Shown here: one piece after another, positions 1-63,328 of the stretch
How positions within the stretch are numbered: the stretch's first letter is position 1
How the letters are laid out: the number at the start of each line of letters is the position of its first letter
Assembly: GCA_030592645.1 (NCBI GenBank)
Contig: JAUVIR010000006.1
Location: 1-63,328 of the forward strand
DNA from: Candidatus Fermentibacterota bacterium
GTDB taxonomy: Bacteria; Fermentibacterota; Fermentibacteria; Fermentibacterales; JCC-6
Length of the DNA: 63,328 nucleotides
Reading direction: 5' to 3'
Program-made: the position numbers and the translations under genes
The notes under the pieces: model-generated
What the model was told of the DNA's origin: nothing
Seen by the model: only the letters and a program-made list of their open reading frames with translations
Databases searched by the model: none

Positions 1-47
1 GCCTTCCAAGCTGAGGGTCGCGGGTTCGACCCCCGTCTCCCGCTCCA
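1..47 (+). tRNA. tRNA-Gly(TCC), 3' part only
   Basis: This is the 3' part of a tRNA cut by the left window edge. The anticodon loop (3-9) reads CTTCCAA, giving anticodon TCC at 5-7. The T-arm with GGTTCGA and the acceptor strand TCCCGC follow, with discriminator T44 and an encoded CCA at 45-47. A tRNA-Gly and tRNA-Thr pair in front of tuf is the same arrangement as the E. coli tufB locus. Confidence 0.9.
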
Positions 48-128
48 GCCGGGAATTGAAGCTGAAGATAGTGCGGTGTATAACCGCTTGAACCGGCAAA
101 GTGGTTTATTTGGGCAAATACTGCCGGA

Positions 129-204
<76 letters not shown>

Positions 205-290
205 GGCAGATGAAATAAGCGGTAAATTGAAGCTGAACACAGGATCAGCACTTATCCATTGATGAGGGATTAAAAAGAAAAGGAGAAATC

Positions 291-1490
291 ATGGCCAAGG
301 AGAAGTTTGAGAGGACCAAACCACACGTTAATGTGGGAACGATTGGTCACATTGATCATGGCAAGACAACCCTTACGGCTGCAATAACCAAGTGTCTGGC
401 TACGCAGTTTTCAAATGTAAGCTTTGTTGAGTTCGACATGATCGATAACGCTCCGGAAGAGAAGAAGCGCGGAATAACAATCGCAACTTCACATCAGGAG
501 TACGAGACTGAGAACAGGCATTACGCCCACGTAGACTGCCCTGGTCATGCCGATTACATCAAGAACATGATCACGGGAGCCGCCCAGATGGATGGCGCCA
601 TACTTGTTATCGCCGCCAATGACGGTGTTATGGAACAGACGAAGGAACATGTGCTTCTCGCACGTCAGGTTAACGTTCCCAGAATGGTTGTATTCCTTAA
701 CAAAGTCGACATGATCGATGATGACGAGCTTCTTGATTTCGTTGAAATGGAAGTCGGGGAACTCCTTGAGAAGTACGGATTCGATACCGATTCTCCAATT
801 ATCAGAGGAAGCGCCCTCAAGGCTCTCAATTCCGATGGATCCCAGGATAACGAAGACGCGAAGTGCGTCTACGAACTTATGGCAGCGGTGGATTCATGGA
901 TCCCTACACCAGTACGTGACACAGAGAAGCCCTTCCTCATGCCTGTAGAAGATGTATTCTCTATTGAGGGACGCGGTACAGTAGGTACTGGCAGAATCGA
1001 AAGAGGAATAGTTCATACGGGTGACAAGCTTCAGCGTATCGGAATCCACGAAACCATAGAAACCGTATGCACCGGTGTTGAAATGTTCCGGAAGATTCTG
1101 GATGAAGGACAGGCTGGAGACAATGTAGGCCTCCTTCTGCGCGGATTGAAGAAGGATCAGCTCGAAAGAGGAATGGTTCTCGCGAAACCCGGTTCGGTTA
1201 CTCCTCACACCGAGTTCTACGCCAACATCATTATTCTCAGTGAAAAGGACGGCGGCAGGAAGAAGCATTTCAAGACCGGTTACCGTCCTCAGTTCTACTT
1301 CCGTACAACCGATGTTACGGGTGAGATCGAGCTTCCGGAAGGCCGCGAGATGGCCCTCCCCGGTGATAATATCGATGGAGTAAAAGTCAATCTTATTACT
1401 CCTATAGCCCTGGAAGAGGGGCTCCGTTTCGCTATCCGTGAAGGTGGCCGTACAGTGGGTCATGGACTTGTAGATAAGATTGCAGAATAG
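291..1490 (+). CDS. tuf: Elongation factor Tu
   Basis: EF-Tu is the GTPase that delivers aminoacyl-tRNA to the ribosomal A site. The 399-residue product has the expected length. The P-loop GHIDHGKT lies near residue 19, followed by DCPGH and NKVD, and then domain II ([13 protein letters not shown]) and domain III. The start has a clear AAGGAG site 8 bases upstream. Switch I reads RGITIATSH where RGITINT(A/S)H is usual, and the following G-domain stretch reads [13 protein letters not shown] where AADGPMPQTREH is usual, so it is somewhat divergent. It is preceded by tRNA-Thr and followed by rpmG, the tufB-type context; there is no second tuf after fusA in this window. Confidence 0.96.
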
Positions 1491-1502
1491 ACAGGATGTA
1501 AA

Positions 1503-1652
1503 GTGAGGGTAATAATCACACTCGCCTGCCAGGAATGTAGACAGCGTAACTACAGCACAACGAAGAACCGCACTACGGATACCGGCAGAATGGAAATGAA
1601 GAAGTATTGCAAATTTTGCAATAAGCATACCCTTCACAGGGAAACGAAGTAA
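1503..1652 (+). CDS. rpmG: 50S ribosomal protein L33 (zinc-binding form)
   Basis: A 49-residue protein of the large subunit starts at GTG 1503. Two CxxC pairs (CQEC near residue 9 and CKFC near residue 36) make it the zinc-binding form. The central [18 protein letters not shown] matches the L33 consensus. An AGGATG motif precedes the start. It lies between tuf and tRNA-Trp, a common bacterial placement ahead of secE-nusG. Confidence 0.93.
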
Positions 1653-1668
1653 TCTATTCTAGTTGCGC

Positions 1669-1744
1669 AGGGTCGTAGCACAATTGGTAGTGCACCGGTC
1701 TCCAAATCCGGGGGTTGAGGGTTCAAGTCCTTCCGGCCCTGCCA
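1669..1744 (+). tRNA. tRNA-Trp(CCA)
   Basis: The acceptor AGGGTCG (1669-1675) pairs with CGGCCCT with one G-U. The anticodon loop CTCCAAA gives anticodon CCA. The T-loop is GTTCAAGTC, the discriminator is G1741, and CCA is encoded at 1742-1744. The pair at positions 31-39 is T-T, a small irregularity in the anticodon stem. The gene sits between rpmG and secE, as in many bacteria. Confidence 0.95.
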
Positions 1745-1796
1745 CCATCCTTAGAGGGAATTAAGGACAGTCTCCTAGTAAGGAAGAGGACAAATT

Positions 1797-2033
1797 ATGG
1801 CTCGTAGTCAGACCCGTGACGGCAACTTTATTGTGAGGGGTATCAAGACTGCCATCAGATTTCTTATTGAGGTCAAGGCAGAACTGACGAAAGTTACATG
1901 GCCGACAAAAGAAGAAGTTATTTCATCAACGTGGGTTGTTCTTTTCGGAGTGGGAATAACAGCAGTATGGGTTTTTGCCGCTGATCAGGCATCCGCTATT
2001 ATGATAAACGGCCTCATAAGGCTGATTCACTAG
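1797..2033 (+). CDS. secE: Preprotein translocase subunit SecE
   Basis: SecE is the small clamp subunit of the SecYEG translocon. The 78-residue product is of the short single-span type. An amphipathic region with the SecE signature FLIEVKAELTKVTWPTKEE (residues ~22-40) is followed by one membrane segment (~45-68). A strong AGGAAGAGGA site precedes ATG 1797. It is adjacent to nusG in the universal secE-nusG arrangement; secY and secG are also in this window. Confidence 0.95.
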   Translation: MARSQTRDGNFIVRGIKTAIRFLIEVKAELTKVTWPTKEEVISSTWVVLFGVGITAVWVFAADQASAIMINGLIRLIH

Positions 2034-2066
2034 AAGCCGACAGCTGCAGTATTAAAGGACAGGATT

Positions 2067-2666
2067 ATGGTTGAAGAAGAAACCACTGAACAGGAAATAG
2101 TTGAAGAAGAGATCTCAGGTGAGGAAGAGGATAACAGTAAATTTGCCTGGTACGTGGTAAATTCATTCTCCGGGTATGAGAAACGTGTCATGAAATTTCT
2201 TGAGGGACAGCTCAGCAGGAAATATCCCGACAGTATAGGAAAAATCCTTATTCCGACTCAGGAAATCACTTCGAATGTCAGGGGAAGGAAGACATCCCGG
2301 AAGAAAAAGCTCTATCCGGGCTACGTTTTCGTTCAGCTTGATCTAAGCCCCGAGATTATCATGGACATCCGGTCCATGAGCAACGTCAGCGGTTTTCCAC
2401 CTATGAACCAGGGAAATCCAGTACCGTTGACCGATGACGAGATCAGCCGCCTGAAAGGACAGGCTGATGGTTCGAGCAAAACGAAGATTGTAAGAGTACC
2501 GTACTCGGTGGGACAGACTGTAAGAGTAACAGAGGGCCCGTTCAATAATTTTACCGGGGTTGTGGAATCGATCAATCCCGAGCGCGGCAGGGTGAGGGTA
2601 ATATTCACCATTTTTGGCCGCAAAGCGCCTGTGGAGATTGATTTTTCACAGGTTCGTCAGGTCTGA
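2067..2666 (+). CDS. nusG: Transcription termination/antitermination factor NusG
   Basis: NusG binds RNA polymerase and couples it to Rho or to the leading ribosome. The 199-residue protein has an acidic Glu-rich N-terminal extension of about 25 residues, then the NGN domain (AWYVVNSFSGYEKRV...PGYVFVQLDL), and a C-terminal KOW domain (VRVTEGPFNNFTGVVESI). It is followed by a terminator-like hairpin before rplK, so read-through there may set the level of the L11 operon. Confidence 0.95.
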   Translation: MVEEETTEQEIVEEEISGEEEDNSKFAWYVVNSFSGYEKRVMKFLEGQLSRKYPDSIGKILIPTQEITSNVRGRKTSRKKKLYPGYVFVQLDLSPEIIMDIRSMSNVSGFPPMNQGNPVPLTDDEISRLKGQADGSSKTKIVRVPYSVGQTVRVTEGPFNNFTGVVESINPERGRVRVIFTIFGRKAPVEIDFSQVRQV

Positions 2667-2685
2667 CCTAAGGCCGAACTTAACT

Positions 2686-2745
2686 TGAGACGGAATGATC
2701 CGTCTCATTTTGGAAAGGCTGCTGTAACCAACATGGGGAGGTTAC
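2686..2745 (+). promoter_or_regulatory. rplK leader: terminator-like hairpin plus second hairpin
   Basis: The nusG-rplK gap holds a 9-bp perfect stem TGAGACGGA/TCCGTCTCA (2686-2694 with 2699-2707), a 4-nt loop and a TTTT tail, which resembles a weak intrinsic terminator or attenuator. A second hairpin GTAACC/GGTTAC (2724-2729 with 2740-2745) has a GGGGA-containing loop. L1 is known to repress the L11 operon by binding leader RNA in other bacteria, so the second hairpin is a candidate L1 site. That role is an inference. Confidence 0.5.
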
Positions 2746-2771
2746 TGCGGCAATAGGAAGGAGTACTTACC

Positions 2772-3197
2772 ATGGCTAAGAGGATTCTAGGTATGGTAAA
2801 GCTTCAGCTGCCCGCAGGGCAGGCAACACCGGCTCCACCCGTAGGTCCCGCTCTGGGACAGTATGGGATCAACCTTGCCGGTTTCTGTAAGGAATTCAAT
2901 GCCCGAACCCGGGGGAGCGAAGGACTTATTATACCTGCGGTCGTTAGCGTCTTTAAAGACAGAAGCTTTACTTTTATTCTGAAATCCCCTCCAGCTGCGG
3001 TTCTTTTGAAAAGAGCTGCCGGGCTGGCGAAGGGATCTCCGGAATCCAACCGGGAAAAAGTTGGTACGGTTACTACGGAGCAGTGCCGCGAGATCGTTAA
3101 GCTCAAGGAGAAAGATCTCAATGCTGCATCCATGGAGGCGGCGGTTTCCATGATCGCGGGTACCGCAAGGAGCATGGGTTTGGAGGTTGTGGATTGA
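2772..3197 (+). CDS. rplK: 50S ribosomal protein L11
   Basis: L11 binds the GTPase-associated centre of 23S rRNA and supports factor-dependent GTP hydrolysis. The 141-residue length is canonical. The N-terminal domain has the proline helix [17 protein letters not shown], and the C-terminal domain the RNA-binding [10 protein letters not shown] region. AGGAAGGAG precedes ATG 2772. The stop is one base short of the rplA start, implying translational coupling. Confidence 0.97.
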
Positions 3198-3198
3198 T

Positions 3199-3903
3199 AT
3201 GGCACGAATGAGTAAAAGATTCCGCCAGGTCCGCGAGAGTATGGATAAAGATAAAAAATACACACTTGATGAAAGCTGTGAGCTTGTCAAGAAACTTGCA
3301 ACTGCCGGTTTTGACGAGACTGTTGAGATTGCCATCTCGCTGAACGTTAATCCCAAGTATGCCGAACAGATGGTCAGAGGATCATGTGTTCTGCCCAATG
3401 GTACAGGTAAAATTGCCAGAGTTGTAGTTTTTGCTACGGGAGAGAAGGCTGATCAGGCAAAGGAAGCTGGAGCTGACTTTGTCGGTGATGAAGATCTCGC
3501 CACCAGGATTCAGGGTGGATGGCTAGACTTTGATGTGGTCATCGCCAGTCCTGACATGATGAGAACAGTTGGTAAACTGGGAAGGGTACTGGGTCCGAGA
3601 GGTCTTATGCCCAACCCCAAGATAGGAACGGTAACCGAAGATGTTGCAGGAGCGGTTGCAGAGGCCAAAGCCGGAAAGATCACCTTCAGGGTGGATAAGA
3701 CCGGCAACCTTCACGTACCGGTGGGTAAAGCCAGTTTTGAGAAGGAAGCCCTGGAGCAGAATGTCATGTCCTTCTACGAGAAGGTACTGCAGCTCAGACC
3801 GTCAACCGTTAAGGGACAATACATGAAGAACATATCAGTTTCGTCCACAATGGGACCCGGAATAAAGATCGATTTTAACGATCTACGGGCCAAGATGCGA
3901 TAG
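3199..3903 (+). CDS. rplA: 50S ribosomal protein L1
   Basis: L1 forms the mobile stalk at the E site and in many bacteria represses its own operon. ATG 3199 was chosen because it gives [10 protein letters not shown] and lies about 11 bases after the GGAGG inside the end of rplK; a longer frame to 3187 adds no family sequence. The 234-residue product carries the L1 signature around [17 protein letters not shown] (near residue 125). Confidence 0.96.
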
Positions 3904-3917
3904 GTGGTGATATACAG

Positions 3918-4451
3918 ATGGCTGTTTCAAGAAAGCAGAAAGAGAACGTTGTAGCCACCCTCACCCAGGATCTGGGCGAAGCAGGATCGGTCATACTGAC
4001 CGATTTTACCGGGGTCAACGTTGAGACAATGACTGAACTCAGAAGTCAGATGCGTGAGAATAACGTTAGCTTCACCATTGTCAAGAACACACTTCTCCGT
4101 AGAATCTTCAATGATATAGAAGTTAAGGATGATGAGGGTATCTATGCGATGATGGAAGGCCCGACAGCGCTGGCATATTGCGCTGATGAAGTCCTTCCCA
4201 TCAAAATCATCAAGAAATTTGCTAAGAATCACAAAGGACTTCCGCTGGTCAAGGGCGGCTTTGTGGCAGGTGAGACTTACGACGCCGGCAAACTGATGCG
4301 TTTAGCCGATATTCCTTCGAGAGATGAGCTTATTGCGAAGTTTATGGGCTCTGCCCGCTCGCCTTTGCAGGGTTTCGTTTCTGTAAGCAGTGGAATAATC
4401 AAGAAATTCTTCTATGCAGTTAATGCAATACGGGAGAGCAAGGAAAACTAA
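3918..4451 (+). CDS. rplJ: 50S ribosomal protein L10
   Basis: L10 anchors the L7/L12 dimers to the ribosome. The 177-residue product has the typical N-terminal rRNA-binding domain (VILTDFTGVNVETMTELR, VKNTLLRRIF) and a C-terminal helix for L7/L12. The gap from rplA is only 14 bases, too short for the long autoregulatory leader seen in E. coli, so rplJ is probably controlled together with the L11 and L1 genes. Confidence 0.96.
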   Translation: MAVSRKQKENVVATLTQDLGEAGSVILTDFTGVNVETMTELRSQMRENNVSFTIVKNTLLRRIFNDIEVKDDEGIYAMMEGPTALAYCADEVLPIKIIKKFAKNHKGLPLVKGGFVAGETYDAGKLMRLADIPSRDELIAKFMGSARSPLQGFVSVSSGIIKKFFYAVNAIRESKEN

Positions 4452-4499
4452 TAAGAGTGGCGGAACCCCTGACGGGTACTGCAGCAAATGGAGGAAAAA

Positions 4500-4880
4500 A
4501 TGAGTGATCTCAAAAAGGCTGATATCATAGAAGCCATTTCAAGCATGACTGTTCTGGAACTTGCCGAACTCGTTGAAGAGATGGAAGAGAAGTTTGGTGT
4601 ATCGGCAGCGGCACCGGCTGCTGCTGCAGTGGCAGCGCCGGCTGAAGCAGGCGGCTCATCGGAAGAGAAGACCGAGTTCGATCTCATCCTTGTAGACTTC
4701 GGTGCGAAGAAGATCCCCGTTATCAAGGTAGTGAAGGATGTTCTTGAGCTGAATCTCAAGGAAGCCAAGGATCTTGTGGATAACGTTCCTTCCAAGCTTC
4801 GTGAGGAAATGGACAAAGATGAAGCCGAAGCACTCAAGAAACAGCTTGAGGAAGCTGGAGCAACAGTCAAGCTTCAGTAG
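4500..4880 (+). CDS. rplL: 50S ribosomal protein L7/L12
   Basis: This is the multicopy stalk protein that recruits translation GTPases. ATG 4500 is used because GGAGG lies 8 bases upstream; the in-frame ATG at 4488 would place that site inside the gene. The 126-residue protein has an N-terminal dimerisation helix, an Ala/Pro-rich hinge (residues ~35-50) and the C-terminal domain beginning [16 protein letters not shown]. Confidence 0.96.
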
Positions 4881-4898
4881 CATCCAGCAGTGAATTGC

Positions 4899-4925
4899 GG
4901 CGGGGGAGGCAGAACCTCTCTCGCC
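4899..4925 (+). promoter_or_regulatory. rplL-rpoB intercistronic hairpin
   Basis: An 11-bp stem, GGCGGGGGAGG (4899-4909) with CCTCTCTCGCC (4915-4925), including G-U pairs and a 5-nt loop CAGAA, sits between rplL and rpoB. No T-tract follows, so it is not a strong terminator. In E. coli this junction holds a partial attenuator and an RNase III site that lower rpoBC expression relative to ribosomal proteins. A similar role here is an inference. Confidence 0.55.
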
Positions 4926-4995
4926 GTTCGTACCGTACTGAATTGAAATCGTTTTATCGTAAATTCACTTCCTAACAGGCGTGAGGAGTGATCAG

Positions 4996-7900
4996 GTGAA
5001 GGTTAACAGACCTGTAAAGAATTATTCCGAAGTACAACCGGTAATTGACATACCGGATCTGCTTAAAATACAGAGAGAATCTTTCAGCAGATTTCTGCAG
5101 GATGATGTTCCCCCGGATGAACGTCTTCCTCAGGGTCTTCATAAGATTTTCCAGGATACTTTCCCCATCGAGAGCAGCAACCGTGAATTCTCGCTGGAGT
5201 ACGTTTCTTACGAACTGGGCATTCCAAAGTACACTGTTCAGGAAGCCATGGATAAGGGACTCAGTTATTCGGTACCGCTGACAGCGCTGCTCAGGCTCGT
5301 TTTCAGGAACCTTATGGATACAGAGGACGGCAAACCTTCCCCTGATTCCTGGAAAGTATCCAGGATCATCGACCAGTCAGTATTCTTGGGGGAACTTCCC
5401 CTCATGACAAAAGCCGGATCCTTTGTGATAAATGGAGCTGAGAGGGTAATCGTAAATCAGCTGCACAGAAGCCCGGGTGTGTTCTTCGAAGAAACAACCA
5501 TGCAGCGGGGCAATAGAATTTACAAATCCAGAGTAATTCCCCTGAGGGGATCCTGGCTGGATCTGAAGCTTGATCACAACGATATAATTTACGTGAACAT
5601 AGACAGACGCCCCAAAAGAATACCTGTAACCATGCTTCTTCGCGCTCTTGGTCTGGGTTCGGACGCAGTTATATTATCGAGCTTCTATCCGAAAGTAACG
5701 AAAGATCTTGAATCCGCTCTCAAGAGCCGATCAAAAGCTATCGAGCTTGTTCTCAAATCCTTTGCTGAGGATATCGTTGATCCCTCGACCGGAGAACTTC
5801 TTGCCCACTGCGATGAACCTGTGGAGACCATCGACAAGATCGAAATGCTTGTTGAGCACGGGATCAAAGAGGCTGATTTCCTGGCACCGCGTATGGAAAC
5901 CAACGATTTCGACGGTATCAGGAAAACCCTTGCCAAGGAAGCCACATCTCTTGGAGCCGGAGTTGAGAAGAATGAAGATTCGGCCACAATGTGGATCTAC
6001 GAAGCGCTCAGAGGTACTGATGCGCCTAATCTTGATCACGCGAGAAGCTACCTCAGATCGATGTTCTTCGATTCAAAACGATACAGTCTCAGTGAGGTTG
6101 GAAGATACAAGCTTAACGAGCGCCTGAATATCTCCACTTCAATGGAGAAACTGACTCTCACCGTACCTGATATGGTTGCCATTGTTGAAAACCTCATCAG
6201 ACTTCGCGAGGGTAGAAATACTTCGGACGATATTGACCATCTCGGAAACAGGAGGGTCAGAACGGTTGGAGAACTTCTCGGACAGGAATTCTCAAAGGGA
6301 CTCAGTAGAATGGCGAGAACCATAAGGGACAGAATGGGGCATCAGGACCGCGAAAAATTAACTCCCCATGATCTTGTCAACTCCAGAACCCTGTCAAGCG
6401 TGATAAACACCTTTTTTGGTTCCAGCCAGCTTTCGCAGTTCATGGAGCAGACCAATCCTCTTGCCGAACTTACTCATAAGAGAAGAACCAGTGCTCTCGG
6501 ACAGGGTGGATTGACCAGAGAAAGGGCAGGTTTCGATGTCAGGGATGTGCATCATACACATTACGGACGCATGTGCCCGGTTGAAACTCCTGAAGGACCC
6601 AATATCGGGCTGATCACTACTCTGGCTGTTTTCGCCTCCATTAACAGGTTCGGCTTTCTGGAAACACCCTACCGCCGCGTTATCGATGGAAAGGTAACAG
6701 ACGAAGTCGTTTACCTTTCTGCCGACAGGGAAGACCGCACCACAATAGCTGAAGCCGATGCGCCATTGGATAAAGAGGGCAATCTTGTTGGACCCCTTGT
6801 AAGAACCAGGCGTGCAGGGACATTCCCGATGATATCCCCGAGTGATGTTGAATTCATCGATGTCAGTCCCAGACAGCTTGTAGGCGTTTCCGCCGCTCTG
6901 ATACCTTTCCTTGAGCATGATGACGCGAACAGGGCGCTTATGGGTTCGAATATGCAGCGTCAGGCGGTTCCTCTTCTCTACCCCCATTCTCCCATTGTAG
7001 GAACCGGCATGGAAGTAAGGGCTGCATTTGATTCTGGAACCCTTGTCACAGCGCTCAGAGCTGGAATCGTACAGGAAGTTGACGCTTCTCATATAGTCGT
7101 AAAAGCCGACTGTGAGGTGCATGATTTCAACAGATTTGATACCTATCACCTGAACAAGTTCAAAAGGACGAACCAGGATACGTGCTCCAACCAGAGACCC
7201 CTTGTGAACGTTGGTGACGTTGTTAAGAAGGGTTCAGTTCTGGCGGATGGTATGGCAACCGAGAACGGTATACTCGCGCTCGGTGTCAATGCAACGGTGG
7301 CTTTTGTTCCATGGAACGGCTACAATTTCGAGGATGCTATTGTTGTCAGTGAAAGGATAATCAGGAACGATGCCTTCACTTCGGTCCATGTTGTTGAACT
7401 TGAGACGCAGTTCAGAGAGACAAAACTCGGTCCTGAAGAACTTACAAGAGAACTTCCCAGTGTTGACAATCCCGAAGAGATAGTCGACCTGGATGAAGAC
7501 GGCATTATTAAGATCGGTTCAAGAGTGAGGGAAAGGGATATCCTTGTAGGTAAGATCACACCAAAGGGTGAACAGGATCTGTCCCCATCCGAACGCTTGA
7601 TCAGAGCCATATTCGGCCAGAAGGCGGGGGACGTGAAGGACGCATCTCTGCGGGCGCCCACCGGTATGGATGGTATGGTTATCGATGTGAAAGTTTTCTC
7701 CAGGAAGGACAAAACTGAAAGAACCCGACGTGAGATAGATGAGAAGCGGGACAGGTTCAGAGACGAATTCGAGGAAAATGAGAAGCGTCTGTTCGCGGAA
7801 AGAGATGAACTTCTCTTTGAGATTCTCCGGGGACAGAAAGCTGTCAGTCTGGTTGATAAGCTTACAGGAGAGGTGCTGGTTCCCTCCGGGAGGAAACTCT

Positions 7901-8832
7901 CTGCATCTTTCCTGAACAAAGTAAATTTTTCTGATATAGATTCAAGTCAGCAGCTTGTAGATGACCTTAAGGCTGATGATGAAACACGACAGATACTCAG
8001 GAATGCTGCAAAGGAATACAAGAGACTGGAAAACGAGCTGGAAACCGTAGAGGAGAAGCTCATGCGGGGTGACGATCTTCCCCCCGGAGTCATCAAGACA
8101 GTAAAAGTCTACCTGGCGAAACGCCGTAAGCTGCAGGTCGGTGACAAGATGGCCGGAAGGCATGGAAACAAGGGCGTTGTAAGCATAATTGTTCCTCAGG
8201 AGGATATGCCCTATCTGCCTGATGGAACTCCAATAGATATCTGCCTCAACCCGCTCGGAGTACCGAGCAGGATGAACGTTGGGCAGATAATGGAAACAAA
8301 TATCGGATGGGCCGCGAAAAAAGTGGGTTACGACGTTGTTTCACCCGTGTTCGATTCTGCAACTAACATTGAGATCGAAGATGCTCTCGAGGAAGCCGGT
8401 TTAGACAGAGACGGCAAAACTGTACTCTTCGACGGCAGGACCGGTGATCCATTCGATCAGAGGGTCACTGTCGGAACCATGTATATGATGAAACTGGCGC
8501 ATCAGGTTGAGGACAAACTCCACGCAAGGGCTACAGGCCCCTATGCGATGGTTACTCAGCAGCCTCTCGGAGGCAAAGCGCAGAATGGTGGTCAGCGATT
8601 GGGAGAGATGGAAGTATGGGCTCTTGAAGCCTACGGTGCGGCGCATTGCCTGAAGGAAATGCTCACCATCAAGTCGGATGACGTTGATGGAAGGGCTCGT
8701 GCCTACAGCGCAATGGTGAACGGAGAAAATATTCCGCAATCCCTGACTCCCGAATCATTCAACGTTCTCCAGAATGAAATGAGGAGCCTTGCTCTGGATG
8801 TTGAATTACTGCCCGCAGAAGGGGAGGAATAA
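4996..8832 (+). CDS. rpoB: DNA-directed RNA polymerase subunit beta
   Basis: This is the beta subunit, forming half of the catalytic cleft. GTG 4996 is preferred because GAGGAG lies 7 bases upstream; GTG 4981 is the alternative. The 1278-residue product carries the rifampicin-pocket segment GSSQLSQFMEQTNPLAE, ETPEGPNIGL, the switch/active-site KGEQDLSPSERL and GRHGNKGVVS. In the rifampicin cluster it has Glu where Asp516 (E. coli numbering) is usual, and SALGQGG in place of SALGPGG. It is two bases from rpoC. Confidence 0.97.
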   Translation: MKVNRPVKNYSEVQPVIDIPDLLKIQRESFSRFLQDDVPPDERLPQGLHKIFQDTFPIESSNREFSLEYVSYELGIPKYTVQEAMDKGLSYSVPLTALLRLVFRNLMDTEDGKPSPDSWKVSRIIDQSVFLGELPLMTKAGSFVINGAERVIVNQLHRSPGVFFEETTMQRGNRIYKSRVIPLRGSWLDLKLDHNDIIYVNIDRRPKRIPVTMLLRALGLGSDAVILSSFYPKVTKDLESALKSRSKAIELVLKSFAEDIVDPSTGELLAHCDEPVETIDKIEMLVEHGIKEADFLAPRMETNDFDGIRKTLAKEATSLGAGVEKNEDSATMWIYEALRGTDAPNLDHARSYLRSMFFDSKRYSLSEVGRYKLNERLNISTSMEKLTLTVPDMVAIVENLIRLREGRNTSDDIDHLGNRRVRTVGELLGQEFSKGLSRMARTIRDRMGHQDREKLTPHDLVNSRTLSSVINTFFGSSQLSQFMEQTNPLAELTHKRRTSALGQGGLTRERAGFDVRDVHHTHYGRMCPVETPEGPNIGLITTLAVFASINRFGFLETPYRRVIDGKVTDEVVYLSADREDRTTIAEADAPLDKEGNLVGPLVRTRRAGTFPMISPSDVEFIDVSPRQLVGVSAALIPFLEHDDANRALMGSNMQRQAVPLLYPHSPIVGTGMEVRAAFDSGTLVTALRAGIVQEVDASHIVVKADCEVHDFNRFDTYHLNKFKRTNQDTCSNQRPLVNVGDVVKKGSVLADGMATENGILALGVNATVAFVPWNGYNFEDAIVVSERIIRNDAFTSVHVVELETQFRETKLGPEELTRELPSVDNPEEIVDLDEDGIIKIGSRVRERDILVGKITPKGEQDLSPSERLIRAIFGQKAGDVKDASLRAPTGMDGMVIDVKVFSRKDKTERTRREIDEKRDRFRDEFEENEKRLFAERDELLFEILRGQKAVSLVDKLTGEVLVPSGRKLSASFLNKVNFSDIDSSQQLVDDLKADDETRQILRNAAKEYKRLENELETVEEKLMRGDDLPPGVIKTVKVYLAKRRKLQVGDKMAGRHGNKGVVSIIVPQEDMPYLPDGTPIDICLNPLGVPSRMNVGQIMETNIGWAAKKVGYDVVSPVFDSATNIEIEDALEEAGLDRDGKTVLFDGRTGDPFDQRVTVGTMYMMKLAHQVEDKLHARATGPYAMVTQQPLGGKAQNGGQRLGEMEVWALEAYGAAHCLKEMLTIKSDDVDGRARAYSAMVNGENIPQSLTPESFNVLQNEMRSLALDVELLPAEGEE

Positions 8833-8834
8833 AA

Positions 8835-11800
8835 ATGTTAGAGAACATTTCCCGACGTGATGCCAGAGTGCTGCTCTCAGACTTCGGAGGTATGAAGATA
8901 AGTCTTGCCTCCCCCGAGACCATTCGGAAATGGTCCCATGGAGAGGTCAGTCAGGCTGAGACGATTAACTACAGAAGCTATAAACCGGAAGCGGAAGGTC
9001 TTTTCTGCGAACGTATCTTCGGTCCTGTCCGGGACTGGGAGTGCAGCTGCGGAAAATACAAAAGAATACGTAACAAGGGGATAGTGTGCGACAGATGCGG
9101 TGTTGAAGTCACACATTCCCGGGTCCGCCGTGAGCGTATGGGTCATATAGATCTTGCTGTACCTGTCGTTCATATCTGGTTCTTCAAATCCAGGAAGATC
9201 TCCAAACTCCTCAATATCACGAACCTCAAGCTGGAGCGGGTCATTTACTACGAATCCTATATTGTTACCAGATCCGATCATCCGGACATAACCATCGGTA
9301 TGATCCTGACCGATCCAGAGTACAGGGAAGCTAAAAAGGAGTACGGCGATGTCTTCAAGGTAGGCATGGGAGCGGATGCAATCCGGACCATGCTTGCTGA
9401 TCTTGACCTGGAGGAAATGGCGACTGCCCTGCGAACCAGCATAGCGAACGAGACCACCTTTTCACGCAGGAAGAAGAACATAAAGAGGCTGAAGGAAGTT
9501 GAAGCATTCAGACTGTCATCTGATGACAATAAACCGGAATGGATGATACTTCAGATACTTCCTGTTCTGCCCCCGGATCTGCGGCCTCTGGTCCCGCTCG
9601 ATGGCGGAAGGTTCGCCTCCAGTGATCTGAATGATCTTTACCGTAGAGTTATCAACAGGAACAACAGGCTGAAAAGACTTCTCGACCTTCAGGCTCCCGA
9701 TGTCATTCTCAGAAATGAGAAGAGGATGCTGCAGGAAGCCGTAGATGCGGTTCTTGATAACAGTTCAAGGCGCAAACCAGTAAAAGGAGCCGGAATGAGG
9801 CCCCTCCGATCTCTCTCGGATCTTCTGAAGGGTAAGCGCGGAAGATTCCGTCAGAACCTTCTTGGTAAAAGGGTTGATTATTCCGGAAGAAGTGTCATCG
9901 TTGTCGGTCCCGACCTGAAACTCAATCAGTGCGGACTTCCCAAAACCATGGCGCTTGAACTCTTCAAGCCCTTTATTGTTGCCAGAATCAGCAAACTTCT
10001 TGATGAGAGCGTTAAAAAGGCCACCAAGAGATGGGAAGAAGCGGATGACATAGTATGGCCTGTTCTTGAAGATGTTATCCAGAACCATCCTGTTCTTCTT
10101 AACAGGGCTCCAACTCTTCATCGCCTCGGAATTCAGGCATTTGAGCCCGTTCTTGTTGAGGGAAAGGCGATTCAGCTGCATCCATTGGCCTGCTCAGCGT
10201 TCAACGCGGACTTTGATGGAGACCAGATGGCAGTACACCTGCCCCTCTCAGCTGAGGCTCAGGTTGAGGCCCGTATGCTCATGATGGGCAGCAAGAATAT
10301 CCTCAGACCCGCCAGCGGTGAACCTGTTACAACACCAAGTCATGATCTGGTCATCGGTGCATACTACCTCACGAAACCTCTTCCCGGAGCAAAGGGAGAA
10401 GGTATGATCTTCTCTTCAACCGACGAGGTTCGGGGTGCCTATGACGCTGACAGGATTGCTCTTCATGCCAAGATCAAGGTCAAGGGAGTAAATAAAATAG
10501 TCGAGGAGAACGGCAAGAAGAAGCGTATCACCCCTCCATTCTGGAAGGACTATACAACAGTCGGCCAGGTTCTCTTTAACGAGATAATACCGGATGAGCT
10601 GGGTTTCATACTTGCAAACGCGAGGGTGCCCCACGATAAGATTTTCAGCAAGAAGGGGCTCAACCAGTTAGTGGGAAGATGCTTCAACGAGCTGGGATCC
10701 GTTCGGACAGCAGTGATGCTTGACAACCTCAAGGAACTCGGATTTCACTATTCAACAACATCCGGGCTGACTGTGGGAATGAGAGACATGCTCATCCCAG
10801 ACAGTAAGAAGGAGATCATAGAAAGTACCGCTCACGAGATCGAGCTCATTGAGAAGAGTTCAAAACGGGGAGAGCTTACGGAAGCCGAGCGATACAACAG
10901 AGTAATAGATAACTGGGCAAAAGCCACAGAGGAAGTCAAGAATGCCATGATGGAAGGTCTGAGTCATGACAATCACGGTTTCAATCCTGTGTTCATGATG
11001 GCAAACTCCGGCGCAAGGGGAAGCGTTGATCAGATGAAGCAGCTTGCCGGTATGCGTGGACTGATGGCAAAACCCAGGAAGAAGCTTACAGGAGAGTTAG
11101 GGGAAACAATAGAGACCCCGATTATTTCCTCGTTGAAGGAAGGCCTTTCGGTCATTGAGTACTCCATTTCAACTCATGGATCAAGGAAGGGTCTTGCCGA
11201 CACCGCCCTGAAAACGGCCGACGCGGGCTATCTTACCCGAAGACTTGTCGATGTCTGCCAGGATGTCATAATCACCGTAGAGGACTGCGGTACTATCAGG
11301 GGAAGGGTCATCACCGCCCTCAAAGAGGGTGAGGAGATCATTGAGCCTCTCCGCGACCGTATCCTCGGCCGGGTTGCAGCGGAAATGATATACAGACCGG
11401 GAACCGATGATGTCGTATGTAAAGCCGGTCAGGAGATAACTGCGGAACTAGCTTCAGAGATCGACGAAATCGGGGTTGAATCCGTCCGCATCAGGAGTGT
11501 CCTGGCCTGCGAAGCCAAGAGAGGCCTCTGCGACAGATGTTACGGATGGGACCTTTCGAGGAACAGAATGGTCACCATTGGAGAAGCGGTCGGTGTTATC
11601 GCAGCCCAGAGTATTGGTGAACCCGGAACGCAGCTGACTCTCCGTACATTCCATACGGGAGGAGTCGCTGGAAGGCAGACAAGAGAATCGGAAGTCGTCG
11701 CAAGACAGACAGGTTTCGTAAGTTACCATAATCCCTGTATCGTGAAAAGCACGGATGAGAGCGGGAATACGGTAATGGTCAGCACCAGAAACACTCAGCT

Positions 11801-13610
11801 TGACGTTCTGGATAAATCCGGCGAAGTGCTCTCCACATACGATATTGTGGTTGGATCCCAGATGGCCGTTGAAGATGGTCAGAAGATCAAAAAGGATAAC
11901 CTCATCTGCAGGAGTGATCCCTTTATAATTCCGATAGTCGCGGAGCAGGAAGGTAGTGTACACTACGTTGATATAGAGGAAGACACTACTTTGAAAGAGG
12001 AGATCGACAGCGAGCAGCGCAAGCAGATGGTCATCGTGGAGGACAGAAGTAAAACCCTCCATCCGCATATCTTCATACTTCCTGAGCAGCTGATAGTCCT
12101 CAGCGGACGGCCCAGGCGCCGGGAAGAGGAACTATTTACACTCAGTGAGCTGGTTAAGGAGATGACCGAAGGACATGGGCGCATTATCTACACCTACCAG
12201 CAGGTCAGCACCTATAGGACGGAGACGCTTGTTGAAGACTTTATCGACAGGATGAAGGATCAGAAGAAAATCCCTATAATCTCCATTAACTGCAGGAAAG
12301 CCGGAACCGGAAGCTATGCTGCTATCGTGTACGGCGCCCGTGAAGTGATAAAGACCTTCGGTAAAAAGGCGAAAAAAGAAATTGCAGCACTTGAAAGCGC
12401 CATCACAGCACTCGAGGAATCCAAGAAACGCAAGAACGATAAACTTGAAGAGCAATTCGCCAGTGCTCTGGCTGACCTGAGCCTCAGGGGTTCTTTCATA
12501 ATCATCATCGAATCGCTTGACAGGGGACATCAGGGGACCGGAAACCTGGTGAAGTGTGTTCAGGATATCGTGACCCAGAGCGAAATGATGATAATCTCGG
12601 ACTTCACAACAAGGGGTGCCAGAAGTCATATCGCTCAGCCTGGAAGGAAGAAGATAGCAAGTGACCCTGTTGAGGAATTTATCTCTGATTCTATCAAGGG
12701 TAAGTATCCCATACCCAGCGGAGCACACCTCAGAGTGAACGACGGCAGTCTTATCAAGCTGGGAGCCCATATCGCCAGGATCGAACGTAAGCTGGGACAG
12801 CACAGGGACATAACCGGTGGTCTGCCAAGGGTGGATGAGCTGTTCGAAGCCAGAATCCCGAAGGATGCGGCGAGCATTGCCGAAATCGATGGTGTTGTGG
12901 CGCTGAGCCCTATCAAAGCCGGGATAAGAACGGTCACCATCAGGGGAGATCATGGCCAGGAATCCGCTGTTAAAATTCAGGCATCCAAGCATATCAGAGT
13001 GCGCGAAGGGGACAGGGTTAAAGCGGGAGACCGCCTTACCGAAGGTCCATTGTCTCCGCACGATATTCTCAGGATAATGGGTACGGAAGCTGCGGAGAAA
13101 TACCTTCTTAACGAGATCCAGGAAGTTTACCGTCTCCAGGGCGTTAACATCAACGATAAGCATATAAGCATCGTAGTGCGTCAGATGCTTGCCAAAGCTA
13201 AGATCGATGATCCGGGGGACACGCACTTCCTCGAAGGCGCCCAGATTGACAGGCTCATCCTCCAGCGAGAGAACAAGGCTATGATGATGGAAGGCAAGAA
13301 GCCTGCGACTTCAGCAGTTCTTCTTCTTGGAATAACCAAGGCTTCCCTTGCCACCGAGAGTTTCCTCTCGGCAGCATCCTTCCAGGAAACAAACAGTGTA
13401 CTCGCCGACGCTGCAACTGCAGGGAAGGTGGATTATCTTCATGGCCTCAAGGAGAATGTGATCGTAGGGCATTTGATTCCGGCGGGAACAGGTGTGAAGA
13501 GTTATCAGAAGACAAGGCTCACATTACCCGGCGGAGAAGATCTGCCTGAACCGGCATTCCCGGACAATATGGAAGAGCGAGATATTGACGAAACCGATTT
13601 TGATGTATAG
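8835..13610 (+). CDS. rpoC: DNA-directed RNA polymerase subunit beta' with enlarged SI3 insertion
   Basis: This is the catalytic beta' subunit. Visible landmarks are the N-terminal zinc site (CSCGKYKRIRNKGIVCDRCG), the active-site loop NADFDGDQMAVH (~456-467), the second Cys cluster (CEAKRGLCDRC) and the trigger loop (RTFHTGG near 937, resuming at DITGGLPRV near 1325). The 1591 residues exceed the ~1400 of SI3-bearing enzymes such as E. coli. The trigger-loop insertion is ~380 residues: SBHM-like flanks (DGQKIKKDN..., YPIPSGAHLRVNDG) enclose ~200 extra residues (~1090-1289). These look like an alternating beta/alpha domain with a charged coiled coil (KKAKKEIAALESAITALEES). Confidence 0.96.
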   Translation: MLENISRRDARVLLSDFGGMKISLASPETIRKWSHGEVSQAETINYRSYKPEAEGLFCERIFGPVRDWECSCGKYKRIRNKGIVCDRCGVEVTHSRVRRERMGHIDLAVPVVHIWFFKSRKISKLLNITNLKLERVIYYESYIVTRSDHPDITIGMILTDPEYREAKKEYGDVFKVGMGADAIRTMLADLDLEEMATALRTSIANETTFSRRKKNIKRLKEVEAFRLSSDDNKPEWMILQILPVLPPDLRPLVPLDGGRFASSDLNDLYRRVINRNNRLKRLLDLQAPDVILRNEKRMLQEAVDAVLDNSSRRKPVKGAGMRPLRSLSDLLKGKRGRFRQNLLGKRVDYSGRSVIVVGPDLKLNQCGLPKTMALELFKPFIVARISKLLDESVKKATKRWEEADDIVWPVLEDVIQNHPVLLNRAPTLHRLGIQAFEPVLVEGKAIQLHPLACSAFNADFDGDQMAVHLPLSAEAQVEARMLMMGSKNILRPASGEPVTTPSHDLVIGAYYLTKPLPGAKGEGMIFSSTDEVRGAYDADRIALHAKIKVKGVNKIVEENGKKKRITPPFWKDYTTVGQVLFNEIIPDELGFILANARVPHDKIFSKKGLNQLVGRCFNELGSVRTAVMLDNLKELGFHYSTTSGLTVGMRDMLIPDSKKEIIESTAHEIELIEKSSKRGELTEAERYNRVIDNWAKATEEVKNAMMEGLSHDNHGFNPVFMMANSGARGSVDQMKQLAGMRGLMAKPRKKLTGELGETIETPIISSLKEGLSVIEYSISTHGSRKGLADTALKTADAGYLTRRLVDVCQDVIITVEDCGTIRGRVITALKEGEEIIEPLRDRILGRVAAEMIYRPGTDDVVCKAGQEITAELASEIDEIGVESVRIRSVLACEAKRGLCDRCYGWDLSRNRMVTIGEAVGVIAAQSIGEPGTQLTLRTFHTGGVAGRQTRESEVVARQTGFVSYHNPCIVKSTDESGNTVMVSTRNTQLDVLDKSGEVLSTYDIVVGSQMAVEDGQKIKKDNLICRSDPFIIPIVAEQEGSVHYVDIEEDTTLKEEIDSEQRKQMVIVEDRSKTLHPHIFILPEQLIVLSGRPRRREEELFTLSELVKEMTEGHGRIIYTYQQVSTYRTETLVEDFIDRMKDQKKIPIISINCRKAGTGSYAAIVYGAREVIKTFGKKAKKEIAALESAITALEESKKRKNDKLEEQFASALADLSLRGSFIIIIESLDRGHQGTGNLVKCVQDIVTQSEMMIISDFTTRGARSHIAQPGRKKIASDPVEEFISDSIKGKYPIPSGAHLRVNDGSLIKLGAHIARIERKLGQHRDITGGLPRVDELFEARIPKDAASIAEIDGVVALSPIKAGIRTVTIRGDHGQESAVKIQASKHIRVREGDRVKAGDRLTEGPLSPHDILRIMGTEAAEKYLLNEIQEVYRLQGVNINDKHISIVVRQMLAKAKIDDPGDTHFLEGAQIDRLILQRENKAMMMEGKKPATSAVLLLGITKASLATESFLSAASFQETNSVLADAATAGKVDYLHGLKENVIVGHLIPAGTGVKSYQKTRLTLPGGEDLPEPAFPDNMEERDIDETDFDV

Positions 13611-13666
13611 ACTTAGACCCCTTGCAATTTTAAGTGTGTACAAAGTAACTTTTGAGAGGAGATGAT

Positions 13667-14035
13667 TTGCCAACAATTAATCAGCTTGTGCGTAACGGGC
13701 GCAAGAAGAAGAAATCCAAAACCAAGGCACCTGCCCTGACAGGATGTCCGCAGAAAAGAGGCATCTGTACAAGGGTATATACTTCAACACCGAAGAAGCC
13801 TAACTCGGCTCTCCGTAAAGTAGCTAGAGTACGTTTAAGAAACGGTTTTGAAGTTACCGCTTACATCCCGGGGATAGATCATAATCTCAACGAACACTCG
13901 GTTGTGTTCATCAGGGGCGGTCGTGTAAAGGATCTGCCCGGCGTGAGATATCATATTATCCGCGGAGTTGAAGATACTTCTGGTGTTGAAGGAAGAAAAC
14001 AGAGCCGCTCTAAGTACGGTACAAGAAAAGTATAG
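13667..14035 (+). CDS. rpsL: 30S ribosomal protein S12
   Basis: S12 lies at the decoding centre and controls accuracy. TTG 13667 is the chosen start: it yields the family N-terminus [12 protein letters not shown] and has GAGGAGATGA immediately upstream. The frame opens earlier, at a TTG at 13652, but that would put the ribosome site inside the gene. The 122-residue protein keeps the streptomycin-region motifs [10 protein letters not shown] and [10 protein letters not shown]. It opens the str gene group directly downstream of rpoC. Confidence 0.95.
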
Positions 14036-14076
14036 AACAATACGTTCTGCACCTCTGGTGCAGACGGGGAGGACGA

Positions 14077-14550
14077 ATGGCAAGACGCTCAAGGCCGAAA
14101 AAGCGTGAAGTCGTACCTGATAGAAAGTACGGCAATCAGCTTATGGCGAAGTTTATTAATAAACTCATGCATAAAGGTAAAAAATCCATTGCCGAAAAGA
14201 TATTTTACGGCGCGATGGATATTATTACGGAAAAGACCGGGCAGGATCCTGTAACTATTTTCAACAGGGCAATGGGGAATGTTCGTCCACAGCTGAAGGT
14301 TAAATCCAGACGTGTCGGAGGATCAACATACCAGGTCCCATTGGAAGTGAAACCGCAGGAAAGAGATTCTCTTGCCATGCGCTGGATCATCCAGTATGCA
14401 AAAGCCCGCAATGGCAAAGGCATGGCTGACAGACTGGCAGCGGAGATCATGGACGCGGCAAGAGGCGAGAACTCCGGCAGCCTTAAGAAGAAGGAAGATA
14501 CGCATAGAATGGCGGAAGCTAACAAAGCCTTCGCTCATTATCGCTGGTAG
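14077..14550 (+). CDS. rpsG: 30S ribosomal protein S7
   Basis: S7 nucleates assembly of the 30S head and contacts E-site tRNA. The 157-residue length is typical. Signature segments are [19 protein letters not shown] at the N-terminus and [18 protein letters not shown] in the middle. A GGGGAGGA site precedes ATG 14077. It lies between rpsL and fusA as in the classical str operon. Confidence 0.96.
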
Positions 14551-14620
14551 GTTTACTTCACCGAAAGTTCCTCCAGCGGCCGATATTACTTGATTGCTTT
14601 ACTGGAGGAAATCGCTTACC

Positions 14621-16693
14621 ATGAGCAGCTCCCAAACAGACAATGTACGGAATATCGGCATTATGGCGCATATCGACGCCGGAAAGACAACAACAACCGA
14701 GCGTATTCTCTACTACTCCGGAAGAGTGCACCGCCTCGGTGATGTTGATCATGGAACAGCCGCTATGGACTGGATGCCCCAGGAGAAAGAGAGGGGCATC
14801 ACTATCCAGTCAGCCGCTACTACGTGTATATGGAAATCTTATCAGATCAACCTCATCGACACCCCGGGGCACGTTGATTTCACCGCTGAGGTGGAAAGAA
14901 GCCTTCGGGTTCTGGATGGAGCAGTTGCAGTATTCTGCGCTGTGGGCGGAGTTGAGCCCCAATCCGAAACGGTCTGGCACCAGGCTGACAAGTACTGCGT
15001 TCCCAGGATAGCCTTTGTAAATAAACTGGACCGCCAGGGAGCGGATTTCCCGCGTGTTATTGAAATGATGCGTGATATGCTGGGTGCCAAACCCCTGCCT
15101 GTCATGCTGCCGATCGGGAGCGGGAGCAGCTTCTGCGGAATAATAGATGTGATCGGAGGGTGCGCCATATACTTCGACGAAATGTCCAACGGCTCCAAAT
15201 TCACGCTTGAGGACATTCCTGAGGATTATACTGATGATTACAATGCCGCAAGAGATATCCTCTGGGAGTCTGCTGCAATGCTTGATGAATCCGCCATGGA
15301 GGAATACTTCAAAGGCTCACTCTCCCCCGAAAGTGTCAGGCAGCTTCTCCGCAGAGGAACAATAGAGAATGGTTTTGTTCCTGTACTTTGCGGAGCTGCC
15401 CTGAAGAATATCGGAATACAGCAGCTCATGGATGCCATAGTGGACTGGCTGCCTGCCCCATCGGAACTTTCTCCTGTATCGGCACACCTCAAAGACGGTT
15501 CATCATTGGAGGTAGAGCGCAGTATCGACGGACCTTTCTCAGCGCTTGTATTCAAGGTCCAGAGTGATCCTCATCTTGGAAGACTGGCTTTCATAAGGGT
15601 CTATTCCGGCAGTATTGCGGACGGGCAGCATGTACTGAACAATACGACTGGAAAGAAAGACAGACTGACAAGACTTGTGAGAATGCATGCAAACAAGCGT
15701 ACTCACCTGGACAGAGTCGTAGCCGGGGATATCGCCGCCGCAGGACTTAAAGATGTGACGACGGGTGATACACTTACTTTCCCCGATGCCCCTCTGATCC
15801 TTGAATCAATAGAATTTCCGGACCCTGTAATACAGATGGCTATTGAGCCCATGAGCACTTCCGATGAGAAAGCCATGGACGACGCCCTTGCATCCCTTGC
15901 CAGTGAAGACCCCAGTTTCAGAGTCGGTATCGATGAGGAATCAGGACAGACCCTCATCAAGGGAATGGGAGAGCTGCATCTTGAGATAATTGCCAGCAGG
16001 ATCCAGCGGGAAAAAGGTGTGAAAGTCAGAACCGGCAAACCACAGGTATCGTACAGAGAGAGCATATCCTGCATCATATCCGGCAGGGGTGAGTTCAGAA
16101 GATCAATTCAGGGCAGAGGTCACTTCGGGAATGCAGTATTAAGGGTAGAGCCGATCGATTCTGGACTCGAGTTTGTGAACTTACTGAAAGACAAGGAATT
16201 CCCGGATCATTATGCGGAAGCTGTAGAAAGAGGAATCATGGGCTCAGTGGGAGCAGGCCCCCTGGCCGGCTACCCTGTTGATGGGATCAGAATTGAACTC
16301 CTTCAAGCTACACTCCACGAAACGGATTCATCTGAAACAGGTTACGCCTATGCTGGAGCTATGGCATTGAGGGAATGCCTGAAAAACGGCAGACCTGTTC
16401 TGAAAGAGCCTGTAATGCGACTGGATATAATCTGTCCCTCCGATTATGTGGGAGAGGTTATAGGGGATGTAAACGCCCGCAGGGGTAGTGTTTTGAACAT
16501 GGAACCCATGGGTGAGGTCCAGTCGATAAAAGCAAGGGTTCCCCTTGCGGAACTTTTTGGTTATAGTAGCGCCCTACGTTCGTTAACACAGGGTCGTGCG
16601 GGGTTTTCTATGCAGTTCCATGATTACGCCCGAATTGCTGAGAATATCACACGGCGTCTGCTTGAACAGATGGGAATCACCGGGTTCAACTAG
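14621..16693 (+). CDS. fusA: Elongation factor G
   Basis: EF-G is the translocation GTPase. ATG 14621 gives [29 protein letters not shown] is 12 bases upstream, and an earlier in-frame ATG at 14594 is less likely. The 690 residues carry P-loop AHIDAGKT, switch [23 protein letters not shown] and the domain II-V organisation. It is followed within 36 bases by rpsJ; the tuf copy often found here is missing. Confidence 0.96.
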
Positions 16694-16728
16694 AACTCAG
16701 TGATAAATTGAGACAGGAGATATTATAG

Positions 16729-17037
16729 ATGGCTAACAGGCTGAGGATAAAGCTCAGAGCGTACGATCACAGGCTTCTGGATCGCTCCGCTTCCGCTATC
16801 GTCAGAAGTGTATTAAAAACTGGAGCTACTGTTTCAGGGCCGATTCTTCTTCCAACGAAGAGATCGATCGTAACGGTATTGAGAAGTCCTCATGTGAACC
16901 AGAAATCTCGCGAGCAGTTCGAGATGAAAGTGCATTCACGACTTATTGATATTCAGGACCCGAATGAAGAAACCGCAGCCGCTCTGAGGTCACAGGATGT
17001 GCCCGCAGGAGTAGATGTGGAAATGAACGAAATCTAA
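16729..17037 (+). CDS. rpsJ: 30S ribosomal protein S10
   Basis: S10 is a head protein of the 30S subunit and also partners NusB in antitermination. The 102 residues are the family length, with [16 protein letters not shown] at the N-terminus and [24 protein letters not shown] in the middle. It is tied to fusA rather than preceded by its own leader, while a structured gap separates it from rplC. Confidence 0.96.
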
Positions 17038-17181
17038 ATTCACTGTTTTCTTCTAACTGATCCGGCAATGCCGGATTAAGAGAAACACCGCATTACCGGA
17101 CAATGGCGGTTGCCCGGTGAGCGAAGCAAATAACGCTCGTCCCTCCGCCTCAAAAGGGACTTCAGCGATGGGAAGTGATCT
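17038..17181 (+). promoter_or_regulatory. Structured leader between rpsJ and rplC
   Basis: This 144-base gap is the longest in the ribosomal block and is rich in stems. ATCCGGC/GCCGGAT is at 17060-17066/17070-17076, ACCGG/CCGGT at 17095-17099/17114-17118, GAGCG/CGCTC at 17119-17123/17134-17138, and GTCCCT/AGGGAC at 17139-17144/17155-17160. No T-tract follows any of them. It may be a ribosomal-protein autoregulatory leader for the L3-L4-L23 genes, relocated from in front of rpsJ. The protein ligand is unknown. Confidence 0.5.
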
Positions 17182-17814
17182 ATGAGCGGACTAATGGCTC
17201 GTAAGATAGGGATGACCCGTATCTTCAGGGAGAACGGACAGGTTGTTCCTGTAACTGTGCTTGAAGCACAGCCGAACCCGGTTACTCAGGTTAAAACCAT
17301 GGAGACTGACGGGTATGAAGCCCTTCAGATAGGCTACAGAACTCAGAAGAAGCAGCGCCTTAATAAGCCCACCCTCGGTCATCTGGATAAGAGCGGGGCT
17401 CCACCGGTATCCCGGTTCTGCGAGGTTTCCATGCCGGAGAAAGATATCTCTGCAGGAGAATTTCTTGATGTAACAATGTTCAATCCGGGTGAAAAGGTTG
17501 ACGTTATAGGTCTTACCAAGGGAAAGGGTTTCCAGGGTGTCGTTAAACGCCATGGCTTTTCCGGAGGTGACGCTACTCACGGAAACAAATCTCACAGAGT
17601 TCCGGGCTCAATAGGCCAGTGTGCGACCCCGGGAAGGGTATGGAAGAATAAGAAAATGCCCGGCAGGGACGGTGGAAAGAGAATTACTGTCCGTAATCTT
17701 GAAGTTGTACAGGTCGATTCCGAGAAGAATCTCCTGGTTCTTAAGGGTGCTGTTCCAGGAGCGAAGAACGGCTACATCATGATCAGGAAACAGAAGTCGG
17801 GGGGTGAAGGATAA
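17182..17814 (+). CDS. rplC: 50S ribosomal protein L3
   Basis: L3 is an early assembly protein reaching toward the peptidyltransferase centre. The 210 residues include the N-terminal GLMARKIGMTRIF and the L3 signature region GFQGVVKRHGFSGGDATHGNKSHR. ATG 17182 gives MSGLMARK; a second in-frame ATG four codons on (MARKIGM) cannot be excluded. It is separated by two bases from rplD. Confidence 0.95.
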   Translation: MSGLMARKIGMTRIFRENGQVVPVTVLEAQPNPVTQVKTMETDGYEALQIGYRTQKKQRLNKPTLGHLDKSGAPPVSRFCEVSMPEKDISAGEFLDVTMFNPGEKVDVIGLTKGKGFQGVVKRHGFSGGDATHGNKSHRVPGSIGQCATPGRVWKNKKMPGRDGGKRITVRNLEVVQVDSEKNLLVLKGAVPGAKNGYIMIRKQKSGGEG

Positions 17815-17816
17815 CC

Positions 17817-18446
17817 ATGGCTGACGTAAGAGTTTACACCATGAGCGGTGAAGAAGTCGGCAAGACGGAACTTCCCGAGGAGATGTTCGCTATGAATGTC
17901 TCTACCCACATTCTCTGGGAAGTCGTAAGAGCCGAATCACTGAATTCCCGTCAGGGAACAGTGTCCACTCTTGGAAGAAGTGATGTTAAAGCATCCGGCA
18001 GAAGACCCTGGCGCCAGAAGGGCACCGGTAATGCAAGAGCTGGTACTACTGCATCACCAATATGGAGGGGCGGCGGAGTCACATTCGGACCCACCCCGAG
18101 ACACTGGAAAATCAAGCTGAACCGGAAAGTCAGAAGAAAAGCCCTTGCCGGTATACTCAGTGAAAGACTCGCGGAAGGAAATCTGAGAATAGTCAGAGAC
18201 CTCAAATCCAGCGGTAAAACACGGGAAATGACTGAAATGCTTTTAAATCACGACTGCGCAGGCAGAAGAACGGTGATTCTCGTCACAGATACAGACGATG
18301 ATAGTTTTGTCAGAAGGGCTTCCCGGAATATTCCCCGTGTGAAGACAACAAGCGCTGCAAGCGTTTCCATTCATGATCTGGTCAATTCTGAAGTTGTTCT
18401 CCTTTCAGAAGAGGCGATTGAACTGCTTAAGGAGAGACTGTTATGA
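17817..18446 (+). CDS. rplD: 50S ribosomal protein L4
   Basis: L4 lines the nascent-peptide exit tunnel and in gamma-proteobacteria represses the S10 operon. The 209-residue product has the extended-loop signature [20 protein letters not shown]. It overlaps rplW by 4 bases (ATGA), indicating translational coupling. The structured leader at 17038-17181 lies two genes upstream. Confidence 0.95.
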
Positions 18447-18733
18447 AGGAAGCAATACAGATTATCGTTAAGCCGCTTGTCACCGAGAAGAGCACAGTTC
18501 TGAGGGAGGAATCAAATCAGTACGCGTTCCGTGTGATACCCAGCGCAACGAAAAGACAAATTGCCGCTGCGGTTGAGGAACTGTTCGATGTACACGTTAC
18601 TGATGTCAGAACTATGAGAATGCTTGGAAAGAAGAAACGGTTGGGTCGGAATCTCGGCCGCAAACCATCATGGAAGAAAGCCATTGTTACACTAGCCTCC
18701 GGTGATACGGTTGATTTCTTTGAGGGGGTGTAA
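18443..18733 (+). CDS. rplW: 50S ribosomal protein L23
   Basis: L23 sits at the tunnel exit and is a docking site for trigger factor and SRP. The 96 residues are typical, with the start [18 protein letters not shown] and the C-terminal region [17 protein letters not shown]. The start overlaps the rplD stop and the stop is four bases before rplB. The trigger factor gene is in this window at 51960. Confidence 0.95.
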
Positions 18734-18737
18734 GTAG

Positions 18738-19577
18738 ATGAGTATGAAGCGATGGAAACCTATGACTCCCGGAACTCGATTCAAGGTATCCCCTGGATTC
18801 GATGAGATCACCCGGGATCATGGCGAGAAGTCTCTCATGTCACCCAGGAAAAGCAAAGCTGGCAGGAACAATAATGGACGGGTCACCGCGAGACACAGAG
18901 GCGGCGGTCACAAAAGACGGTTCAGGAAGATCGATTTTAAGCGTGAGAAATTCGGTGTACCCGGCAAGATCGCGACGATCGAGTACGATCCCAACCGTTC
19001 AGCTAGAATCGCATTGATTCATTATGTCGACGGAGAGAAGCGGTATATCATAGCTCCGGAAGGGCTTCAGGTTGGACACACGGTAGTCTCAGGACCCGAT
19101 TCGCCTCCGGAGAACGGCAACCATCTTCCTCTGGCAAGAATACCGCTGGGATCAACGATCCATAATGTTGAGCTCAAACCCGGAAAAGGCGGACAGCTTG
19201 CGCGGTCAGCCGGAACATCAATACAGCTTATGGCGCGTGCAGGAAGATATGCTACGTTGAAGATGCCTTCGAAGGAAACCCGTATGGTTCCGGTTAACTG
19301 CATGGCTTCAATCGGAGCGGTTGGAAATGCAGAGCATTTTCTCGTAGTTCCCGGAAAAGCTGGAAACAGCCGGTGGAGAGGCAGGAGACCCCATGTCAGG
19401 GGAGTTGCAATGAACCCGGTCGATCACCCCATGGGTGGCGGAGAAGGTAAATCCAGCGGTGGACGCCATCCGTGTTCTCCCTGGGGACAGCTTGCCAAGG
19501 GCTTGAGAACAAGAAAAAGTAAACCGTCTGATAAGCTTATTACCAGACGAAGACCCACCGGAAAAAGGAGGAAATAG
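18738..19577 (+). CDS. rplB: 50S ribosomal protein L2
   Basis: L2 is a core large-subunit protein needed for subunit association and peptidyltransfer. The 279 residues include [19 protein letters not shown] (N-terminal) and the C-terminal signature region [13 protein letters not shown]. The last motif is almost always DHPHGGGEG, so the second His is Met here (residue ~232). ATG 18738 is used; ATG 18744 (MKRWKP) is possible. Confidence 0.95.
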
Positions 19578-19579
19578 GC

Positions 19580-19873
19580 ATGGGCCGTTCATTAAAGAAG
19601 GGTCCCTATATTGAAGAGAAGCTGGCTTTGAAGGTCAGTAAGATGGAAGCTTCTGGAGAGAAGAGAATCATACAAACCTGGTCCAGAAGATCCACCATCC
19701 CTCCTGAATTCGTGGGACATACATTCGCAGTTTATAACGGACGCAAATTCGTACCAGTTTATGTAGTTGAGAATATGGTCGGTCACAAGCTTGGGGAGTT
19801 TGCTCCCACAAGGACATTCCGCGGACATCGGGAATCCGGCTCATCTGGGAAAAAGAAGCAGGCTAAGGTTTAG
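19580..19873 (+). CDS. rpsS: 30S ribosomal protein S19
   Basis: S19 lies in the 30S head and binds near S13. The 97-residue product has [15 protein letters not shown] at the start and the signature [21 protein letters not shown] in the end of rplB precedes the start; only two bases separate the genes. Confidence 0.96.
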
Positions 19874-19884
19874 GGAGGGAATGA

Positions 19885-20256
19885 ATGAAGGCAATAGCCA
19901 GAGCAAGATTTGTTAAAGTTCCCCCCCGCAAGGCAAGGTACATCGCGGATCTGATCCGCGGCAAGACGGTTAACCAGGCTTTATCAATTCTGATGACAGT
20001 TCCACGGAACGCATCACGAATTATCGAGAAGACTCTGGATTCCGCCGTCGCCAACGCCATTGTGAAGGCGGAGGGAGAGCGACTCGATGTGGATGAACTG
20101 GTTGTCCAGAATGTCATCGTCGACGAAGGTCCCACCAGGATGACCTGGAGACCGAGAGCTCGAGGCAGAGCGACCAGAATCAGACATAGAACAAGTCATA
20201 TAGCAGTTACGGTTGTCAATACTGATAAGACAGCCGAACAGGGACGAGAGGAGTAG
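19885..20256 (+). CDS. rplV: 50S ribosomal protein L22
   Basis: L22 forms part of the exit-tunnel constriction. The 123-residue product has ARARFVKVPPRKARYIADLIRG and the tunnel-loop segment PTRMTWRPRARGRATRIRHR near the C-terminus. GGGAGG precedes ATG 19885. Its stop is one base before rpsC. Confidence 0.95.
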   Translation: MKAIARARFVKVPPRKARYIADLIRGKTVNQALSILMTVPRNASRIIEKTLDSAVANAIVKAEGERLDVDELVVQNVIVDEGPTRMTWRPRARGRATRIRHRTSHIAVTVVNTDKTAEQGREE

Positions 20257-20257
20257 T

Positions 20258-20920
20258 ATGGGGCAGAAAACAAATCCTATCGGCCTCCGTCTCGGTATCA
20301 GCCGCGGCTGGGATTCCACATGGTTTGCCAGGGGCAGGAAGTATGCCGAGTATCTGAAAGAAGATGCCGATATACGCCGATACCTGGGTTCAAGACTGGA
20401 AAAAGCCAGGGTTTCCCGGATTGAGATATTCAGGAAACCGCAGGAAGTGGAAGTAGCGATCTGGACCGCGCGTCCGGGTCAGGTTATCGGAAGCAAGGGT
20501 TCCAATATCGACAGGATAACCAATGAACTGAAGATACTGGTCGGCGGGAAAACCGTTAGAACCAAAGTTCAGGAAATAAGAAAAGACAGGTGCGACGCTA
20601 CACTTGTCGCTGACAAGATAGCCCGTCAGATAGAAGGCCGGGTTTCTGTCAGAAGAGCAATGAGGATGGCTATCCGGGATGCGATAACAGATGGTGCTGA
20701 AGGAATCAAAGTATCATGTGCCGGAAGGCTCGGCGGTGCGGAAATGTCCAGGGTCAATACCTATCATGAGGGCAGAGTCCCGCTTCATACCCTGAGGGCG
20801 GATATTGATTTCTCCAGGGATGTCGCAATGACTACATACGGAACCGTCGGAGTCAAGGTCTGGATATACAAAGGTGAAGTACATGAGATGCCGATATCCG
20901 GTCCTGTGGATAGCAGGTGA
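20258..20920 (+). CDS. rpsC: 30S ribosomal protein S3
   Basis: S3 lines the mRNA entry channel and has helicase-associated residues. ATG 20258 yields MGQKTNPIGLRLGI, the universal S3 N-terminus, with GAGAGGAG upstream; the earlier frame opening at 20213 is inside rplV. The 220 residues include the KH domain (RPGQVIGSKGSNIDRI) and the C-terminal signature (VSCAGRLGGAEMSR). Confidence 0.96.
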   Translation: MGQKTNPIGLRLGISRGWDSTWFARGRKYAEYLKEDADIRRYLGSRLEKARVSRIEIFRKPQEVEVAIWTARPGQVIGSKGSNIDRITNELKILVGGKTVRTKVQEIRKDRCDATLVADKIARQIEGRVSVRRAMRMAIRDAITDGAEGIKVSCAGRLGGAEMSRVNTYHEGRVPLHTLRADIDFSRDVAMTTYGTVGVKVWIYKGEVHEMPISGPVDSR

Positions 20921-20926
20921 TCAGCG

Positions 20927-21346
20927 ATGTTGATGCCTAAAAGAACTAAGTACAGAAAGCAGCACCGTGGCCGTATGAGAGGCAGAGCCAAAGGCGGCAG
21001 TACCGTATCCTTTGGTGAGTATGGATTGCAGGCACTTGAGCCGGGCTGGATTACCAGCGCTCAGATAGAAGCGGCCAGAGTCGCGCTTACAAGGCATGTC
21101 AAAAGAGGCGGTAAGGTCTGGATCAGAGTGTTTCCGGATAAACCCGTTACTTCAACTCCTGCCGAAACCCGTATGGGTAAAGGTAAGGGCGCGGTTGATC
21201 ACTGGGTTGCTGTTGTAAAACCGGGAAGAGTGATGTTCGAGCTTGAAGGAGTTCCGGTTGAACTGGCAAAGTCCGCAATGAGGCTTGCCGGGCACAAGCT
21301 GCCCATCAAGACCAGATTTATGGTTCGGGATAAGGAGGATCTGTAG
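20927..21346 (+). CDS. rplP: 50S ribosomal protein L16
   Basis: L16 contacts the elbow of A-site tRNA. ATG 20927 gives [15 protein letters not shown], matching the MLxPKR start of the family, and AGGTGA is 6 bases upstream. ATG 20933 is an alternative. The 139 residues include [19 protein letters not shown]. Confidence 0.95.
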
Positions 21347-21565
21347 ATGAAAACCCACGAGCTTCGTTCGATGAGCCTTGAGGAACTTGAAGAGCATGCT
21401 CGGGAGCTCAGGCAGGAAATCTTCAACCTCAGGTTCCGCAGAACTACCCAGCCGCTGGATAACCCCCTTCAGATCAGGATCACCCGGAAAAATCTAGCCA
21501 GAACACTCACTGTTATAAGAGAATTTGATCTGGGATTGGTTTCGGGGACCGGGGAAGGAAGATAG
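21347..21565 (+). CDS. rpmC: 50S ribosomal protein L29
   Basis: L29 is a two-helix protein near the exit tunnel. The 72 residues include the L29 signature [18 protein letters not shown]. It begins immediately after the rplP stop, with GGAGGA overlapping the end of that gene. The C-terminal tail ([13 protein letters not shown]) is slightly longer than the E. coli form. Confidence 0.94.
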
Positions 21566-21566
21566 T

Positions 21567-21830
21567 ATGGCCGAAGCAAGAAAAGGAAGTAGAAGAGTTC
21601 TTACCGGAACCGTGATCTCCAGCGCCATGGACAAAACGGTTGTTGTGGAGGTTGTATCCATCAAGGCACATCCGGTTTACAAAAAACGCTACCGAACAAC
21701 AAAAAAATACTACGTCCACGATGAAGAGAATCAGTGCAACGCGGGAGACAAAATTTCGATATCCGAAACACGACCTCTCTCGAAAACCAAGCGCTGGCGT
21801 GTTCTCGATATTGTGGAACGGGCACGATAG
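21567..21830 (+). CDS. rpsQ: 30S ribosomal protein S17
   Basis: S17 is a primary 16S rRNA-binding protein of the body. ATG 21567 gives [25 protein letters not shown] is upstream. The 87-residue OB-fold protein has [10 protein letters not shown] and the signature [18 protein letters not shown]. Confidence 0.95.
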
Positions 21831-21842
21831 GAGGAATCGGCG

Positions 21843-22208
21843 ATGATTCAGCAGGAAACAAAACTGAAAGTTGCGGACAATTCAGGTGCCCGGACTGTGC
21901 AGTGTATCAGGGTTCTCGGGGGTACAAGGCGCAGATACGCATCCATCGGAGATGTTATAGTCGTCACTGTAAAGGATGCCCTGCCTGATGGCGCAGTCAA
22001 GGCTAAAGAGGTGCGAAGGGCAGTTGTTGTCCGGGTTAAGAAAGAGTTGAACAGGAAGGATGGAACATCCGTCCGATTCGGAGACAACGCAGCGGTCATA
22101 CTGGATGAAGCCTACCAGCCGGTCGCTACCAGGATATTCGGACCTGTTGGACGCGAATTGAGGGAGCACTTCATGAAAATAGTATCCCTGGCTCCGGAGG
22201 TGATCTGA
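21843..22208 (+). CDS. rplN: 50S ribosomal protein L14
   Basis: L14 lies at the subunit interface and is the target of the silencing factor RsfS in other bacteria. The 121 residues start [17 protein letters not shown] and include [13 protein letters not shown] and the end region [23 protein letters not shown]. Its TGA overlaps the rplX ATG by one base. Confidence 0.96.
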
Positions 22209-22525
22209 TGCATGTCAGAAAGGGAGACAAAGTACGTGTCCTGACCGGAGCGGAAAGGGGCAAAGAAGGTAAGGTCCTTAAAGTATTCACTCAGAAGAAA
22301 CGTGCTATCGTTGAGGGTCTGAACCTTATTAAGAGGAGTACACGGCCTTCTTCGCGCAATCAGCAGGGAGGGATCATAGAGAAGGAAGCTGCCATGCATC
22401 TTTCCAATCTGCATGTGGTATGCCCCGGTTGCGGGGAAGCTGCCGGTATTAGGCGGATCAGAGATGAAGAAGGCAGGCTTCAGCGGCACTGCAAGTCGTG
22501 CAACGAAACAATATCAACCGGTTAG
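22208..22525 (+). CDS. rplX: 50S ribosomal protein L24 with zinc ribbon
   Basis: L24 initiates 50S assembly. The 105-residue product has the KOW motif near the start (KGDKVRVLTGAERGKEGKV) and the SNLHVVCPGCG C-terminal segment. Four Cys in two CxxC pairs (CPGC and CKSC) form a probable zinc ribbon, as in many non-proteobacterial L24 proteins. The ATG shares its A with the rplN stop codon. Confidence 0.94.
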   Translation: MHVRKGDKVRVLTGAERGKEGKVLKVFTQKKRAIVEGLNLIKRSTRPSSRNQQGGIIEKEAAMHLSNLHVVCPGCGEAAGIRRIRDEEGRLQRHCKSCNETISTG

Positions 22526-22535
22526 GAGGTGACCA

Positions 22536-23096
22536 GTGAGAACGTTGCCAAGACTAGAGAAACTTTACGTAGATGAACTGCGGGATAAGATGAAAAAACG
22601 TTTTGAATACGATAACGTTAACAGAATACCCCGCCTTCAGAAAGTCGTAATAAACATGGGGCTCGGCAGAGAAGCCATGGATAACGCGAACAATATGAAG
22701 AACGCGACTGCGCAGCTTGCTACCATTACTGGTCAGCTGCCGGTGATTGCAAAGGCTAAGAAATCAGTTGCAGGATTCCGTCTTAGAGAGGGAACACCCA
22801 TCGGAACATTCGTCACTTTAAGAGGTGACAGAATGTGGGAATTCCTTGACAGACTCATTACATTTTCCATACCTCAGGTAAGGGATTTCAGGGGTCTTTC
22901 CCCAAGAGGGTTCGACGGGCACGGCAACTACAATTTCGGTGTCGAGGAACAGGCTATTTTTCCCGAGATCAATGTAGACAGTATTGATAAATTCAGGGGA
23001 ATGAACATAACCATCGTAACAGACGCATCCACGGATGAGGAAGGCCTTGAGCTTCTGAAGCTCATAGGCATGCCTTTCCGCACGAGTTCGCGTTAG
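22536..23096 (+). CDS. rplE: 50S ribosomal protein L5
   Basis: L5 binds 5S rRNA and contacts P-site tRNA. The gene starts at GTG 22536, with GGAGGTGA just upstream. The 186-residue protein carries the L5 signature region [14 protein letters not shown] and the C-terminal segment [15 protein letters not shown]. It is followed by the zinc-form rpsN. Confidence 0.95.
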
Positions 23097-23113
23097 CAGG
23101 GGGTGGAGATAAA

Positions 23114-23299
23114 TTGGCTAGAAAAGCTCTTGTAGAAAAACAGAAAAGAACCCCCAAGTTCAAAGTCAGGAAGTACAATCGGTGCTGTATCTGCGGGCGT
23201 CCGAGGGGATACTTGAGGAAATATGGTATTTGTCGTATCTGTTTCCGGGATATGGTCAACAGTGGCCTTGTTCCCGGCGTACGCAAGGCAAGCTGGTAG
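23114..23299 (+). CDS. rpsN: 30S ribosomal protein S14, zinc-binding type
   Basis: S14 is a head protein near the A site. TTG 23114 gives [19 protein letters not shown], with GGGGGTGGAG upstream. At 61 residues it is the short type, with [20 protein letters not shown] supplying the four zinc ligands. The position between rplE and rpsH is standard. Confidence 0.94.
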
Positions 23300-23310
23300 G
23301 GAGGCGAAAT

Positions 23311-23706
23311 ATGTCAATGACAGATCCAATAGCGGATATGCTTACCCGGATTAGGAATGCTTCCCGGGCAGAACATAAGATAGTTGATATCCCTGCTTCG
23401 AAGCTGAAAACTTCTATAGCAAGGACACTTTACAATAAAGGGTTCATCAGGGGTTTCAGAAGAATGGAGGATGGGAAACAGGGCATACTGAGAGTCTACC
23501 TCGCATTCACAAATGATCAACCTCTGATCGTTGGGATCAAGAGAATATCTAAACCTGGCTGCAGGGTATACGCTGATGCTGCCAATCTTCCCAGAGTAAT
23601 GGGCGGACGCGGGATCGCTGTTCTTACAACTCCCAGAGGCGTTTTGACCGACGCTGAGGCAAGGAAACAGCACGTGGGCGGCGAAGTACTGCTCCACGTC
23701 TGGTAA
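23311..23706 (+). CDS. rpsH: 30S ribosomal protein S8
   Basis: S8 binds the central domain of 16S rRNA and represses the spc operon in E. coli. ATG 23311 gives MSMTDPIADMLTRIRNASRA; the frame is open upstream into rpsN but GGGAGG at 23299-23304 supports this start. The 131 residues end in the family signature with GIAVLTTPRGVLTDAEARK. Confidence 0.95.
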   Translation: MSMTDPIADMLTRIRNASRAEHKIVDIPASKLKTSIARTLYNKGFIRGFRRMEDGKQGILRVYLAFTNDQPLIVGIKRISKPGCRVYADAANLPRVMGGRGIAVLTTPRGVLTDAEARKQHVGGEVLLHVW

Positions 23707-23720
23707 GGAGAGGTAAGAGT

Positions 23721-24263
23721 ATGTCACGAATAGGCAGATTACCCATCCCTGTACCCGAAAAGGTTACAGTGACAAGTAAAAAGAACGTAATCACAACGAA
23801 AGGACCGAAGGGCGAGATGAACCTGACAGTCCCCCCGGGGATCAAGGTTGTTATCGGTGATGAGATAGTACTATCACGAAAAGGTGACACTAAAGAACTT
23901 GCCATGCTTCATGGAACAACCAGAGCCCATCTTGCCAACCAGATCAAGGGAGTTTCCCAGGGGCACAGCAAAGCTCTGATCGTTCACGGCAAAGGATATC
24001 AGGGCGAAGTCAAAGGTAAGATTCTTGAAATGCAGCTTGGGTTTTCACATAAAGTACTTTTCGAGATCCCCGGCGGTCTTGAGATCATCATAAAACCAGG
24101 ACAGAACACCTTTACGATTACCGTAAACGGTATCAGCAAGCATCTGGTCGGCGCCTTCTGCGGAGAACTGTATAAGATTAAAAAAGTAGAACCGTACAAT
24201 CTTATCGGATTCCGCTACTCTGATCAGCTTGTTAAGCGCAAAGCTGTTAAAACAATAACCTAG
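23721..24263 (+). CDS. rplF: 50S ribosomal protein L6
   Basis: L6 lies near the sarcin-ricin loop. The 180 residues start MSRIGRLPIPVPEKV and contain the two L6 repeats with GKGYQGEVKGKILEMQLG. The C-terminal consensus differs slightly at PYNLIGFRYSDQLVKRK, where PYKGKGIRY is common. Confidence 0.95.
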   Translation: MSRIGRLPIPVPEKVTVTSKKNVITTKGPKGEMNLTVPPGIKVVIGDEIVLSRKGDTKELAMLHGTTRAHLANQIKGVSQGHSKALIVHGKGYQGEVKGKILEMQLGFSHKVLFEIPGGLEIIIKPGQNTFTITVNGISKHLVGAFCGELYKIKKVEPYNLIGFRYSDQLVKRKAVKTIT

Positions 24264-24283
24264 TGTTAGGAGGAGACTGAAAA

Positions 24284-24646
24284 ATGGCTAAGTTAACCAG
24301 AAAGCAGCGCCTCCGACGTCGACACTTCCATATAAGGAAGAGACTGTCTGGAACGGCCGAAAAGCCAAGGCTGCTTGTCAGAAGATCCTTAAAGCATATA
24401 GAAGCAAGTTTCATTGATGATCTGACGGGTGAGACCCTGCTCACACTGACCACCAAATCAGGCAGTTTCTCTACTGTTAAAAAGGAGAGTAAATGTGAAC
24501 AGGCTTCCAGACTCGGCAAACTTCTTGCCGATAGAGCTAAGGAAAAGGGTATAGAAGAAGCTGTCTTTGACCGTGGTGGACATGCATATCACGGTAGAGT
24601 AAAAGCACTGGCGGAAAATGCCCGCAAAGCCGGCCTCAGGTTATAG
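24284..24646 (+). CDS. rplR: 50S ribosomal protein L18
   Basis: L18 binds 5S rRNA together with L5. The 120-residue product has the [20 protein letters not shown] start and the C-terminal [24 protein letters not shown] signature split over residues ~92-118. TAGGAGGAG precedes ATG 24284. Confidence 0.95.
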
Positions 24647-24663
24647 AAGGGACAGTCATTAAA

Positions 24664-25221
24664 TTGGATAGAACAAAGAATAAGAAGGACAGATCGAATC
24701 AGAAACAGAAGCAGAAGGTTTCAAAACTTGAAGAAGCTGGACTGATCGACAGACTCATTGCCGTAAACAGAGTAGCAAAGGTTACTAAGGGCGGCAGAAA
24801 CTTCGGATTCAACGCAATTGTTGCGGTTGGTGACGCCAAAGGAAAAGTTGGAGTTGGGCTGGGCAAAGCGACTGAATTGCCGGAGGCGATAAGGAAAGCG
24901 CAGGATTGTGCGCGAAAGAGCATGATCAGCATCCCGCTGACAGATAACAGAACTATTCCTCATAAGATTCTGGGCAGACATGGAGCGGGAAAGGTCATGC
25001 TCCGTCCGGCCAGTTCCGGTACAGGTGTTATTGCAGGATCCGCAGTCAGGGCAGTAATGGAATGCGCAGGGATAAAGGATGTGCTTACCAAATCCCAGGG
25101 CTCCAATAATCCTCATAACGTTGTCAAAGCTACCATGACGGGTCTTAGGGATCTTGTTTTGATCGACAGAGTCAGCGGATACCGGCAGGCGGCTGTGGCC
25201 AGAAGGGGAAATGATGGCTGA
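24664..25221 (+). CDS. rpsE: 30S ribosomal protein S5
   Basis: S5 acts in accuracy and mRNA unwinding at the entry channel. The start is TTG 24664, with GAAGGGACAG upstream; the Lys/Gln-rich N-terminus is longer than in E. coli. The 185 residues include [20 protein letters not shown] and [16 protein letters not shown]. The end overlaps rpmD by 11 bases. Confidence 0.95.
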
Positions 25222-25402
25222 CAGGAAACTCAGAATAACCCAGATCAAAAGTGCGATCGGCCGCAAAGAAGTGCAGAAACGCACTCTTAAAGCTCTCGGA
25301 CTGAGAAGGCTGCATCAAACCGTTGTTCATCCTGACAGACCGGAAATACGCGGGATGGTAAACAGAGTATTTCATCTGCTAAAGGTCGAGGAGGTTGAAT
25401 AA
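25211..25402 (+). CDS. rpmD: 50S ribosomal protein L30
   Basis: A 63-residue large-subunit protein with [20 protein letters not shown] followed by the [20 protein letters not shown] signature region. ATG 25211 or the adjacent ATG 25214 could start it. It overlaps rpsE and shares one base with rplO, so the three genes are probably translationally coupled. Confidence 0.94.
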
Positions 25403-25845
25403 TGAGACGCTTACAGCATCTGAGACCTGCCCGGGGAGCTACTAAGGCTTCTTCCAGGCGAGGTCGCGGACGGGGTAGCGGTACCGGCGGAACCAGCGGC
25501 AAAGGCCATAAGGGCCAGAGGGCCAGAAGCAGTATTCAGCCCTGGTTCGAAGGCGGTCAGATGCCTATTCAGAGACGTATGAGCCATAAGGGATTCAATA
25601 ATGCCCGTTTTGCAAAGACGTTTCAGATAGTCAATGTCGAGAATCTTGACAGATTTGCCGCGGACAGTGTTGTAACTCCGGATATACTGAAGGAAGCCGG
25701 ACTGGTTTCTTCCAGGTTCCGTCCCGTGAAGATCCTGGGAAGAGGAGAACTGAAGAAGGCACTGACCGTGTGCGCTCATTCATTCAGTTCCACTGCCGCA
25801 GAGATGATTGAATCCGCCGGGGGTTCGGTGGAGGTGCTTTCTTAA
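25402..25845 (+). CDS. rplO: 50S ribosomal protein L15
   Basis: L15 is a late assembly protein of the 50S subunit. The 147-residue product has the Gly/Arg-rich N-terminus RGRGRGSGTGGTSGKGHKG and ends with the family AEMIESAGGSVEVL. It overlaps rpmD and secY by one base each (TAATG). Confidence 0.95.
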   Translation: MRRLQHLRPARGATKASSRRGRGRGSGTGGTSGKGHKGQRARSSIQPWFEGGQMPIQRRMSHKGFNNARFAKTFQIVNVENLDRFAADSVVTPDILKEAGLVSSRFRPVKILGRGELKKALTVCAHSFSSTAAEMIESAGGSVEVLS

Positions 25846-27149
25846 TGCGCGGTTTTGAGAATATCCTGAAGATCCCGGAGCTTCGGAAGAAAATATTCTA
25901 TACTTTCCTCCTGCTTGCGGTTTACAGGGTAGGGGGTCACATACCGGTTCCGGGAATTGATGGTAGCGCTCTCAATGAAGCTTTCAGCGGGGGCGGCGGA
26001 TTGATGGGCATGTATGACCTGTTCGTAGGAGGAGCTCTCAGGAGGGCTTCCGTATTTGCCCTTGGTATAATGCCGTATATCTCAGCATCGATCATCATAC
26101 AGCTTCTGACATCGGTATTCCCCTATTTTGAGAGACTGAAGAAGGAGGGAGAAGCCGGACGCCAGAAAATAACGGAGATCACAAGGTACGGCACTGTACT
26201 CCTTGCCATGATACAGGGACTTGGTATTTCGCAGTACCTTATAGGTCTTAACGGCCAGGGGATGATGATTGTACCGCACCCGGGTCTCGCATTTACTATT
26301 CAGACAGTAGTAACGCTTATAACCGGTACTATATTCGTCATGTGGCTCGGTGAGCGGATAACGGAGCGGGGTATAGGCAACGGTATCAGCCTAATAATAT
26401 TCGCCGGGATCGTGGGCAGGCTTCCCGGAGCGCTGGTGTCCATTTATCAGGACGTGTTTGTACTACAGCAGACCGGTTTCATAACCGCTATCTTCCTTGG
26501 TATTTTCATGTTCGCGATTGTGGCATTTGTTGTCCTCATGACTGAATCACAGCGAAGGATACCAGTTACTTACGCCAAGCAGGTAAGGGGCAGGAAAGTC
26601 TACGGCGGTCAGAGTACCCATATCCCGCTGAGACTGAATACCGCCGGTGTCATACCGGTCATTTTTGCCCAGGCGTTTATGATGTTCCCAAGCAGCATAG
26701 CAATGTTCTTTCCCAATTCGGGGATAGATGTATGGGTTAATACGCATCTTGCGCCGGGAGGAGCCGTTTATATAACCATATACACACTCCTGATCATCCT
26801 GTTCGCATATGTCTATACGGCAATAACATTCAATCCGCAGGATCTCGCTGACAACATGAAAAAGTATGGAGGTTTCATACCCGGAAGAAAACCGGGTAAG
26901 AGTACTGCAAAATACATAGAGAAAGTACTTGTAAGGGTTACATTGCCCGGAGCGATCTTCCTCGCTGGTATAGCAGTTATGCCAATGCTCATGACCAGAC
27001 ACGCCAATGTGAACTTCATGTTCGGCGGTACCAGCCTGCTTATCGTTGTCGGGGTAGCCCTCGAGACGCTCAGGCAGATCGAGACGCATCTTCTCATGAG
27101 GCACTACGACGGATTTCTCAGTAAAGGCAAGATTAGAGGAAGAAGGTAA
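25845..27149 (+). CDS. secY: Preprotein translocase subunit SecY
   Basis: SecY is the protein-conducting channel. The 434 residues contain ten hydrophobic spans, the N-terminal signature GGHIPVPGID, the plug region and the cytoplasmic ribosome-docking loop (TESQRRIPVTYAKQVRGRK). Translation is coupled to rplO by TAATG. secE (1797) and secG (34882) are in the same window, so the whole SecYEG channel is encoded here. Confidence 0.97.
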   Translation: MRGFENILKIPELRKKIFYTFLLLAVYRVGGHIPVPGIDGSALNEAFSGGGGLMGMYDLFVGGALRRASVFALGIMPYISASIIIQLLTSVFPYFERLKKEGEAGRQKITEITRYGTVLLAMIQGLGISQYLIGLNGQGMMIVPHPGLAFTIQTVVTLITGTIFVMWLGERITERGIGNGISLIIFAGIVGRLPGALVSIYQDVFVLQQTGFITAIFLGIFMFAIVAFVVLMTESQRRIPVTYAKQVRGRKVYGGQSTHIPLRLNTAGVIPVIFAQAFMMFPSSIAMFFPNSGIDVWVNTHLAPGGAVYITIYTLLIILFAYVYTAITFNPQDLADNMKKYGGFIPGRKPGKSTAKYIEKVLVRVTLPGAIFLAGIAVMPMLMTRHANVNFMFGGTSLLIVVGVALETLRQIETHLLMRHYDGFLSKGKIRGRR

Positions 27150-27151
27150 GC

Positions 27152-27790
27152 ATGCGGATCACCTTCTTTGGACCACCGGGCTCCGGAAAGGGCACTCAGG
27201 CGGATAGAACATCCTCCTACTTCGGCCTGCAGCATATTTCAACAGGTATGCTTTTCAGAGAAGAGATCAACAGTGGTTCAGAGTTGGGGAAACGCATCCG
27301 TGAGATCGTGGAATCGGGACATCTTGTTGGTGATGAGATAGCAAATGAAGAGGTTTTTACCCGGATAGAAACCATCGATGACTTTCTTCTTGATGGTTAT
27401 CCTCGGAATCTGCAGCAGGCAGAATCTCTTGATGAATTCCTTGAGAGCACATGCAAACCCCTTTCCGGTGCTGTTTTTATCCGTATTTCAGATGAAGAGG
27501 TTATAGACAGGCTTACGGGAAGGCTTATTTGCGCCTGTTCGAATGGAAGCGGGAATGCAGACAGCGGCAATATCCACGAAGAAGGGGATATCTGTCCGGT
27601 GTGCGGAGAAGCTTTTGTGAAGCGCAGTGATGACAGATCGGAAGTTGTGAAAAACAGACTTCAGCAGTATCACAGCATCACAAAGTACCTTGAGGATTAC
27701 TACAGAAGCAGAATTCTTGTGATCGATGGTCTGGGCACCATAGATCAGGTGAACGAAAGAATAAGAAAAGAACTGCAGATATGGGCATAA
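27152..27790 (+). CDS. adk: Adenylate kinase
   Basis: It converts AMP plus ATP to two ADP. The 212 residues have the P-loop FFGPPGSGKGTQA (~5-17), the AMP-binding DGYPRN (~83) and a LID with four Cys (CAC...CPVC, ~127-155) that suggests a zinc-stabilised LID, although the first pair is spaced CxC instead of CxxC. It follows secY by two bases and overlaps map by 10 bases, the usual spc-operon order. Confidence 0.95.
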   Translation: MRITFFGPPGSGKGTQADRTSSYFGLQHISTGMLFREEINSGSELGKRIREIVESGHLVGDEIANEEVFTRIETIDDFLLDGYPRNLQQAESLDEFLESTCKPLSGAVFIRISDEEVIDRLTGRLICACSNGSGNADSGNIHEEGDICPVCGEAFVKRSDDRSEVVKNRLQQYHSITKYLEDYYRSRILVIDGLGTIDQVNERIRKELQIWA

Positions 27791-28524
27791 TAACCGGTGG
27801 TGATATAGATCTTATGAGGGAATCCGGAAGGATAGTCAGGCTTGCTCTTGACGAGATGATATCTTTCATTGAACCGGGAGTCTCTACAAAGGAGATAGAA
27901 GCAGTCGGCAGGAAAGTGATCGAAGCCGAGGGGGCCGAGCCATCGTTCCTTGGCTACAATGGTTATCCGGCAGCAGTGTGTGTCTCAATCAACAATGAGG
28001 TTGTACACGGTATTCCCTCCATTGCACGAAAAGTGATGGACGGAGATCTTGTCAGCATTGATGCTGGTGCCTTTAAGAACGGTTTTCATGGAGATGCCGC
28101 CGATACGGTGATTGTCGGGCTGGCAGATCCTCGGGCAATGCTTCTGGTCAAAACGGTTTACGAAGCCAGGGACAAGGGTATCGAAACCGCCAGACCTGGA
28201 AACACTCTGGGTGATATTGGTTCAGTTATTCAGGATCATGTGGAATCTCAGGGATTCAGTGTTGTCAGGGCGCTTGTGGGTCATGGTATTGGCAGAAAGC
28301 TGCATGAGCCGCCCCAGGTCCCTAATTTCGGTAGAGCCGGCAGGGGAATGAAGCTTGCAGAAGGTCTTACTATGGCAATCGAACCGATGATTAACATAGG
28401 TGGGTACAGAGTTAATACACTGCAGGATAACTGGACAGTCGTTACCGCTGATGGCAGCCTCTCAGCTCATGCTGAGCACTCTATCGTTGTACGCGGCTCC
28501 GAACCGCTGATATTGACGGCATGA
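27781..28524 (+). CDS. map: Methionine aminopeptidase type I
   Basis: It removes the initiator Met from nascent proteins. The 247-residue type I enzyme has the metal ligands in SIDAGAFKNGFHGDAADT, VGHGIGRKLHEPP, AIEPMINIG and AEHSIVV. It overlaps the end of adk, consistent with coupling. No N-terminal zinc-finger extension is present. Confidence 0.95.
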   Translation: MGIITGGDIDLMRESGRIVRLALDEMISFIEPGVSTKEIEAVGRKVIEAEGAEPSFLGYNGYPAAVCVSINNEVVHGIPSIARKVMDGDLVSIDAGAFKNGFHGDAADTVIVGLADPRAMLLVKTVYEARDKGIETARPGNTLGDIGSVIQDHVESQGFSVVRALVGHGIGRKLHEPPQVPNFGRAGRGMKLAEGLTMAIEPMINIGGYRVNTLQDNWTVVTADGSLSAHAEHSIVVRGSEPLILTA

Positions 28525-28574
28525 TGATAATTACCAATGATATGCGTTCTGTTACAATTTAGAGAGGATTAACA

Positions 28575-28793
28575 GTGGCTAAGAATGTTCCCAGAGATGG
28601 AACCGTAGTTGATACGCTGCCGAATTATCAGTGCCGTGTTGAACTGGATGGAATGAATGGACATGTGGCACTCTGCTACATATCAGGTAAGATGAGAATG
28701 AACAACATACGGATTCTGGTGGGTGACAGAGTAACGGTTGAACTCTCCCCATACGACCTGAACCGTGGCCGTATTACTTACAGGTATAAGTGA
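28575..28793 (+). CDS. infA: Translation initiation factor IF-1
   Basis: IF-1 occupies the A site during initiation. The product is 72 residues, the canonical length, as a single S1/OB domain with [18 protein letters not shown] and [25 protein letters not shown] in two parts. It starts at GTG 28575 with AGAGAGGATTAA upstream. It precedes rpmJ as in many bacteria. Confidence 0.95.
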
Positions 28794-28803
28794 GGATCGA
28801 ACA

Positions 28804-28920
28804 ATGAAAGTACGCAGCTCAGTTAAAAAGATCTGTGAATACTGCAGAATTATACGAAGACGTGGTAAGGTTCTTGTAATCTGTTCGCGCAACCCGAAGC
28901 ACAAACAGAGACAGGGATAA
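28804..28920 (+). CDS. rpmJ: 50S ribosomal protein L36
   Basis: A 38-residue zinc protein starting [14 protein letters not shown]. The CxxC pair plus a later Cys and His ([14 protein letters not shown]) form the CCCH zinc site. ATG 28804 is preceded by GAGGATCGA. It lies between infA and rpsM, its standard site. Confidence 0.95.
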
Positions 28921-28951
28921 ATAGAGATCAAGGTAATCATGGAGGTAATCA

Positions 28952-29314
28952 GTGGCAAGAATCGCAGGAATTGATCTTCCACCTAGAAAGCATATTCTAT
29001 ATGCACTACCATATATTTATGGAATAGGTCTGGCTTCCTCAAGAGATATTCTTGAGAAGGCGGGAATAGATTTCAATGTAAAAACAGATGATCTTACGGA
29101 AACAGAAGTAGCCGCTCTCAGAAAAGTCATCGATGCTGACTATAAGGTTGAAGGTGCATTGAGAGCGGAAGTAAATATGAACAAAAAGAGGCTGATGGAT
29201 ATCCGGTGCTATCGCGGGCTTCGGCATCGCAGAGGACTTCCGGTCCGAGGCCAGAGGACCCGCACAAACGCTCGAACCTGTAAAGGACCCAAATTCGGGC
29301 GTAAGAAACGTTAG
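28952..29314 (+). CDS. rpsM: 30S ribosomal protein S13
   Basis: S13 bridges the 30S head to the large subunit. The start is GTG 28952 ([19 protein letters not shown]), with GGAGG upstream. The 120 residues end in the family tail with [20 protein letters not shown]. Confidence 0.95.
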
Positions 29315-29323
29315 GAGGCGGTT

Positions 29324-29734
29324 GTGCCAAAAGGAGTTAAGGCTAAGGGCAGTAAGAAAGCCACTAAAAAGAAGTCATTGAAAGTAACGGATGTTCATGG
29401 TATAGCTCATGTGAAATCCTCGTTCAATAACACCATGATAACAATAACTGATAGAAACGGTAATGTTATCACCTGGGCAAGCGGAGGAACCACCGGAGTT
29501 AAAGGAACTAGAAAAGGAACCGCATTCGCTTCCGGGCAGGCAGCGGTTCAGGCGGCTGAGAAGGCAATGGAAGCGGGATTGAAGAAAGTCGAGATCTGGG
29601 TCAGAGGACCCGGGTCAGGACGTGAAGCCGCAGTCAGAGCTCTACAGTCAACCAATCTTGAGGTAACAGCAATAAAGGACCAAACCAGAATACCGCATAA
29701 CGGATGTCGTCCATCGAAGCGCCGGCGCGGCTAG
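29324..29734 (+). CDS. rpsK: 30S ribosomal protein S11
   Basis: S11 is a platform protein near the E site. It starts at GTG 29324, with TAGGAGGCGG upstream, and encodes 136 residues. The signature region [13 protein letters not shown] is present as [13 protein letters not shown], along with [20 protein letters not shown] and [13 protein letters not shown]. In most bacteria rpsD (S4) comes next; here rpoA follows directly. Confidence 0.95.
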
Positions 29735-29767
29735 TATGAATTTATAGTCCTCTAGGGGCTTAACACA

Positions 29768-29791
29768 CCCGGGTGATAACCCGGGAGGAGG
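29768..29791 (+). promoter_or_regulatory. Hairpin overlapping the rpoA ribosome-binding site
   Basis: A perfect 7-bp stem CCCGGGT (29768-29774) with ACCCGGG (29779-29785) and tetraloop GATA ends inside the run GGAGGAGG (29784-29791) that serves rpoA. Folding would partly mask the ribosome site. It occupies the place where rpsD is normally found. S4 represses the alpha operon translationally in E. coli, but this hairpin is at a different site, so any ligand is unknown. Confidence 0.5.
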
Positions 29792-29796
29792 ATCAG

Positions 29797-30747
29797 ATGT
29801 TATATAAGAGTCTATATCTTCCGGATATGATCAAATGGGAGGAAGATTCTCTCTCCGATACATTCGGCAGACTTGAGATTACCCCACTGGAAAGAGGTTT
29901 CGGACGGACACTGGGTAATGCTCTCAGAAGAGTGCTCCTCTCTTTGCTTGAGGGTTTTGCGCCCGTCTCTCTTTCAATCGAAGGAGCTGAACATCAGTTT
30001 TCCACGATTCCCGGTGTTGTTCAGGATGTAACCGAACTGGTTCTCAATGTAAAATCTCTGATTATCAATCTCCAGGGAGAGAATAAGGGTATCATCAGGC
30101 TGAACGTTGCTGGAAAAGGACAATACACAGCCAAAGACCTTACCTCTGACAAGCATGTGAGAATTGTCAACAAGGATCAGGAATTAGCGCAGATGGACGA
30201 AACCGGAAAGCTATCCATGGAGATAATTGTTGAGAAAGGGAAAGGCTACATTCCTGCCGATGAATGGAGTATTCACGGAAAGGAAGAGAAGGCCGGAACT
30301 ATCCTTCTGGATTCATGGTTCTGTCCTGTCAAAAAGGTCAACTTCCAGGTGAAGAGCGCCAGGGTCGGAGACAGAACCGATTACGACCATCTTATTATGG
30401 ATATATCGACCGATGGCAGTATCGAACCCAAGGAAGCAGTGAATGAAGCCTGCGAGGTAATCATTGAGCATCTTCAAATGATACCAGCCGGCCTGGAACC
30501 GGAAGAAAAACCGGATCAAATTTGTGAGGAAAAGGACAGCCGGAACGATTTCCTGTCCTTTGCAGTTGATGATACTGATATTCCTACCAGGATAGCCAAT
30601 GTCCTGAAATCGGCAGGAATTCAGACTGTAAGTGATCTGATTGAAACCAAGAATGCGGATATTCTGAAGATCGGCGGCTTCGGCCCCTCTTCACTGGATA
30701 CCGTAAACGAGGTTCTCAAAAAGCAGAATTTAGCAATAGACGACTGA
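29797..30747 (+). CDS. rpoA: DNA-directed RNA polymerase subunit alpha
   Basis: Alpha nucleates polymerase assembly and its C-terminal domain contacts UP elements and activators. ATG 29797 (MLYKSLYLPDMIKW) follows GGAGGAGG by 5 bases; an upstream in-frame start at 29773 would include the hairpin. The 316 residues have the N-terminal signature EITPLERGFGRTLGNALRRVLL and a C-terminal helix-hairpin domain (IPTRIANVLKSAGIQTVSDL). Confidence 0.96.
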   Translation: MLYKSLYLPDMIKWEEDSLSDTFGRLEITPLERGFGRTLGNALRRVLLSLLEGFAPVSLSIEGAEHQFSTIPGVVQDVTELVLNVKSLIINLQGENKGIIRLNVAGKGQYTAKDLTSDKHVRIVNKDQELAQMDETGKLSMEIIVEKGKGYIPADEWSIHGKEEKAGTILLDSWFCPVKKVNFQVKSARVGDRTDYDHLIMDISTDGSIEPKEAVNEACEVIIEHLQMIPAGLEPEEKPDQICEEKDSRNDFLSFAVDDTDIPTRIANVLKSAGIQTVSDLIETKNADILKIGGFGPSSLDTVNEVLKKQNLAIDD

Positions 30748-30771
30748 CAACCAGTCGCCGGGAGAACTGAC

Positions 30772-31155
30772 ATGCGTCACAGAAAAAAGATCGCCAAGCT
30801 GGGAAGGAAACCCGAAGCCAGAAGAAGAATGCTTCGTAATCTGGTTACCTCTCTGATAATGGAGGAGAGAATCACGACCAGCCAGGCACGTGCAAAAGCC
30901 GCTCGAAGTGCTGCTGAGAAGATAATAACAAAGGGCAGAAAAGATTCAGTCCATGCGAGAAGACAGGTAGCGAAATACGTTTACGGAAGTAAAGTGGTTC
31001 AGAAGGTTTTCAACGAGCTGGGACCGCGCTACGCAGACCGTAATGGTGGATACACACGTATTCTCAAACTTGGCCCGAGAAGGGGCGATGCTGCTGAAGC
31101 ATGCATTCTTGAACTGGTTGATTCGCCTGTTGAGTTCTCTTCAGACAGCAAGTAG
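30772..31155 (+). CDS. rplQ: 50S ribosomal protein L17
   Basis: L17 sits near the exit tunnel. The 127 residues start MRHRKKIAKLGRKPEARRRM and contain NLVTSLIMEERITTSQARAK and the end GPRRGDAAEACILELV. It closes the alpha operon. pfkA starts 16 bases later without a terminator, so it may share the transcript. Confidence 0.95.
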   Translation: MRHRKKIAKLGRKPEARRRMLRNLVTSLIMEERITTSQARAKAARSAAEKIITKGRKDSVHARRQVAKYVYGSKVVQKVFNELGPRYADRNGGYTRILKLGPRRGDAAEACILELVDSPVEFSSDSK

Positions 31156-31171
31156 CGTTTGCGGTAGTAGC

Positions 31172-32137
31172 TTGAAAAAAATAGCCGTTCTGACCAGCGG
31201 GGGTGATGCCCCCGGGATGAACGCCTGCATAAGGGCCACGGTAAGGAGAGCTCTTAACCGTGGCCTTTGTATATCCGGCGCCAGAAAAGGGTATGAAGGC
31301 CTGATAGATAACGACTTCATAAGCATTGAATCCTCAGACGTCAGCAATATCATTCAGCGCGGAGGAACCATACTGCATACTGCAAGAAGCGAGAGATTCC
31401 TTACCGCAGATGGACGCTGCAAAGCCGCAGCGAATTTAAAAAAGAATAAAGTAGAAGGCCTTGTAGTAATAGGCGGAGACGGCAGTTTCAGAGGAGCGGA
31501 TGCTCTTGCAACCGAATATTCGATACCTGTTGTAGGTGTACCTGCAACCATAGATAACGATTTATGGGGTACCGACCTGACAATCGGGTTCGACACAGCG
31601 GTGAATACCGCTCTTGATGCGATAGACAAAGTGAGGGATACCGCTGCTGCCCACGACAGGCTCTTCATAGTAGAGGTCATGGGAAGGTCCGCCGGATTCA
31701 TAGCCCTTGAGGTTGGCGTGGGAGCCGGCGCTGAAGCCGTTCTGATTCCTGAAACCCCGACTGATCTTGAGAAGATCTGCGCAAAAGTCAGGGATAGGGT
31801 GTCCAGAGGAAGAACCTCGAATATTCTTGTAGTCGCCGAGGGTGACGAAGCGGGGAACGCTTTTGAGATTGCGCGGAAGATCGAGAATATGTCCGGTCTG
31901 AAAAGCAGGATCACCGTCCTGGGGCATGTTCAGCGTGGAGGGTCACCTACAACAACTGATCGCGTCCTGGCTTCCAAATTGGGCTGGGCTGCGGTCGATG
32001 CGCTTCTGGATGGAGCATGGCCCTGTATGGTTGGTGAGGTCAACAGCGAAATAACACATATACCGATGAGGGATTCCTGGACAAGGCGCAAGCAGCTGGA
32101 CCCCCTGCTGATAACCCTTTCGGAAAACTTAACATAA
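31172..32137 (+). CDS. pfkA: 6-phosphofructokinase
   Basis: It phosphorylates fructose 6-phosphate to the 1,6-bisphosphate. TTG 31172 gives MKKIAVLTSGGDAPGMN, the family start; the longer frame from 31043 lies inside rplQ. The 321 residues match bacterial ATP-PFK. GGDGS (not GGDDT) suggests ATP as donor, but the next determinant reads PATIDND, Ala where ATP enzymes have Gly and PPi enzymes Lys. MGRSAG and GHVQRGGSPTTTDR complete the active site. The ribosome site is weak. Its stop codon lies within a REP-like repeat. Confidence 0.9.
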   Translation: MKKIAVLTSGGDAPGMNACIRATVRRALNRGLCISGARKGYEGLIDNDFISIESSDVSNIIQRGGTILHTARSERFLTADGRCKAAANLKKNKVEGLVVIGGDGSFRGADALATEYSIPVVGVPATIDNDLWGTDLTIGFDTAVNTALDAIDKVRDTAAAHDRLFIVEVMGRSAGFIALEVGVGAGAEAVLIPETPTDLEKICAKVRDRVSRGRTSNILVVAEGDEAGNAFEIARKIENMSGLKSRITVLGHVQRGGSPTTTDRVLASKLGWAAVDALLDGAWPCMVGEVNSEITHIPMRDSWTRRKQLDPLLITLSENLT

Positions 32138-32183
32138 GGGGTCAGGCACCAAAACTTAACATTCTTAGCATAAGGGGTCAGGC
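32133..32183 (+). repeat. Two copies of a CATAAGGGGTCAGGC repeat
   Basis: The 15-mer CATAAGGGGTCAGGC occurs at 32133-32147 and again at 32169-32183, 36 bases apart in the same orientation. The first copy contains the pfkA stop codon and the second abuts the end of the converging small gene at 32192. The core GGGTCAGGC recurs as an inverted pair at 33116-33141. This looks like a REP-type extragenic repeat family. No mobile transposase gene is in the window. Confidence 0.65.
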
Positions 32184-32191
32184 TTGACGCC

Positions 32192-32371
32192 TTATTTTCT
32201 ATCTTCTATCAGTTTTGTTAAGGATCTATCCCAGGTTTTCTCCGCTTCGGGAGAGAACATACATCCTGTGAATTCTCCCAGTCTTCTGTGATATGCGATA
32301 CACTCCCTGCAGTTTCCGTGCCTCGGACATCCGGGATACGTGCATGGGCAGTTCTCATTTCTGTCGGTCAC
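32192..32371 (-). CDS. Small Cys-rich protein, DUF6485-like
   Basis: A 59-residue protein with motif CPCTYPGCPRHGNCRECIAYH near the N-terminus, followed by one further Cys. The pattern matches small Cys-rich proteins annotated as DUF6485; function is unknown, and metal binding is an inference. On the minus strand AAAGGAG lies about 10 bases before GTG 32371, which is why this start is preferred to an earlier in-frame GTG at 32380 that overlaps the site. It converges with pfkA across repeats and diverges from gph. Confidence 0.7.
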   Translation of the reverse strand: MTDRNENCPCTYPGCPRHGNCRECIAYHRRLGEFTGCMFSPEAEKTWDRSLTKLIEDRK

Positions 32372-32470
32372 TATGTTCACTCCTTTGATTCCGCAATTTC
32401 ATTATGCTAACAACTTCTGAATACTATACATACCCGATGTATACAGTTTTTATTGAAAGAGGACAATGAC

Positions 32471-33130
32471 ATGATTGAAGCGGTGATATTCGATCTGGAC
32501 GGGACGCTTCTCTACACGCTGGAGGATATCTGCGATGTAGTGAACAGTGTCCTGAAATCAAATGAAATGCCCGGTAAATCCATAGATGATGTGAAGCATG
32601 CTGTAGGACGCGGGATTGAAGAGCTTGTCCGGGAGGTAATACCCGCAGACAGTGTGACAGATGAATCCGTGGAGAAACTTTCGGATCAGATAAGAAAGCT
32701 CTACCTTGAGCAGGGGTCTGCAAAGACCCGGCCCTATCCGGGGATAACCGAACTGCTGGAAAGGCTCCATTCTGAGTGTGTACCGATGGCAGTTCTCACA
32801 AACAAGCATCAGCTTTCCGCGGAAAAACAGGTTGAGAAGTACTTCGGAGGGATCAGCTTCGCTGCTGTCAGTGGTGACAGGGAGGGTTATCCGCTGAAAC
32901 CTTCTCCCGAAGCGGTCAAACCGGTACTTGAAAAGCTTGGAGTCCTGCCGGGAAATACTCTGATGGTCGGTGATAGTGATGTGGATATGATCACAGCTGC
33001 GAACGCCGGAATGATTGCCGTAGGAGTTTCATGGGGATTCAGGGATACATCCCTTCTGCTGGATCATGGCGCTGAATTTATTATTGAACGTCCTATGGAG
33101 ATAATCAACATCTTAGGGTCAGGCCTTTAA
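32471..33130 (+). CDS. gph: HAD-family phosphatase, phosphoglycolate phosphatase-like
   Basis: A haloacid dehalogenase-type hydrolase of 219 residues. Motif I FDLDGTLL (~8-15), motif II TNK and motif III GDSDVDM give the catalytic Asp pair, Lys and metal Asp residues. The helical cap between motifs I and II fits the Gph/PGMB group, so the likely substrate is 2-phosphoglycolate or a similar phosphomonoester. ATG 32471 starts the conserved core; an upstream TTG at 32453 is possible. The last codons (GSGL, stop) lie inside a REP-like palindrome, suggesting that the repeat reshaped the C-terminus. Confidence 0.85.
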   Translation: MIEAVIFDLDGTLLYTLEDICDVVNSVLKSNEMPGKSIDDVKHAVGRGIEELVREVIPADSVTDESVEKLSDQIRKLYLEQGSAKTRPYPGITELLERLHSECVPMAVLTNKHQLSAEKQVEKYFGGISFAAVSGDREGYPLKPSPEAVKPVLEKLGVLPGNTLMVGDSDVDMITAANAGMIAVGVSWGFRDTSLLLDHGAEFIIERPMEIINILGSGL

Positions 33131-33149
33131 AAGCCTGACCCCAGATGTT
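33107..33149. repeat. REP-like palindrome (GGGTCAGGC inverted pair)
   Basis: AACATCT-TA-GGGTCAGGC (33107-33124) pairs with GCCTGACCC-C-AGATGTT (33133-33149) around the loop CTTTAAAA. The 9-bp inner and 7-bp outer stems are perfect, separated by a small asymmetric bulge. It spans the gph stop codon and lies 12 bases from the converging gene at 33162. It shares its core with the repeats at 32133-32183. It may act as a bidirectional RNA-stabilising or terminating hairpin, though there is no T-tract. Confidence 0.75.
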
Positions 33150-33161
33150 AAACCGGTTCTT

Positions 33162-33872
33162 CTATAGTCCGATATAGGTTCCAAGTTTGAAGAAAGGACC
33201 GGAGAAATCCAGTTCGTAGTCGTCCGCTTCTTCATCACTGATTTTCACGCTGTTCATTCTGTATCCGCCCTCAAGACCGAACATGAGGGGCAGACAGCCC
33301 AATTTGAAAGTTGACTCCTGATCCAGCCTGACAGAAGCCACAAAACCGAGCCCGCTTCCGGTTCCTGAAGTTGCCGTATTCGGAGAATCAAGCTTTCGTG
33401 AGGCAAATGTATATACCGGACCTGCTCCTGCGGATATCGACAATCCCGGTGTCCGGGTCAGGACATAGTAAGCTTGAGCTTCCAGGTTAATTGCCTGGTC
33501 GTTCAATTCGATTACATCTTCCTCACCGCTGCCGGAAAACAGGCCAAGGGTAAAAATAACCATAAAGAGATTCTGCATGGCGCTGTAGCCTTCGGAGTAG
33601 CCTCCAGTGAAATTTGTGCCTCCGAAACTCCCTCTGATCCTGAATTTTTCGCTTAGGTCTCCTAGAACCTCGACAGACCCTCCCCAGGATACGCTGCCGA
33701 GTTCAAAATCCAGTCCCGCTGCCGTGTTCATGTCAGCGAAATCCTTTTCAGTCTGCATGGATGGAAAAGAACCCATGAATGTGAAACCAATCCTGAATCC
33801 GGGAGAAAATGAATCGTTACCGCCATCGTACGGTTGTCCGATTGTGCATAGAAGCAGCATTAACAGCGTCAT
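33162..33872 (-). CDS. Predicted outer-membrane beta-barrel protein
   Basis: A 236-residue protein not assigned to a named family. It opens with a short hydrophobic signal-like segment (TLLMLLLCTIG), then alternating amphipathic strands rich in Gly and aromatic residues (FRIGFTFMGSF, SWGGSVEVLG, GLSISAGAGPVYTF) and ends FFKLGTYIGL, consistent with a small outer-membrane barrel. Its start overlaps the stop of the upstream lipoprotein gene by 4 bases, so the two are coupled. Confidence 0.65.
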   Translation of the reverse strand: MTLLMLLLCTIGQPYDGGNDSFSPGFRIGFTFMGSFPSMQTEKDFADMNTAAGLDFELGSVSWGGSVEVLGDLSEKFRIRGSFGGTNFTGGYSEGYSAMQNLFMVIFTLGLFSGSGEEDVIELNDQAINLEAQAYYVLTRTPGLSISAGAGPVYTFASRKLDSPNTATSGTGSGLGFVASVRLDQESTFKLGCLPLMFGLEGGYRMNSVKISDEEADDYELDFSGPFFKLGTYIGL

Positions 33873-34201
33873 TTGTGCACCTCGTACATCTTTGTCTCGA
33901 TTATGTCGTCGTCCAGTATTATCCTTATGTAATAGAGTCCGTCAGGCACCCGGACAGCACTTTCGTCAAGAAGATCCCATGACGATGAATGGCTTCCGGA
34001 GGGCTGTGTGCTATCCGCCTGAAGAGTTCGGATGTTGTTCATGTAGCAGTTCAGAACGAACAGATCAACTACACCATCATTTGGAAGATCGTATGTAAAA
34101 GTGAATTCATCAGTTACCTGTTCGAACGGATAGGTGCTGTCATTGCAGCCTGCGGTAGTCAGCAGCAGAGCAGGCAGTAGAAACAGTAGAATTTTCCCCA
34201 T
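33869..34201 (-). CDS. Predicted lipoprotein with FlgD-like Ig tail
   Basis: A 110-residue protein with a signal peptide and lipobox (LLTTAGC, Cys ~19). The body is a single domain ending VRVPDGLYYIRIILDDDIIETKMYEV, which resembles the FlgD/T9SS-tail Ig-like fold (VPxGxYxVRL...). It lies directly upstream of the predicted barrel protein with ATGA overlap, suggesting a shared envelope function. It diverges from the amidase gene at 34269. Confidence 0.65.
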   Translation of the reverse strand: MGKILLFLLPALLLTTAGCNDSTYPFEQVTDEFTFTYDLPNDGVVDLFVLNCYMNNIRTLQADSTQPSGSHSSSWDLLDESAVRVPDGLYYIRIILDDDIIETKMYEVHK

Positions 34202-34268
34202 TATTTCCCCTCATGTTAAGTACATTTCATTGACACCTGACTATAATATGCACAAAGGATGGTATTTT

Positions 34269-34802
34269 ATGCAATCATGTGCTCATTGGCTGCGAAGCAA
34301 TCTGAGTGATCTTCCTGACATCAGCGATGAAGAGATGAATGCGGCTGGAGAAAGGCCTTCGGAAGACCTCTACGCAAGGCTGGATAAGGTTACTTCGCTG
34401 GTCGTTCATCATTCGGCAACTGCAACAGGAAATGCCAGGGTTTTCAGGGCTCTTCACAGGGCTGTTAATGGCTGGGCTGATATAGGATACCATTTTGTAA
34501 TAGGTAACGGCACGCTCTCCGCGGATGGGGAGATAGAGCCTGGAAGGCCCCTCTGGGCTGTGGGAGCTCATGCCAGAGAGCATAACAGTGATTCCATCGG
34601 GATCTGCCTGGTCGGGAATTTCTGTCAAACATCGCCAACCCGGAAACAAATGGCCTCACTGACCGATCTGCTTACAAAACTGCTGGAGGATTTCTCTCTT
34701 ACCAGATCGGAGATATTGCTTCACAGAGATGTGCCCGGCTGCAGGACAGAATGCCCAGGAGACAACCTTACCGAAAAGGAAATTACCGGCGCACTTTCTT
34801 AG
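34269..34802 (+). CDS. N-acetylmuramoyl-L-alanine amidase, T7-lysozyme/PGRP type
   Basis: A 177-residue single-domain amidase_2/PGRP protein. Zinc ligands of the T7-lysozyme pattern are visible: VVHHSAT, HRDVPG and the Cys of TECPGD, plus the IGYHFVI substrate-groove segment. ATG 34269 follows AAAGGATGG. No signal peptide is seen, so a cytoplasmic or recycling role, or an unusual export route, must be considered. A TATAAT box (34242-34247) just upstream suggests its own promoter. Confidence 0.85.
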   Translation: MQSCAHWLRSNLSDLPDISDEEMNAAGERPSEDLYARLDKVTSLVVHHSATATGNARVFRALHRAVNGWADIGYHFVIGNGTLSADGEIEPGRPLWAVGAHAREHNSDSIGICLVGNFCQTSPTRKQMASLTDLLTKLLEDFSLTRSEILLHRDVPGCRTECPGDNLTEKEITGALS

Positions 34803-34881
34803 AGTTCCTGTACCCTCTCGGGGCTTGCCAGTCAGCTTTCTGTTTTGTATATCTCCGTACTCTGGAAAGGATTCACTGAAT

Positions 34882-35106
34882 ATGATTGCTATTTTAACTA
34901 TTGTACATTTTGTTATCTGCGTTCTACTTGTTGCTGTCGTGCTGCTGCAGAAATCCAAAGGAGACGGGCTTTCCGGCGCTTTTGGCGGCGGCGGTGCTCT
35001 GACGGCTTCATTTGGAAACCGCGGTGCTGCAACCATGTTGTCAAAGGCAACATCGGTTTTTGCTGTGCTGTTTATGGCCACCTCATTTATTCTGGCGATA
35101 TTCTAG
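34882..35106 (+). CDS. secG: Preprotein translocase subunit SecG
   Basis: A 74-residue SecG with two hydrophobic spans (~3-22 and ~55-73) and the conserved cytoplasmic loop LLQKSKGDGLSGAFGGGG. AAAGGATTCACTGAAT precedes ATG 34882; the earlier open frame is not family sequence. As in many bacteria secG is followed by a tRNA-Leu gene 15 bases on. Confidence 0.92.
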   Translation: MIAILTIVHFVICVLLVAVVLLQKSKGDGLSGAFGGGGALTASFGNRGAATMLSKATSVFAVLFMATSFILAIF

Positions 35107-35120
35107 TATCTGAAATCAGT

Positions 35121-35207
35121 GCCGGGGTGGTGGAATTGGCAGACACGCTAGGTTAAGGACCTAGTGGGCAATAGCCTGTACGGGTTCAAGTCCCGTCCCC
35201 GGTACCA
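35121..35207 (+). tRNA. tRNA-Leu(AAG)
   Basis: A type II tRNA with a long variable arm (GGGC/GCCT). The acceptor GCCGGGG pairs with CCCCGGT (G-U at 1-72), then A73 and encoded CCA. The anticodon stem CTAGG/CCTAG encloses loop TTAAGGA, with T33 and G37 in place, so the anticodon is AAG (35155-35157). The sequence resembles E. coli tRNA-Leu(GAG) with G34 changed to A. A34 in bacteria is normally confined to tRNA-Arg(ACG). Confidence 0.9.
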
Positions 35208-35209
35208 TT

Positions 35210-35254
35210 AGGGACGGAGGTAATTGGAAAATCCAATTACCTCCGTCCCTTTTT
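35210..35254 (+). terminator. Perfect 18-bp hairpin with T-tract after tRNA-Leu
   Basis: AGGGACGGAGGTAATTGG (35210-35227) and its exact complement (35233-35250) enclose loop AAAAT and run into TTTTT. It would work as an intrinsic terminator for secG-tRNA-Leu. The perfect, long, GC-plus-AT stem also resembles inserted palindromic repeats of the GGGACGGAGGT type, so it could be a REP element acting as a terminator. Confidence 0.85.
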
Positions 35255-35329
35255 AGTTATGAGAGACACCTTAACACATTTCTTCCCCAGGTTGTTTCAT
35301 GCCGCTGTTTTATCCATATTTAATATTCA

Positions 35330-37852
35330 ATGAAAAAGAAGAAGTCAGGTATTTCAATCGGGTCATTACGTTTTCAGGTATGGAAGCAGCTGATACTTGC
35401 CATCCTGCTAATCACCGCAGTACTCTATCTGTACGACGGTTACAAGAGAACAAGAAGATCGGCCCTTGAAAGCTATTCCACACAGCAGATGATGTATGCC
35501 AACCAGATAGTCAACGATGTACATTTTAGATTCGAGCTTATCAGAAACGTTCTGGAACTCTGGAGCAGTTCAGGGGAGATTCTGTATATATCCGATGAAA
35601 CGTTGTTCTGCATGGAAAGAATTCTTGCTGCCCACAGCAGTTACATATCCGGGGTCACCCGGATGGATGAAAATGGAATCATACGCGTAACAGTACCGTT
35701 TTACGAAGGTACTACGGGTGCTGACATATCCTATCAGGGACATATACAGCAATTGATGGAGTTTCATGGCGCAGTACTCAGCGATGCCTTCATGACGGTC
35801 CAGGGTTACTGGGCAATAGCATATCATGTTCCCTGTTTCGATAAAGAGCATTCTTTTCGGGGCTCTCTCGCTTTTCTTGTGCCCTTCCGCGAAATGTTTC
35901 GACAACTCTTTACCCAGCTTCTGCCGGAGAGCTGTACGATGCCACTGGTTCTGGACAGTGACGGCCTGATACTGTTCTCTCCGCATGAAGAGCACGAGGG
36001 AAGGCACTATTCAGAAGTCTTCCCGGCAGGCAGCGGTGAATTGGACGTGGCAGATGCGGCATTTACCGGCGTTACAGGTTATCTCCTGACGGATTTCAGC
36101 ACCTACACGGAGAACGGGGATCAATCCGAGAGTATGCTTTCAACCATCGTTCCGTTCGATCTTCAGGATGTATCATGGTTCCTTATCCTTTCTACTCCTG
36201 AGTCTTCCGTCATGCGGACCATTTCCGGATTGAGCAATAGATGGCTCTGGGGTATGCTGGCCATAATACTGCTGGCGCTGCTTTACAGCACACTTAAAGT
36301 CAGAGTATGGATCACTTCGAAAGAAGAGAAGAAACGGGAAGACATCGCCCATCTTAAGAATGTTCTCATAAGAACTGTGAATCAGGCCCAGGAGATTATC
36401 GTTATTCTCGATAAAAGGGAAAAGGTGCTTTACGCCAACAGGGCGGCTGTAAAGATATCCGGTTTCGGCAAGGATTTCCTGAGAAGCAAGATATCAAAGA
36501 TCCCGTTCCAGAGTATGGAACCGGGTATAAGTGAGATAAGGAATAAGGTTTTCCGGAATGGTACCTGGAAAGGCGTTTGCACTGCAGTGGGCGCTAAGAA
36601 TCGTTTCTTGAAACTTGATTTGACCGTTTCCTCTGTTACTGACCTGGATGGAGCCATTACGAATTTTATAATCATCGCCAGGGATGTTACGGTGCAGATT
36701 GAAATGGAGCGGAGACTTTTCCAGCAGCAGAAAATGGAAGCCATCGGCCAGCTGGCTGGAGGAATAGCGCATGACTTCAATAATCTCCTTGTAGGAATAC
36801 TCGGTTATGCCGAACTCCTGAAGAAGCACCACTCAGGAGTTGGTGATGTAGCAGAGGCTGCAGATGTTATCATTGCGGCTGTTCATCGGGGATCAGAGCT
36901 TACAAGACAGCTTCTCGGGTACGCGCGAATGGGCAAGCATCAGATCGACCGGATTGATATAGGTCAATGCGTGAGGAACGTGAATGATCTGCTGAAAAGG
37001 ACTCTTGATCAGCGAATAAAGGTCGTACTCGATCTTGAAGAGGGGATATTTATAAAAGGTGATTCGTCCCAGATAGAGCAGGTTATCCTGAATCTCGCCG
37101 TAAATGCCAGGGATGCCATGCCGGAGGGCGGAGAGCTGAAGTTTTCACTCAAACTGGAAACAGTACCTGCGGAAATAATCGACGGGTATCGGGAAGGCAG
37201 CCCGGTGGAACTCGCCGTGCTGGAAACGACTGACACCGGGAGTGGTATTCCCATTGAGAACCACGACAAAATATTTGAACCGTTTTTCACTACTAAAGAT
37301 GAAGAGGGAACGGGCATGGGGCTGGCAACGGTATATGGAATTGTCGCGAATCATGGCGGCTGGATTGATGTTGAAAGTCAGCCTGGCACTGGGGCAGTCT
37401 TTTCCGTTTACCTGCCACTGGATAAGACTTATGAAAAAGAGGAAAATGAAGGATCCATACTGCCTGAAAGAGCATCAGACGGACAGGGTCATACAGTTCT
37501 TGTTGTGGATGATGAATCCATTGTTGTAGCAACACTGACCGAACTCCTCTCGGAGGTCGGGTACAGGGTAATACCTGTTCCCAACGGTAAAAGAGCTGTT
37601 GAAGTGTTCTCTTCAGATCCTGATGGATTCGATGCGGTAGTTCTGGATCTATCCATGCCGGAAATGGACGGTAAGGAGTGCTATGAAAGGCTCCGTGATA
37701 TTGATCCGGATGTTAAAGTTATCCTCATTACCGGATTCAGCAGAGATGGAAGGGTGCAGGAACTACTGGATATGGGCGTGAAGGGATTCCTTCAAAAACC
37801 ATTCCGCCTGAAGAAACTGGCTGCGGCATTAACAGATCTAATAGAGTCATAA
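35330..37852 (+). CDS. Membrane hybrid sensor histidine kinase
   Basis: 840 residues. TM1 (~19-36), a periplasmic Cache-like sensor region (~40-300), TM2 (~303-322), PAS (~345-460), HisKA with phospho-acceptor His481 in GGIAHDFNN, HATPase (NLAVNARDAMPEGG, DTGSGIP, GTGMGLATVYG) and a C-terminal receiver with Asp773 in VVLDLSMPEMDG. No ribosome site is seen before ATG 35330; a TTGTTT-17 bp-CATATT promoter (35292-35320) would start transcription next to the ATG, so the mRNA may be leaderless. No DNA-binding regulator gene is nearby. Confidence 0.9.
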   Translation: MKKKKSGISIGSLRFQVWKQLILAILLITAVLYLYDGYKRTRRSALESYSTQQMMYANQIVNDVHFRFELIRNVLELWSSSGEILYISDETLFCMERILAAHSSYISGVTRMDENGIIRVTVPFYEGTTGADISYQGHIQQLMEFHGAVLSDAFMTVQGYWAIAYHVPCFDKEHSFRGSLAFLVPFREMFRQLFTQLLPESCTMPLVLDSDGLILFSPHEEHEGRHYSEVFPAGSGELDVADAAFTGVTGYLLTDFSTYTENGDQSESMLSTIVPFDLQDVSWFLILSTPESSVMRTISGLSNRWLWGMLAIILLALLYSTLKVRVWITSKEEKKREDIAHLKNVLIRTVNQAQEIIVILDKREKVLYANRAAVKISGFGKDFLRSKISKIPFQSMEPGISEIRNKVFRNGTWKGVCTAVGAKNRFLKLDLTVSSVTDLDGAITNFIIIARDVTVQIEMERRLFQQQKMEAIGQLAGGIAHDFNNLLVGILGYAELLKKHHSGVGDVAEAADVIIAAVHRGSELTRQLLGYARMGKHQIDRIDIGQCVRNVNDLLKRTLDQRIKVVLDLEEGIFIKGDSSQIEQVILNLAVNARDAMPEGGELKFSLKLETVPAEIIDGYREGSPVELAVLETTDTGSGIPIENHDKIFEPFFTTKDEEGTGMGLATVYGIVANHGGWIDVESQPGTGAVFSVYLPLDKTYEKEENEGSILPERASDGQGHTVLVVDDESIVVATLTELLSEVGYRVIPVPNGKRAVEVFSSDPDGFDAVVLDLSMPEMDGKECYERLRDIDPDVKVILITGFSRDGRVQELLDMGVKGFLQKPFRLKKLAAALTDLIES

Positions 37853-37889
37853 CAATTATAACCTGTCTTGTATAAAGGTCTTCAGAATA

Positions 37890-39857
37890 ATGAAACTGAA
37901 GAGAGAGGGCCGGGTAGATATGGATACCAACGACAGGGTGCTTGCCGAACAAGCCCTCAGAGAGAGCGAAGAACGATACAGGATGCTTGTAGAAGGATCC
38001 ATGGATGCGATTTATCTTGAATCACTTGATGGAGAAATCCTTGACTGCAATAAAGCGGCCTGTGAAATGCTGGGTTACTGCAAAGATGAGCTTTTAGGGA
38101 TATCTGTCACCGACCTTCTGCCGAAAGACAAACGATATCTGCTGCAGGAGATTGTTGATAAGCTTTTGTCCGATGGTGAATCTTTTGTTGAGGGTGAGAA
38201 CCTCCGTAAGGATGGTACTATTGTTTCAATAGAATCCAGAGCTCGTGTGATTGATACTCCCACAGGAAAGCGGGTTGTGGTTTACGTTCGTGATATCACC
38301 AGAAGGAAACAGTCTGAAAAGAAACTGAGTGAAAGCGAGAGGCGCTTTCGTTCTTTTATGGACCAGCTTCCCGGCGCAGTATTCCTGAAGGATTCTGAAA
38401 GCAGGTATATCTACTTGAACCGCTTCATGAGGGAAGCGTTTGATGCCGATGAAAGCTGGATTGGCAGACCAACCTCTGAATGCTTCCCCATGGAAGAAGC
38501 ACACTCGCTGATCCGGCATGACCGGGATGCTTTCGATAAGAACTACACTATCGATGTTCAGAGAGTCGTTGATTCGAGCGGGAAAGAACGTTTTTTTCAG
38601 ATACACAAATTCAGGATCTCCAAGGGAGAGAGCGGAAACGACATGCTGGGGGGCATCGGTCTTGATATAACGGATCAACTTAATGCTGAGAAGGCAAGGA
38701 TGAAACTTGAAGCGCAGATTCAGCATACCCAGAAGCTTGAAAGTCTTGGTGTTCTCGCAGGCGGTATAGCACACGATTTCAACAATATACTGATGGCCAT
38801 ACTCGGTTATGCTGACCTGGCACTTCTTGACACTGCCGCCGGCAGCCCGGCGGTATCCTCACTGCACGAGATCGAAAAGGCTACGCGGAATGCTGCTGAT
38901 CTGACCAAGCAGATGCTTGCATATTCAGGAAAAGGGACATTCCAGATCATCAAGCTTGATCTGAACGAAATTATTCTGGAGATGACACACCTGCTCAATA
39001 TTTCGATATCGAAGAATGCTGTTATCAAGTATAATCTGTACGATGGACTTCCATCCATTGAAGCTGACCCGTCTCAGATTAGACAGATCGTAATGAACCT
39101 GGTAACAAACGCATCCGACGCGATGGATAAGACAAGTGGTGTAATTTCAATAACGACCAACAATATGGAATGCGACAGTGAATATCTTTCCACCACTTTC
39201 ATGAACGATCAGCTTCCGGATGGAAAATATGTATACCTGGAAGTGTCCGATACAGGCAGCGGCATGGACGAAGAAACCCTTATGAAGATCTTCGATCCCT
39301 TCTTCACCACCAAGTCTACCGGAAGGGGGCTGGGGCTTTCAGCGGTTCTGGGAATTATCCGCGGGCACAGGGGAACTGTAAAAGTGTACTCCGAACCGGG
39401 GAAGGGCACTTCATTTAAAATACTCATTCCATCAGTTGAGGGTGATCCCCAGCCGTTGAATGTATCTCATGAAAGCGAACAGGATAGTGTCCAGAGAGGG
39501 ACGCTGCTTCTGGTAGACGACGAAGCATCCATTCGTGACATCGGGAAAACCATGCTTGAGAAGGCAGGTTATACAGTGATCACTTCCTCAGACGGAAGGG
39601 AGGCGCTTGATATTTTCAGGAAGAGACATAAAGAAATCGACTGTGTAATCCTTGATCTCACAATGCCGCATATGGATGGTGAAGAAACTTTCCGCGAAAT
39701 GCGGAGGGTGCAGAATGATGTACGTGTAGTAATTTCCAGCGGCTACAACAGGCAGGATGTTACCCGGCGATTCATTGGTAAAGGGCTTGCAGGCTTTATA
39801 CAGAAACCGTACAGGCTTTCGGAGCTTACAGCAAAGCTGAAAGAGGTTATCGATTGA
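37890..39857 (+). CDS. Soluble hybrid histidine kinase with two PAS domains
   Basis: 655 residues without a membrane segment. PAS 1 (~18-145), PAS 2 (~150-270), HisKA with His295 in GGIAHDFNN, HATPase (NLVTNASDAMDKTSG, DTGSGMDEE, GRGLGLSAVLG) and a receiver with Asp589 in VILDLTMPHMDG. It follows the membrane kinase by 37 bases and shares its kinase-receiver core, so the pair probably arose by duplication and works together. ATG 37890 is used; ATG 37920 is possible. No separate output regulator is encoded here. Confidence 0.9.
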   Translation: MKLKREGRVDMDTNDRVLAEQALRESEERYRMLVEGSMDAIYLESLDGEILDCNKAACEMLGYCKDELLGISVTDLLPKDKRYLLQEIVDKLLSDGESFVEGENLRKDGTIVSIESRARVIDTPTGKRVVVYVRDITRRKQSEKKLSESERRFRSFMDQLPGAVFLKDSESRYIYLNRFMREAFDADESWIGRPTSECFPMEEAHSLIRHDRDAFDKNYTIDVQRVVDSSGKERFFQIHKFRISKGESGNDMLGGIGLDITDQLNAEKARMKLEAQIQHTQKLESLGVLAGGIAHDFNNILMAILGYADLALLDTAAGSPAVSSLHEIEKATRNAADLTKQMLAYSGKGTFQIIKLDLNEIILEMTHLLNISISKNAVIKYNLYDGLPSIEADPSQIRQIVMNLVTNASDAMDKTSGVISITTNNMECDSEYLSTTFMNDQLPDGKYVYLEVSDTGSGMDEETLMKIFDPFFTTKSTGRGLGLSAVLGIIRGHRGTVKVYSEPGKGTSFKILIPSVEGDPQPLNVSHESEQDSVQRGTLLLVDDEASIRDIGKTMLEKAGYTVITSSDGREALDIFRKRHKEIDCVILDLTMPHMDGEETFREMRRVQNDVRVVISSGYNRQDVTRRFIGKGLAGFIQKPYRLSELTAKLKEVID

Positions 39858-39983
39858 TCTTCGCAGCAACAGTATGTCATTTACTCGGGGGAGAGAACGG
39901 GTACAGAAGAACGGTCTTCTGAGGGTTCTCATTTTCGTATTTTTTCTTTAGATTATGTACGTTGCTGAACGTGGTTCTAAACT

Positions 39984-40070
39984 GCCCGGAAAAGGGCAAA
40001 AAGATCTCCTCTCATACGCATTCAAGCTGAGTGAATGAGGAGATTATCTTTCATTTAGAGAGGAGTCTCT
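39984..40070 (+). promoter_or_regulatory. Structured leader of gdhA
   Basis: Hairpin GCCC/GGGC at 39984-39997 is followed by AAAAA. A compound stem comes next: ATCTCCT (40004-40010) with AGGAGAT (40038-40044), enclosing CATTCA/TGAATG (40019-40024 with 40032-40037). Finally AGAGA/TCTCT (40057-40061 with 40066-40070) presents GGAG, the ribosome site of gdhA, as its loop. The first AGGAGAT is a decoy-like second ribosome site held in a stem. Post-transcriptional control is an inference. Confidence 0.45.
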
Positions 40071-40071
40071 G

Positions 40072-41358
40072 ATGTCTGGTGGTAACTTCAATCCATTCAG
40101 GATGGCGCAGGAGCAGTTCGACAAAGTAGCTGACTACCTGGATCTTGATGAGGGTGCAAGGGGTTTACTTAGAAATCCCATGCGGGAGTATCATTTCAAT
40201 ATCCCTGTTCATATGGATGATGGCTCAGTTAAGGTGTTCAGGGGGTTCCGGTGCCAGCATAACGATGCCAGAGGACCGTGTAAGGGTGGAATAAGATTTC
40301 ACCCCCAGGAGACTATTGATACTGTCAGGGCATTATCCATGTGGATGACCTGGAAATGTTCGGTTGTGGACATTCCTCTCGGCGGTGGAAAGGGAGGTGT
40401 CATCTGTGATCCTCATAACCTTTCCATGCGTGAGCAGGAGCTGATCTGCAGAGGCTGGATCCGTCAGCTTGCCCGGAATATAGGCCCCCTTCAGGACATT
40501 CCGGCTCCCGATGTAATGACAAGTCCCCAGCATATGCTCTGGATGATGGACGAATACGAAGCTATTGCGGGTGCTCAATATCCCGGTGTGATCACAGGTA
40601 AGCCGGTAGGCATGGGCGGAAGTCTCGGCAGAACGGAGGCTACTGGTTTTGGTCTGATCTTCACAGTGAGGGAAGCTCTCAAGCAGATGAATATCAGGCC
40701 TGGGGACACAACGGCAAGTTTTCAGGGATTCGGTAACGTTTCCCAGTACGCCATCAAGCTTTACAACCAGCTGGGGGGAACTGTGATCTGTGTATCTTCC
40801 TGGGACCAGGCTGACCAGAAGGCGTATGCATTCCGCAGGAAAGACGGAATAGATCTTGACGAACTCCTCTCTATCACCGACAAGTTCGGCGGTATAGATA
40901 AGCAGAAGGCAGTTGATCTCGGATACGAAATTCTCGACGGGGACTCGTGGATAGAACAGGACGTGGATATTCTTCTGCCGTGTGCCCTTGAGAACCAGAT
41001 CAACGGAGAGACTGCCAGCAGGATAAGCAGCAGAGTGAAAATTATAGGTGAGGGAGCCAACGGGCCTACTACCCCCGAGGCGGACAAGATCATCGAAGAG
41101 AAAGGTATCTTCGATATACCCGATTTCCTCGCCAATGCCGGCGGGGTAACCTGCTCGTATTTCGAGCAGGTCCAGAACAACATGAATTACTACTGGACAA
41201 AGGATGAAGTACTGGGCAAACTTGATCAGAAGATGACTGAGGCATTTGTTGCCGTCAGTGAACTTGCCTCCAAGAACAATCTCTATATGCGTGACGCTGC
41301 CTACATAATAAGCGTCAGCAAGGTGGTTGAGGCCTGCAGGGCCAGAGGCTGGATATAG
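40072..41358 (+). CDS. gdhA: Glutamate dehydrogenase
   Basis: It interconverts 2-oxoglutarate plus ammonia and glutamate. The 428-residue hexameric-type enzyme has the substrate region GPCKGGIRFHP, the catalytic-Lys segment PLGGGKGGVICDP, DIPAPDV, and the Rossmann segment FQGFGNVSQYA; the length and GFGNV motif fit the GDH group common in Bacteria and Archaea. Coenzyme preference cannot be read safely. It is monocistronic, with its own leader and a strong terminator. Confidence 0.95.
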   Translation: MSGGNFNPFRMAQEQFDKVADYLDLDEGARGLLRNPMREYHFNIPVHMDDGSVKVFRGFRCQHNDARGPCKGGIRFHPQETIDTVRALSMWMTWKCSVVDIPLGGGKGGVICDPHNLSMREQELICRGWIRQLARNIGPLQDIPAPDVMTSPQHMLWMMDEYEAIAGAQYPGVITGKPVGMGGSLGRTEATGFGLIFTVREALKQMNIRPGDTTASFQGFGNVSQYAIKLYNQLGGTVICVSSWDQADQKAYAFRRKDGIDLDELLSITDKFGGIDKQKAVDLGYEILDGDSWIEQDVDILLPCALENQINGETASRISSRVKIIGEGANGPTTPEADKIIEEKGIFDIPDFLANAGGVTCSYFEQVQNNMNYYWTKDEVLGKLDQKMTEAFVAVSELASKNNLYMRDAAYIISVSKVVEACRARGWI

Positions 41359-41380
41359 ATTCCGTTCTGAGAAGAAGAAG

Positions 41381-41411
41381 GGCGCCTGTTTACATCAGGC
41401 GCCTTTTTTTT
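41381..41411 (+). terminator. Intrinsic terminator of gdhA
   Basis: GGCGCCTG (41381-41388) and CAGGCGCC (41396-41403) form a perfect 8-bp stem with a 7-nt loop, followed by eight T. It lies 22 bases after the gdhA stop and 15 bases before the next gene. Confidence 0.93.
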
Positions 41412-41425
41412 ATTAATGGGTTAAT

Positions 41426-42286
41426 ATGGCAAATTGTTTGTTCTGCTCGGATCTGCATGGAAGAACCCGCCGGTACGGGGAACTGTTCCGGGTGATAAGG
41501 GAAGAGGAACCCGATGCGGTCTTTCTGGGAGGTGATCTGCTTCCCGGAGCTGTCCAGATCTTTTCAGCGAATTTTCCTCATAAAAATTTCGTTACCGATT
41601 ACCTTGCGGGTGAACTTACACGAATCAGGGAGGATCAGGGAACAGCCTATCCGGAGATCTTCCTGATACTTGGAAATGATGATGGACGTTGCGAAGAAGC
41701 TGCGATTATTGACGCAGAGAAATGCGGACTGTGGCATTACGTCCATAACAGGAAGCTCAGCCTGGGCTCATTTCATATCTACGGTTACTCCTTTGTACCT
41801 CCATCACCTTTCAGGCTGAAGGACTGGGAGAAATATGATGTGTCCAGGTACGTTGATCCCGGGTGCATCCCTCCGGAGGATGGAATCCACACGGTGCCGG
41901 TATCGGATTATGAGATGCGCTATGGAACCATCAGTGATGACCTTGAGGTTCTTACGGATGGAGATGATCTTTCACGGTCAATAATGCTGTTCCATTCCCC
42001 GCCTTACAGGACGAATCTGGATCGGGCTGCACTGGACGGCAGGATGATCGACCATGCTCCGATGGATGTCCATGTGGGGAGTATCGCCATTCAAAGGTTC
42101 ATTAAGAGGAAACAGCCTCTTATCACCCTTCACGGGCATATACATGAATCCTCCAGGATCACCGGTAGCTGGATGGACAGAGAAGGAGGGACATTCATGT
42201 TCAGTGCGGCTCACGACGGTCCCGAGCTTGCTCTTATCAGATTCGATCCGGATGATCCCGAGTCGGCAACAAGAGAACTGCTCTAA
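41426..42286 (+). CDS. Calcineurin-like metallophosphoesterase
   Basis: 286 residues with a binuclear-metal phosphoesterase core: CSDLHG (~8-12), GGDLLPG (~37), LGNDDG (~87), MLFHSPPY (~190) and LHGHIHES (~233). The usual GNH(D/E) motif reads GNDD, so the conserved His of the active site is Asp. Substrate unknown. Its TAA overlaps the TAG of the converging gene on the other strand, leaving no intergenic space. Confidence 0.8.
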   Translation: MANCLFCSDLHGRTRRYGELFRVIREEEPDAVFLGGDLLPGAVQIFSANFPHKNFVTDYLAGELTRIREDQGTAYPEIFLILGNDDGRCEEAAIIDAEKCGLWHYVHNRKLSLGSFHIYGYSFVPPSPFRLKDWEKYDVSRYVDPGCIPPEDGIHTVPVSDYEMRYGTISDDLEVLTDGDDLSRSIMLFHSPPYRTNLDRAALDGRMIDHAPMDVHVGSIAIQRFIKRKQPLITLHGHIHESSRITGSWMDREGGTFMFSAAHDGPELALIRFDPDDPESATRELL

Positions 42287-45200
42287 CCCTTTATTTCCTT
42301 CATTGCAAGCGGGCGGGCGGGATCAGCTACTGAACCTATCTTGATAGCATAGGACTGTTTCTTCTTTATATCGCTGTCCGTAATGATGTGTACATCAAGA
42401 AGGTGTTCCGTTTTGAAACCGGTCCTGATGTAATTAATCTCACACAGACAGACATCCCAACCGTGGAGATATGATGCCAGCAGTTCACGGGTTCTATCGT
42501 CGCCGTTCGTATGGATCAGAAGGTCTATGTCACTGCATGGACCCGCAGTTGCGTTCTTGGTGCTTCCGAAGAGGTAGATGCCCTTGACACCGTATTTATC
42601 CGGATCGATCTCCGAAGCAAGGTTTTCAGCCATTCGCTGTCTCCACAGCCAGTGTTCATCAGGGTTGGAAACAGAGGTCAAGCGGGTATGCGGAAGCAGA
42701 CCGGACTCTTCCTGACTGGAATCATCCTCTGACACAAGATATGCAATGGCCTCGCCTTCGTCCCCACTCATCGCAATTCTCAGAATCCTCCCTCCCGTAC
42801 TTGCTTTCACATCGATAACCTTCACTACATGGCTCAGGTCGGTGCAGTCCGGAAGGAGTTGGCACAGAGCATTCTCACTCTCTTCAAAGAACTCTCTTCT
42901 GAAAATAACATTGCTGTCATCAGGATAAAGAGGCAGATAGCGTATGCCGGCTTCAACAAGATCCTGGAAGAAATGCGTTCCAAAGGAGAGATCCGGTACG
43001 TAGCTTCCCTTCCGAAAAGCCATTTCTATGAGGGCTGCAGTATTATTGATGTCGGAGTAGGTTACCTGTACGCCAAGCTTTATATCACCTCGGCTGCCCC
43101 ATCTTCCCGGTCCCATAAGGACGAAGCTCTTCTTCGACAGGATACTGTTCAATCTGCCTACGGTTTTTCCGACAGCTACCAGATCCTTCATTTCCTTCAG
43201 GCTGTCATACTCCATGGGATCCACATAAACTATATGCGCTATCTCGCGGATGAATCCGTCCGAGATATACTTATCAGCTGTAAAGAGAATATCATCCGCT
43301 TCCGGCCGTTCGGTAAGGTGAACAGCTTCAGTCTGTTCCCAGGAGCTCTGAGCCCTGCATTGAAGCAGATACAGGTTTTCTCCATCGGCGGCGAACTCTA
43401 TATCCACAGGGAAACCGCATTCCTTTTCCAGAAGAGCAAGGAGGTGTCTCATCGTTTTAAGAAAACCTGTTTTCGGACTAAGCAGTCCTTCAAAGGTTGG
43501 GATAACGTAATCATTCTCGAAATCCGTTAGCCTGCTGACCTGTCTGATCATTCCATCTTTGTGGGTAGAGAATATTCTTGCGACCTGAGGATATTGCGAT
43601 CCATATTCCCGGATGATATCCTCCACCTTTACCGTTTCAATCCGTTCCTCTTCCAGGTTGATCACATCCATGAATTTAGGGGCATATCTTACTGTTTCGT
43701 CCACGCTTGTGTTTACCCTGAGTCCGGGCTGTCCAGGAGCTGCAAGTACAGGGAAATCATCACCCAGGCGGTCTACAGCACGTGTCCCGAGGCCTGGCAC
43801 AAGTCTTATCAATCCATCTTTTGTCCTGATCCTTGCGGACCACCGGAATTCGTTCCTGCTGAAAGCGACCCCGCCATAAGCGGGGAAATAGTACTTCCCG
43901 ACCTTTGTGCCGATCACCTGCTGGATCAGAATACCCATCTCCTCCTGGAAATCCAGCAGGTTCCGCTCGTTCCTGTACTCTATCGCATCGGGACCGAACA
44001 TGGAGGCGTACACTTCGGCAATTGCGTCTATGAGGGCTTCCAACCGTTCTTTTTTTGTGCCCTTATTCGCGATAAACAGACTTTTGTATTTTCCACTGAA
44101 GGCTGCTTCTATACTATCTTCAAGGAGGCTTGAGCTTCGCACGATCAGAGGGTAATCACCGATCGAATCAAGTGTCATGGAGAGTCCCCGTGTCATCTCG
44201 GGGCTGAAAGCGCAATTCTTGAAGAGCTGGATCAGATTCGGGTACTCCAGCCTGATTTCACCAAGATAACGGTACCTGTATTCAAGGAGCTCTTCAAGGC
44301 GGTTGTGATGAACGAAATCGAGTATTCCGTCACTGCATACATACCATGTTAGAGGTGTTCTGATGACGGTCAGCAGAGGATCATCAGCACCTGCATTCTT
44401 GATTATCTTTTCAGCCATGAAGAGACCCGCACCCTTCCCTCCAAGCTGTCCGTGACTTCTGGCGGGAATGATCAGGGAATTCGTCAGTTCGTAGAAATCC
44501 TTGATTGAGATCAATTCCTTAAGACGGCTTATATAGTCAAGTCTTCTGCTCACCAGCCTTCTTATCAGGGATACCTTCAGAGCATTCAGAACCGGTTTCG
44601 AAAGGGTCGCTTCCTCAGTTACAATTCCCTTGTGGTCATCCATGGCCTGCAATATTTCGGGAAGAGAGCTGGCATGGTCATCCAGTACGTTTATCAGATG
44701 TTCTATCCTGTTCTCACCGATCCACCTTTGAAGCAGGCTAAGTATTTGCTCATCGCTCAAATCCCTTCCTGCGATAGAAAAGATTTCCTCGACAAGTTCG
44801 AAGCTGATATCGAACTGCTGTCTTGGGATCGGCCGGTTGATGCCCAGATGGTCAAGGTCAGCATCCTGAGTTGAGGTCTGGCCAGCAAATCTGTTCAGCA
44901 GAGCCGTGGCATCGGTTATCCCTATGAAGCTCATATAATTCAGAAGTCTTCTGGATAGCGTCTGGTAGAGTTTCCTGTCGGTAATGAGAAGCATATCCAG
45001 TATTGCTCTCCAGGATTCTGATCCGTTTCGCACTTCAGAACGATTGGTGTCATCCCCTTCGAACATCTGGGAAAGGCTGTCATGGAGAATTGTATGACTT
45101 ATTCTTCTGGCCAGGGTTCTTATCAGCTTTTTCTCTTCTTCAAGGAATGCGCTGCCCTGTTCCAGTGCGGGCGCTTTATCGGGATAGGAAACAGATAATT

Positions 45201-45483
45201 TTCCAACGATACTATCGTTGATAACCAGATTTTCCGAGAGTTCAGGACCACCCTCACGGTAAGTACTTGATGTATACTCATTATTCCTGTAGACTATCCT
45301 GGCTTTGCAGTGCGTAGGGCTGTACCAGCCCTGAGGCATAGATTCCGCGACCGCCTGAAGTTTCTTCTCAAGGGGTATATCGCTCATCAGGATTTCATCA
45401 GCCATATACAGACAATTAAGTTCCTTTGCTCTCTCCCGGAGGGAGTTCACCAGTAGTTGAGAGTCAATTCCCTTTTCAGTCAT
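42283..45483 (-). CDS. Sensor / PPDK-type ATP-binding / nucleotidyltransferase fusion protein
   Basis: 1066 residues, function unknown. Visible in order: a GAF-like sensor region (~5-150; RERAKELNCLYMADEIL...RIVYRNNEY); a helical linker; a pyruvate,phosphate dikinase/PEP synthase ATP-binding domain (GGKGAGLF ~347, VRSSSLLED ~447, YLLQCRAQ ~706); a C-terminal module with MGPGRWGSRGD (~790) and SFGTHFFQDLVEAG (His837); and a polymerase-beta-type nucleotidyltransferase (LFGSTKN...SDIDLLI, ~968-992). The swivelling-His (TSHAA) and PEP-barrel domains of true PPDK/PpsA are absent. It overlaps the upstream paralogue by 4 bases. Confidence 0.85.
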   Translation of the reverse strand: MTEKGIDSQLLVNSLRERAKELNCLYMADEILMSDIPLEKKLQAVAESMPQGWYSPTHCKARIVYRNNEYTSSTYREGGPELSENLVINDSIVGKLSVSYPDKAPALEQGSAFLEEEKKLIRTLARRISHTILHDSLSQMFEGDDTNRSEVRNGSESWRAILDMLLITDRKLYQTLSRRLLNYMSFIGITDATALLNRFAGQTSTQDADLDHLGINRPIPRQQFDISFELVEEIFSIAGRDLSDEQILSLLQRWIGENRIEHLINVLDDHASSLPEILQAMDDHKGIVTEEATLSKPVLNALKVSLIRRLVSRRLDYISRLKELISIKDFYELTNSLIIPARSHGQLGGKGAGLFMAEKIIKNAGADDPLLTVIRTPLTWYVCSDGILDFVHHNRLEELLEYRYRYLGEIRLEYPNLIQLFKNCAFSPEMTRGLSMTLDSIGDYPLIVRSSSLLEDSIEAAFSGKYKSLFIANKGTKKERLEALIDAIAEVYASMFGPDAIEYRNERNLLDFQEEMGILIQQVIGTKVGKYYFPAYGGVAFSRNEFRWSARIRTKDGLIRLVPGLGTRAVDRLGDDFPVLAAPGQPGLRVNTSVDETVRYAPKFMDVINLEEERIETVKVEDIIREYGSQYPQVARIFSTHKDGMIRQVSRLTDFENDYVIPTFEGLLSPKTGFLKTMRHLLALLEKECGFPVDIEFAADGENLYLLQCRAQSSWEQTEAVHLTERPEADDILFTADKYISDGFIREIAHIVYVDPMEYDSLKEMKDLVAVGKTVGRLNSILSKKSFVLMGPGRWGSRGDIKLGVQVTYSDINNTAALIEMAFRKGSYVPDLSFGTHFFQDLVEAGIRYLPLYPDDSNVIFRREFFEESENALCQLLPDCTDLSHVVKVIDVKASTGGRILRIAMSGDEGEAIAYLVSEDDSSQEESGLLPHTRLTSVSNPDEHWLWRQRMAENLASEIDPDKYGVKGIYLFGSTKNATAGPCSDIDLLIHTNGDDRTRELLASYLHGWDVCLCEINYIRTGFKTEHLLDVHIITDSDIKKKQSYAIKIGSVADPARPLAMKEIKG

Positions 45484-47168
45484 TTGAGTACTGCCCCCAA
45501 TCCTGTTCTGCCATCAATTTTTACTGTCACTCCCTCTTCTATTTTAAGACAGCGGACATGTTCTGTCTCATATATAACTTCACTTCCATCACTGATGATG
45601 TCCAGGTTTAGAGGACCGTCAAGCGGTTCGTTCACCGAAAGATAACCCACGCCGAAGCTGGAGAGATTGTGGAAAAAATGTGATCCCTGACTGAGTTCCA
45701 CCCGCATTCTTGGTCCGGAGATCTCGATCATCGCTTCAGCGCTGGATATATGTCCCCAGGTTACAGGTATACCGAGCCATGGATCGGAGCTTCCCCAGCG
45801 GCCATAACCGATCAGCAGATACCCGTGGTTATCTTTTGAGAGCTTCCTGTTAATTCCCGCAATCTCCGTTGCGATCTGCCTGGTTTTTGATGTGCTGAAA
45901 GTTTCAGGTTTAACGTATACAACGTACTGTATTTCCTTTATGCCGTTGCCAAGAGCCCGGCGGGAGAAGGCCACAGTTCTCGCTCCCCGCATTTCAGCTT
46001 CCGATATGTCCACCTCCTCACTGAATGAGGCTATGGGCCTAACCTGAAGCAGTCCCAGCGATGCGTCTTCCGATTGTCCCGGTCCCGTGACAGCGAATTC
46101 AATTTCCACAGGTCCATCCGCTTCTTCCGAGCATAGTTCAAGAACAGCGCGAACAGCATCGTTGAGAGGGATGTTGCGATCATCAAGAACCGGCGCGAAG
46201 TTAACCACTTTGGGACCTTCTCTGCCGGTTCCGTGTACGAACCTGTCAGATTCAGGCAGATATGTTGATGCTACCAGTTTAAGCGTATCATCGTAGTCAG
46301 CGTCTGCAAGAGGGGATGATACCATGTACTCGGTTTCCGCAACTGGATCGTAAACAGTGATCTTTTCCATGTTTACCGCCCAGAACGTACTCTGGGTTCC
46401 TTTGAGCATATCTCCAGCTGAACCGAATGGTGGGGGCGCCTTGGGATTGGCGGGACTGTAGCTCCAGCAGAGCCCTCCGTCAACAATGCTTTTTCCAAGG
46501 CCAAGGGCCAGATTCACTACTCCATCGGAAGGATTCGCTTTTCCGAATGCATAGTAGTTGAACGAGCGCGCCACTCCGGATATCAAGGGGTAGAACCTGT
46601 TGCCGTATCTCCTTCCGACTACTTTCTGAAGGATTACCGCCATCGTCTCTTCTGAGGCGGAGCCGCCTATTCCTCTGTGAAATTCCCTGGAATCACTGAA
46701 GTATGTGCTGGCCCAGACAAGTTTAACAGCTTCTATCAGTTTTCTGAAGCGTATCTCGTCCGACGGCTGATTGTTCGGGATCATTTTTGTCTGATATATA
46801 CCAGCCAGTGGAGATTTCAGATCATCCTCCAGGAGGCTCGAGGATCTGACCGCTACAGGTTCACGGGTTTTTCCAACGAACTTCCAGAGTTCACCTGTCA
46901 GCCTCGGAGACATCTCTCCCCTGATAAAAGCCATGGCAATTCTGTCATCCGGGTCATTACCTTCAGCATAGGATACGAGGTCGTTGCGTTGAACGAAATC
47001 CAGGAAGAACTCAGTAGTTATTACCGAAAACTCCGGAACGGAAACATGCATTGGAAATGATGCATTACTCCTGCGGTCGAGCAGGCTTTCTATCATGCTT
47101 ACCAGACCGGATGCTTTCCCTCCGATCCTGCTGTCGCCGTAGAATTCCGCACCTGGAACTTTCTTCAT
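45480..47168 (-). CDS. PPDK-type ATP-binding domain protein, paralogue of neighbour
   Basis: 562 residues. The ATP-binding domain of PPDK/PEP synthase starts almost at the N-terminus (RIGGKASGL ~14, VAVRSSSLLED ~103, LLQVRPI ~371). The C-terminal part has IGYGRWGSSDPWLG (~452) and SQGSHFFHNL (His497), aligning with the same module in the downstream protein. No sensor region, phosphohistidine domain, PEP barrel or nucleotidyltransferase is present. ATGA overlap with the next gene shows the two are translated together, possibly as a complex. Function unknown. Confidence 0.85.
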   Translation of the reverse strand: MKKVPGAEFYGDSRIGGKASGLVSMIESLLDRRSNASFPMHVSVPEFSVITTEFFLDFVQRNDLVSYAEGNDPDDRIAMAFIRGEMSPRLTGELWKFVGKTREPVAVRSSSLLEDDLKSPLAGIYQTKMIPNNQPSDEIRFRKLIEAVKLVWASTYFSDSREFHRGIGGSASEETMAVILQKVVGRRYGNRFYPLISGVARSFNYYAFGKANPSDGVVNLALGLGKSIVDGGLCWSYSPANPKAPPPFGSAGDMLKGTQSTFWAVNMEKITVYDPVAETEYMVSSPLADADYDDTLKLVASTYLPESDRFVHGTGREGPKVVNFAPVLDDRNIPLNDAVRAVLELCSEEADGPVEIEFAVTGPGQSEDASLGLLQVRPIASFSEEVDISEAEMRGARTVAFSRRALGNGIKEIQYVVYVKPETFSTSKTRQIATEIAGINRKLSKDNHGYLLIGYGRWGSSDPWLGIPVTWGHISSAEAMIEISGPRMRVELSQGSHFFHNLSSFGVGYLSVNEPLDGPLNLDIISDGSEVIYETEHVRCLKIEEGVTVKIDGRTGLGAVLK

Positions 47169-47316
47169 TCCCGCTTTCCTTTCATGTTTGTTGCAGACAG
47201 ACCGAAAGTATAACAGGGATCAGAGCGGGAAGGAAGGAAACCCCTTTTTTTAAGAAGTTATCGTATATTCATCTATACCATACTATCTTCAAGGCAGGGG
47301 TGATGGGGATACATAT

Positions 47317-47439
47317 ATGGAACAGAACCACCCCTTTGAATGTATATATTGTAACGAATACGATTATGGCAGGAATGTGAAGTCATTTAAAACGGTAGAA
47401 ACCGATTCCATTGCTGATGTAAAGGGGGAAAATCCTTGA
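47317..47439 (+). CDS. Possible 40-residue CxxC protein ahead of tolQ
   Basis: ATG 47317 opens a 40-codon frame with GGGGA 7 bases upstream. The product begins MEQNHPFECIYCNEYDYG, with one CxxC pair. Its TGA (47437-47439) overlaps the TTG start of tolQ, and the GGGGG site of tolQ lies inside it, so it may act through translational coupling as much as through its product. It could be a chance frame; there is no known family to support it. Confidence 0.45.
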   Translation: MEQNHPFECIYCNEYDYGRNVKSFKTVETDSIADVKGENP

Positions 47440-48104
47440 TTGGACAGGTACTCGGTCTCGTTATTCGAGCCGATATTGTAACGAAACTGATTCTTATAGT
47501 CATTGCTGTTCTTTCTGTGGGATCCTGGGTCGTGGCCATTGCGAAGATCCGTGAATTCAAGACGATACTGGCTTCTTCGCGAACGTTCATGAATGCACTC
47601 AGAACAACCGGAAGGGCGCCGGGCGGGGATTTCTGGAGCAGAAGCAGTGAAGTTGGACCCCTTGCCAGAATGTACGCCGAGGCGGGCAGGTTCCTTCAGA
47701 GAAGGCTTGACAGGGGGGTTACTGAACCACTCTCATCCGAGGAAGTAGGCAGCCTGACAAGCGCCCTTGAACGTGAGGCCGGGGAAGACCTGGCTCAGCG
47801 TGAACGTAATATCGGGCTGCTCGCCACGGTAACAAGCGTTGCTCCCCTGCTGGGGCTGCTTGGGACCGTATGGGGAATACTCTCAAGTTTCATCGGCATG
47901 AAGGAACTTGGAGTAGCCGACCTCAGTGCGGTTGGAGCAGGTATCGCAGCTGCGCTTACAACCACCATCGCGGGACTTCTTGCCGCCATACCCGCAAATA
48001 TCTTCCATAACTTTGTTGTGGGCAGGCTGAATTCGCTGGCGGGAGACATGGACAGATTTCTTTCAGAACTGGTTGATGTATGCAGGAGGGGAAGCCTGGA
48101 ATGA
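47436..48104 (+). CDS. tolQ: MotA/TolQ/ExbB proton channel family protein
   Basis: TolQ forms the inner-membrane proton channel that powers the Tol-Pal system. The 222 residues have a first membrane span (~15-35), a cytoplasmic loop, and two further spans with the family signature VAPLLGLLGTVWGILSSF (~135-155) and AGIAAALTTTIAGLLAAIP. Start TTG 47436 with GGGGG upstream. It is assigned TolQ rather than ExbB because tolB, pal and cpoB follow in the same operon. Confidence 0.9.
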   Translation: MIGQVLGLVIRADIVTKLILIVIAVLSVGSWVVAIAKIREFKTILASSRTFMNALRTTGRAPGGDFWSRSSEVGPLARMYAEAGRFLQRRLDRGVTEPLSSEEVGSLTSALEREAGEDLAQRERNIGLLATVTSVAPLLGLLGTVWGILSSFIGMKELGVADLSAVGAGIAAALTTTIAGLLAAIPANIFHNFVVGRLNSLAGDMDRFLSELVDVCRRGSLE

Positions 48105-48523
48105 TCAAAACCAGGTACAAACAGTTCTCCAGTATCAATATTACCAACCTGGTGGATGTTACTCTTGTCCTTCTGGTGATATTCATGCTGACCTCCCCCG
48201 TTATGCAGAGGAGCGCAGACATTTCTCCACCGGAGTCCAATGAGGGGAGAGTTCTAAGCAATCTTGATCCCTCCGAGTCGCTTGTGGTCGAAATAGACGC
48301 GTACGGTAATCTATCCGTTTCTGGTGAAGCGGTTCTTATGGAGGATCTTTCTGCCCTGGCGGAGGCTGCTTACGCATTGGGCAGATCTGAAGCTTTCGTA
48401 CGGGCTGACCGTGATGTAAGATATGAAGTGGTAGCCAATGCCCTTACAAGACTTGGCAGCGGGGGATACCTGAACATCGGGCTTATTCAGGAAAGCACGG
48501 GTAATAACAGTGAAATTCACTGA
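48101..48523 (+). CDS. tolR: ExbD/TolR family protein
   Basis: TolR pairs with TolQ in the proton channel. The 140 residues start at ATG 48101, overlapping the tolQ stop (ATGA). One membrane span carries the essential Asp (ITNLVDVTLVLLVIFMLTSP, Asp ~18), followed by a periplasmic domain with the usual VRADRDVRYEVV segment. Confidence 0.92.
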   Translation: MIKTRYKQFSSINITNLVDVTLVLLVIFMLTSPVMQRSADISPPESNEGRVLSNLDPSESLVVEIDAYGNLSVSGEAVLMEDLSALAEAAYALGRSEAFVRADRDVRYEVVANALTRLGSGGYLNIGLIQESTGNNSEIH

Positions 48524-49241
48524 TACAGAGGATCACGGCTCAAACAGATATTCGCCTCGCAGGCTTGATTACATTCTTGCCGGTGCAGGGCACCTTATCA
48601 TTCTGGTTATCGGTCTGATCACTTTCTCAAGCAGTGCCCAGGCGCCCACTGGAGGCGATGATGCCGTAATGGTAACGATGATAACTGCAGCTTCCGCTGA
48701 AGAAGTCTCTCCAGCTGAGATAACCGTTCCCGTTGAGATTCCAGATGAAGCAACCAGCATTCAGGTTCCGCTCGAAGTGCCCGTTGAGGAGGAGGAGGTC
48801 ATCGAGGAGCCGGAGATTGAGGAGCACCCCGAGAATCCCGTGGAAGAGAACCCTGAAGAGATCGAGCAGGAGGAGATTCCGGAGGAAATTCCGCATGAGA
48901 TTCCAACGGAGGAGAATCCTGGTTCTGAGGAGGATTTTGTTTCCCTCAGCGGAGGGGGATCAGCGGGGGCTGGCGCTCCGGGACCGGGAACCTACGAATC
49001 CAGAGTGTTCAATGCCGTAAGAAGGGAATACAGGACATCAGTGGAACCTGAGCGATCCTACAGGATAATCCTGACCGTTGATACCGACGGCACTACTACT
49101 GTTGAAGTAATCAGGAAGAGCGGCACTTCCGCCTTTGACAGAGCTGTAGAGAACGCTCTGAGCATAGCTCAGATTCCTCCCATGCCTCCAGGACGCAGTA
49201 TTCCCGCGGTGATAAACATTGAATTCATAGGACCGGAGTAA
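48510..49241 (+). CDS. tolA: TolA/TonB-like energy transducer
   Basis: 243 residues starting at GTG 48510 inside the end of tolR. One N-terminal membrane span (~22-42), a Glu/Pro-rich rigid periplasmic stretch (~70-140; EEEVIEEPEIEEHPENP) and a C-terminal TonB-type domain (RIILTVDTDGTTTVEVIRKSG, FDRAVENAL). By position it takes the TolA role of linking TolQR to Pal/TolB, but the tail is TonB-like, so the name is functional and not homology-proven. Confidence 0.8.
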   Translation: MKFTDTEDHGSNRYSPRRLDYILAGAGHLIILVIGLITFSSSAQAPTGGDDAVMVTMITAASAEEVSPAEITVPVEIPDEATSIQVPLEVPVEEEEVIEEPEIEEHPENPVEENPEEIEQEEIPEEIPHEIPTEENPGSEEDFVSLSGGGSAGAGAPGPGTYESRVFNAVRREYRTSVEPERSYRIILTVDTDGTTTVEVIRKSGTSAFDRAVENALSIAQIPPMPPGRSIPAVINIEFIGPE

Positions 49242-49242
49242 A

Positions 49243-50430
49243 TTGAAAATGTCATACATAGTAATTCTCCTGATTTTTATTACGGCAGCCTCATCCGCGG
49301 ACAGTTTTATCCCCATGTCACCAGTAAGCGCGGAGTGTATTCCCATTTCAGTAAGCGTTGAAGGAGACAGAGATCTCGTTGATATTGCATTGAATCAGCT
49401 TATTGAGGATATCGACTTCTCGGGATTGCTGGTAACCTCTGATGAAGGGTATGCCGAAGCAGCCATCGAAGTGACACGCTCCCTCAGCGGAGTTGAGCTT
49501 CGTGCGGAGGTTATATCCGGAGGAGAACCCCTTCTTGCAAGAAACTATTCGGGAGAGAATATCTATTCGCTGGTTCATGCCTTTGCGGATGACCTTGTAT
49601 ATGACCTGACAGGCGAGGAAGGCATCGCCTCCACCTGGATAGCCTATGTAACAAGAACTTCATCAGGCTACGCCCTTGGTGTGAAATCGCAGGATCCAAG
49701 GAGCACCAGGACAGTGATGTCCGATGAAGATGTTATAACCACACCGGCCTGGTCTCCCGATGGCGATAAAATAGTATTTACGTCGTTCCGGTCGGGTAAT
49801 GCCGACCTCTGGTGTTATAGCTTTTCAGAATCCTCGGCGGAGAAGATACTCAGTTTGCCGGGTCTGAATTCTTCTCCGGCATGGAGTCCCGGCGGTGATG
49901 CTATAGCCCTGACACTTTCAATAAACAGGAATATTGACATTTATCTTCTTGATCCTGCTACCTATGAAAAGACCCGTCTGACGCTCAGAGGATCAATTGA
50001 GACATCGGCAAGTTTCTCTCCGACCGGCAGGCAGATAGTATTCACAAGTGACAGGATAGGCTACCCTCAACTCTATATAATGGACAGCTCCGGAGGCACT
50101 GCCATCAGGGCTACGAATTCTCACGGTTATTGCGACAGCCCCGCATGGTCACCTGACGGCAGCATGATTGCGTATACCGCCCAGACCGGAAGGGATTTTC
50201 ATATATTTGTCATGGACGCGGACGGCTCCAATATCCGCCAGGTCACTTTCCAGGGATCCCTTAACGAAGATCCTGTTTGGGGGCCTACGGGAAGACATCT
50301 CGCTTTCAGCAGCGATAGAGATGGAGAGAGAGCCGTATATATTCTAGAGCTCAATGGACTTACAATAAGAAAACTGTCCGATAGAGGTTGCAGCTACTGC
50401 CCCACCTGGTCACCTCTTGGATTCAGATGA
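49243..50430 (+). CDS. tolB: Tol-Pal system protein TolB
   Basis: TolB is the periplasmic beta-propeller that binds Pal. The 395-residue product has a signal peptide, an N-terminal domain (~25-140) and repeated propeller blades with the motif PAWSPDGDKIVFTS, PAWSPGGDAIAL, PAWSPDGSMIAYTA and PVWGPTGRHLAFSS. TTG 49243 keeps a Lys in the signal peptide; ATG 49249 has better spacing from GGAG and is the alternative. Confidence 0.92.
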   Translation: MKMSYIVILLIFITAASSADSFIPMSPVSAECIPISVSVEGDRDLVDIALNQLIEDIDFSGLLVTSDEGYAEAAIEVTRSLSGVELRAEVISGGEPLLARNYSGENIYSLVHAFADDLVYDLTGEEGIASTWIAYVTRTSSGYALGVKSQDPRSTRTVMSDEDVITTPAWSPDGDKIVFTSFRSGNADLWCYSFSESSAEKILSLPGLNSSPAWSPGGDAIALTLSINRNIDIYLLDPATYEKTRLTLRGSIETSASFSPTGRQIVFTSDRIGYPQLYIMDSSGGTAIRATNSHGYCDSPAWSPDGSMIAYTAQTGRDFHIFVMDADGSNIRQVTFQGSLNEDPVWGPTGRHLAFSSDRDGERAVYILELNGLTIRKLSDRGCSYCPTWSPLGFR

Positions 50431-50465
50431 TCAAAGTTAACATCCAGAAAAGGCGGGAGAGAACT

Positions 50466-51011
50466 GTGAAAACTAAACTTATGACGATACTGGCCTCTTC
50501 GATACTGATCGCCGCTCTGATATCCGTGTCCGGATGCAGGCCTGATGACACAATACCTGACGGTCATGACTCGACCACTGTCGTTGTTATTGACCAGTTC
50601 CCTGATACTCTTGTCGGCGTCTGGGAGACGGATACCCTCTCAATGTCCACCGATATGCTTCTTATTCATCAGGAGCATCTGGAGGATATCTTTTTCGATT
50701 ATGACAGCGATGCTCTTTCCGGAGATGCTCTGAGAATCCTTATGGAAGATGCTTCATACATTATGGAGACTGACGGTTTCAGGGTTCTTCTGGAAGGTCA
50801 CTGCGACGAAAGGGGTACGATAGACTATAACCTTGCTCTGGGGGAGAACAGAGCCCTTGCAGTGTACAACTACCTCGTAAACTACGGAGTTGATACCGAT
50901 CGCCTGGAATACGTAAGCTACGGCAAGGAGAGACCTTTTGATCCCGCCCATACCGAGCAGGCATGGGGACATAACAGAAGGGCCCACTTCCGCGTTCTTC
51001 CAGGGAACTGA
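50466..51011 (+). CDS. pal: Peptidoglycan-associated lipoprotein Pal
   Basis: 181 residues from GTG 50466 (GGGAGAG upstream). Signal peptide and lipobox SVSGC (Cys ~20), then an OmpA-type peptidoglycan-binding domain with FFDYDSDAL, EGHCDERGTIDYNLALGENRA and NRRAHFRVL. It anchors the outer membrane to peptidoglycan and is the terminal acceptor of TolQRA force. Confidence 0.94.
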   Translation: MKTKLMTILASSILIAALISVSGCRPDDTIPDGHDSTTVVVIDQFPDTLVGVWETDTLSMSTDMLLIHQEHLEDIFFDYDSDALSGDALRILMEDASYIMETDGFRVLLEGHCDERGTIDYNLALGENRALAVYNYLVNYGVDTDRLEYVSYGKERPFDPAHTEQAWGHNRRAHFRVLPGN

Positions 51012-51013
51012 TC

Positions 51014-51691
51014 ATGATGCGTTTAGTTATTGCGTCAGTATCGGTTCTGCTGCTCTCTACAGGCTGTTTCGGTTTCTGGGTACATACACCTGCAGAGATA
51101 GAGGATATCAATGCCGATCAGCAGAAGATGCAGGATGAGATAGCCGCGCTCACAGGGGCTGTTGAAGACAATGAGGTGCTTCTGAGAGGTCTTCAGGCTC
51201 AATCGGGAACCAGAACAGCGGATCTTGTTGATCGCCTCTCCGCACTTGCCGATGAACTTGATCTCGCACTGATGAGGCTTGGCTCCGGTCCCGCTGTCAC
51301 AGTCCAGGATACCTCTTCCGGACCCGATGCGCAGCTTCTATACAATGAGGCGTACAGGCAGTTCCAGCAGGGGAGTTTTGAGATCTCAGCTGAGGGTTTT
51401 ATGGAACTCCATGACAGATATCCGGCATCCTCGCTTGCGGACGATGCTCTTTACTACATGGCGATCTGCTGGGAAGAGGCCGGACAATCGCACCGGGCGA
51501 TTGAGGATCTGGTTGCTCTATACTACATGTACCCCGATTCGGAATGGGCACCCGGAGCTGTTTTCAGAGCAGCCGACATATACAGTCTCCATGGAGCCCC
51601 CGGGGAGAGGGACAGACTTTTCGACCTTCTGCTGCTTCGGTATCCCCGCAGCGATGAAGCAGCCCTTGTGAGGGAACTGTATCCGGAGTAG
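51014..51691 (+). CDS. cpoB: Tol-Pal system-associated lipoprotein CpoB/YbgF-like
   Basis: 225 residues beginning two bases after pal. Signal peptide with lipobox LLSTGC (Cys ~18), a coiled coil (~30-90), then TPR-like repeats (~105-220; LLYNEAYRQFQQGSFEISAEGF, ALYYMAICWEEAGQ). E. coli CpoB/YbgF is a periplasmic protein that coordinates cell-wall synthesis with Tol constriction; the lipid anchor here is a difference. Confidence 0.85.
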   Translation: MMRLVIASVSVLLLSTGCFGFWVHTPAEIEDINADQQKMQDEIAALTGAVEDNEVLLRGLQAQSGTRTADLVDRLSALADELDLALMRLGSGPAVTVQDTSSGPDAQLLYNEAYRQFQQGSFEISAEGFMELHDRYPASSLADDALYYMAICWEEAGQSHRAIEDLVALYYMYPDSEWAPGAVFRAADIYSLHGAPGERDRLFDLLLLRYPRSDEAALVRELYPE

Positions 51692-51750
51692 AAGCGGAAT
51701 GGCAGGTAATTAAGAGCCTCTGGCGCCCCTTGTGATTATTCTTGGAAGCT

Positions 51751-51779
51751 TTGACGTAAAAACCATGTCAAGTCATATT
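51751..51779 (+). promoter_or_regulatory. Promoter for tRNA-Leu(TAG)
   Basis: TTGACG (51751-51756), a 17-bp spacer and CATATT (51774-51779) lie 27 bases before the tRNA gene. The expected start near 51786 would leave a short 5' leader for RNase P removal. The assignment is by consensus similarity. Confidence 0.5.
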
Positions 51780-51805
51780 CGAGCCTTACGCACATCAATG
51801 TCGTT

Positions 51806-51891
51806 GCGGGAGTGGCGGAATTGGCAGACGCGCCAGATTTAGGATCTGGTAAGCTTGACTTGTGGGGGTTCAAATCCCCCCTCTCGCACCA
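51806..51891 (+). tRNA. tRNA-Leu(TAG)
   Basis: A type II tRNA. The acceptor GCGGGAG pairs with CTCTCGC (one G-U), A73 and CCA are encoded, and the anticodon stem CCAGA/TCTGG encloses TTTAGGA, giving anticodon TAG. The long variable arm is present. It lies in front of tig, a position often taken by tRNA-Leu. Confidence 0.95.
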
Positions 51892-51959
51892 TAACCCGGG
51901 AGTGTTTCAGATAATGTTTCATTATCGGACAGGCTCCTGAAAAACAGGGAAGATTATTA

Positions 51960-53240
51960 ATGTTTGATATCATCAAGTCGGAAGACAATAGAAGGACAGT
52001 TCTCTTCACCGAGTCGGCTGAAAATATAAGCGGACTGTTCAGCAGAATTCGAAGGCAGATCTCCAAAGATCTTTCAATGCCCGGGTTCAGACCGGGGAAG
52101 GTTCCAAGGTCGATTATCGACAAACAGTACGGAAACATCATTCAGGCTGAAGTTGCGGACAGCGTAAGACAGCGTTTTACTTCAGAACTTCTCGAGAAAG
52201 AGGATTGGATACTTGATGACAAGGACCCAGAAGGTGAGATAGAACTGCCGGTAGATGGTAATGCTTACAGTTTTGAAATGACGTTTTCTCTTTTCGAAAC
52301 ACCGGCACCGGAAGGTATAGATGGCATAAAAATAGAGATACCTTCCCTCGACCTGGATGACGCTGTTGAGGAGACGATTGAATCATTCCGCGAGAAAATG
52401 ATCAGCTTCGACACTGTAGACAGACCATCAGAGGATGGAGATCTTGTTCTGCTGGAAGCCTGTCCCGCTGGAAATACAGAAGAAACACAGAAATTCAACG
52501 TTAGAATTGGAGAATCGCAGATCGGCACCGGTTTTGATGAACTGGTTACAGGGGTAGTCCCCGATTTTGAATTCTCGGCAAGGATGGACCGAGATGTTTC
52601 CGATGAAGATCAGCCGCCTGTGCACAGGTTCCAGGTTACCGGGGTCAAGTGTCCTGTTCTCCCGGACATTGATGATGAATTCGCCGAGAAGGCTGCCGGC
52701 GTTAAGAATCTGGAGGAACTCAGAAGTAAGATCGAGGAGAGTGTCAGAGCCCGTTACGACCAGGAGATCGATTATCTCAAGGAAAGGTCTGTTATTGACA
52801 GCATCCTTGCAAGCAACCCCTTTACACCGCCCGAGTATATGGTCGGGAATCTTTCTCAGGATTACATAAAAAGACTGGGGGAAGATGCTCCGGGAGAGGA
52901 AACAGAAACAGCTGCAAAAGAGCTTGCGCTGAACAAGGTGCGTGAATTTCTCATTCTGCGGGCCGTAGCTGAAAAAGAGAAGATAGATATAAGTGACGAT
53001 CTTGTAGCGAAAGAAACCAGCTCCGAAGAATCGGAATCATCTGTCCGTGACAGATTGAGGACCAGAAAAGCTATGGAACTTATTCTGGAACGTGCTGATA
53101 TTACTGAAAAGGAACCAAAGAAAAACGATGAGACTGAAGCTTATGAGGAAGACAGGCCGGATTCGTCATGGCGCTGGATACGGGTTGAAGATGCAGAACC
53201 GGAAACCTGTGACGAAACAGCCGGGAAGGAAAAATCCTGA
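51960..53240 (+). CDS. tig: Trigger factor
   Basis: Trigger factor is the ribosome-bound peptidyl-prolyl isomerase chaperone. The 426 residues have the L23-docking signature ([19 protein letters not shown], ~40-58), a PPIase domain (~155-240; [12 protein letters not shown]) and a C-terminal helical chaperone region. The last ~45 residues are acidic and low-complexity ([16 protein letters not shown]) and beyond the usual end. It overlaps clpP by one base. Confidence 0.94.
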
Positions 53241-53827
53241 TGTCATCAATAGTACCATTTGTTGTAGAGCGGGAAGGGAACAGAGAAAGATCCTATGATA
53301 TCTATTCCCGTCTCCTGAAAGAACGTATCATATTCGTCGGCGATTCCCTCACCAACCAGTCCGCGAGCCTGATTGTAGCGCAGCTCCTGTTTCTGGAGGG
53401 AGAGGATTCCAAGAAAGATATCAATATGTACATAAGCAGCCCCGGAGGTCTTGTCTCCTCAGGGCTTGCAATATACGATACGATGCAGTTCATAAAACCA
53501 CCAATGGCAACGTTCTGTATGGGCACTGCAGCAAGTATGGCTGCCGTTCTCCTGGCTGCTGGAGCGGAGGGCAAGCGGAACATTCTTCCGCATGCCAGAG
53601 TTATGATACACCAGCCCATGGGCGGAGCTCAGGGGCAGGCCAGTGATATAGAGATACAGGCCAGGGAGATCCTCAAACTCAGGGAGAAACTGAATATCAT
53701 TCTCTCTGAGCACACAGGACAACCTCTTGAGAGAATATCACAGGATTCGGACAGGAATTTCTGGATGGATGCTCAGGAAGCAGTTGATTACGGTATTGTG
53801 GACAACGTGCTTATATCCAGAAACTGA
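53240..53827 (+). CDS. clpP: ATP-dependent Clp protease proteolytic subunit
   Basis: ClpP is the serine peptidase core of ClpXP. The 195 residues carry [14 protein letters not shown] with the catalytic Ser (~98), [11 protein letters not shown] with the His (~123) and the Asp near [11 protein letters not shown]. The ATG shares its A with the tig TGA, and clpX follows 11 bases on. Confidence 0.96.
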
Positions 53828-53838
53828 CGGAGTAAAGC

Positions 53839-55086
53839 ATGGCAAAAGAAAAAAAATGCTCGTTTTGCGGAAGGCCTATCGGCGAGGTTAAACAGCTGAT
53901 TCAGGGTCCCGGAGTGCATATCTGCGATGAGTGCATAAGGTACTGCGGGGAGCTTGTTGATCTTGAAGATGATAATCAGCTCGAAATCCCTGAACTGGTG
54001 CAGGAAGAGCTTCCGATACCATCGAAGATCAAAGCTCAGCTGGATGAGTACGTTGTTGGTCAGGAACAGGCTAAAAAAGTACTTTCGGTAGCTGTTTACA
54101 ATCACTACAAAAGGCTCAGGACCATCAGGGAATCCCCCGAAATTGAACTTGAGAAGAGCAACATTCTTCTAATGGGACCTACCGGCGTTGGAAAGACTCT
54201 CCTTGCAAGGACACTTGCCAGAATTCTGGATGTTCCGTTCGCCATTGCTGACGCAACAACCCTTACCGAAGCGGGATACGTTGGAGAAGATGTTGAGAAT
54301 ATTCTACTGCGCCTCCTTCAGGTGACCGATATGGATGTGGCAACCGCGCAGCAGGGCATCATCTACATTGACGAGATCGACAAGATCTCCAGGAAGTCCG
54401 AGAACCCATCCATTACGAGGGATGTGTCGGGTGAAGGTGTACAGCAGGCCCTCCTTAAGATAGTGGAGGGTACCGTTGCCAGCGTACCGCCGCAGGGGGG
54501 AAGAAAGCACCCCTATCAGGATAATATTCTGATCGATACCAGCAATATCCTGTTTATCTGCGGGGGCGCGTTCAATGAACTTGAGAAGATAGTTGACAAG
54601 CGTCTCAGAAAAAGTTCCATAGGTTTCAACAGCACTCTTGATCCGCTGCACCCCACGGAAACCAACTTACTTGCGCAAGTGGAATCCCATGATCTTGTTA
54701 AGTACGGTCTTATACCGGAACTTGTTGGAAGGCTGCCTGTACTGGTGGTACTGGATGACCTGGATATTGAAGATCTTACAAAAGTGCTGACACAACCGAA
54801 GAATGCCCTTGTACGCCAGTACCAGTACCTCATTGAACTTGAGGGAGTTGAGCTGGAGTTTTCTGCGGGGGCTCTTGAAGCGGTGGCAGAGAAAGCCAAA
54901 CAGGCTGGAAGTGGAGCGAGAGGACTCAGGTCCGTGCTTGAGGGAATCCTTCTGAATCCTATGTACGAACTGCCGGGCCTCCGGAACGCTAGAAAACTTG
55001 TGATCTCACCGGAAGTTGTCAGAGGGGAAGCGCCGCCGAAGATCGTCAAGACCAGGAAGAAGAAAGAATCCGGGAAAGCCGGCTGA
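53839..55086 (+). CDS. clpX: ATP-dependent Clp protease ATPase subunit ClpX
   Basis: ClpX unfolds substrates for ClpP. The 415 residues have an N-terminal zinc-binding domain (CSFCGR...CDECIRYC), Walker A GPTGVGKT (~113), Walker [10 protein letters not shown] (~173) and sensor regions ([19 protein letters not shown]). The pair follows tig as in many bacteria; lon, often next, is absent here. Confidence 0.96.
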
Positions 55087-55087
55087 A

Positions 55088-55654
55088 ATGTCTTCCCTCG
55101 ATGTTAAGTTTTTAAGAAGCTGTCCGGGGCCTGAACACCTCCCATCGGACGGCCTCCCGGAGATCTGCTTCGCCGGCAGGTCTAATGTGGGAAAATCATC
55201 TCTCCTGAACAGGCTCAGCGGGGATCATTCTGTTGCCAGGACAAGTTCGAGACCAGGATGTACGCAGTTTCTTAACCTCTACTCCGTATCGGGCAGTTAT
55301 TACATTGTTGATCTTCCCGGTTACGGGTATGCACGTGCTCCACGGAAGAACCGTAGTGAATGGACGGGATGGATTGCTTCATATCTGATGGACAGAGTTG
55401 AGCTCAGAGGTGTAGTGCTCCTTATCGATGCACGGCATCCCTGCCTGCCCAACGATATGGAGATGGTGGAATTTCTCAAGGAGAGAGGCAGACCCTATAT
55501 CATCGCTCTGACGAAATCAGACAAGCTCAAACGAGGAAAACTTGCGTCGGCCGCTGCAAAAGCACAGGCTATGGGACCGGTTATACCAGTTTCATCGATC
55601 ACCGGTTCTGGTATAAGGGAACTAAAAAAATGGATCTATCAGGCGGTGGACTAG
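55088..55654 (+). CDS. engB: Ribosome biogenesis GTP-binding protein EngB/YsxC
   Basis: 188 residues; a small GTPase needed for late 50S assembly. G1 AGRSNVGKSSL (~32), switch RPGCTQFLN, G3 DLPGYGYA, G4 TKSD and G5 SSITGSGI. ATG 55088 is one base after the clpX stop; the longer open frame from 55016 runs inside clpX. Confidence 0.94.
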   Translation: MSSLDVKFLRSCPGPEHLPSDGLPEICFAGRSNVGKSSLLNRLSGDHSVARTSSRPGCTQFLNLYSVSGSYYIVDLPGYGYARAPRKNRSEWTGWIASYLMDRVELRGVVLLIDARHPCLPNDMEMVEFLKERGRPYIIALTKSDKLKRGKLASAAAKAQAMGPVIPVSSITGSGIRELKKWIYQAVD

Positions 55655-55684
55655 TATTCTGAATCAGTTCATGGAAGGAATTGC

Positions 55685-56959
55685 ATGCCAGCAACTATAG
55701 TAATAGGGCTTCAATGGGGCGATGAGGGCAAGGGGAAGATGGTGGATCATCTTGCTGAAAACGTCGATGCCGTTGCCCGCTTTTCCGGAGGAGCCAATGC
55801 AGGGCACACTGTTGAGGTTGACGGGCGCAGGATCGCGCTGCACCAGCTTCCAAGCGGATTGCTGCGGCCTGATGTACTCGGCATCATAGGATCCGCCTGC
55901 GTTCTCGACCCGGTTGCTCTCACAGAGGAAATCGAATCAATTGAGAAAGAGGGATTTTCCATTGCTGACAGGCTTACGATATCCGGAAAGGTGCATCTTG
56001 TTCATCCGGCAGGCAGGTATATTGAGAATATCAATGAGATCAGGCTTGGAAAAGCTGCGGTCGGAACAACGGGGCGTGGAATAGGCCCCACCTATGTGCG
56101 TAAATTCATGAGGAAAGGAATCAGGCTTGAAGATGCAGCTGTACCTGAGATATTCCTCGAAAAGTCTGCTGTCATTACGGATGACTGCATAGAGCAGCTT
56201 GCGCTTTCGGCAGAACTCGCCGGATCTCTCAGGGAAGAGGTAGATCTGTTCAACCGTGAGTCCATCAGGCTTGTTGATAACGCAATGGATGTATCGATGG
56301 TGATTTCCAGAATTCTGACATCCGAAGGCTCGATTCTTGCCGAGGGAGCACAGGGGTCTCTTCTTGATCCTGATCACGGAACATATCCATTCGTTACATG
56401 CGGTTCCTGCGTTTCTGGTGCGGCCTGTGTCAGTCTCGGCATTGGCCCTGTGATGATAGATGAAGTGGTTGGTGTTGTGAAAGCCTACAGTACCAGAGTA
56501 GGGAACGGCCCCTTTCCCACAGAGTTGACCGGTTCCCTCGGGGAGAGGATAAGGGAGCAGGGCAATGAATACGGAGCCACAACCGGAAGACCCCGCAGGT
56601 GCGGATGGTTCGATGCCGTTCTGGCAAACTACACCGCCAGACTGAACGGGTGTACCTGGACAACGATTACTCTTCTTGATGTTCTAAGCGGTATTCCGGA
56701 ACTTAAAATCTGCAAGAAGTACGAACTTGATCCGGAGATCGACCGTGCGCTCTTTGAAACAGGCGTAAGACTGGGGAAACACATTCCAGTATATGAAACC
56801 CTGCCTGGCTGGGAGGAGGATATCAGGGGAGAACGGGAATGGGACGCACTGCCGGAAAATGCCAGGAATTACGTTCTGTTCATTGAAAAACTTACTGGTG
56901 TGCAGGTTAAAGCCATCTCAACAGGACCTGCCAGAGAGGATCTGATCTGGAGAAAGTAA
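55685..56959 (+). CDS. purA: Adenylosuccinate synthetase
   Basis: It joins IMP and aspartate using GTP in AMP synthesis. The 424-residue product has GLQWGDEGKGKMVDHL at the start, GGANAGHTV, TTGRGIGPTY, EGAQGSLLDPDHGTYPFVT and TGRPRRCGWFD. Its stop is five bases before the next gene. Confidence 0.96.
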   Translation: MPATIVIGLQWGDEGKGKMVDHLAENVDAVARFSGGANAGHTVEVDGRRIALHQLPSGLLRPDVLGIIGSACVLDPVALTEEIESIEKEGFSIADRLTISGKVHLVHPAGRYIENINEIRLGKAAVGTTGRGIGPTYVRKFMRKGIRLEDAAVPEIFLEKSAVITDDCIEQLALSAELAGSLREEVDLFNRESIRLVDNAMDVSMVISRILTSEGSILAEGAQGSLLDPDHGTYPFVTCGSCVSGAACVSLGIGPVMIDEVVGVVKAYSTRVGNGPFPTELTGSLGERIREQGNEYGATTGRPRRCGWFDAVLANYTARLNGCTWTTITLLDVLSGIPELKICKKYELDPEIDRALFETGVRLGKHIPVYETLPGWEEDIRGEREWDALPENARNYVLFIEKLTGVQVKAISTGPAREDLIWRK

Positions 56960-56964
56960 CTCCG

Positions 56965-58317
56965 GTGCTTGAACTCTTCGATACGCATTGCCACCTCTCT
57001 GATGAGCGGTTTTGCGATGATCTCGACAGGGTGCTTGTATCTGCGGCAGAATCAGGTGTGACCGGATTTCTGGTTCCCGGCATATCACTGGAGAGCAGCC
57101 GGAAGGCCGCTTTCCTTTCAGAAACCCGAACCGGCGTATACGCTGCTGCGGGAATTCATCCGAACGAATTCGATCCGGAATTTCCAGACAATTACGCCGA
57201 TATAGCAGAAATACTGCTCCGTCCCCGTGTGATTGCTGTTGGGGAAACCGGGCTGGATCTCTACCGTCCAAGGGCTTCTACTGAGCTTCAGATCAAGATG
57301 TTCAGCAAGCATATCAGACTTGCCGAATCATTAGGATTAACACTTGTAGTTCACTCCAGAAATGCTGAAAGGGAGGTTCTTGATATTCTCGGGAATGATG
57401 TTGCCGTCCCGGTTATAATGCACTGCTATACCGGACCTTCTGATGTTGCACTGGAGGCTGTTCAAAGGGGATATTACATCGGGTTCGCGGGTCCTTTGAC
57501 TTTCAGGAAGAACAACCGGTTAAGAGATCTTGCCGGATCGCTTCCGCATGACAGGATCCTGATCGAAACTGATGCTCCCTATCTCTCTCCAGAGCCTCTC
57601 CGGGGCAGACGGAACGAACCTTCCAATGTTAAGTACATGGCCGATGCCGTTTCAGAACTATGGGACAGAGATCCGACGCTGACCGCAGAAACACTTATGA
57701 CTAATTCCCTGAAGGCTCTGCAGCTTGGACCATTTCAAAGAACAGACCTTGTATATTTGCTGTATGGGAATATTTATATGAACATCACAGGCAGATGTTC
57801 AAATAGATGCAGATTCTGTATTAAGGATAGAGCAGACGGTATCGGAGGTTACTACCTTGCGCACCATGGGGAACCCCTCGAGGGGAGACTTGAATCCATT
57901 ATTGAAACACTTACGCCCCGTATGGAAAAAGAGCTTGTTTTCTGCGGATACGGTGAACCGACCATGAGGCCTGAACTTCTAAGGAGGCTTGCATGCAGAG
58001 CTGCAGGCAGGGGATTTTCCGTAAGGCTTAACACAAACGGGACCTGTTTATCGTGGCTTTCCCATGAAGAAACAGTTTCGCTTCTTGAACCATTTGATAC
58101 TGTAAGCATCAGCCTGAACGCCTCCTGCGCAGAGGAATACAATACTATCTGCCGTCCTGCGGACTCCAATGCATGGGACAGATTGATGGAATTCATCGAA
58201 TTGGCGGGAAGGCTTGCTTCCGTCAGCCTTACTGCTGTAAGATATTCGGGTGTTGAAATAGAATCGGTAGAGAAACTGGCGAAGAACCTGAGTTTGCCGC
58301 TTCGGATAAGAGGATAA
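56965..58317 (+). CDS. TatD-family hydrolase fused to radical SAM domain
   Basis: 450 residues in two parts. Residues ~1-255 form a TatD-type metal-dependent hydrolase (FDTHCHL, GETGLDLY, VVHSRNA, MHCYTG, IETDAPYLSP). Residues ~265-450 form a radical SAM domain with CSNRCRFC (Cys ~278, 282, 285) and FCGYGEPTMR. Separate TatD-associated radical SAM genes are known (tatD_link type); here both are one chain. It starts at GTG 56965 and ends overlapping ksgA by one base. The reaction of the radical SAM half is unknown. Confidence 0.88.
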   Translation: MLELFDTHCHLSDERFCDDLDRVLVSAAESGVTGFLVPGISLESSRKAAFLSETRTGVYAAAGIHPNEFDPEFPDNYADIAEILLRPRVIAVGETGLDLYRPRASTELQIKMFSKHIRLAESLGLTLVVHSRNAEREVLDILGNDVAVPVIMHCYTGPSDVALEAVQRGYYIGFAGPLTFRKNNRLRDLAGSLPHDRILIETDAPYLSPEPLRGRRNEPSNVKYMADAVSELWDRDPTLTAETLMTNSLKALQLGPFQRTDLVYLLYGNIYMNITGRCSNRCRFCIKDRADGIGGYYLAHHGEPLEGRLESIIETLTPRMEKELVFCGYGEPTMRPELLRRLACRAAGRGFSVRLNTNGTCLSWLSHEETVSLLEPFDTVSISLNASCAEEYNTICRPADSNAWDRLMEFIELAGRLASVSLTAVRYSGVEIESVEKLAKNLSLPLRIRG

Positions 58318-59132
58318 TGCTGACAACAGATTTGAAGAGGTATTTGAGTAGAACCGGATTCTATCCTAACAGGAATCTAGGGCAGAACTTCCTCGTAAAC
58401 GATTCCATAGCATCCAGAATTGCTGCTGAAATACCCGATCAGGGCAGTGTTCTGGAGATAGGGCCTGGATTCGGTTCCCTGACCGAGAAGCTTCTTCCTC
58501 GAACCGAATCACTGTCTGCAGTTGAGATATCAGGCAGAATGGCCTCATTCCTCCAGAGGAGGTTCAGCGATGAACGGCTGTTCGTTATCCGGGGCGATTT
58601 TCTCAAGGTGGATCCATCGGAATTGCCCGGTTATCCATTCGTAACTATTGTCGGCAATCTTCCTTATTACATTTCCTCTCCAATCATTTTCAGAATGATC
58701 GAAGAGAGTTTCAGACATGTTCAGAAAGCTGTTATTATGCTGCAGAGGGAGGTTGCCATTAGATTATCAACCCTTGACGGCGGCAGGGATTACGGTAGGC
58801 TTTCTCTTCAGATCTGGCCGATATTCTCTGTAGAGAACCTTATCGATGTTTCTGCGGAGGATTTTTATCCTGTTCCAAGAGTTCTCTCCAGGGTAGTTGT
58901 TCTCAATCGCAGAAGCAAACCCCTGATTCCCGAAGAGCTTTATGGTAGATTCAGAAGAATTGTTAAAGTTTCGTTCGCAATGAGGAGGAAAACAATTATC
59001 AACAACCTTAAACCGTTTCTGGGGAAAGATGAGGCTCTGAAGCTCCTGGAGATATCCGATATCAATCCCTCATTAAGAGCAGAGCAGCTTCCTCCTGACC
59101 GTTTCGTTAAGATGGCGGAGGCTTTGCCGTGA
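58317..59132 (+). CDS. ksgA: 16S rRNA dimethyladenosine transferase
   Basis: It dimethylates the two adjacent adenines near the 3' end of 16S rRNA. The 271 residues contain NLGQNFLVNDSIASRI, the SAM motif VLEIGPGFGSLT, catalytic NLPYYISSPI and a C-terminal helical domain (FAMRRKTIINNL). TAATG coupling with the TatD gene; the stop overlaps the next gene by 4 bases. Confidence 0.95.
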   Translation: MLTTDLKRYLSRTGFYPNRNLGQNFLVNDSIASRIAAEIPDQGSVLEIGPGFGSLTEKLLPRTESLSAVEISGRMASFLQRRFSDERLFVIRGDFLKVDPSELPGYPFVTIVGNLPYYISSPIIFRMIEESFRHVQKAVIMLQREVAIRLSTLDGGRDYGRLSLQIWPIFSVENLIDVSAEDFYPVPRVLSRVVVLNRRSKPLIPEELYGRFRRIVKVSFAMRRKTIINNLKPFLGKDEALKLLEISDINPSLRAEQLPPDRFVKMAEALP

Positions 59133-60952
59133 AAAGATCACTGATGCTTCTTGCATTTATGTTCGTCAGCCTCGGCGCTGTTACCATCGGTTACGATATC
59201 TCGCTTGATCAGGTCAAGGATAAGATCAGCCTGATGAATTCCCTCTCTCTCTATCAACAGCTGACATCAAGGGTATCTCTGAACGCGAATGCCTCTTTCA
59301 ACGCTGAGAAGAACGATGATCTGCACAGATTCATTGATGCGAGGAACGGTACTGCCAGCCTGACATTCACGCCTTTCCGCGGGATTGAACTTGGCGTCAA
59401 TCTCGCCAGAAGCATCAGCTCCGAGGAGAAGAACGATGAACTGATCAGGGATCGGCTCAGCAACACTACTTCGGGGCAGATCCGGTATACACCTGCATCC
59501 TGGCTTTCCGTTAATATCGGATTGGGAGCACACTTCATAGATTACATGAACCCTTCTGGAGACAGCACCATAACAGGCCATGACGAGGGTGGCGTCACGA
59601 ACGTTGATATCTCAATGAACAGAACGGTTTTCCCGGGAATGAGCGGGAGTGTTACCCTGGGTGAGCACAGAACACTTGGATATCAGAAGGATACCGGAAG
59701 CGATAATCTGTCTTTGAGGATGAGCTACGATTTCCCCCGGGGTTTCGGAGGCGGAGGTCTTAGTGCCCAGGTCAGGGCGATGAAGCTTTTTACAACGTAC
59801 AATGATTCCAACAGAACACAGAGACAGGACGACTGGTCCAGCAGCCTGTCACTGGTGGTTCCCACACCCTATGACAGGTTTTCCATGGAGATATCAACCT
59901 CCTGGGATTTTTCTGACAGATTCTACGAATACGATGATCCCGATTCCGTGGGCGGCGGCGGAGACGTGCTGGACAGGGAGCAGAGATACCGGACCATATC
60001 ATCCTCCCTCAGATACCAGATAATTGATAATCTGAGCTTGAACATGACCCTCTCCCGAGCCATCGACCGCGTAGATCAGAAGAGAACCGCAACAGGTGTA
60101 TCAACTTTGTTCAATACCTATTACGTTGATGATGACAGATTGTTCAGATCCAGTCTCGACTACTCTCCCGGGTCAAGCAAAGTTTCGTTTTACAGGACAA
60201 TTCAGCTTTTGAAACGTGATACTTACGGAACATGGACGGATGTATGGGGTATCGAACATAGAGATAATTACGATTATGATCAGCTCAGGGAGGTTCTGTC
60301 CCTCAGCGCTGAGATACCCCTCGGCAATCGAACCGTACTTAAAATGATCCTTCAGGGTCAGATCAGGGAAATTATTTACATAATGTCCGAGCAGTCAGGC
60401 AACAGTAAGAGGTCTTCCACCTATAGTATTGAGCCCAGTTTCAGTTACAATGCCGGAAGCGACTGGAACCTTCAGCAATCGGTTCAGCTCAGCGCCGACT
60501 ACACGACATTCCTCTTTCCGGAATGCTCAACAGCAGGGTCGGATCTGCTCTTTCGAAGGATAACTGCTAATAGTTCTTTCCAGAGGGTCTCACAGGACAG
60601 CACAACGCTGGGTCTGAATCATATCTTCCGTTTTCAGGATCAGGGCAGTTATGAAAACTCCGTTTTCCAGAGATCCGAGGAAGTAATCGGCAATACCATC
60701 AAGATCAACCTTGGATTTCATGTAGGCAATGGTATAGGTCTTACTCCAAGCTACGCCTGGGAGTATCAGAAGAGGAATTTTCTTTCTCAGAGTGTACCTT
60801 CCCGTATCGAGCACATACACCACGTAGGTCTGCGTACAAGAATGACCCTGAACGATGGAACCCTCTCTCTCAATGTAACCCGTTCCTTTTATTCAAGAGA
60901 TGACCGGCAAAGTTACTGGAAGGCTACCGTCGGTCTTAATTACCAGTTCTAG
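59129..60952 (+). CDS. Large predicted outer-membrane beta-barrel protein
   Basis: 607 residues starting at GTG 59129 (GTGA overlap with ksgA). Signal peptide (MKRSLMLLAFMFVSLGAVTIG), then many alternating amphipathic strands with long polar loops (LSLRMSYDFPRGFGGGGLSAQ, TVFPGMSGSVTLGEH) and a C-terminal WKATVGLNYQF ending in Phe, the signal for barrel insertion by BAM. No specific family recognised. A lipoprotein gene follows 8 bases on and probably belongs with it. Confidence 0.7.
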   Translation: MKRSLMLLAFMFVSLGAVTIGYDISLDQVKDKISLMNSLSLYQQLTSRVSLNANASFNAEKNDDLHRFIDARNGTASLTFTPFRGIELGVNLARSISSEEKNDELIRDRLSNTTSGQIRYTPASWLSVNIGLGAHFIDYMNPSGDSTITGHDEGGVTNVDISMNRTVFPGMSGSVTLGEHRTLGYQKDTGSDNLSLRMSYDFPRGFGGGGLSAQVRAMKLFTTYNDSNRTQRQDDWSSSLSLVVPTPYDRFSMEISTSWDFSDRFYEYDDPDSVGGGGDVLDREQRYRTISSSLRYQIIDNLSLNMTLSRAIDRVDQKRTATGVSTLFNTYYVDDDRLFRSSLDYSPGSSKVSFYRTIQLLKRDTYGTWTDVWGIEHRDNYDYDQLREVLSLSAEIPLGNRTVLKMILQGQIREIIYIMSEQSGNSKRSSTYSIEPSFSYNAGSDWNLQQSVQLSADYTTFLFPECSTAGSDLLFRRITANSSFQRVSQDSTTLGLNHIFRFQDQGSYENSVFQRSEEVIGNTIKINLGFHVGNGIGLTPSYAWEYQKRNFLSQSVPSRIEHIHHVGLRTRMTLNDGTLSLNVTRSFYSRDDRQSYWKATVGLNYQF

Positions 60953-60960
60953 GAGGCTGT

Positions 60961-61578
60961 ATGAGAAAGCGCTTCGTCTTCGTTCAGAGTATCCTGGCAC
61001 TTTCAGTTCTACTCTCATGCTCTTTCTTCGAGCCTCGGGATCCGGCTGATCCTGATCCGGGTGGAGGCATTCCATGGCAGCAGCCGTACGCCCCCGCAAC
61101 TGTTGTTATCAACCTGGAAAACGCAATGGAAGGAAGATCCATTGCCATGACCATGGCATGCTGCGATTCGTCCTATATGTTTATTGCCGACGGGACGGAT
61201 ATAGCAGAATTCAGCGCCTTGAATTTCAGTGACTGGGATTACGAGGTTGAACAGAATACCATGATGAACCTTTACTACGCGGTTCAGGATTCATTACTTC
61301 CCGATGACAGTCTTATTTCTGTTACTATGAACACCATATCATCTCTGCCTGACCCTGTTGCGCCCGTGGATTCAGCTGTGATCTATCGTGACTACGAGAT
61401 CATCGCTGCGGGAATTGAATACTGCGGATGGGACAAACCCGCCAAAGGACGAGTCATGTTTATCATGGTGGAAGACGATTACGGGCTATGGTCAATGAAA
61501 CGCTGGTACGATAACAGATCGTTCCCTCACATTCCTGAATTCTCTACCTGGGGAGTCGTCAAAGCAGCAGTCAGATAG
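60961..61578 (+). CDS. Predicted lipoprotein of unknown function
   Basis: 205 residues with a signal peptide and lipobox VLLSC (Cys ~20). The mature part has no motif I recognise; it contains a Trp/Tyr-rich C-terminal half (YCGWDKPAKGRVMFIMVEDDYGLWSMKRWYDN) like NTF2-fold or small sandwich domains. GGAGG in the gap precedes ATG 60961. It is the partner of the barrel gene upstream. Confidence 0.7.
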   Translation: MRKRFVFVQSILALSVLLSCSFFEPRDPADPDPGGGIPWQQPYAPATVVINLENAMEGRSIAMTMACCDSSYMFIADGTDIAEFSALNFSDWDYEVEQNTMMNLYYAVQDSLLPDDSLISVTMNTISSLPDPVAPVDSAVIYRDYEIIAAGIEYCGWDKPAKGRVMFIMVEDDYGLWSMKRWYDNRSFPHIPEFSTWGVVKAAVR

Positions 61579-61591
61579 TTTTGATAACGCT

Positions 61592-62278
61592 GTGATAAAT
61601 CCAGGACAGGTGATACTTGCAGGGAAGGTTAAGGTTTTTCAGGATGCAGGAGCATCGGTAACAACCGATACACTTCTTCTGGCTTCCTCTCTCCGCGCTG
61701 TACCAGGCTCGGTTATAGTAGATCTTGGCTGCGGCAGCGGAGGGGCATCCCTGTACTCCTCATCCTTAAATCCCGGCTGCAGATGGATCGGAGTGGATAT
61801 CAGGTACGATCCACTGAAGCTCATGAAAGTTTCAAGAGATCTGCAAAGTACTCCAGTGGATATCTCCGCGGTATGCTGCAGTCTTGAAACGGTACCTCTT
61901 GCTTTTTCGGAGGGTATTGCGGATGCAGTTATTACGAATCCTCCCTACGGCAGGACCGGATCGGTAAGAAGAAGTCCCCATGCAGAAAGAGACAGGTCGA
62001 GGAGCGGATCTGGATTACTTCTGTATCAGTTCATAAGGGGAGCCGCTCACCTCCTGGTGCCCGGGGGGGATTTCCTGATCATCAACAAACCTTCTTTGCT
62101 TGCTGAGATTTTACTTGGCTGCAGGGCTTTCGGGATAAACCCGGTTGCGATACAACCCGTTGGTTCCCCTGACAAGCCTGCTGAGCTCATTTTATTGCAT
62201 GGCAGAAAAGGCTCCCGTGAAGATCTGAAGATACCTCCGCAGTCCGAACCTGAGCCTCTGATAAGATCAGCGCAGTAA
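61592..62278 (+). CDS. tRNA1(Val) adenine-N6-methyltransferase-like (TrmN6/YfiC)
   Basis: 228 residues from GTG 61592. SAM motif I VIVDLGCGSGGASLY (~42) and catalytic NPPYGR (~116) mark an N6-adenine or small-molecule amino methyltransferase of the YfiC/TrmN6 group; the N-terminal QVILAGKVKVFQDAGASVTTDTLLLA region also fits. No good ribosome site is seen. The last ~20 residues are polar and unconserved. Confidence 0.75.
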   Translation: MINPGQVILAGKVKVFQDAGASVTTDTLLLASSLRAVPGSVIVDLGCGSGGASLYSSSLNPGCRWIGVDIRYDPLKLMKVSRDLQSTPVDISAVCCSLETVPLAFSEGIADAVITNPPYGRTGSVRRSPHAERDRSRSGSGLLLYQFIRGAAHLLVPGGDFLIINKPSLLAEILLGCRAFGINPVAIQPVGSPDKPAELILLHGRKGSREDLKIPPQSEPEPLIRSAQ

Positions 62279-62763
62279 TGTTGACATTATCCGGTATCCT
62301 TATCAAAGAAGCCTGATGCGGAGTTTCGTATGACTATCAGCTGACCATCACATTGAGCGGGGATATTTCTGTCGGTATCCTTGAATTTATATGAGGAAAC
62401 TGAGAAAATGAGAACTGAAAAGTCATTTTGCTGTTGATTCGGATGCGCTTGAAATCAAGTTTCCTTACGTTAATAACATGTCTCCCACTCAATTGGACAT
62501 AATCCTGTACGGGGTGCTGCTACGATGGCTCAGGCATAATGAGATGGAGTAGACAGTACATTAACTACTGGTGAGGTCTGTAGGCTGCACAGACCTGCCT
62601 AAGGGATTACTATGGTTAAGACTTTGTCTCTTAATATCCAGACTCCTGTTTGAAATAGTCAATATTCACACATAATTACTATTACAGAAAGCCTTGACAT
62701 CGTTGTAGATGGCATATAGAGATAGAAATATTCAAAACAAATATCTTTTCCATTGGAGGGGTC
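62279..62763. other. 485-bp AT-rich intergenic region with a possible gene remnant
   Basis: The longest gene-free stretch in the window. It holds a frame of 46 codons (62412-62552) with no good start codon whose product (ending PTQLDIILYGVLLRWLRHN...) reads like real protein and may be a decayed gene. A promoter-like TTGACA follows at 62694. Base composition is visibly more AT-rich than the genes to the left. No terminator is seen after the methyltransferase. Confidence 0.4.
62694..62722 (+). promoter_or_regulatory. Promoter of the right-edge gene
   Basis: TTGACA (62694-62699) is a perfect -35. The -10 is TATAGA (62715-62720, 15-bp spacer) or TAGAGA (62717-62722, 17-bp spacer). It lies about 40 bases before the GGAGG site of the gene at 62764. 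Confidence 0.55.
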
Positions 62764-63328
62764 ATGAATAAGGTATTGAGTGTCTTTATACTGTTTACAA
62801 TACTCGGGAGTGCATCAGCAAAGATCAGCTTCTCACCAATCGCCAGTCTCAGTGACATTTCTATAGATACAATATTTGTTGAGGGAATTGAATATCATCA
62901 GATTACTATAGATGGTTTTCACTTTCCAATGGATGGTGTACAAAATCCAGGAGCACCCTCAATCCCTTTCTCAGCACCTTCATTTCTACTTCATCCTAAC
63001 CTTCAAATCGATACCGTAACAGTATTATCATCAACCTGGGAACCCCTTCCAGGCAAATACTATCTTTATCCCGCACAGACAGGGATTTTGAGTGATACAA
63101 CATTTGTTCTCCCCGATTCAACCATTTACAACTCATCTAATCCATTTCCCGATCAACCAGTTGAGATTATCAGGCAGGGTTCAGCCATGGGTTACTCAGT
63201 TGTTACATTGTCAGGAACCCCTATCAGGTATATCCCAGCAGACAGCACTCTGGAGGTTCTGACTAAAGTTACTCTCCACATAGAGCAGGGTCCTTCAGAA
63301 ATAGAACGTATCTTCCCCAATCGTGAAA
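62764..63328 (+). CDS. Secreted protein, gingipain (C25) propeptide-like, cut by window edge
   Basis: ATG 62764 follows GGAGG by 4 bases; the frame stays open for 188 codons to the edge. A signal peptide (NKVLSVFILFTILGSASA) leads into a region with GAPSIPFSAPSFLLHP, EPLPGKYYLYPAQTG and GTPIRYIPADSTLEVLTKV, the pattern of the C25-peptidase propeptide (GxPxLP...LPGxYxLxPAQ...YxP...L). The catalytic domain would lie outside the window. It is AT-richer than its neighbours, suggesting a different history. Confidence 0.65.
   Translation, partial: MNKVLSVFILFTILGSASAKISFSPIASLSDISIDTIFVEGIEYHQITIDGFHFPMDGVQNPGAPSIPFSAPSFLLHPNLQIDTVTVLSSTWEPLPGKYYLYPAQTGILSDTTFVLPDSTIYNSSNPFPDQPVEIIRQGSAMGYSVVTLSGTPIRYIPADSTLEVLTKVTLHIEQGPSEIERIFPNRE

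Follow-up and report, generated by a model that had tools for sequence, protein, structure and literature searches.

What is the function of two overlapping genes whose products both carry the ATP-binding module of PPDK and PEP synthase, seemingly with none of the other parts of those enzymes? The question is raised by a gene pair in a 63,328-nucleotide stretch of a Candidatus Fermentibacterota genome (the window). The original prediction placed two reading frames on the reverse strand, at 42283-45483 and 45480-47168, overlapping by ATGA, and interpreted them as a system for signalling or modification, the short protein acting as the partner. Both frames were recovered at exactly these positions, the overlap being formed by the TGA of the short gene and the ATG of the long gene. 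The pair as described is therefore real, although three elements had been overlooked: a further domain shared by both proteins, here called the GRWGS/HFF domain, a glutamate dehydrogenase (GDH) gene and a convergent metallophosphoesterase gene. With a probability of about 0.5, the pair forms the core of a GDH control system that combines ATP-driven phosphotransfer, GAF-based sensing, an accessory nucleotidyltransferase and probably a reversing metallophosphoesterase. The genes concerned are the following.

40072..41358, forward strand: glutamate dehydrogenase GDH-A, 428 aa, the proposed target (Pfam; one of two ELFV genes in the genome)
41426..42286, forward strand: metallophosphoesterase, 286 aa, its gene converging on the long gene and overlapping it; putative reversing enzyme (Pfam)
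42283..45483, reverse strand: long protein, 1066 aa, with GAF-like, helical, PPDK_N, GRWGS/HFF and nucleotidyltransferase domains (ORF, Pfam, model with pLDDT 83)
45480..47168, reverse strand: short protein, 562 aa, with PPDK_N and GRWGS/HFF domains (ORF, Pfam, alignment)

Within the two proteins, the following domains and residues were delimited.

45046..45462, reverse strand: GAF-like sensor domain of the long protein, residues 8-146 (Foldseek; Pfam GAF in orthologue L044)
44482..45015, reverse strand: all-helical linker domain of the long protein, residues 157-334, common to the LONG and 786-aa classes (DSSP of the model, alignment A1)
43309..44448, reverse strand: PPDK_N ATP-grasp domain of the long protein, residues 346-725 (Pfam, conservation, Foldseek)
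42730..43296, reverse strand: GRWGS/HFF domain of the long protein, residues about 730-918 (no Pfam match; alignment, model)
42973..42975, reverse strand: codon of the invariant His837 (LSFGTHFF) of the long protein (conservation)
42307..42663, reverse strand: MNT-like nucleotidyltransferase domain of the long protein, residues 941-1059 (Pfam, conservation, Foldseek)
46008..47129, reverse strand: PPDK_N domain of the short protein, residues 14-387 (Pfam)
45483..46001, reverse strand: GRWGS/HFF domain of the short protein, residues about 390-562 (alignment, model)
45678-45680, reverse strand: codon of His497 of the short protein, in its GRWGS/HFF domain (alignment)

An AlphaFold model of the long protein (mean pLDDT 83, secondary structure assigned by DSSP) was searched against the PDB with Foldseek and matched the ATP-grasp domains of RPH and PEP synthase, the GAF domain of NifA and nucleotidyltransferases of the MNT/AAD(9) type. 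Outside these three regions the long protein yielded no Pfam domain or Foldseek match, and no small-molecule substrate domain was found in it (Pfam; Foldseek against the PDB). Sequence searches of the PDB returned only the N-termini of PEP synthase and RPH for the long protein and no match for the short one.

The PPDK-type domain had been predicted in both proteins from the motifs GGKGAG/GGKASG, VRSSSLLED and LLQCRA/LLQVRP, which are found in the sequences as described, and the PF01326 profile bears it out with 179 bits for the long protein (E 1.8e-52) and 113 bits for the short one (E 3.1e-32), the Pfam cut-off being 27. Residues K350, R449, D694, E696, Q708 and R710 are invariant in all 48 long proteins compared (alignment A2), and the D-x-E...Q-x-R segment aligns with the true PPDK of the same genome, which is encoded elsewhere (G000:C37). 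The ATP domain of RPH (5hv6) matches the PPDK_N domain of the long protein with a Foldseek probability of 1.00 and a TMt of 0.69-0.73. Mutagenesis of RPH established that the equivalent lysine is essential for activity and resistance (PMC4844700).

The flanking domains of the long protein also correspond to what had been proposed. The GAF-like N-terminus is supported by a Foldseek match to the NifA GAF domain 8jrc (probability 1.00, E 0.02) and by a borderline Pfam GAF match, at the cut-off, in orthologue L044. The nucleotidyltransferase is recognised by NTP_transf_2 at residues 962-1005 (E 4e-7) and by Foldseek to the MNT antitoxin 8xeo (probability 1.00); its residues G973-S974, D985/D987 and D1030 reproduce the MNT-type arrangement GSx(9-13)DxD plus a third carboxylate. 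Most members keep GS..SDID and the third Asp. The DxD motif has become DxN (SDIN) in four loci (L088, L093, L101 and L129), where the PPDK core is intact, and the whole domain is missing from L106, L113 and L116; because of these variants and losses, the nucleotidyltransferase is taken as a conserved but dispensable accessory activity. The SDIN form suggests decaying or altered nucleotidyltransferase activity in those four loci. At L104 and L110, the nucleotidyltransferase is a separate small ORF directly after a GAF-PPDK_N-GRWGS protein, through split genes or frameshifts.

Both proteins had further been described as lacking phosphohistidine and PEP domains. This holds for known profiles, since neither PEP-utilizers (PF00391) nor PEP-utilizers_C matches either protein at E up to 1, and neither protein is among the PF00391 matches of the genome. 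The PPDK_N domain is followed, however, by the GRWGS/HFF domain with its invariant histidine. This domain, with the signature GxGRWGS..D......SxG(S/T)HFF, matches no Pfam family, sits directly after PPDK_N in every homologue and is common to all four paralogue classes; the long and short proteins carry the same domain by hhalign profile comparison (E 3e-58). Across 66 aligned domains, Gly32, Asn63, Leu75, Gly77, Gly79, Arg80, Trp81, Gly82, Gly89, Glu105, Ser116, Gly118, His120, Phe121 and Phe122 are invariant, the histidine thus being present in 66 of 66 domains (alignment A3) and, as His837, in 48 of 48 long proteins (alignment A2). Loop variants of the SxxSH/SxGAH type occur in some short proteins, and a divergent copy, L148, has Asp in place of the His.

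The predicted structure of the GRWGS/HFF domain (pLDDT 94) retrieved no PDB or viral structure with Foldseek at E up to 0.001, swivel domains included. In the model, the histidine starts the third main helix and the last element is a DGxxG hairpin. In PPDK, a swivelling phosphohistidine domain with the order beta-beta-alpha-beta-alpha-beta-alpha(His)-beta comes after PPDK_N. Compared by eye with that fold, the model presumably resembles it in the order of strands and helices and in the position of the histidine, which amounts to a resemblance only. Swivel domains place a canonical T/SxxGGxxxH loop before the histidine (PMC12167813); this loop is absent from the GRWGS/HFF domain, which has SxG(S/T)H instead. 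Profile comparison by hhalign with 13, and then about 30, PEP-utilizers domains gave probabilities of 0.2-0.9%, and 4 of 150 column shuffles scored as high; the best local score lay at the DGxxG end only, so that homology to swivel domains is not established. The GRWGS/HFF domain is therefore not classed as a swivel domain, yet it likely works like one. A histidine relay is possible because a domain with an invariant His follows PPDK_N at the position that the swivel domain occupies in PPDK.

Four classes of paralogue share this core: LONG, a 786-aa form without GAF and nucleotidyltransferase, SHORT, and a form of about 1000 aa that contains receiver domains and DUF5752. In a tree built from 151 core domains, LONG plus the 786-aa form separate cleanly from SHORT plus the receiver form, with supports of 0.99 and 1.00, a division consistent with a two-subunit design. 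The genome under study carries LONG, SHORT and one receiver form, its sole further PPDK_N-GRWGS paralogue. Loci L142-L156, from Chloroflexota and relatives, make up a branch resembling the 786-aa form, mostly without GDH nearby. The Bacteroides locus BT_1971, which was also considered, proved to be a catalase.

Gene neighbourhoods provide the main clue to function. The ELFV GDH genes of the 2.58 Mb genome number exactly two; the LONG/SHORT pair has one of them at a distance of 0.9 kb, and the receiver paralogue, on contig 31, has the other at about 2.8 kb, while the chance of GDH proximity for a stretch of +/-10 kb is about 1.5%. Furthermore, 80 loci from named genomes, mostly MAGs of which a few taxon assignments may be wrong, were surveyed, with counts made by tblastn. 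In 27 of the 29 long-protein loci with 5 kb or more of sequence upstream, GDH is located within 5.5 kb; it mostly shares the strand of the unit and precedes it by 30-590 bp. The usual order is GDH, SHORT or the receiver form, LONG, and then a metallophosphoesterase on the opposite strand. The taxa comprise Ignavibacteria, Zixibacteria, Spirochaetes, Acidobacteria, Planctomycetes, Bacteroidetes, Aminicenantes, Myxococcota, Calditrichota, Krumholzibacteria, Lentisphaerota (the cultured Oligosphaera ethanolica) and relatives of Syntrophomonas, together with two archaeal lineages, Thermoplasmata and Methanomassiliicoccales. In the archaeal MAGs L114, L122 and L125, the cassette reads GDH, receiver form, LONG and phosphoesterase, suggesting transfer between domains. 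The pair thus recurs across phyla, but pairing is not obligatory. SHORT is missing from many loci where GDH adjoins LONG, so the constant pair is LONG-GDH rather than LONG-SHORT; the phosphoesterase is also absent from many loci.

In Bacteroidia, a GDH is found no more than 1 kb away from 22 of 29 receiver-form genes and no more than 5 kb away from 10 of 12 long genes. The LONG-linked GDHs constitute a subtype that shares only 41-44% identity with the GDHs of nine Bacteroidia genomes lacking LONG. Tandem loci in which two receiver forms alternate with two or three GDHs occur at G076:C11:60334-67932, G054:C3:147135-157502, G065:C22:302-10953 and G075:C36:131845-142334.

The association extends to the content of whole genomes. 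Among 42 genomes of the window's phylum, tabulated from match lists with gene fragments scored as present, GDH-A and LONG or the 786-aa form are both present in 33, both absent in 6 and discordant in 3 (Fisher p 4e-5, ignoring kinship), and the corresponding figures for GDH-B and the receiver form are 37, 3 and 2 (Fisher p 9e-4, likewise ignoring kinship). Among 41 Bacteroidia genomes, GDH-B and the receiver form are both present in 22 and both absent in 19, with no discordant case (p 4e-12, ignoring kinship). In family f2, the association of GDH with the long-class protein holds with the genes on different contigs; genomes with the genes on different contigs include G002, G003 and G004. Because it repeats across phyla, shared inheritance alone is an unlikely cause. 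The functional tie to GDH is strong, and the acceptor, which the original prediction had left unidentified, can be narrowed, GDH being the obvious candidate given the gene linkage. The conserved pairing and the GAF and receiver sensor domains accord with the idea of a system for signalling or modification in which the short protein is the partner. Linkage is evidence of a functional tie, and modification of GDH does not follow from it.

The metallophosphoesterase next to the long gene recurs in other phyla. In the window, positions 35330-39857, directly upstream of GDH, encode a Cache/PAS and a PAS-PAS hybrid histidine kinase, both of which include a receiver domain; similar kinases precede GDH in G007 and G010, so these kinases may share a regulon with it. 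On the other side, divergent from the pair, positions 47436-55086 hold what look like genes of the Tol-Pal type (MotA/ExbB, PD40 propeller and adjacent genes) and a ClpX-type gene, an ordinary housekeeping context. A role in anti-phage defence was rejected: PADLOC gave only weak PDC-S09/S10 hits to generic nucleotidyltransferase and phosphoesterase folds, and the pair is surrounded by GDH, tol-pal and clp genes.

For a GDH control system, the following course can be proposed. The PPDK_N domains of LONG and SHORT would bind ATP and pass on phosphate, most likely first to the invariant histidine of the GRWGS/HFF domain in a swivel-like step, and from there it would move to GDH or to the partner subunit. 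Signals received by the GAF domain of LONG, or by the receiver domains of the larger paralogue, would then set the activity or direction of GDH. The nucleotidyltransferase may add a second, optional nucleotidyl mark, and the convergent metallophosphoesterase would probably reverse the process by removing one of the marks. Reversible ATP-driven control of GDH fits the sensors, the intact ATP site, the invariant histidine, the facultative nucleotidyltransferase and the neighbouring phosphoesterase. As to the signal, 2-oxoglutarate is attractive because the GAF domain is NifA-like; this, or another nitrogen or carbon signal, is a guess. A fully covalent circuit, in which a phosphohistidine relay through the new domain and nucleotidylation by the fused transferase modify GDH and a dedicated phosphoesterase reverses them in many phyla and some archaea, is advanced tentatively.

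The rival nearest in plausibility is non-covalent control, in which the proteins, as ATP-driven scaffolds or allosteric partners, would bind to GDH and switch it through conformation, leaving it unmodified. GDH linkage serves this reading equally well, and there is a precedent in GarA, which binds and controls NAD-GDH in mycobacteria (PMC2881912). Moreover, G040 keeps GDH-A with no regulator detected, and a lost modification site sought in its GDH was not visible, 1 of 159 conserved positions differing, and conservatively. A pure scaffold, however, would need neither the PPDK catalytic set and the additional histidine, which are invariant, nor the third carboxylate retained in the nucleotidyltransferase, and we regard this explanation as unlikely.

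It is similarly improbable that the pair is a metabolic dikinase phosphorylating a small molecule from the glutamate/2-oxoglutarate pathway in which GDH would be its neighbour. The nearest folds, RPH and HpeI, are both small-molecule dikinases, and two-component dikinases exist, HpeI showing that the ATP-grasp and His domains can reside on separate subunits (PMC12167813). Fusions to GAF, receiver and nucleotidyltransferase domains nevertheless indicate regulation, no substrate-binding or PEP domain is recognisable with Pfam, and apart from GDH and the phosphoesterase no constant pathway gene was found in the neighbourhood survey. Less probable still is that GDH is a sensor or output neighbour of a system that modifies another protein, such as the partner paralogue, and steers broader nitrogen physiology: the separate contigs in family f2 and the unlinked Chloroflexota branch would suit it, but the subtype-specific pairing with GDH-A or GDH-B and the perfect co-occurrence in Bacteroidia favour GDH itself.

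Among known systems, PPDK and PEP synthase resemble the pair in having PPDK_N with the same catalytic residues and a His-containing domain directly after it, and differ in possessing the PEP-utilizers mobile domain, which the pair lacks by profile, and the PEP barrel. GlnE and GlnD exemplify the control of glutamine synthetase by dedicated nucleotidyltransferase-bearing regulators; the pair would likewise include such a regulator and is genetically tied to an enzyme of nitrogen assimilation, but it has a PPDK_N core in place of the GlnE/GlnD architecture, and its link is to GDH instead of glutamine synthetase or PII. MntA antitoxin-type nucleotidyltransferases share the fold and the GS..DxD motif, whereas here the domain is fused to a PPDK-like core with no HEPN toxin partner seen beside it. 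RPH and HpeHI/PpsAB offer the closest PPDK-type ATP-grasp fold (5hv6, 9goj); unlike them, the pair has no recognisable swivel or drug/phenol-binding domain and has GAF, nucleotidyltransferase and receiver domains and GDH linkage. Post-translational control of a GDH, which the pair would share, is exerted by GarA/OdhI-PknG (PMC2881912), an FHA protein and a Ser/Thr kinase unrelated to the pair and acting on the large NAD-GDH of actinomycetes. A literature search, incomplete for subscription papers, found no paper linking PPDK-like proteins to GDH. The pair is probably an undescribed control system for GDH; the claim of novelty covers the system, while its function is what we infer.

GDH stands at the junction of carbon and nitrogen metabolism, and we know of no dedicated post-translational control of it in most bacteria outside a few models. 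A cassette that is present in many phyla, co-occurs almost perfectly with GDH and includes an unexplained catalytic domain represents a defined and testable candidate. PPDK-type ATP-grasp domains are apparently used here in regulation rather than in metabolism, and many proteins annotated merely as PEP/pyruvate-binding-domain proteins would be assigned a function. If the covalent circuit proves true, GDH would have its own equivalent of the GlnD/GlnE circuit that controls glutamine synthetase.
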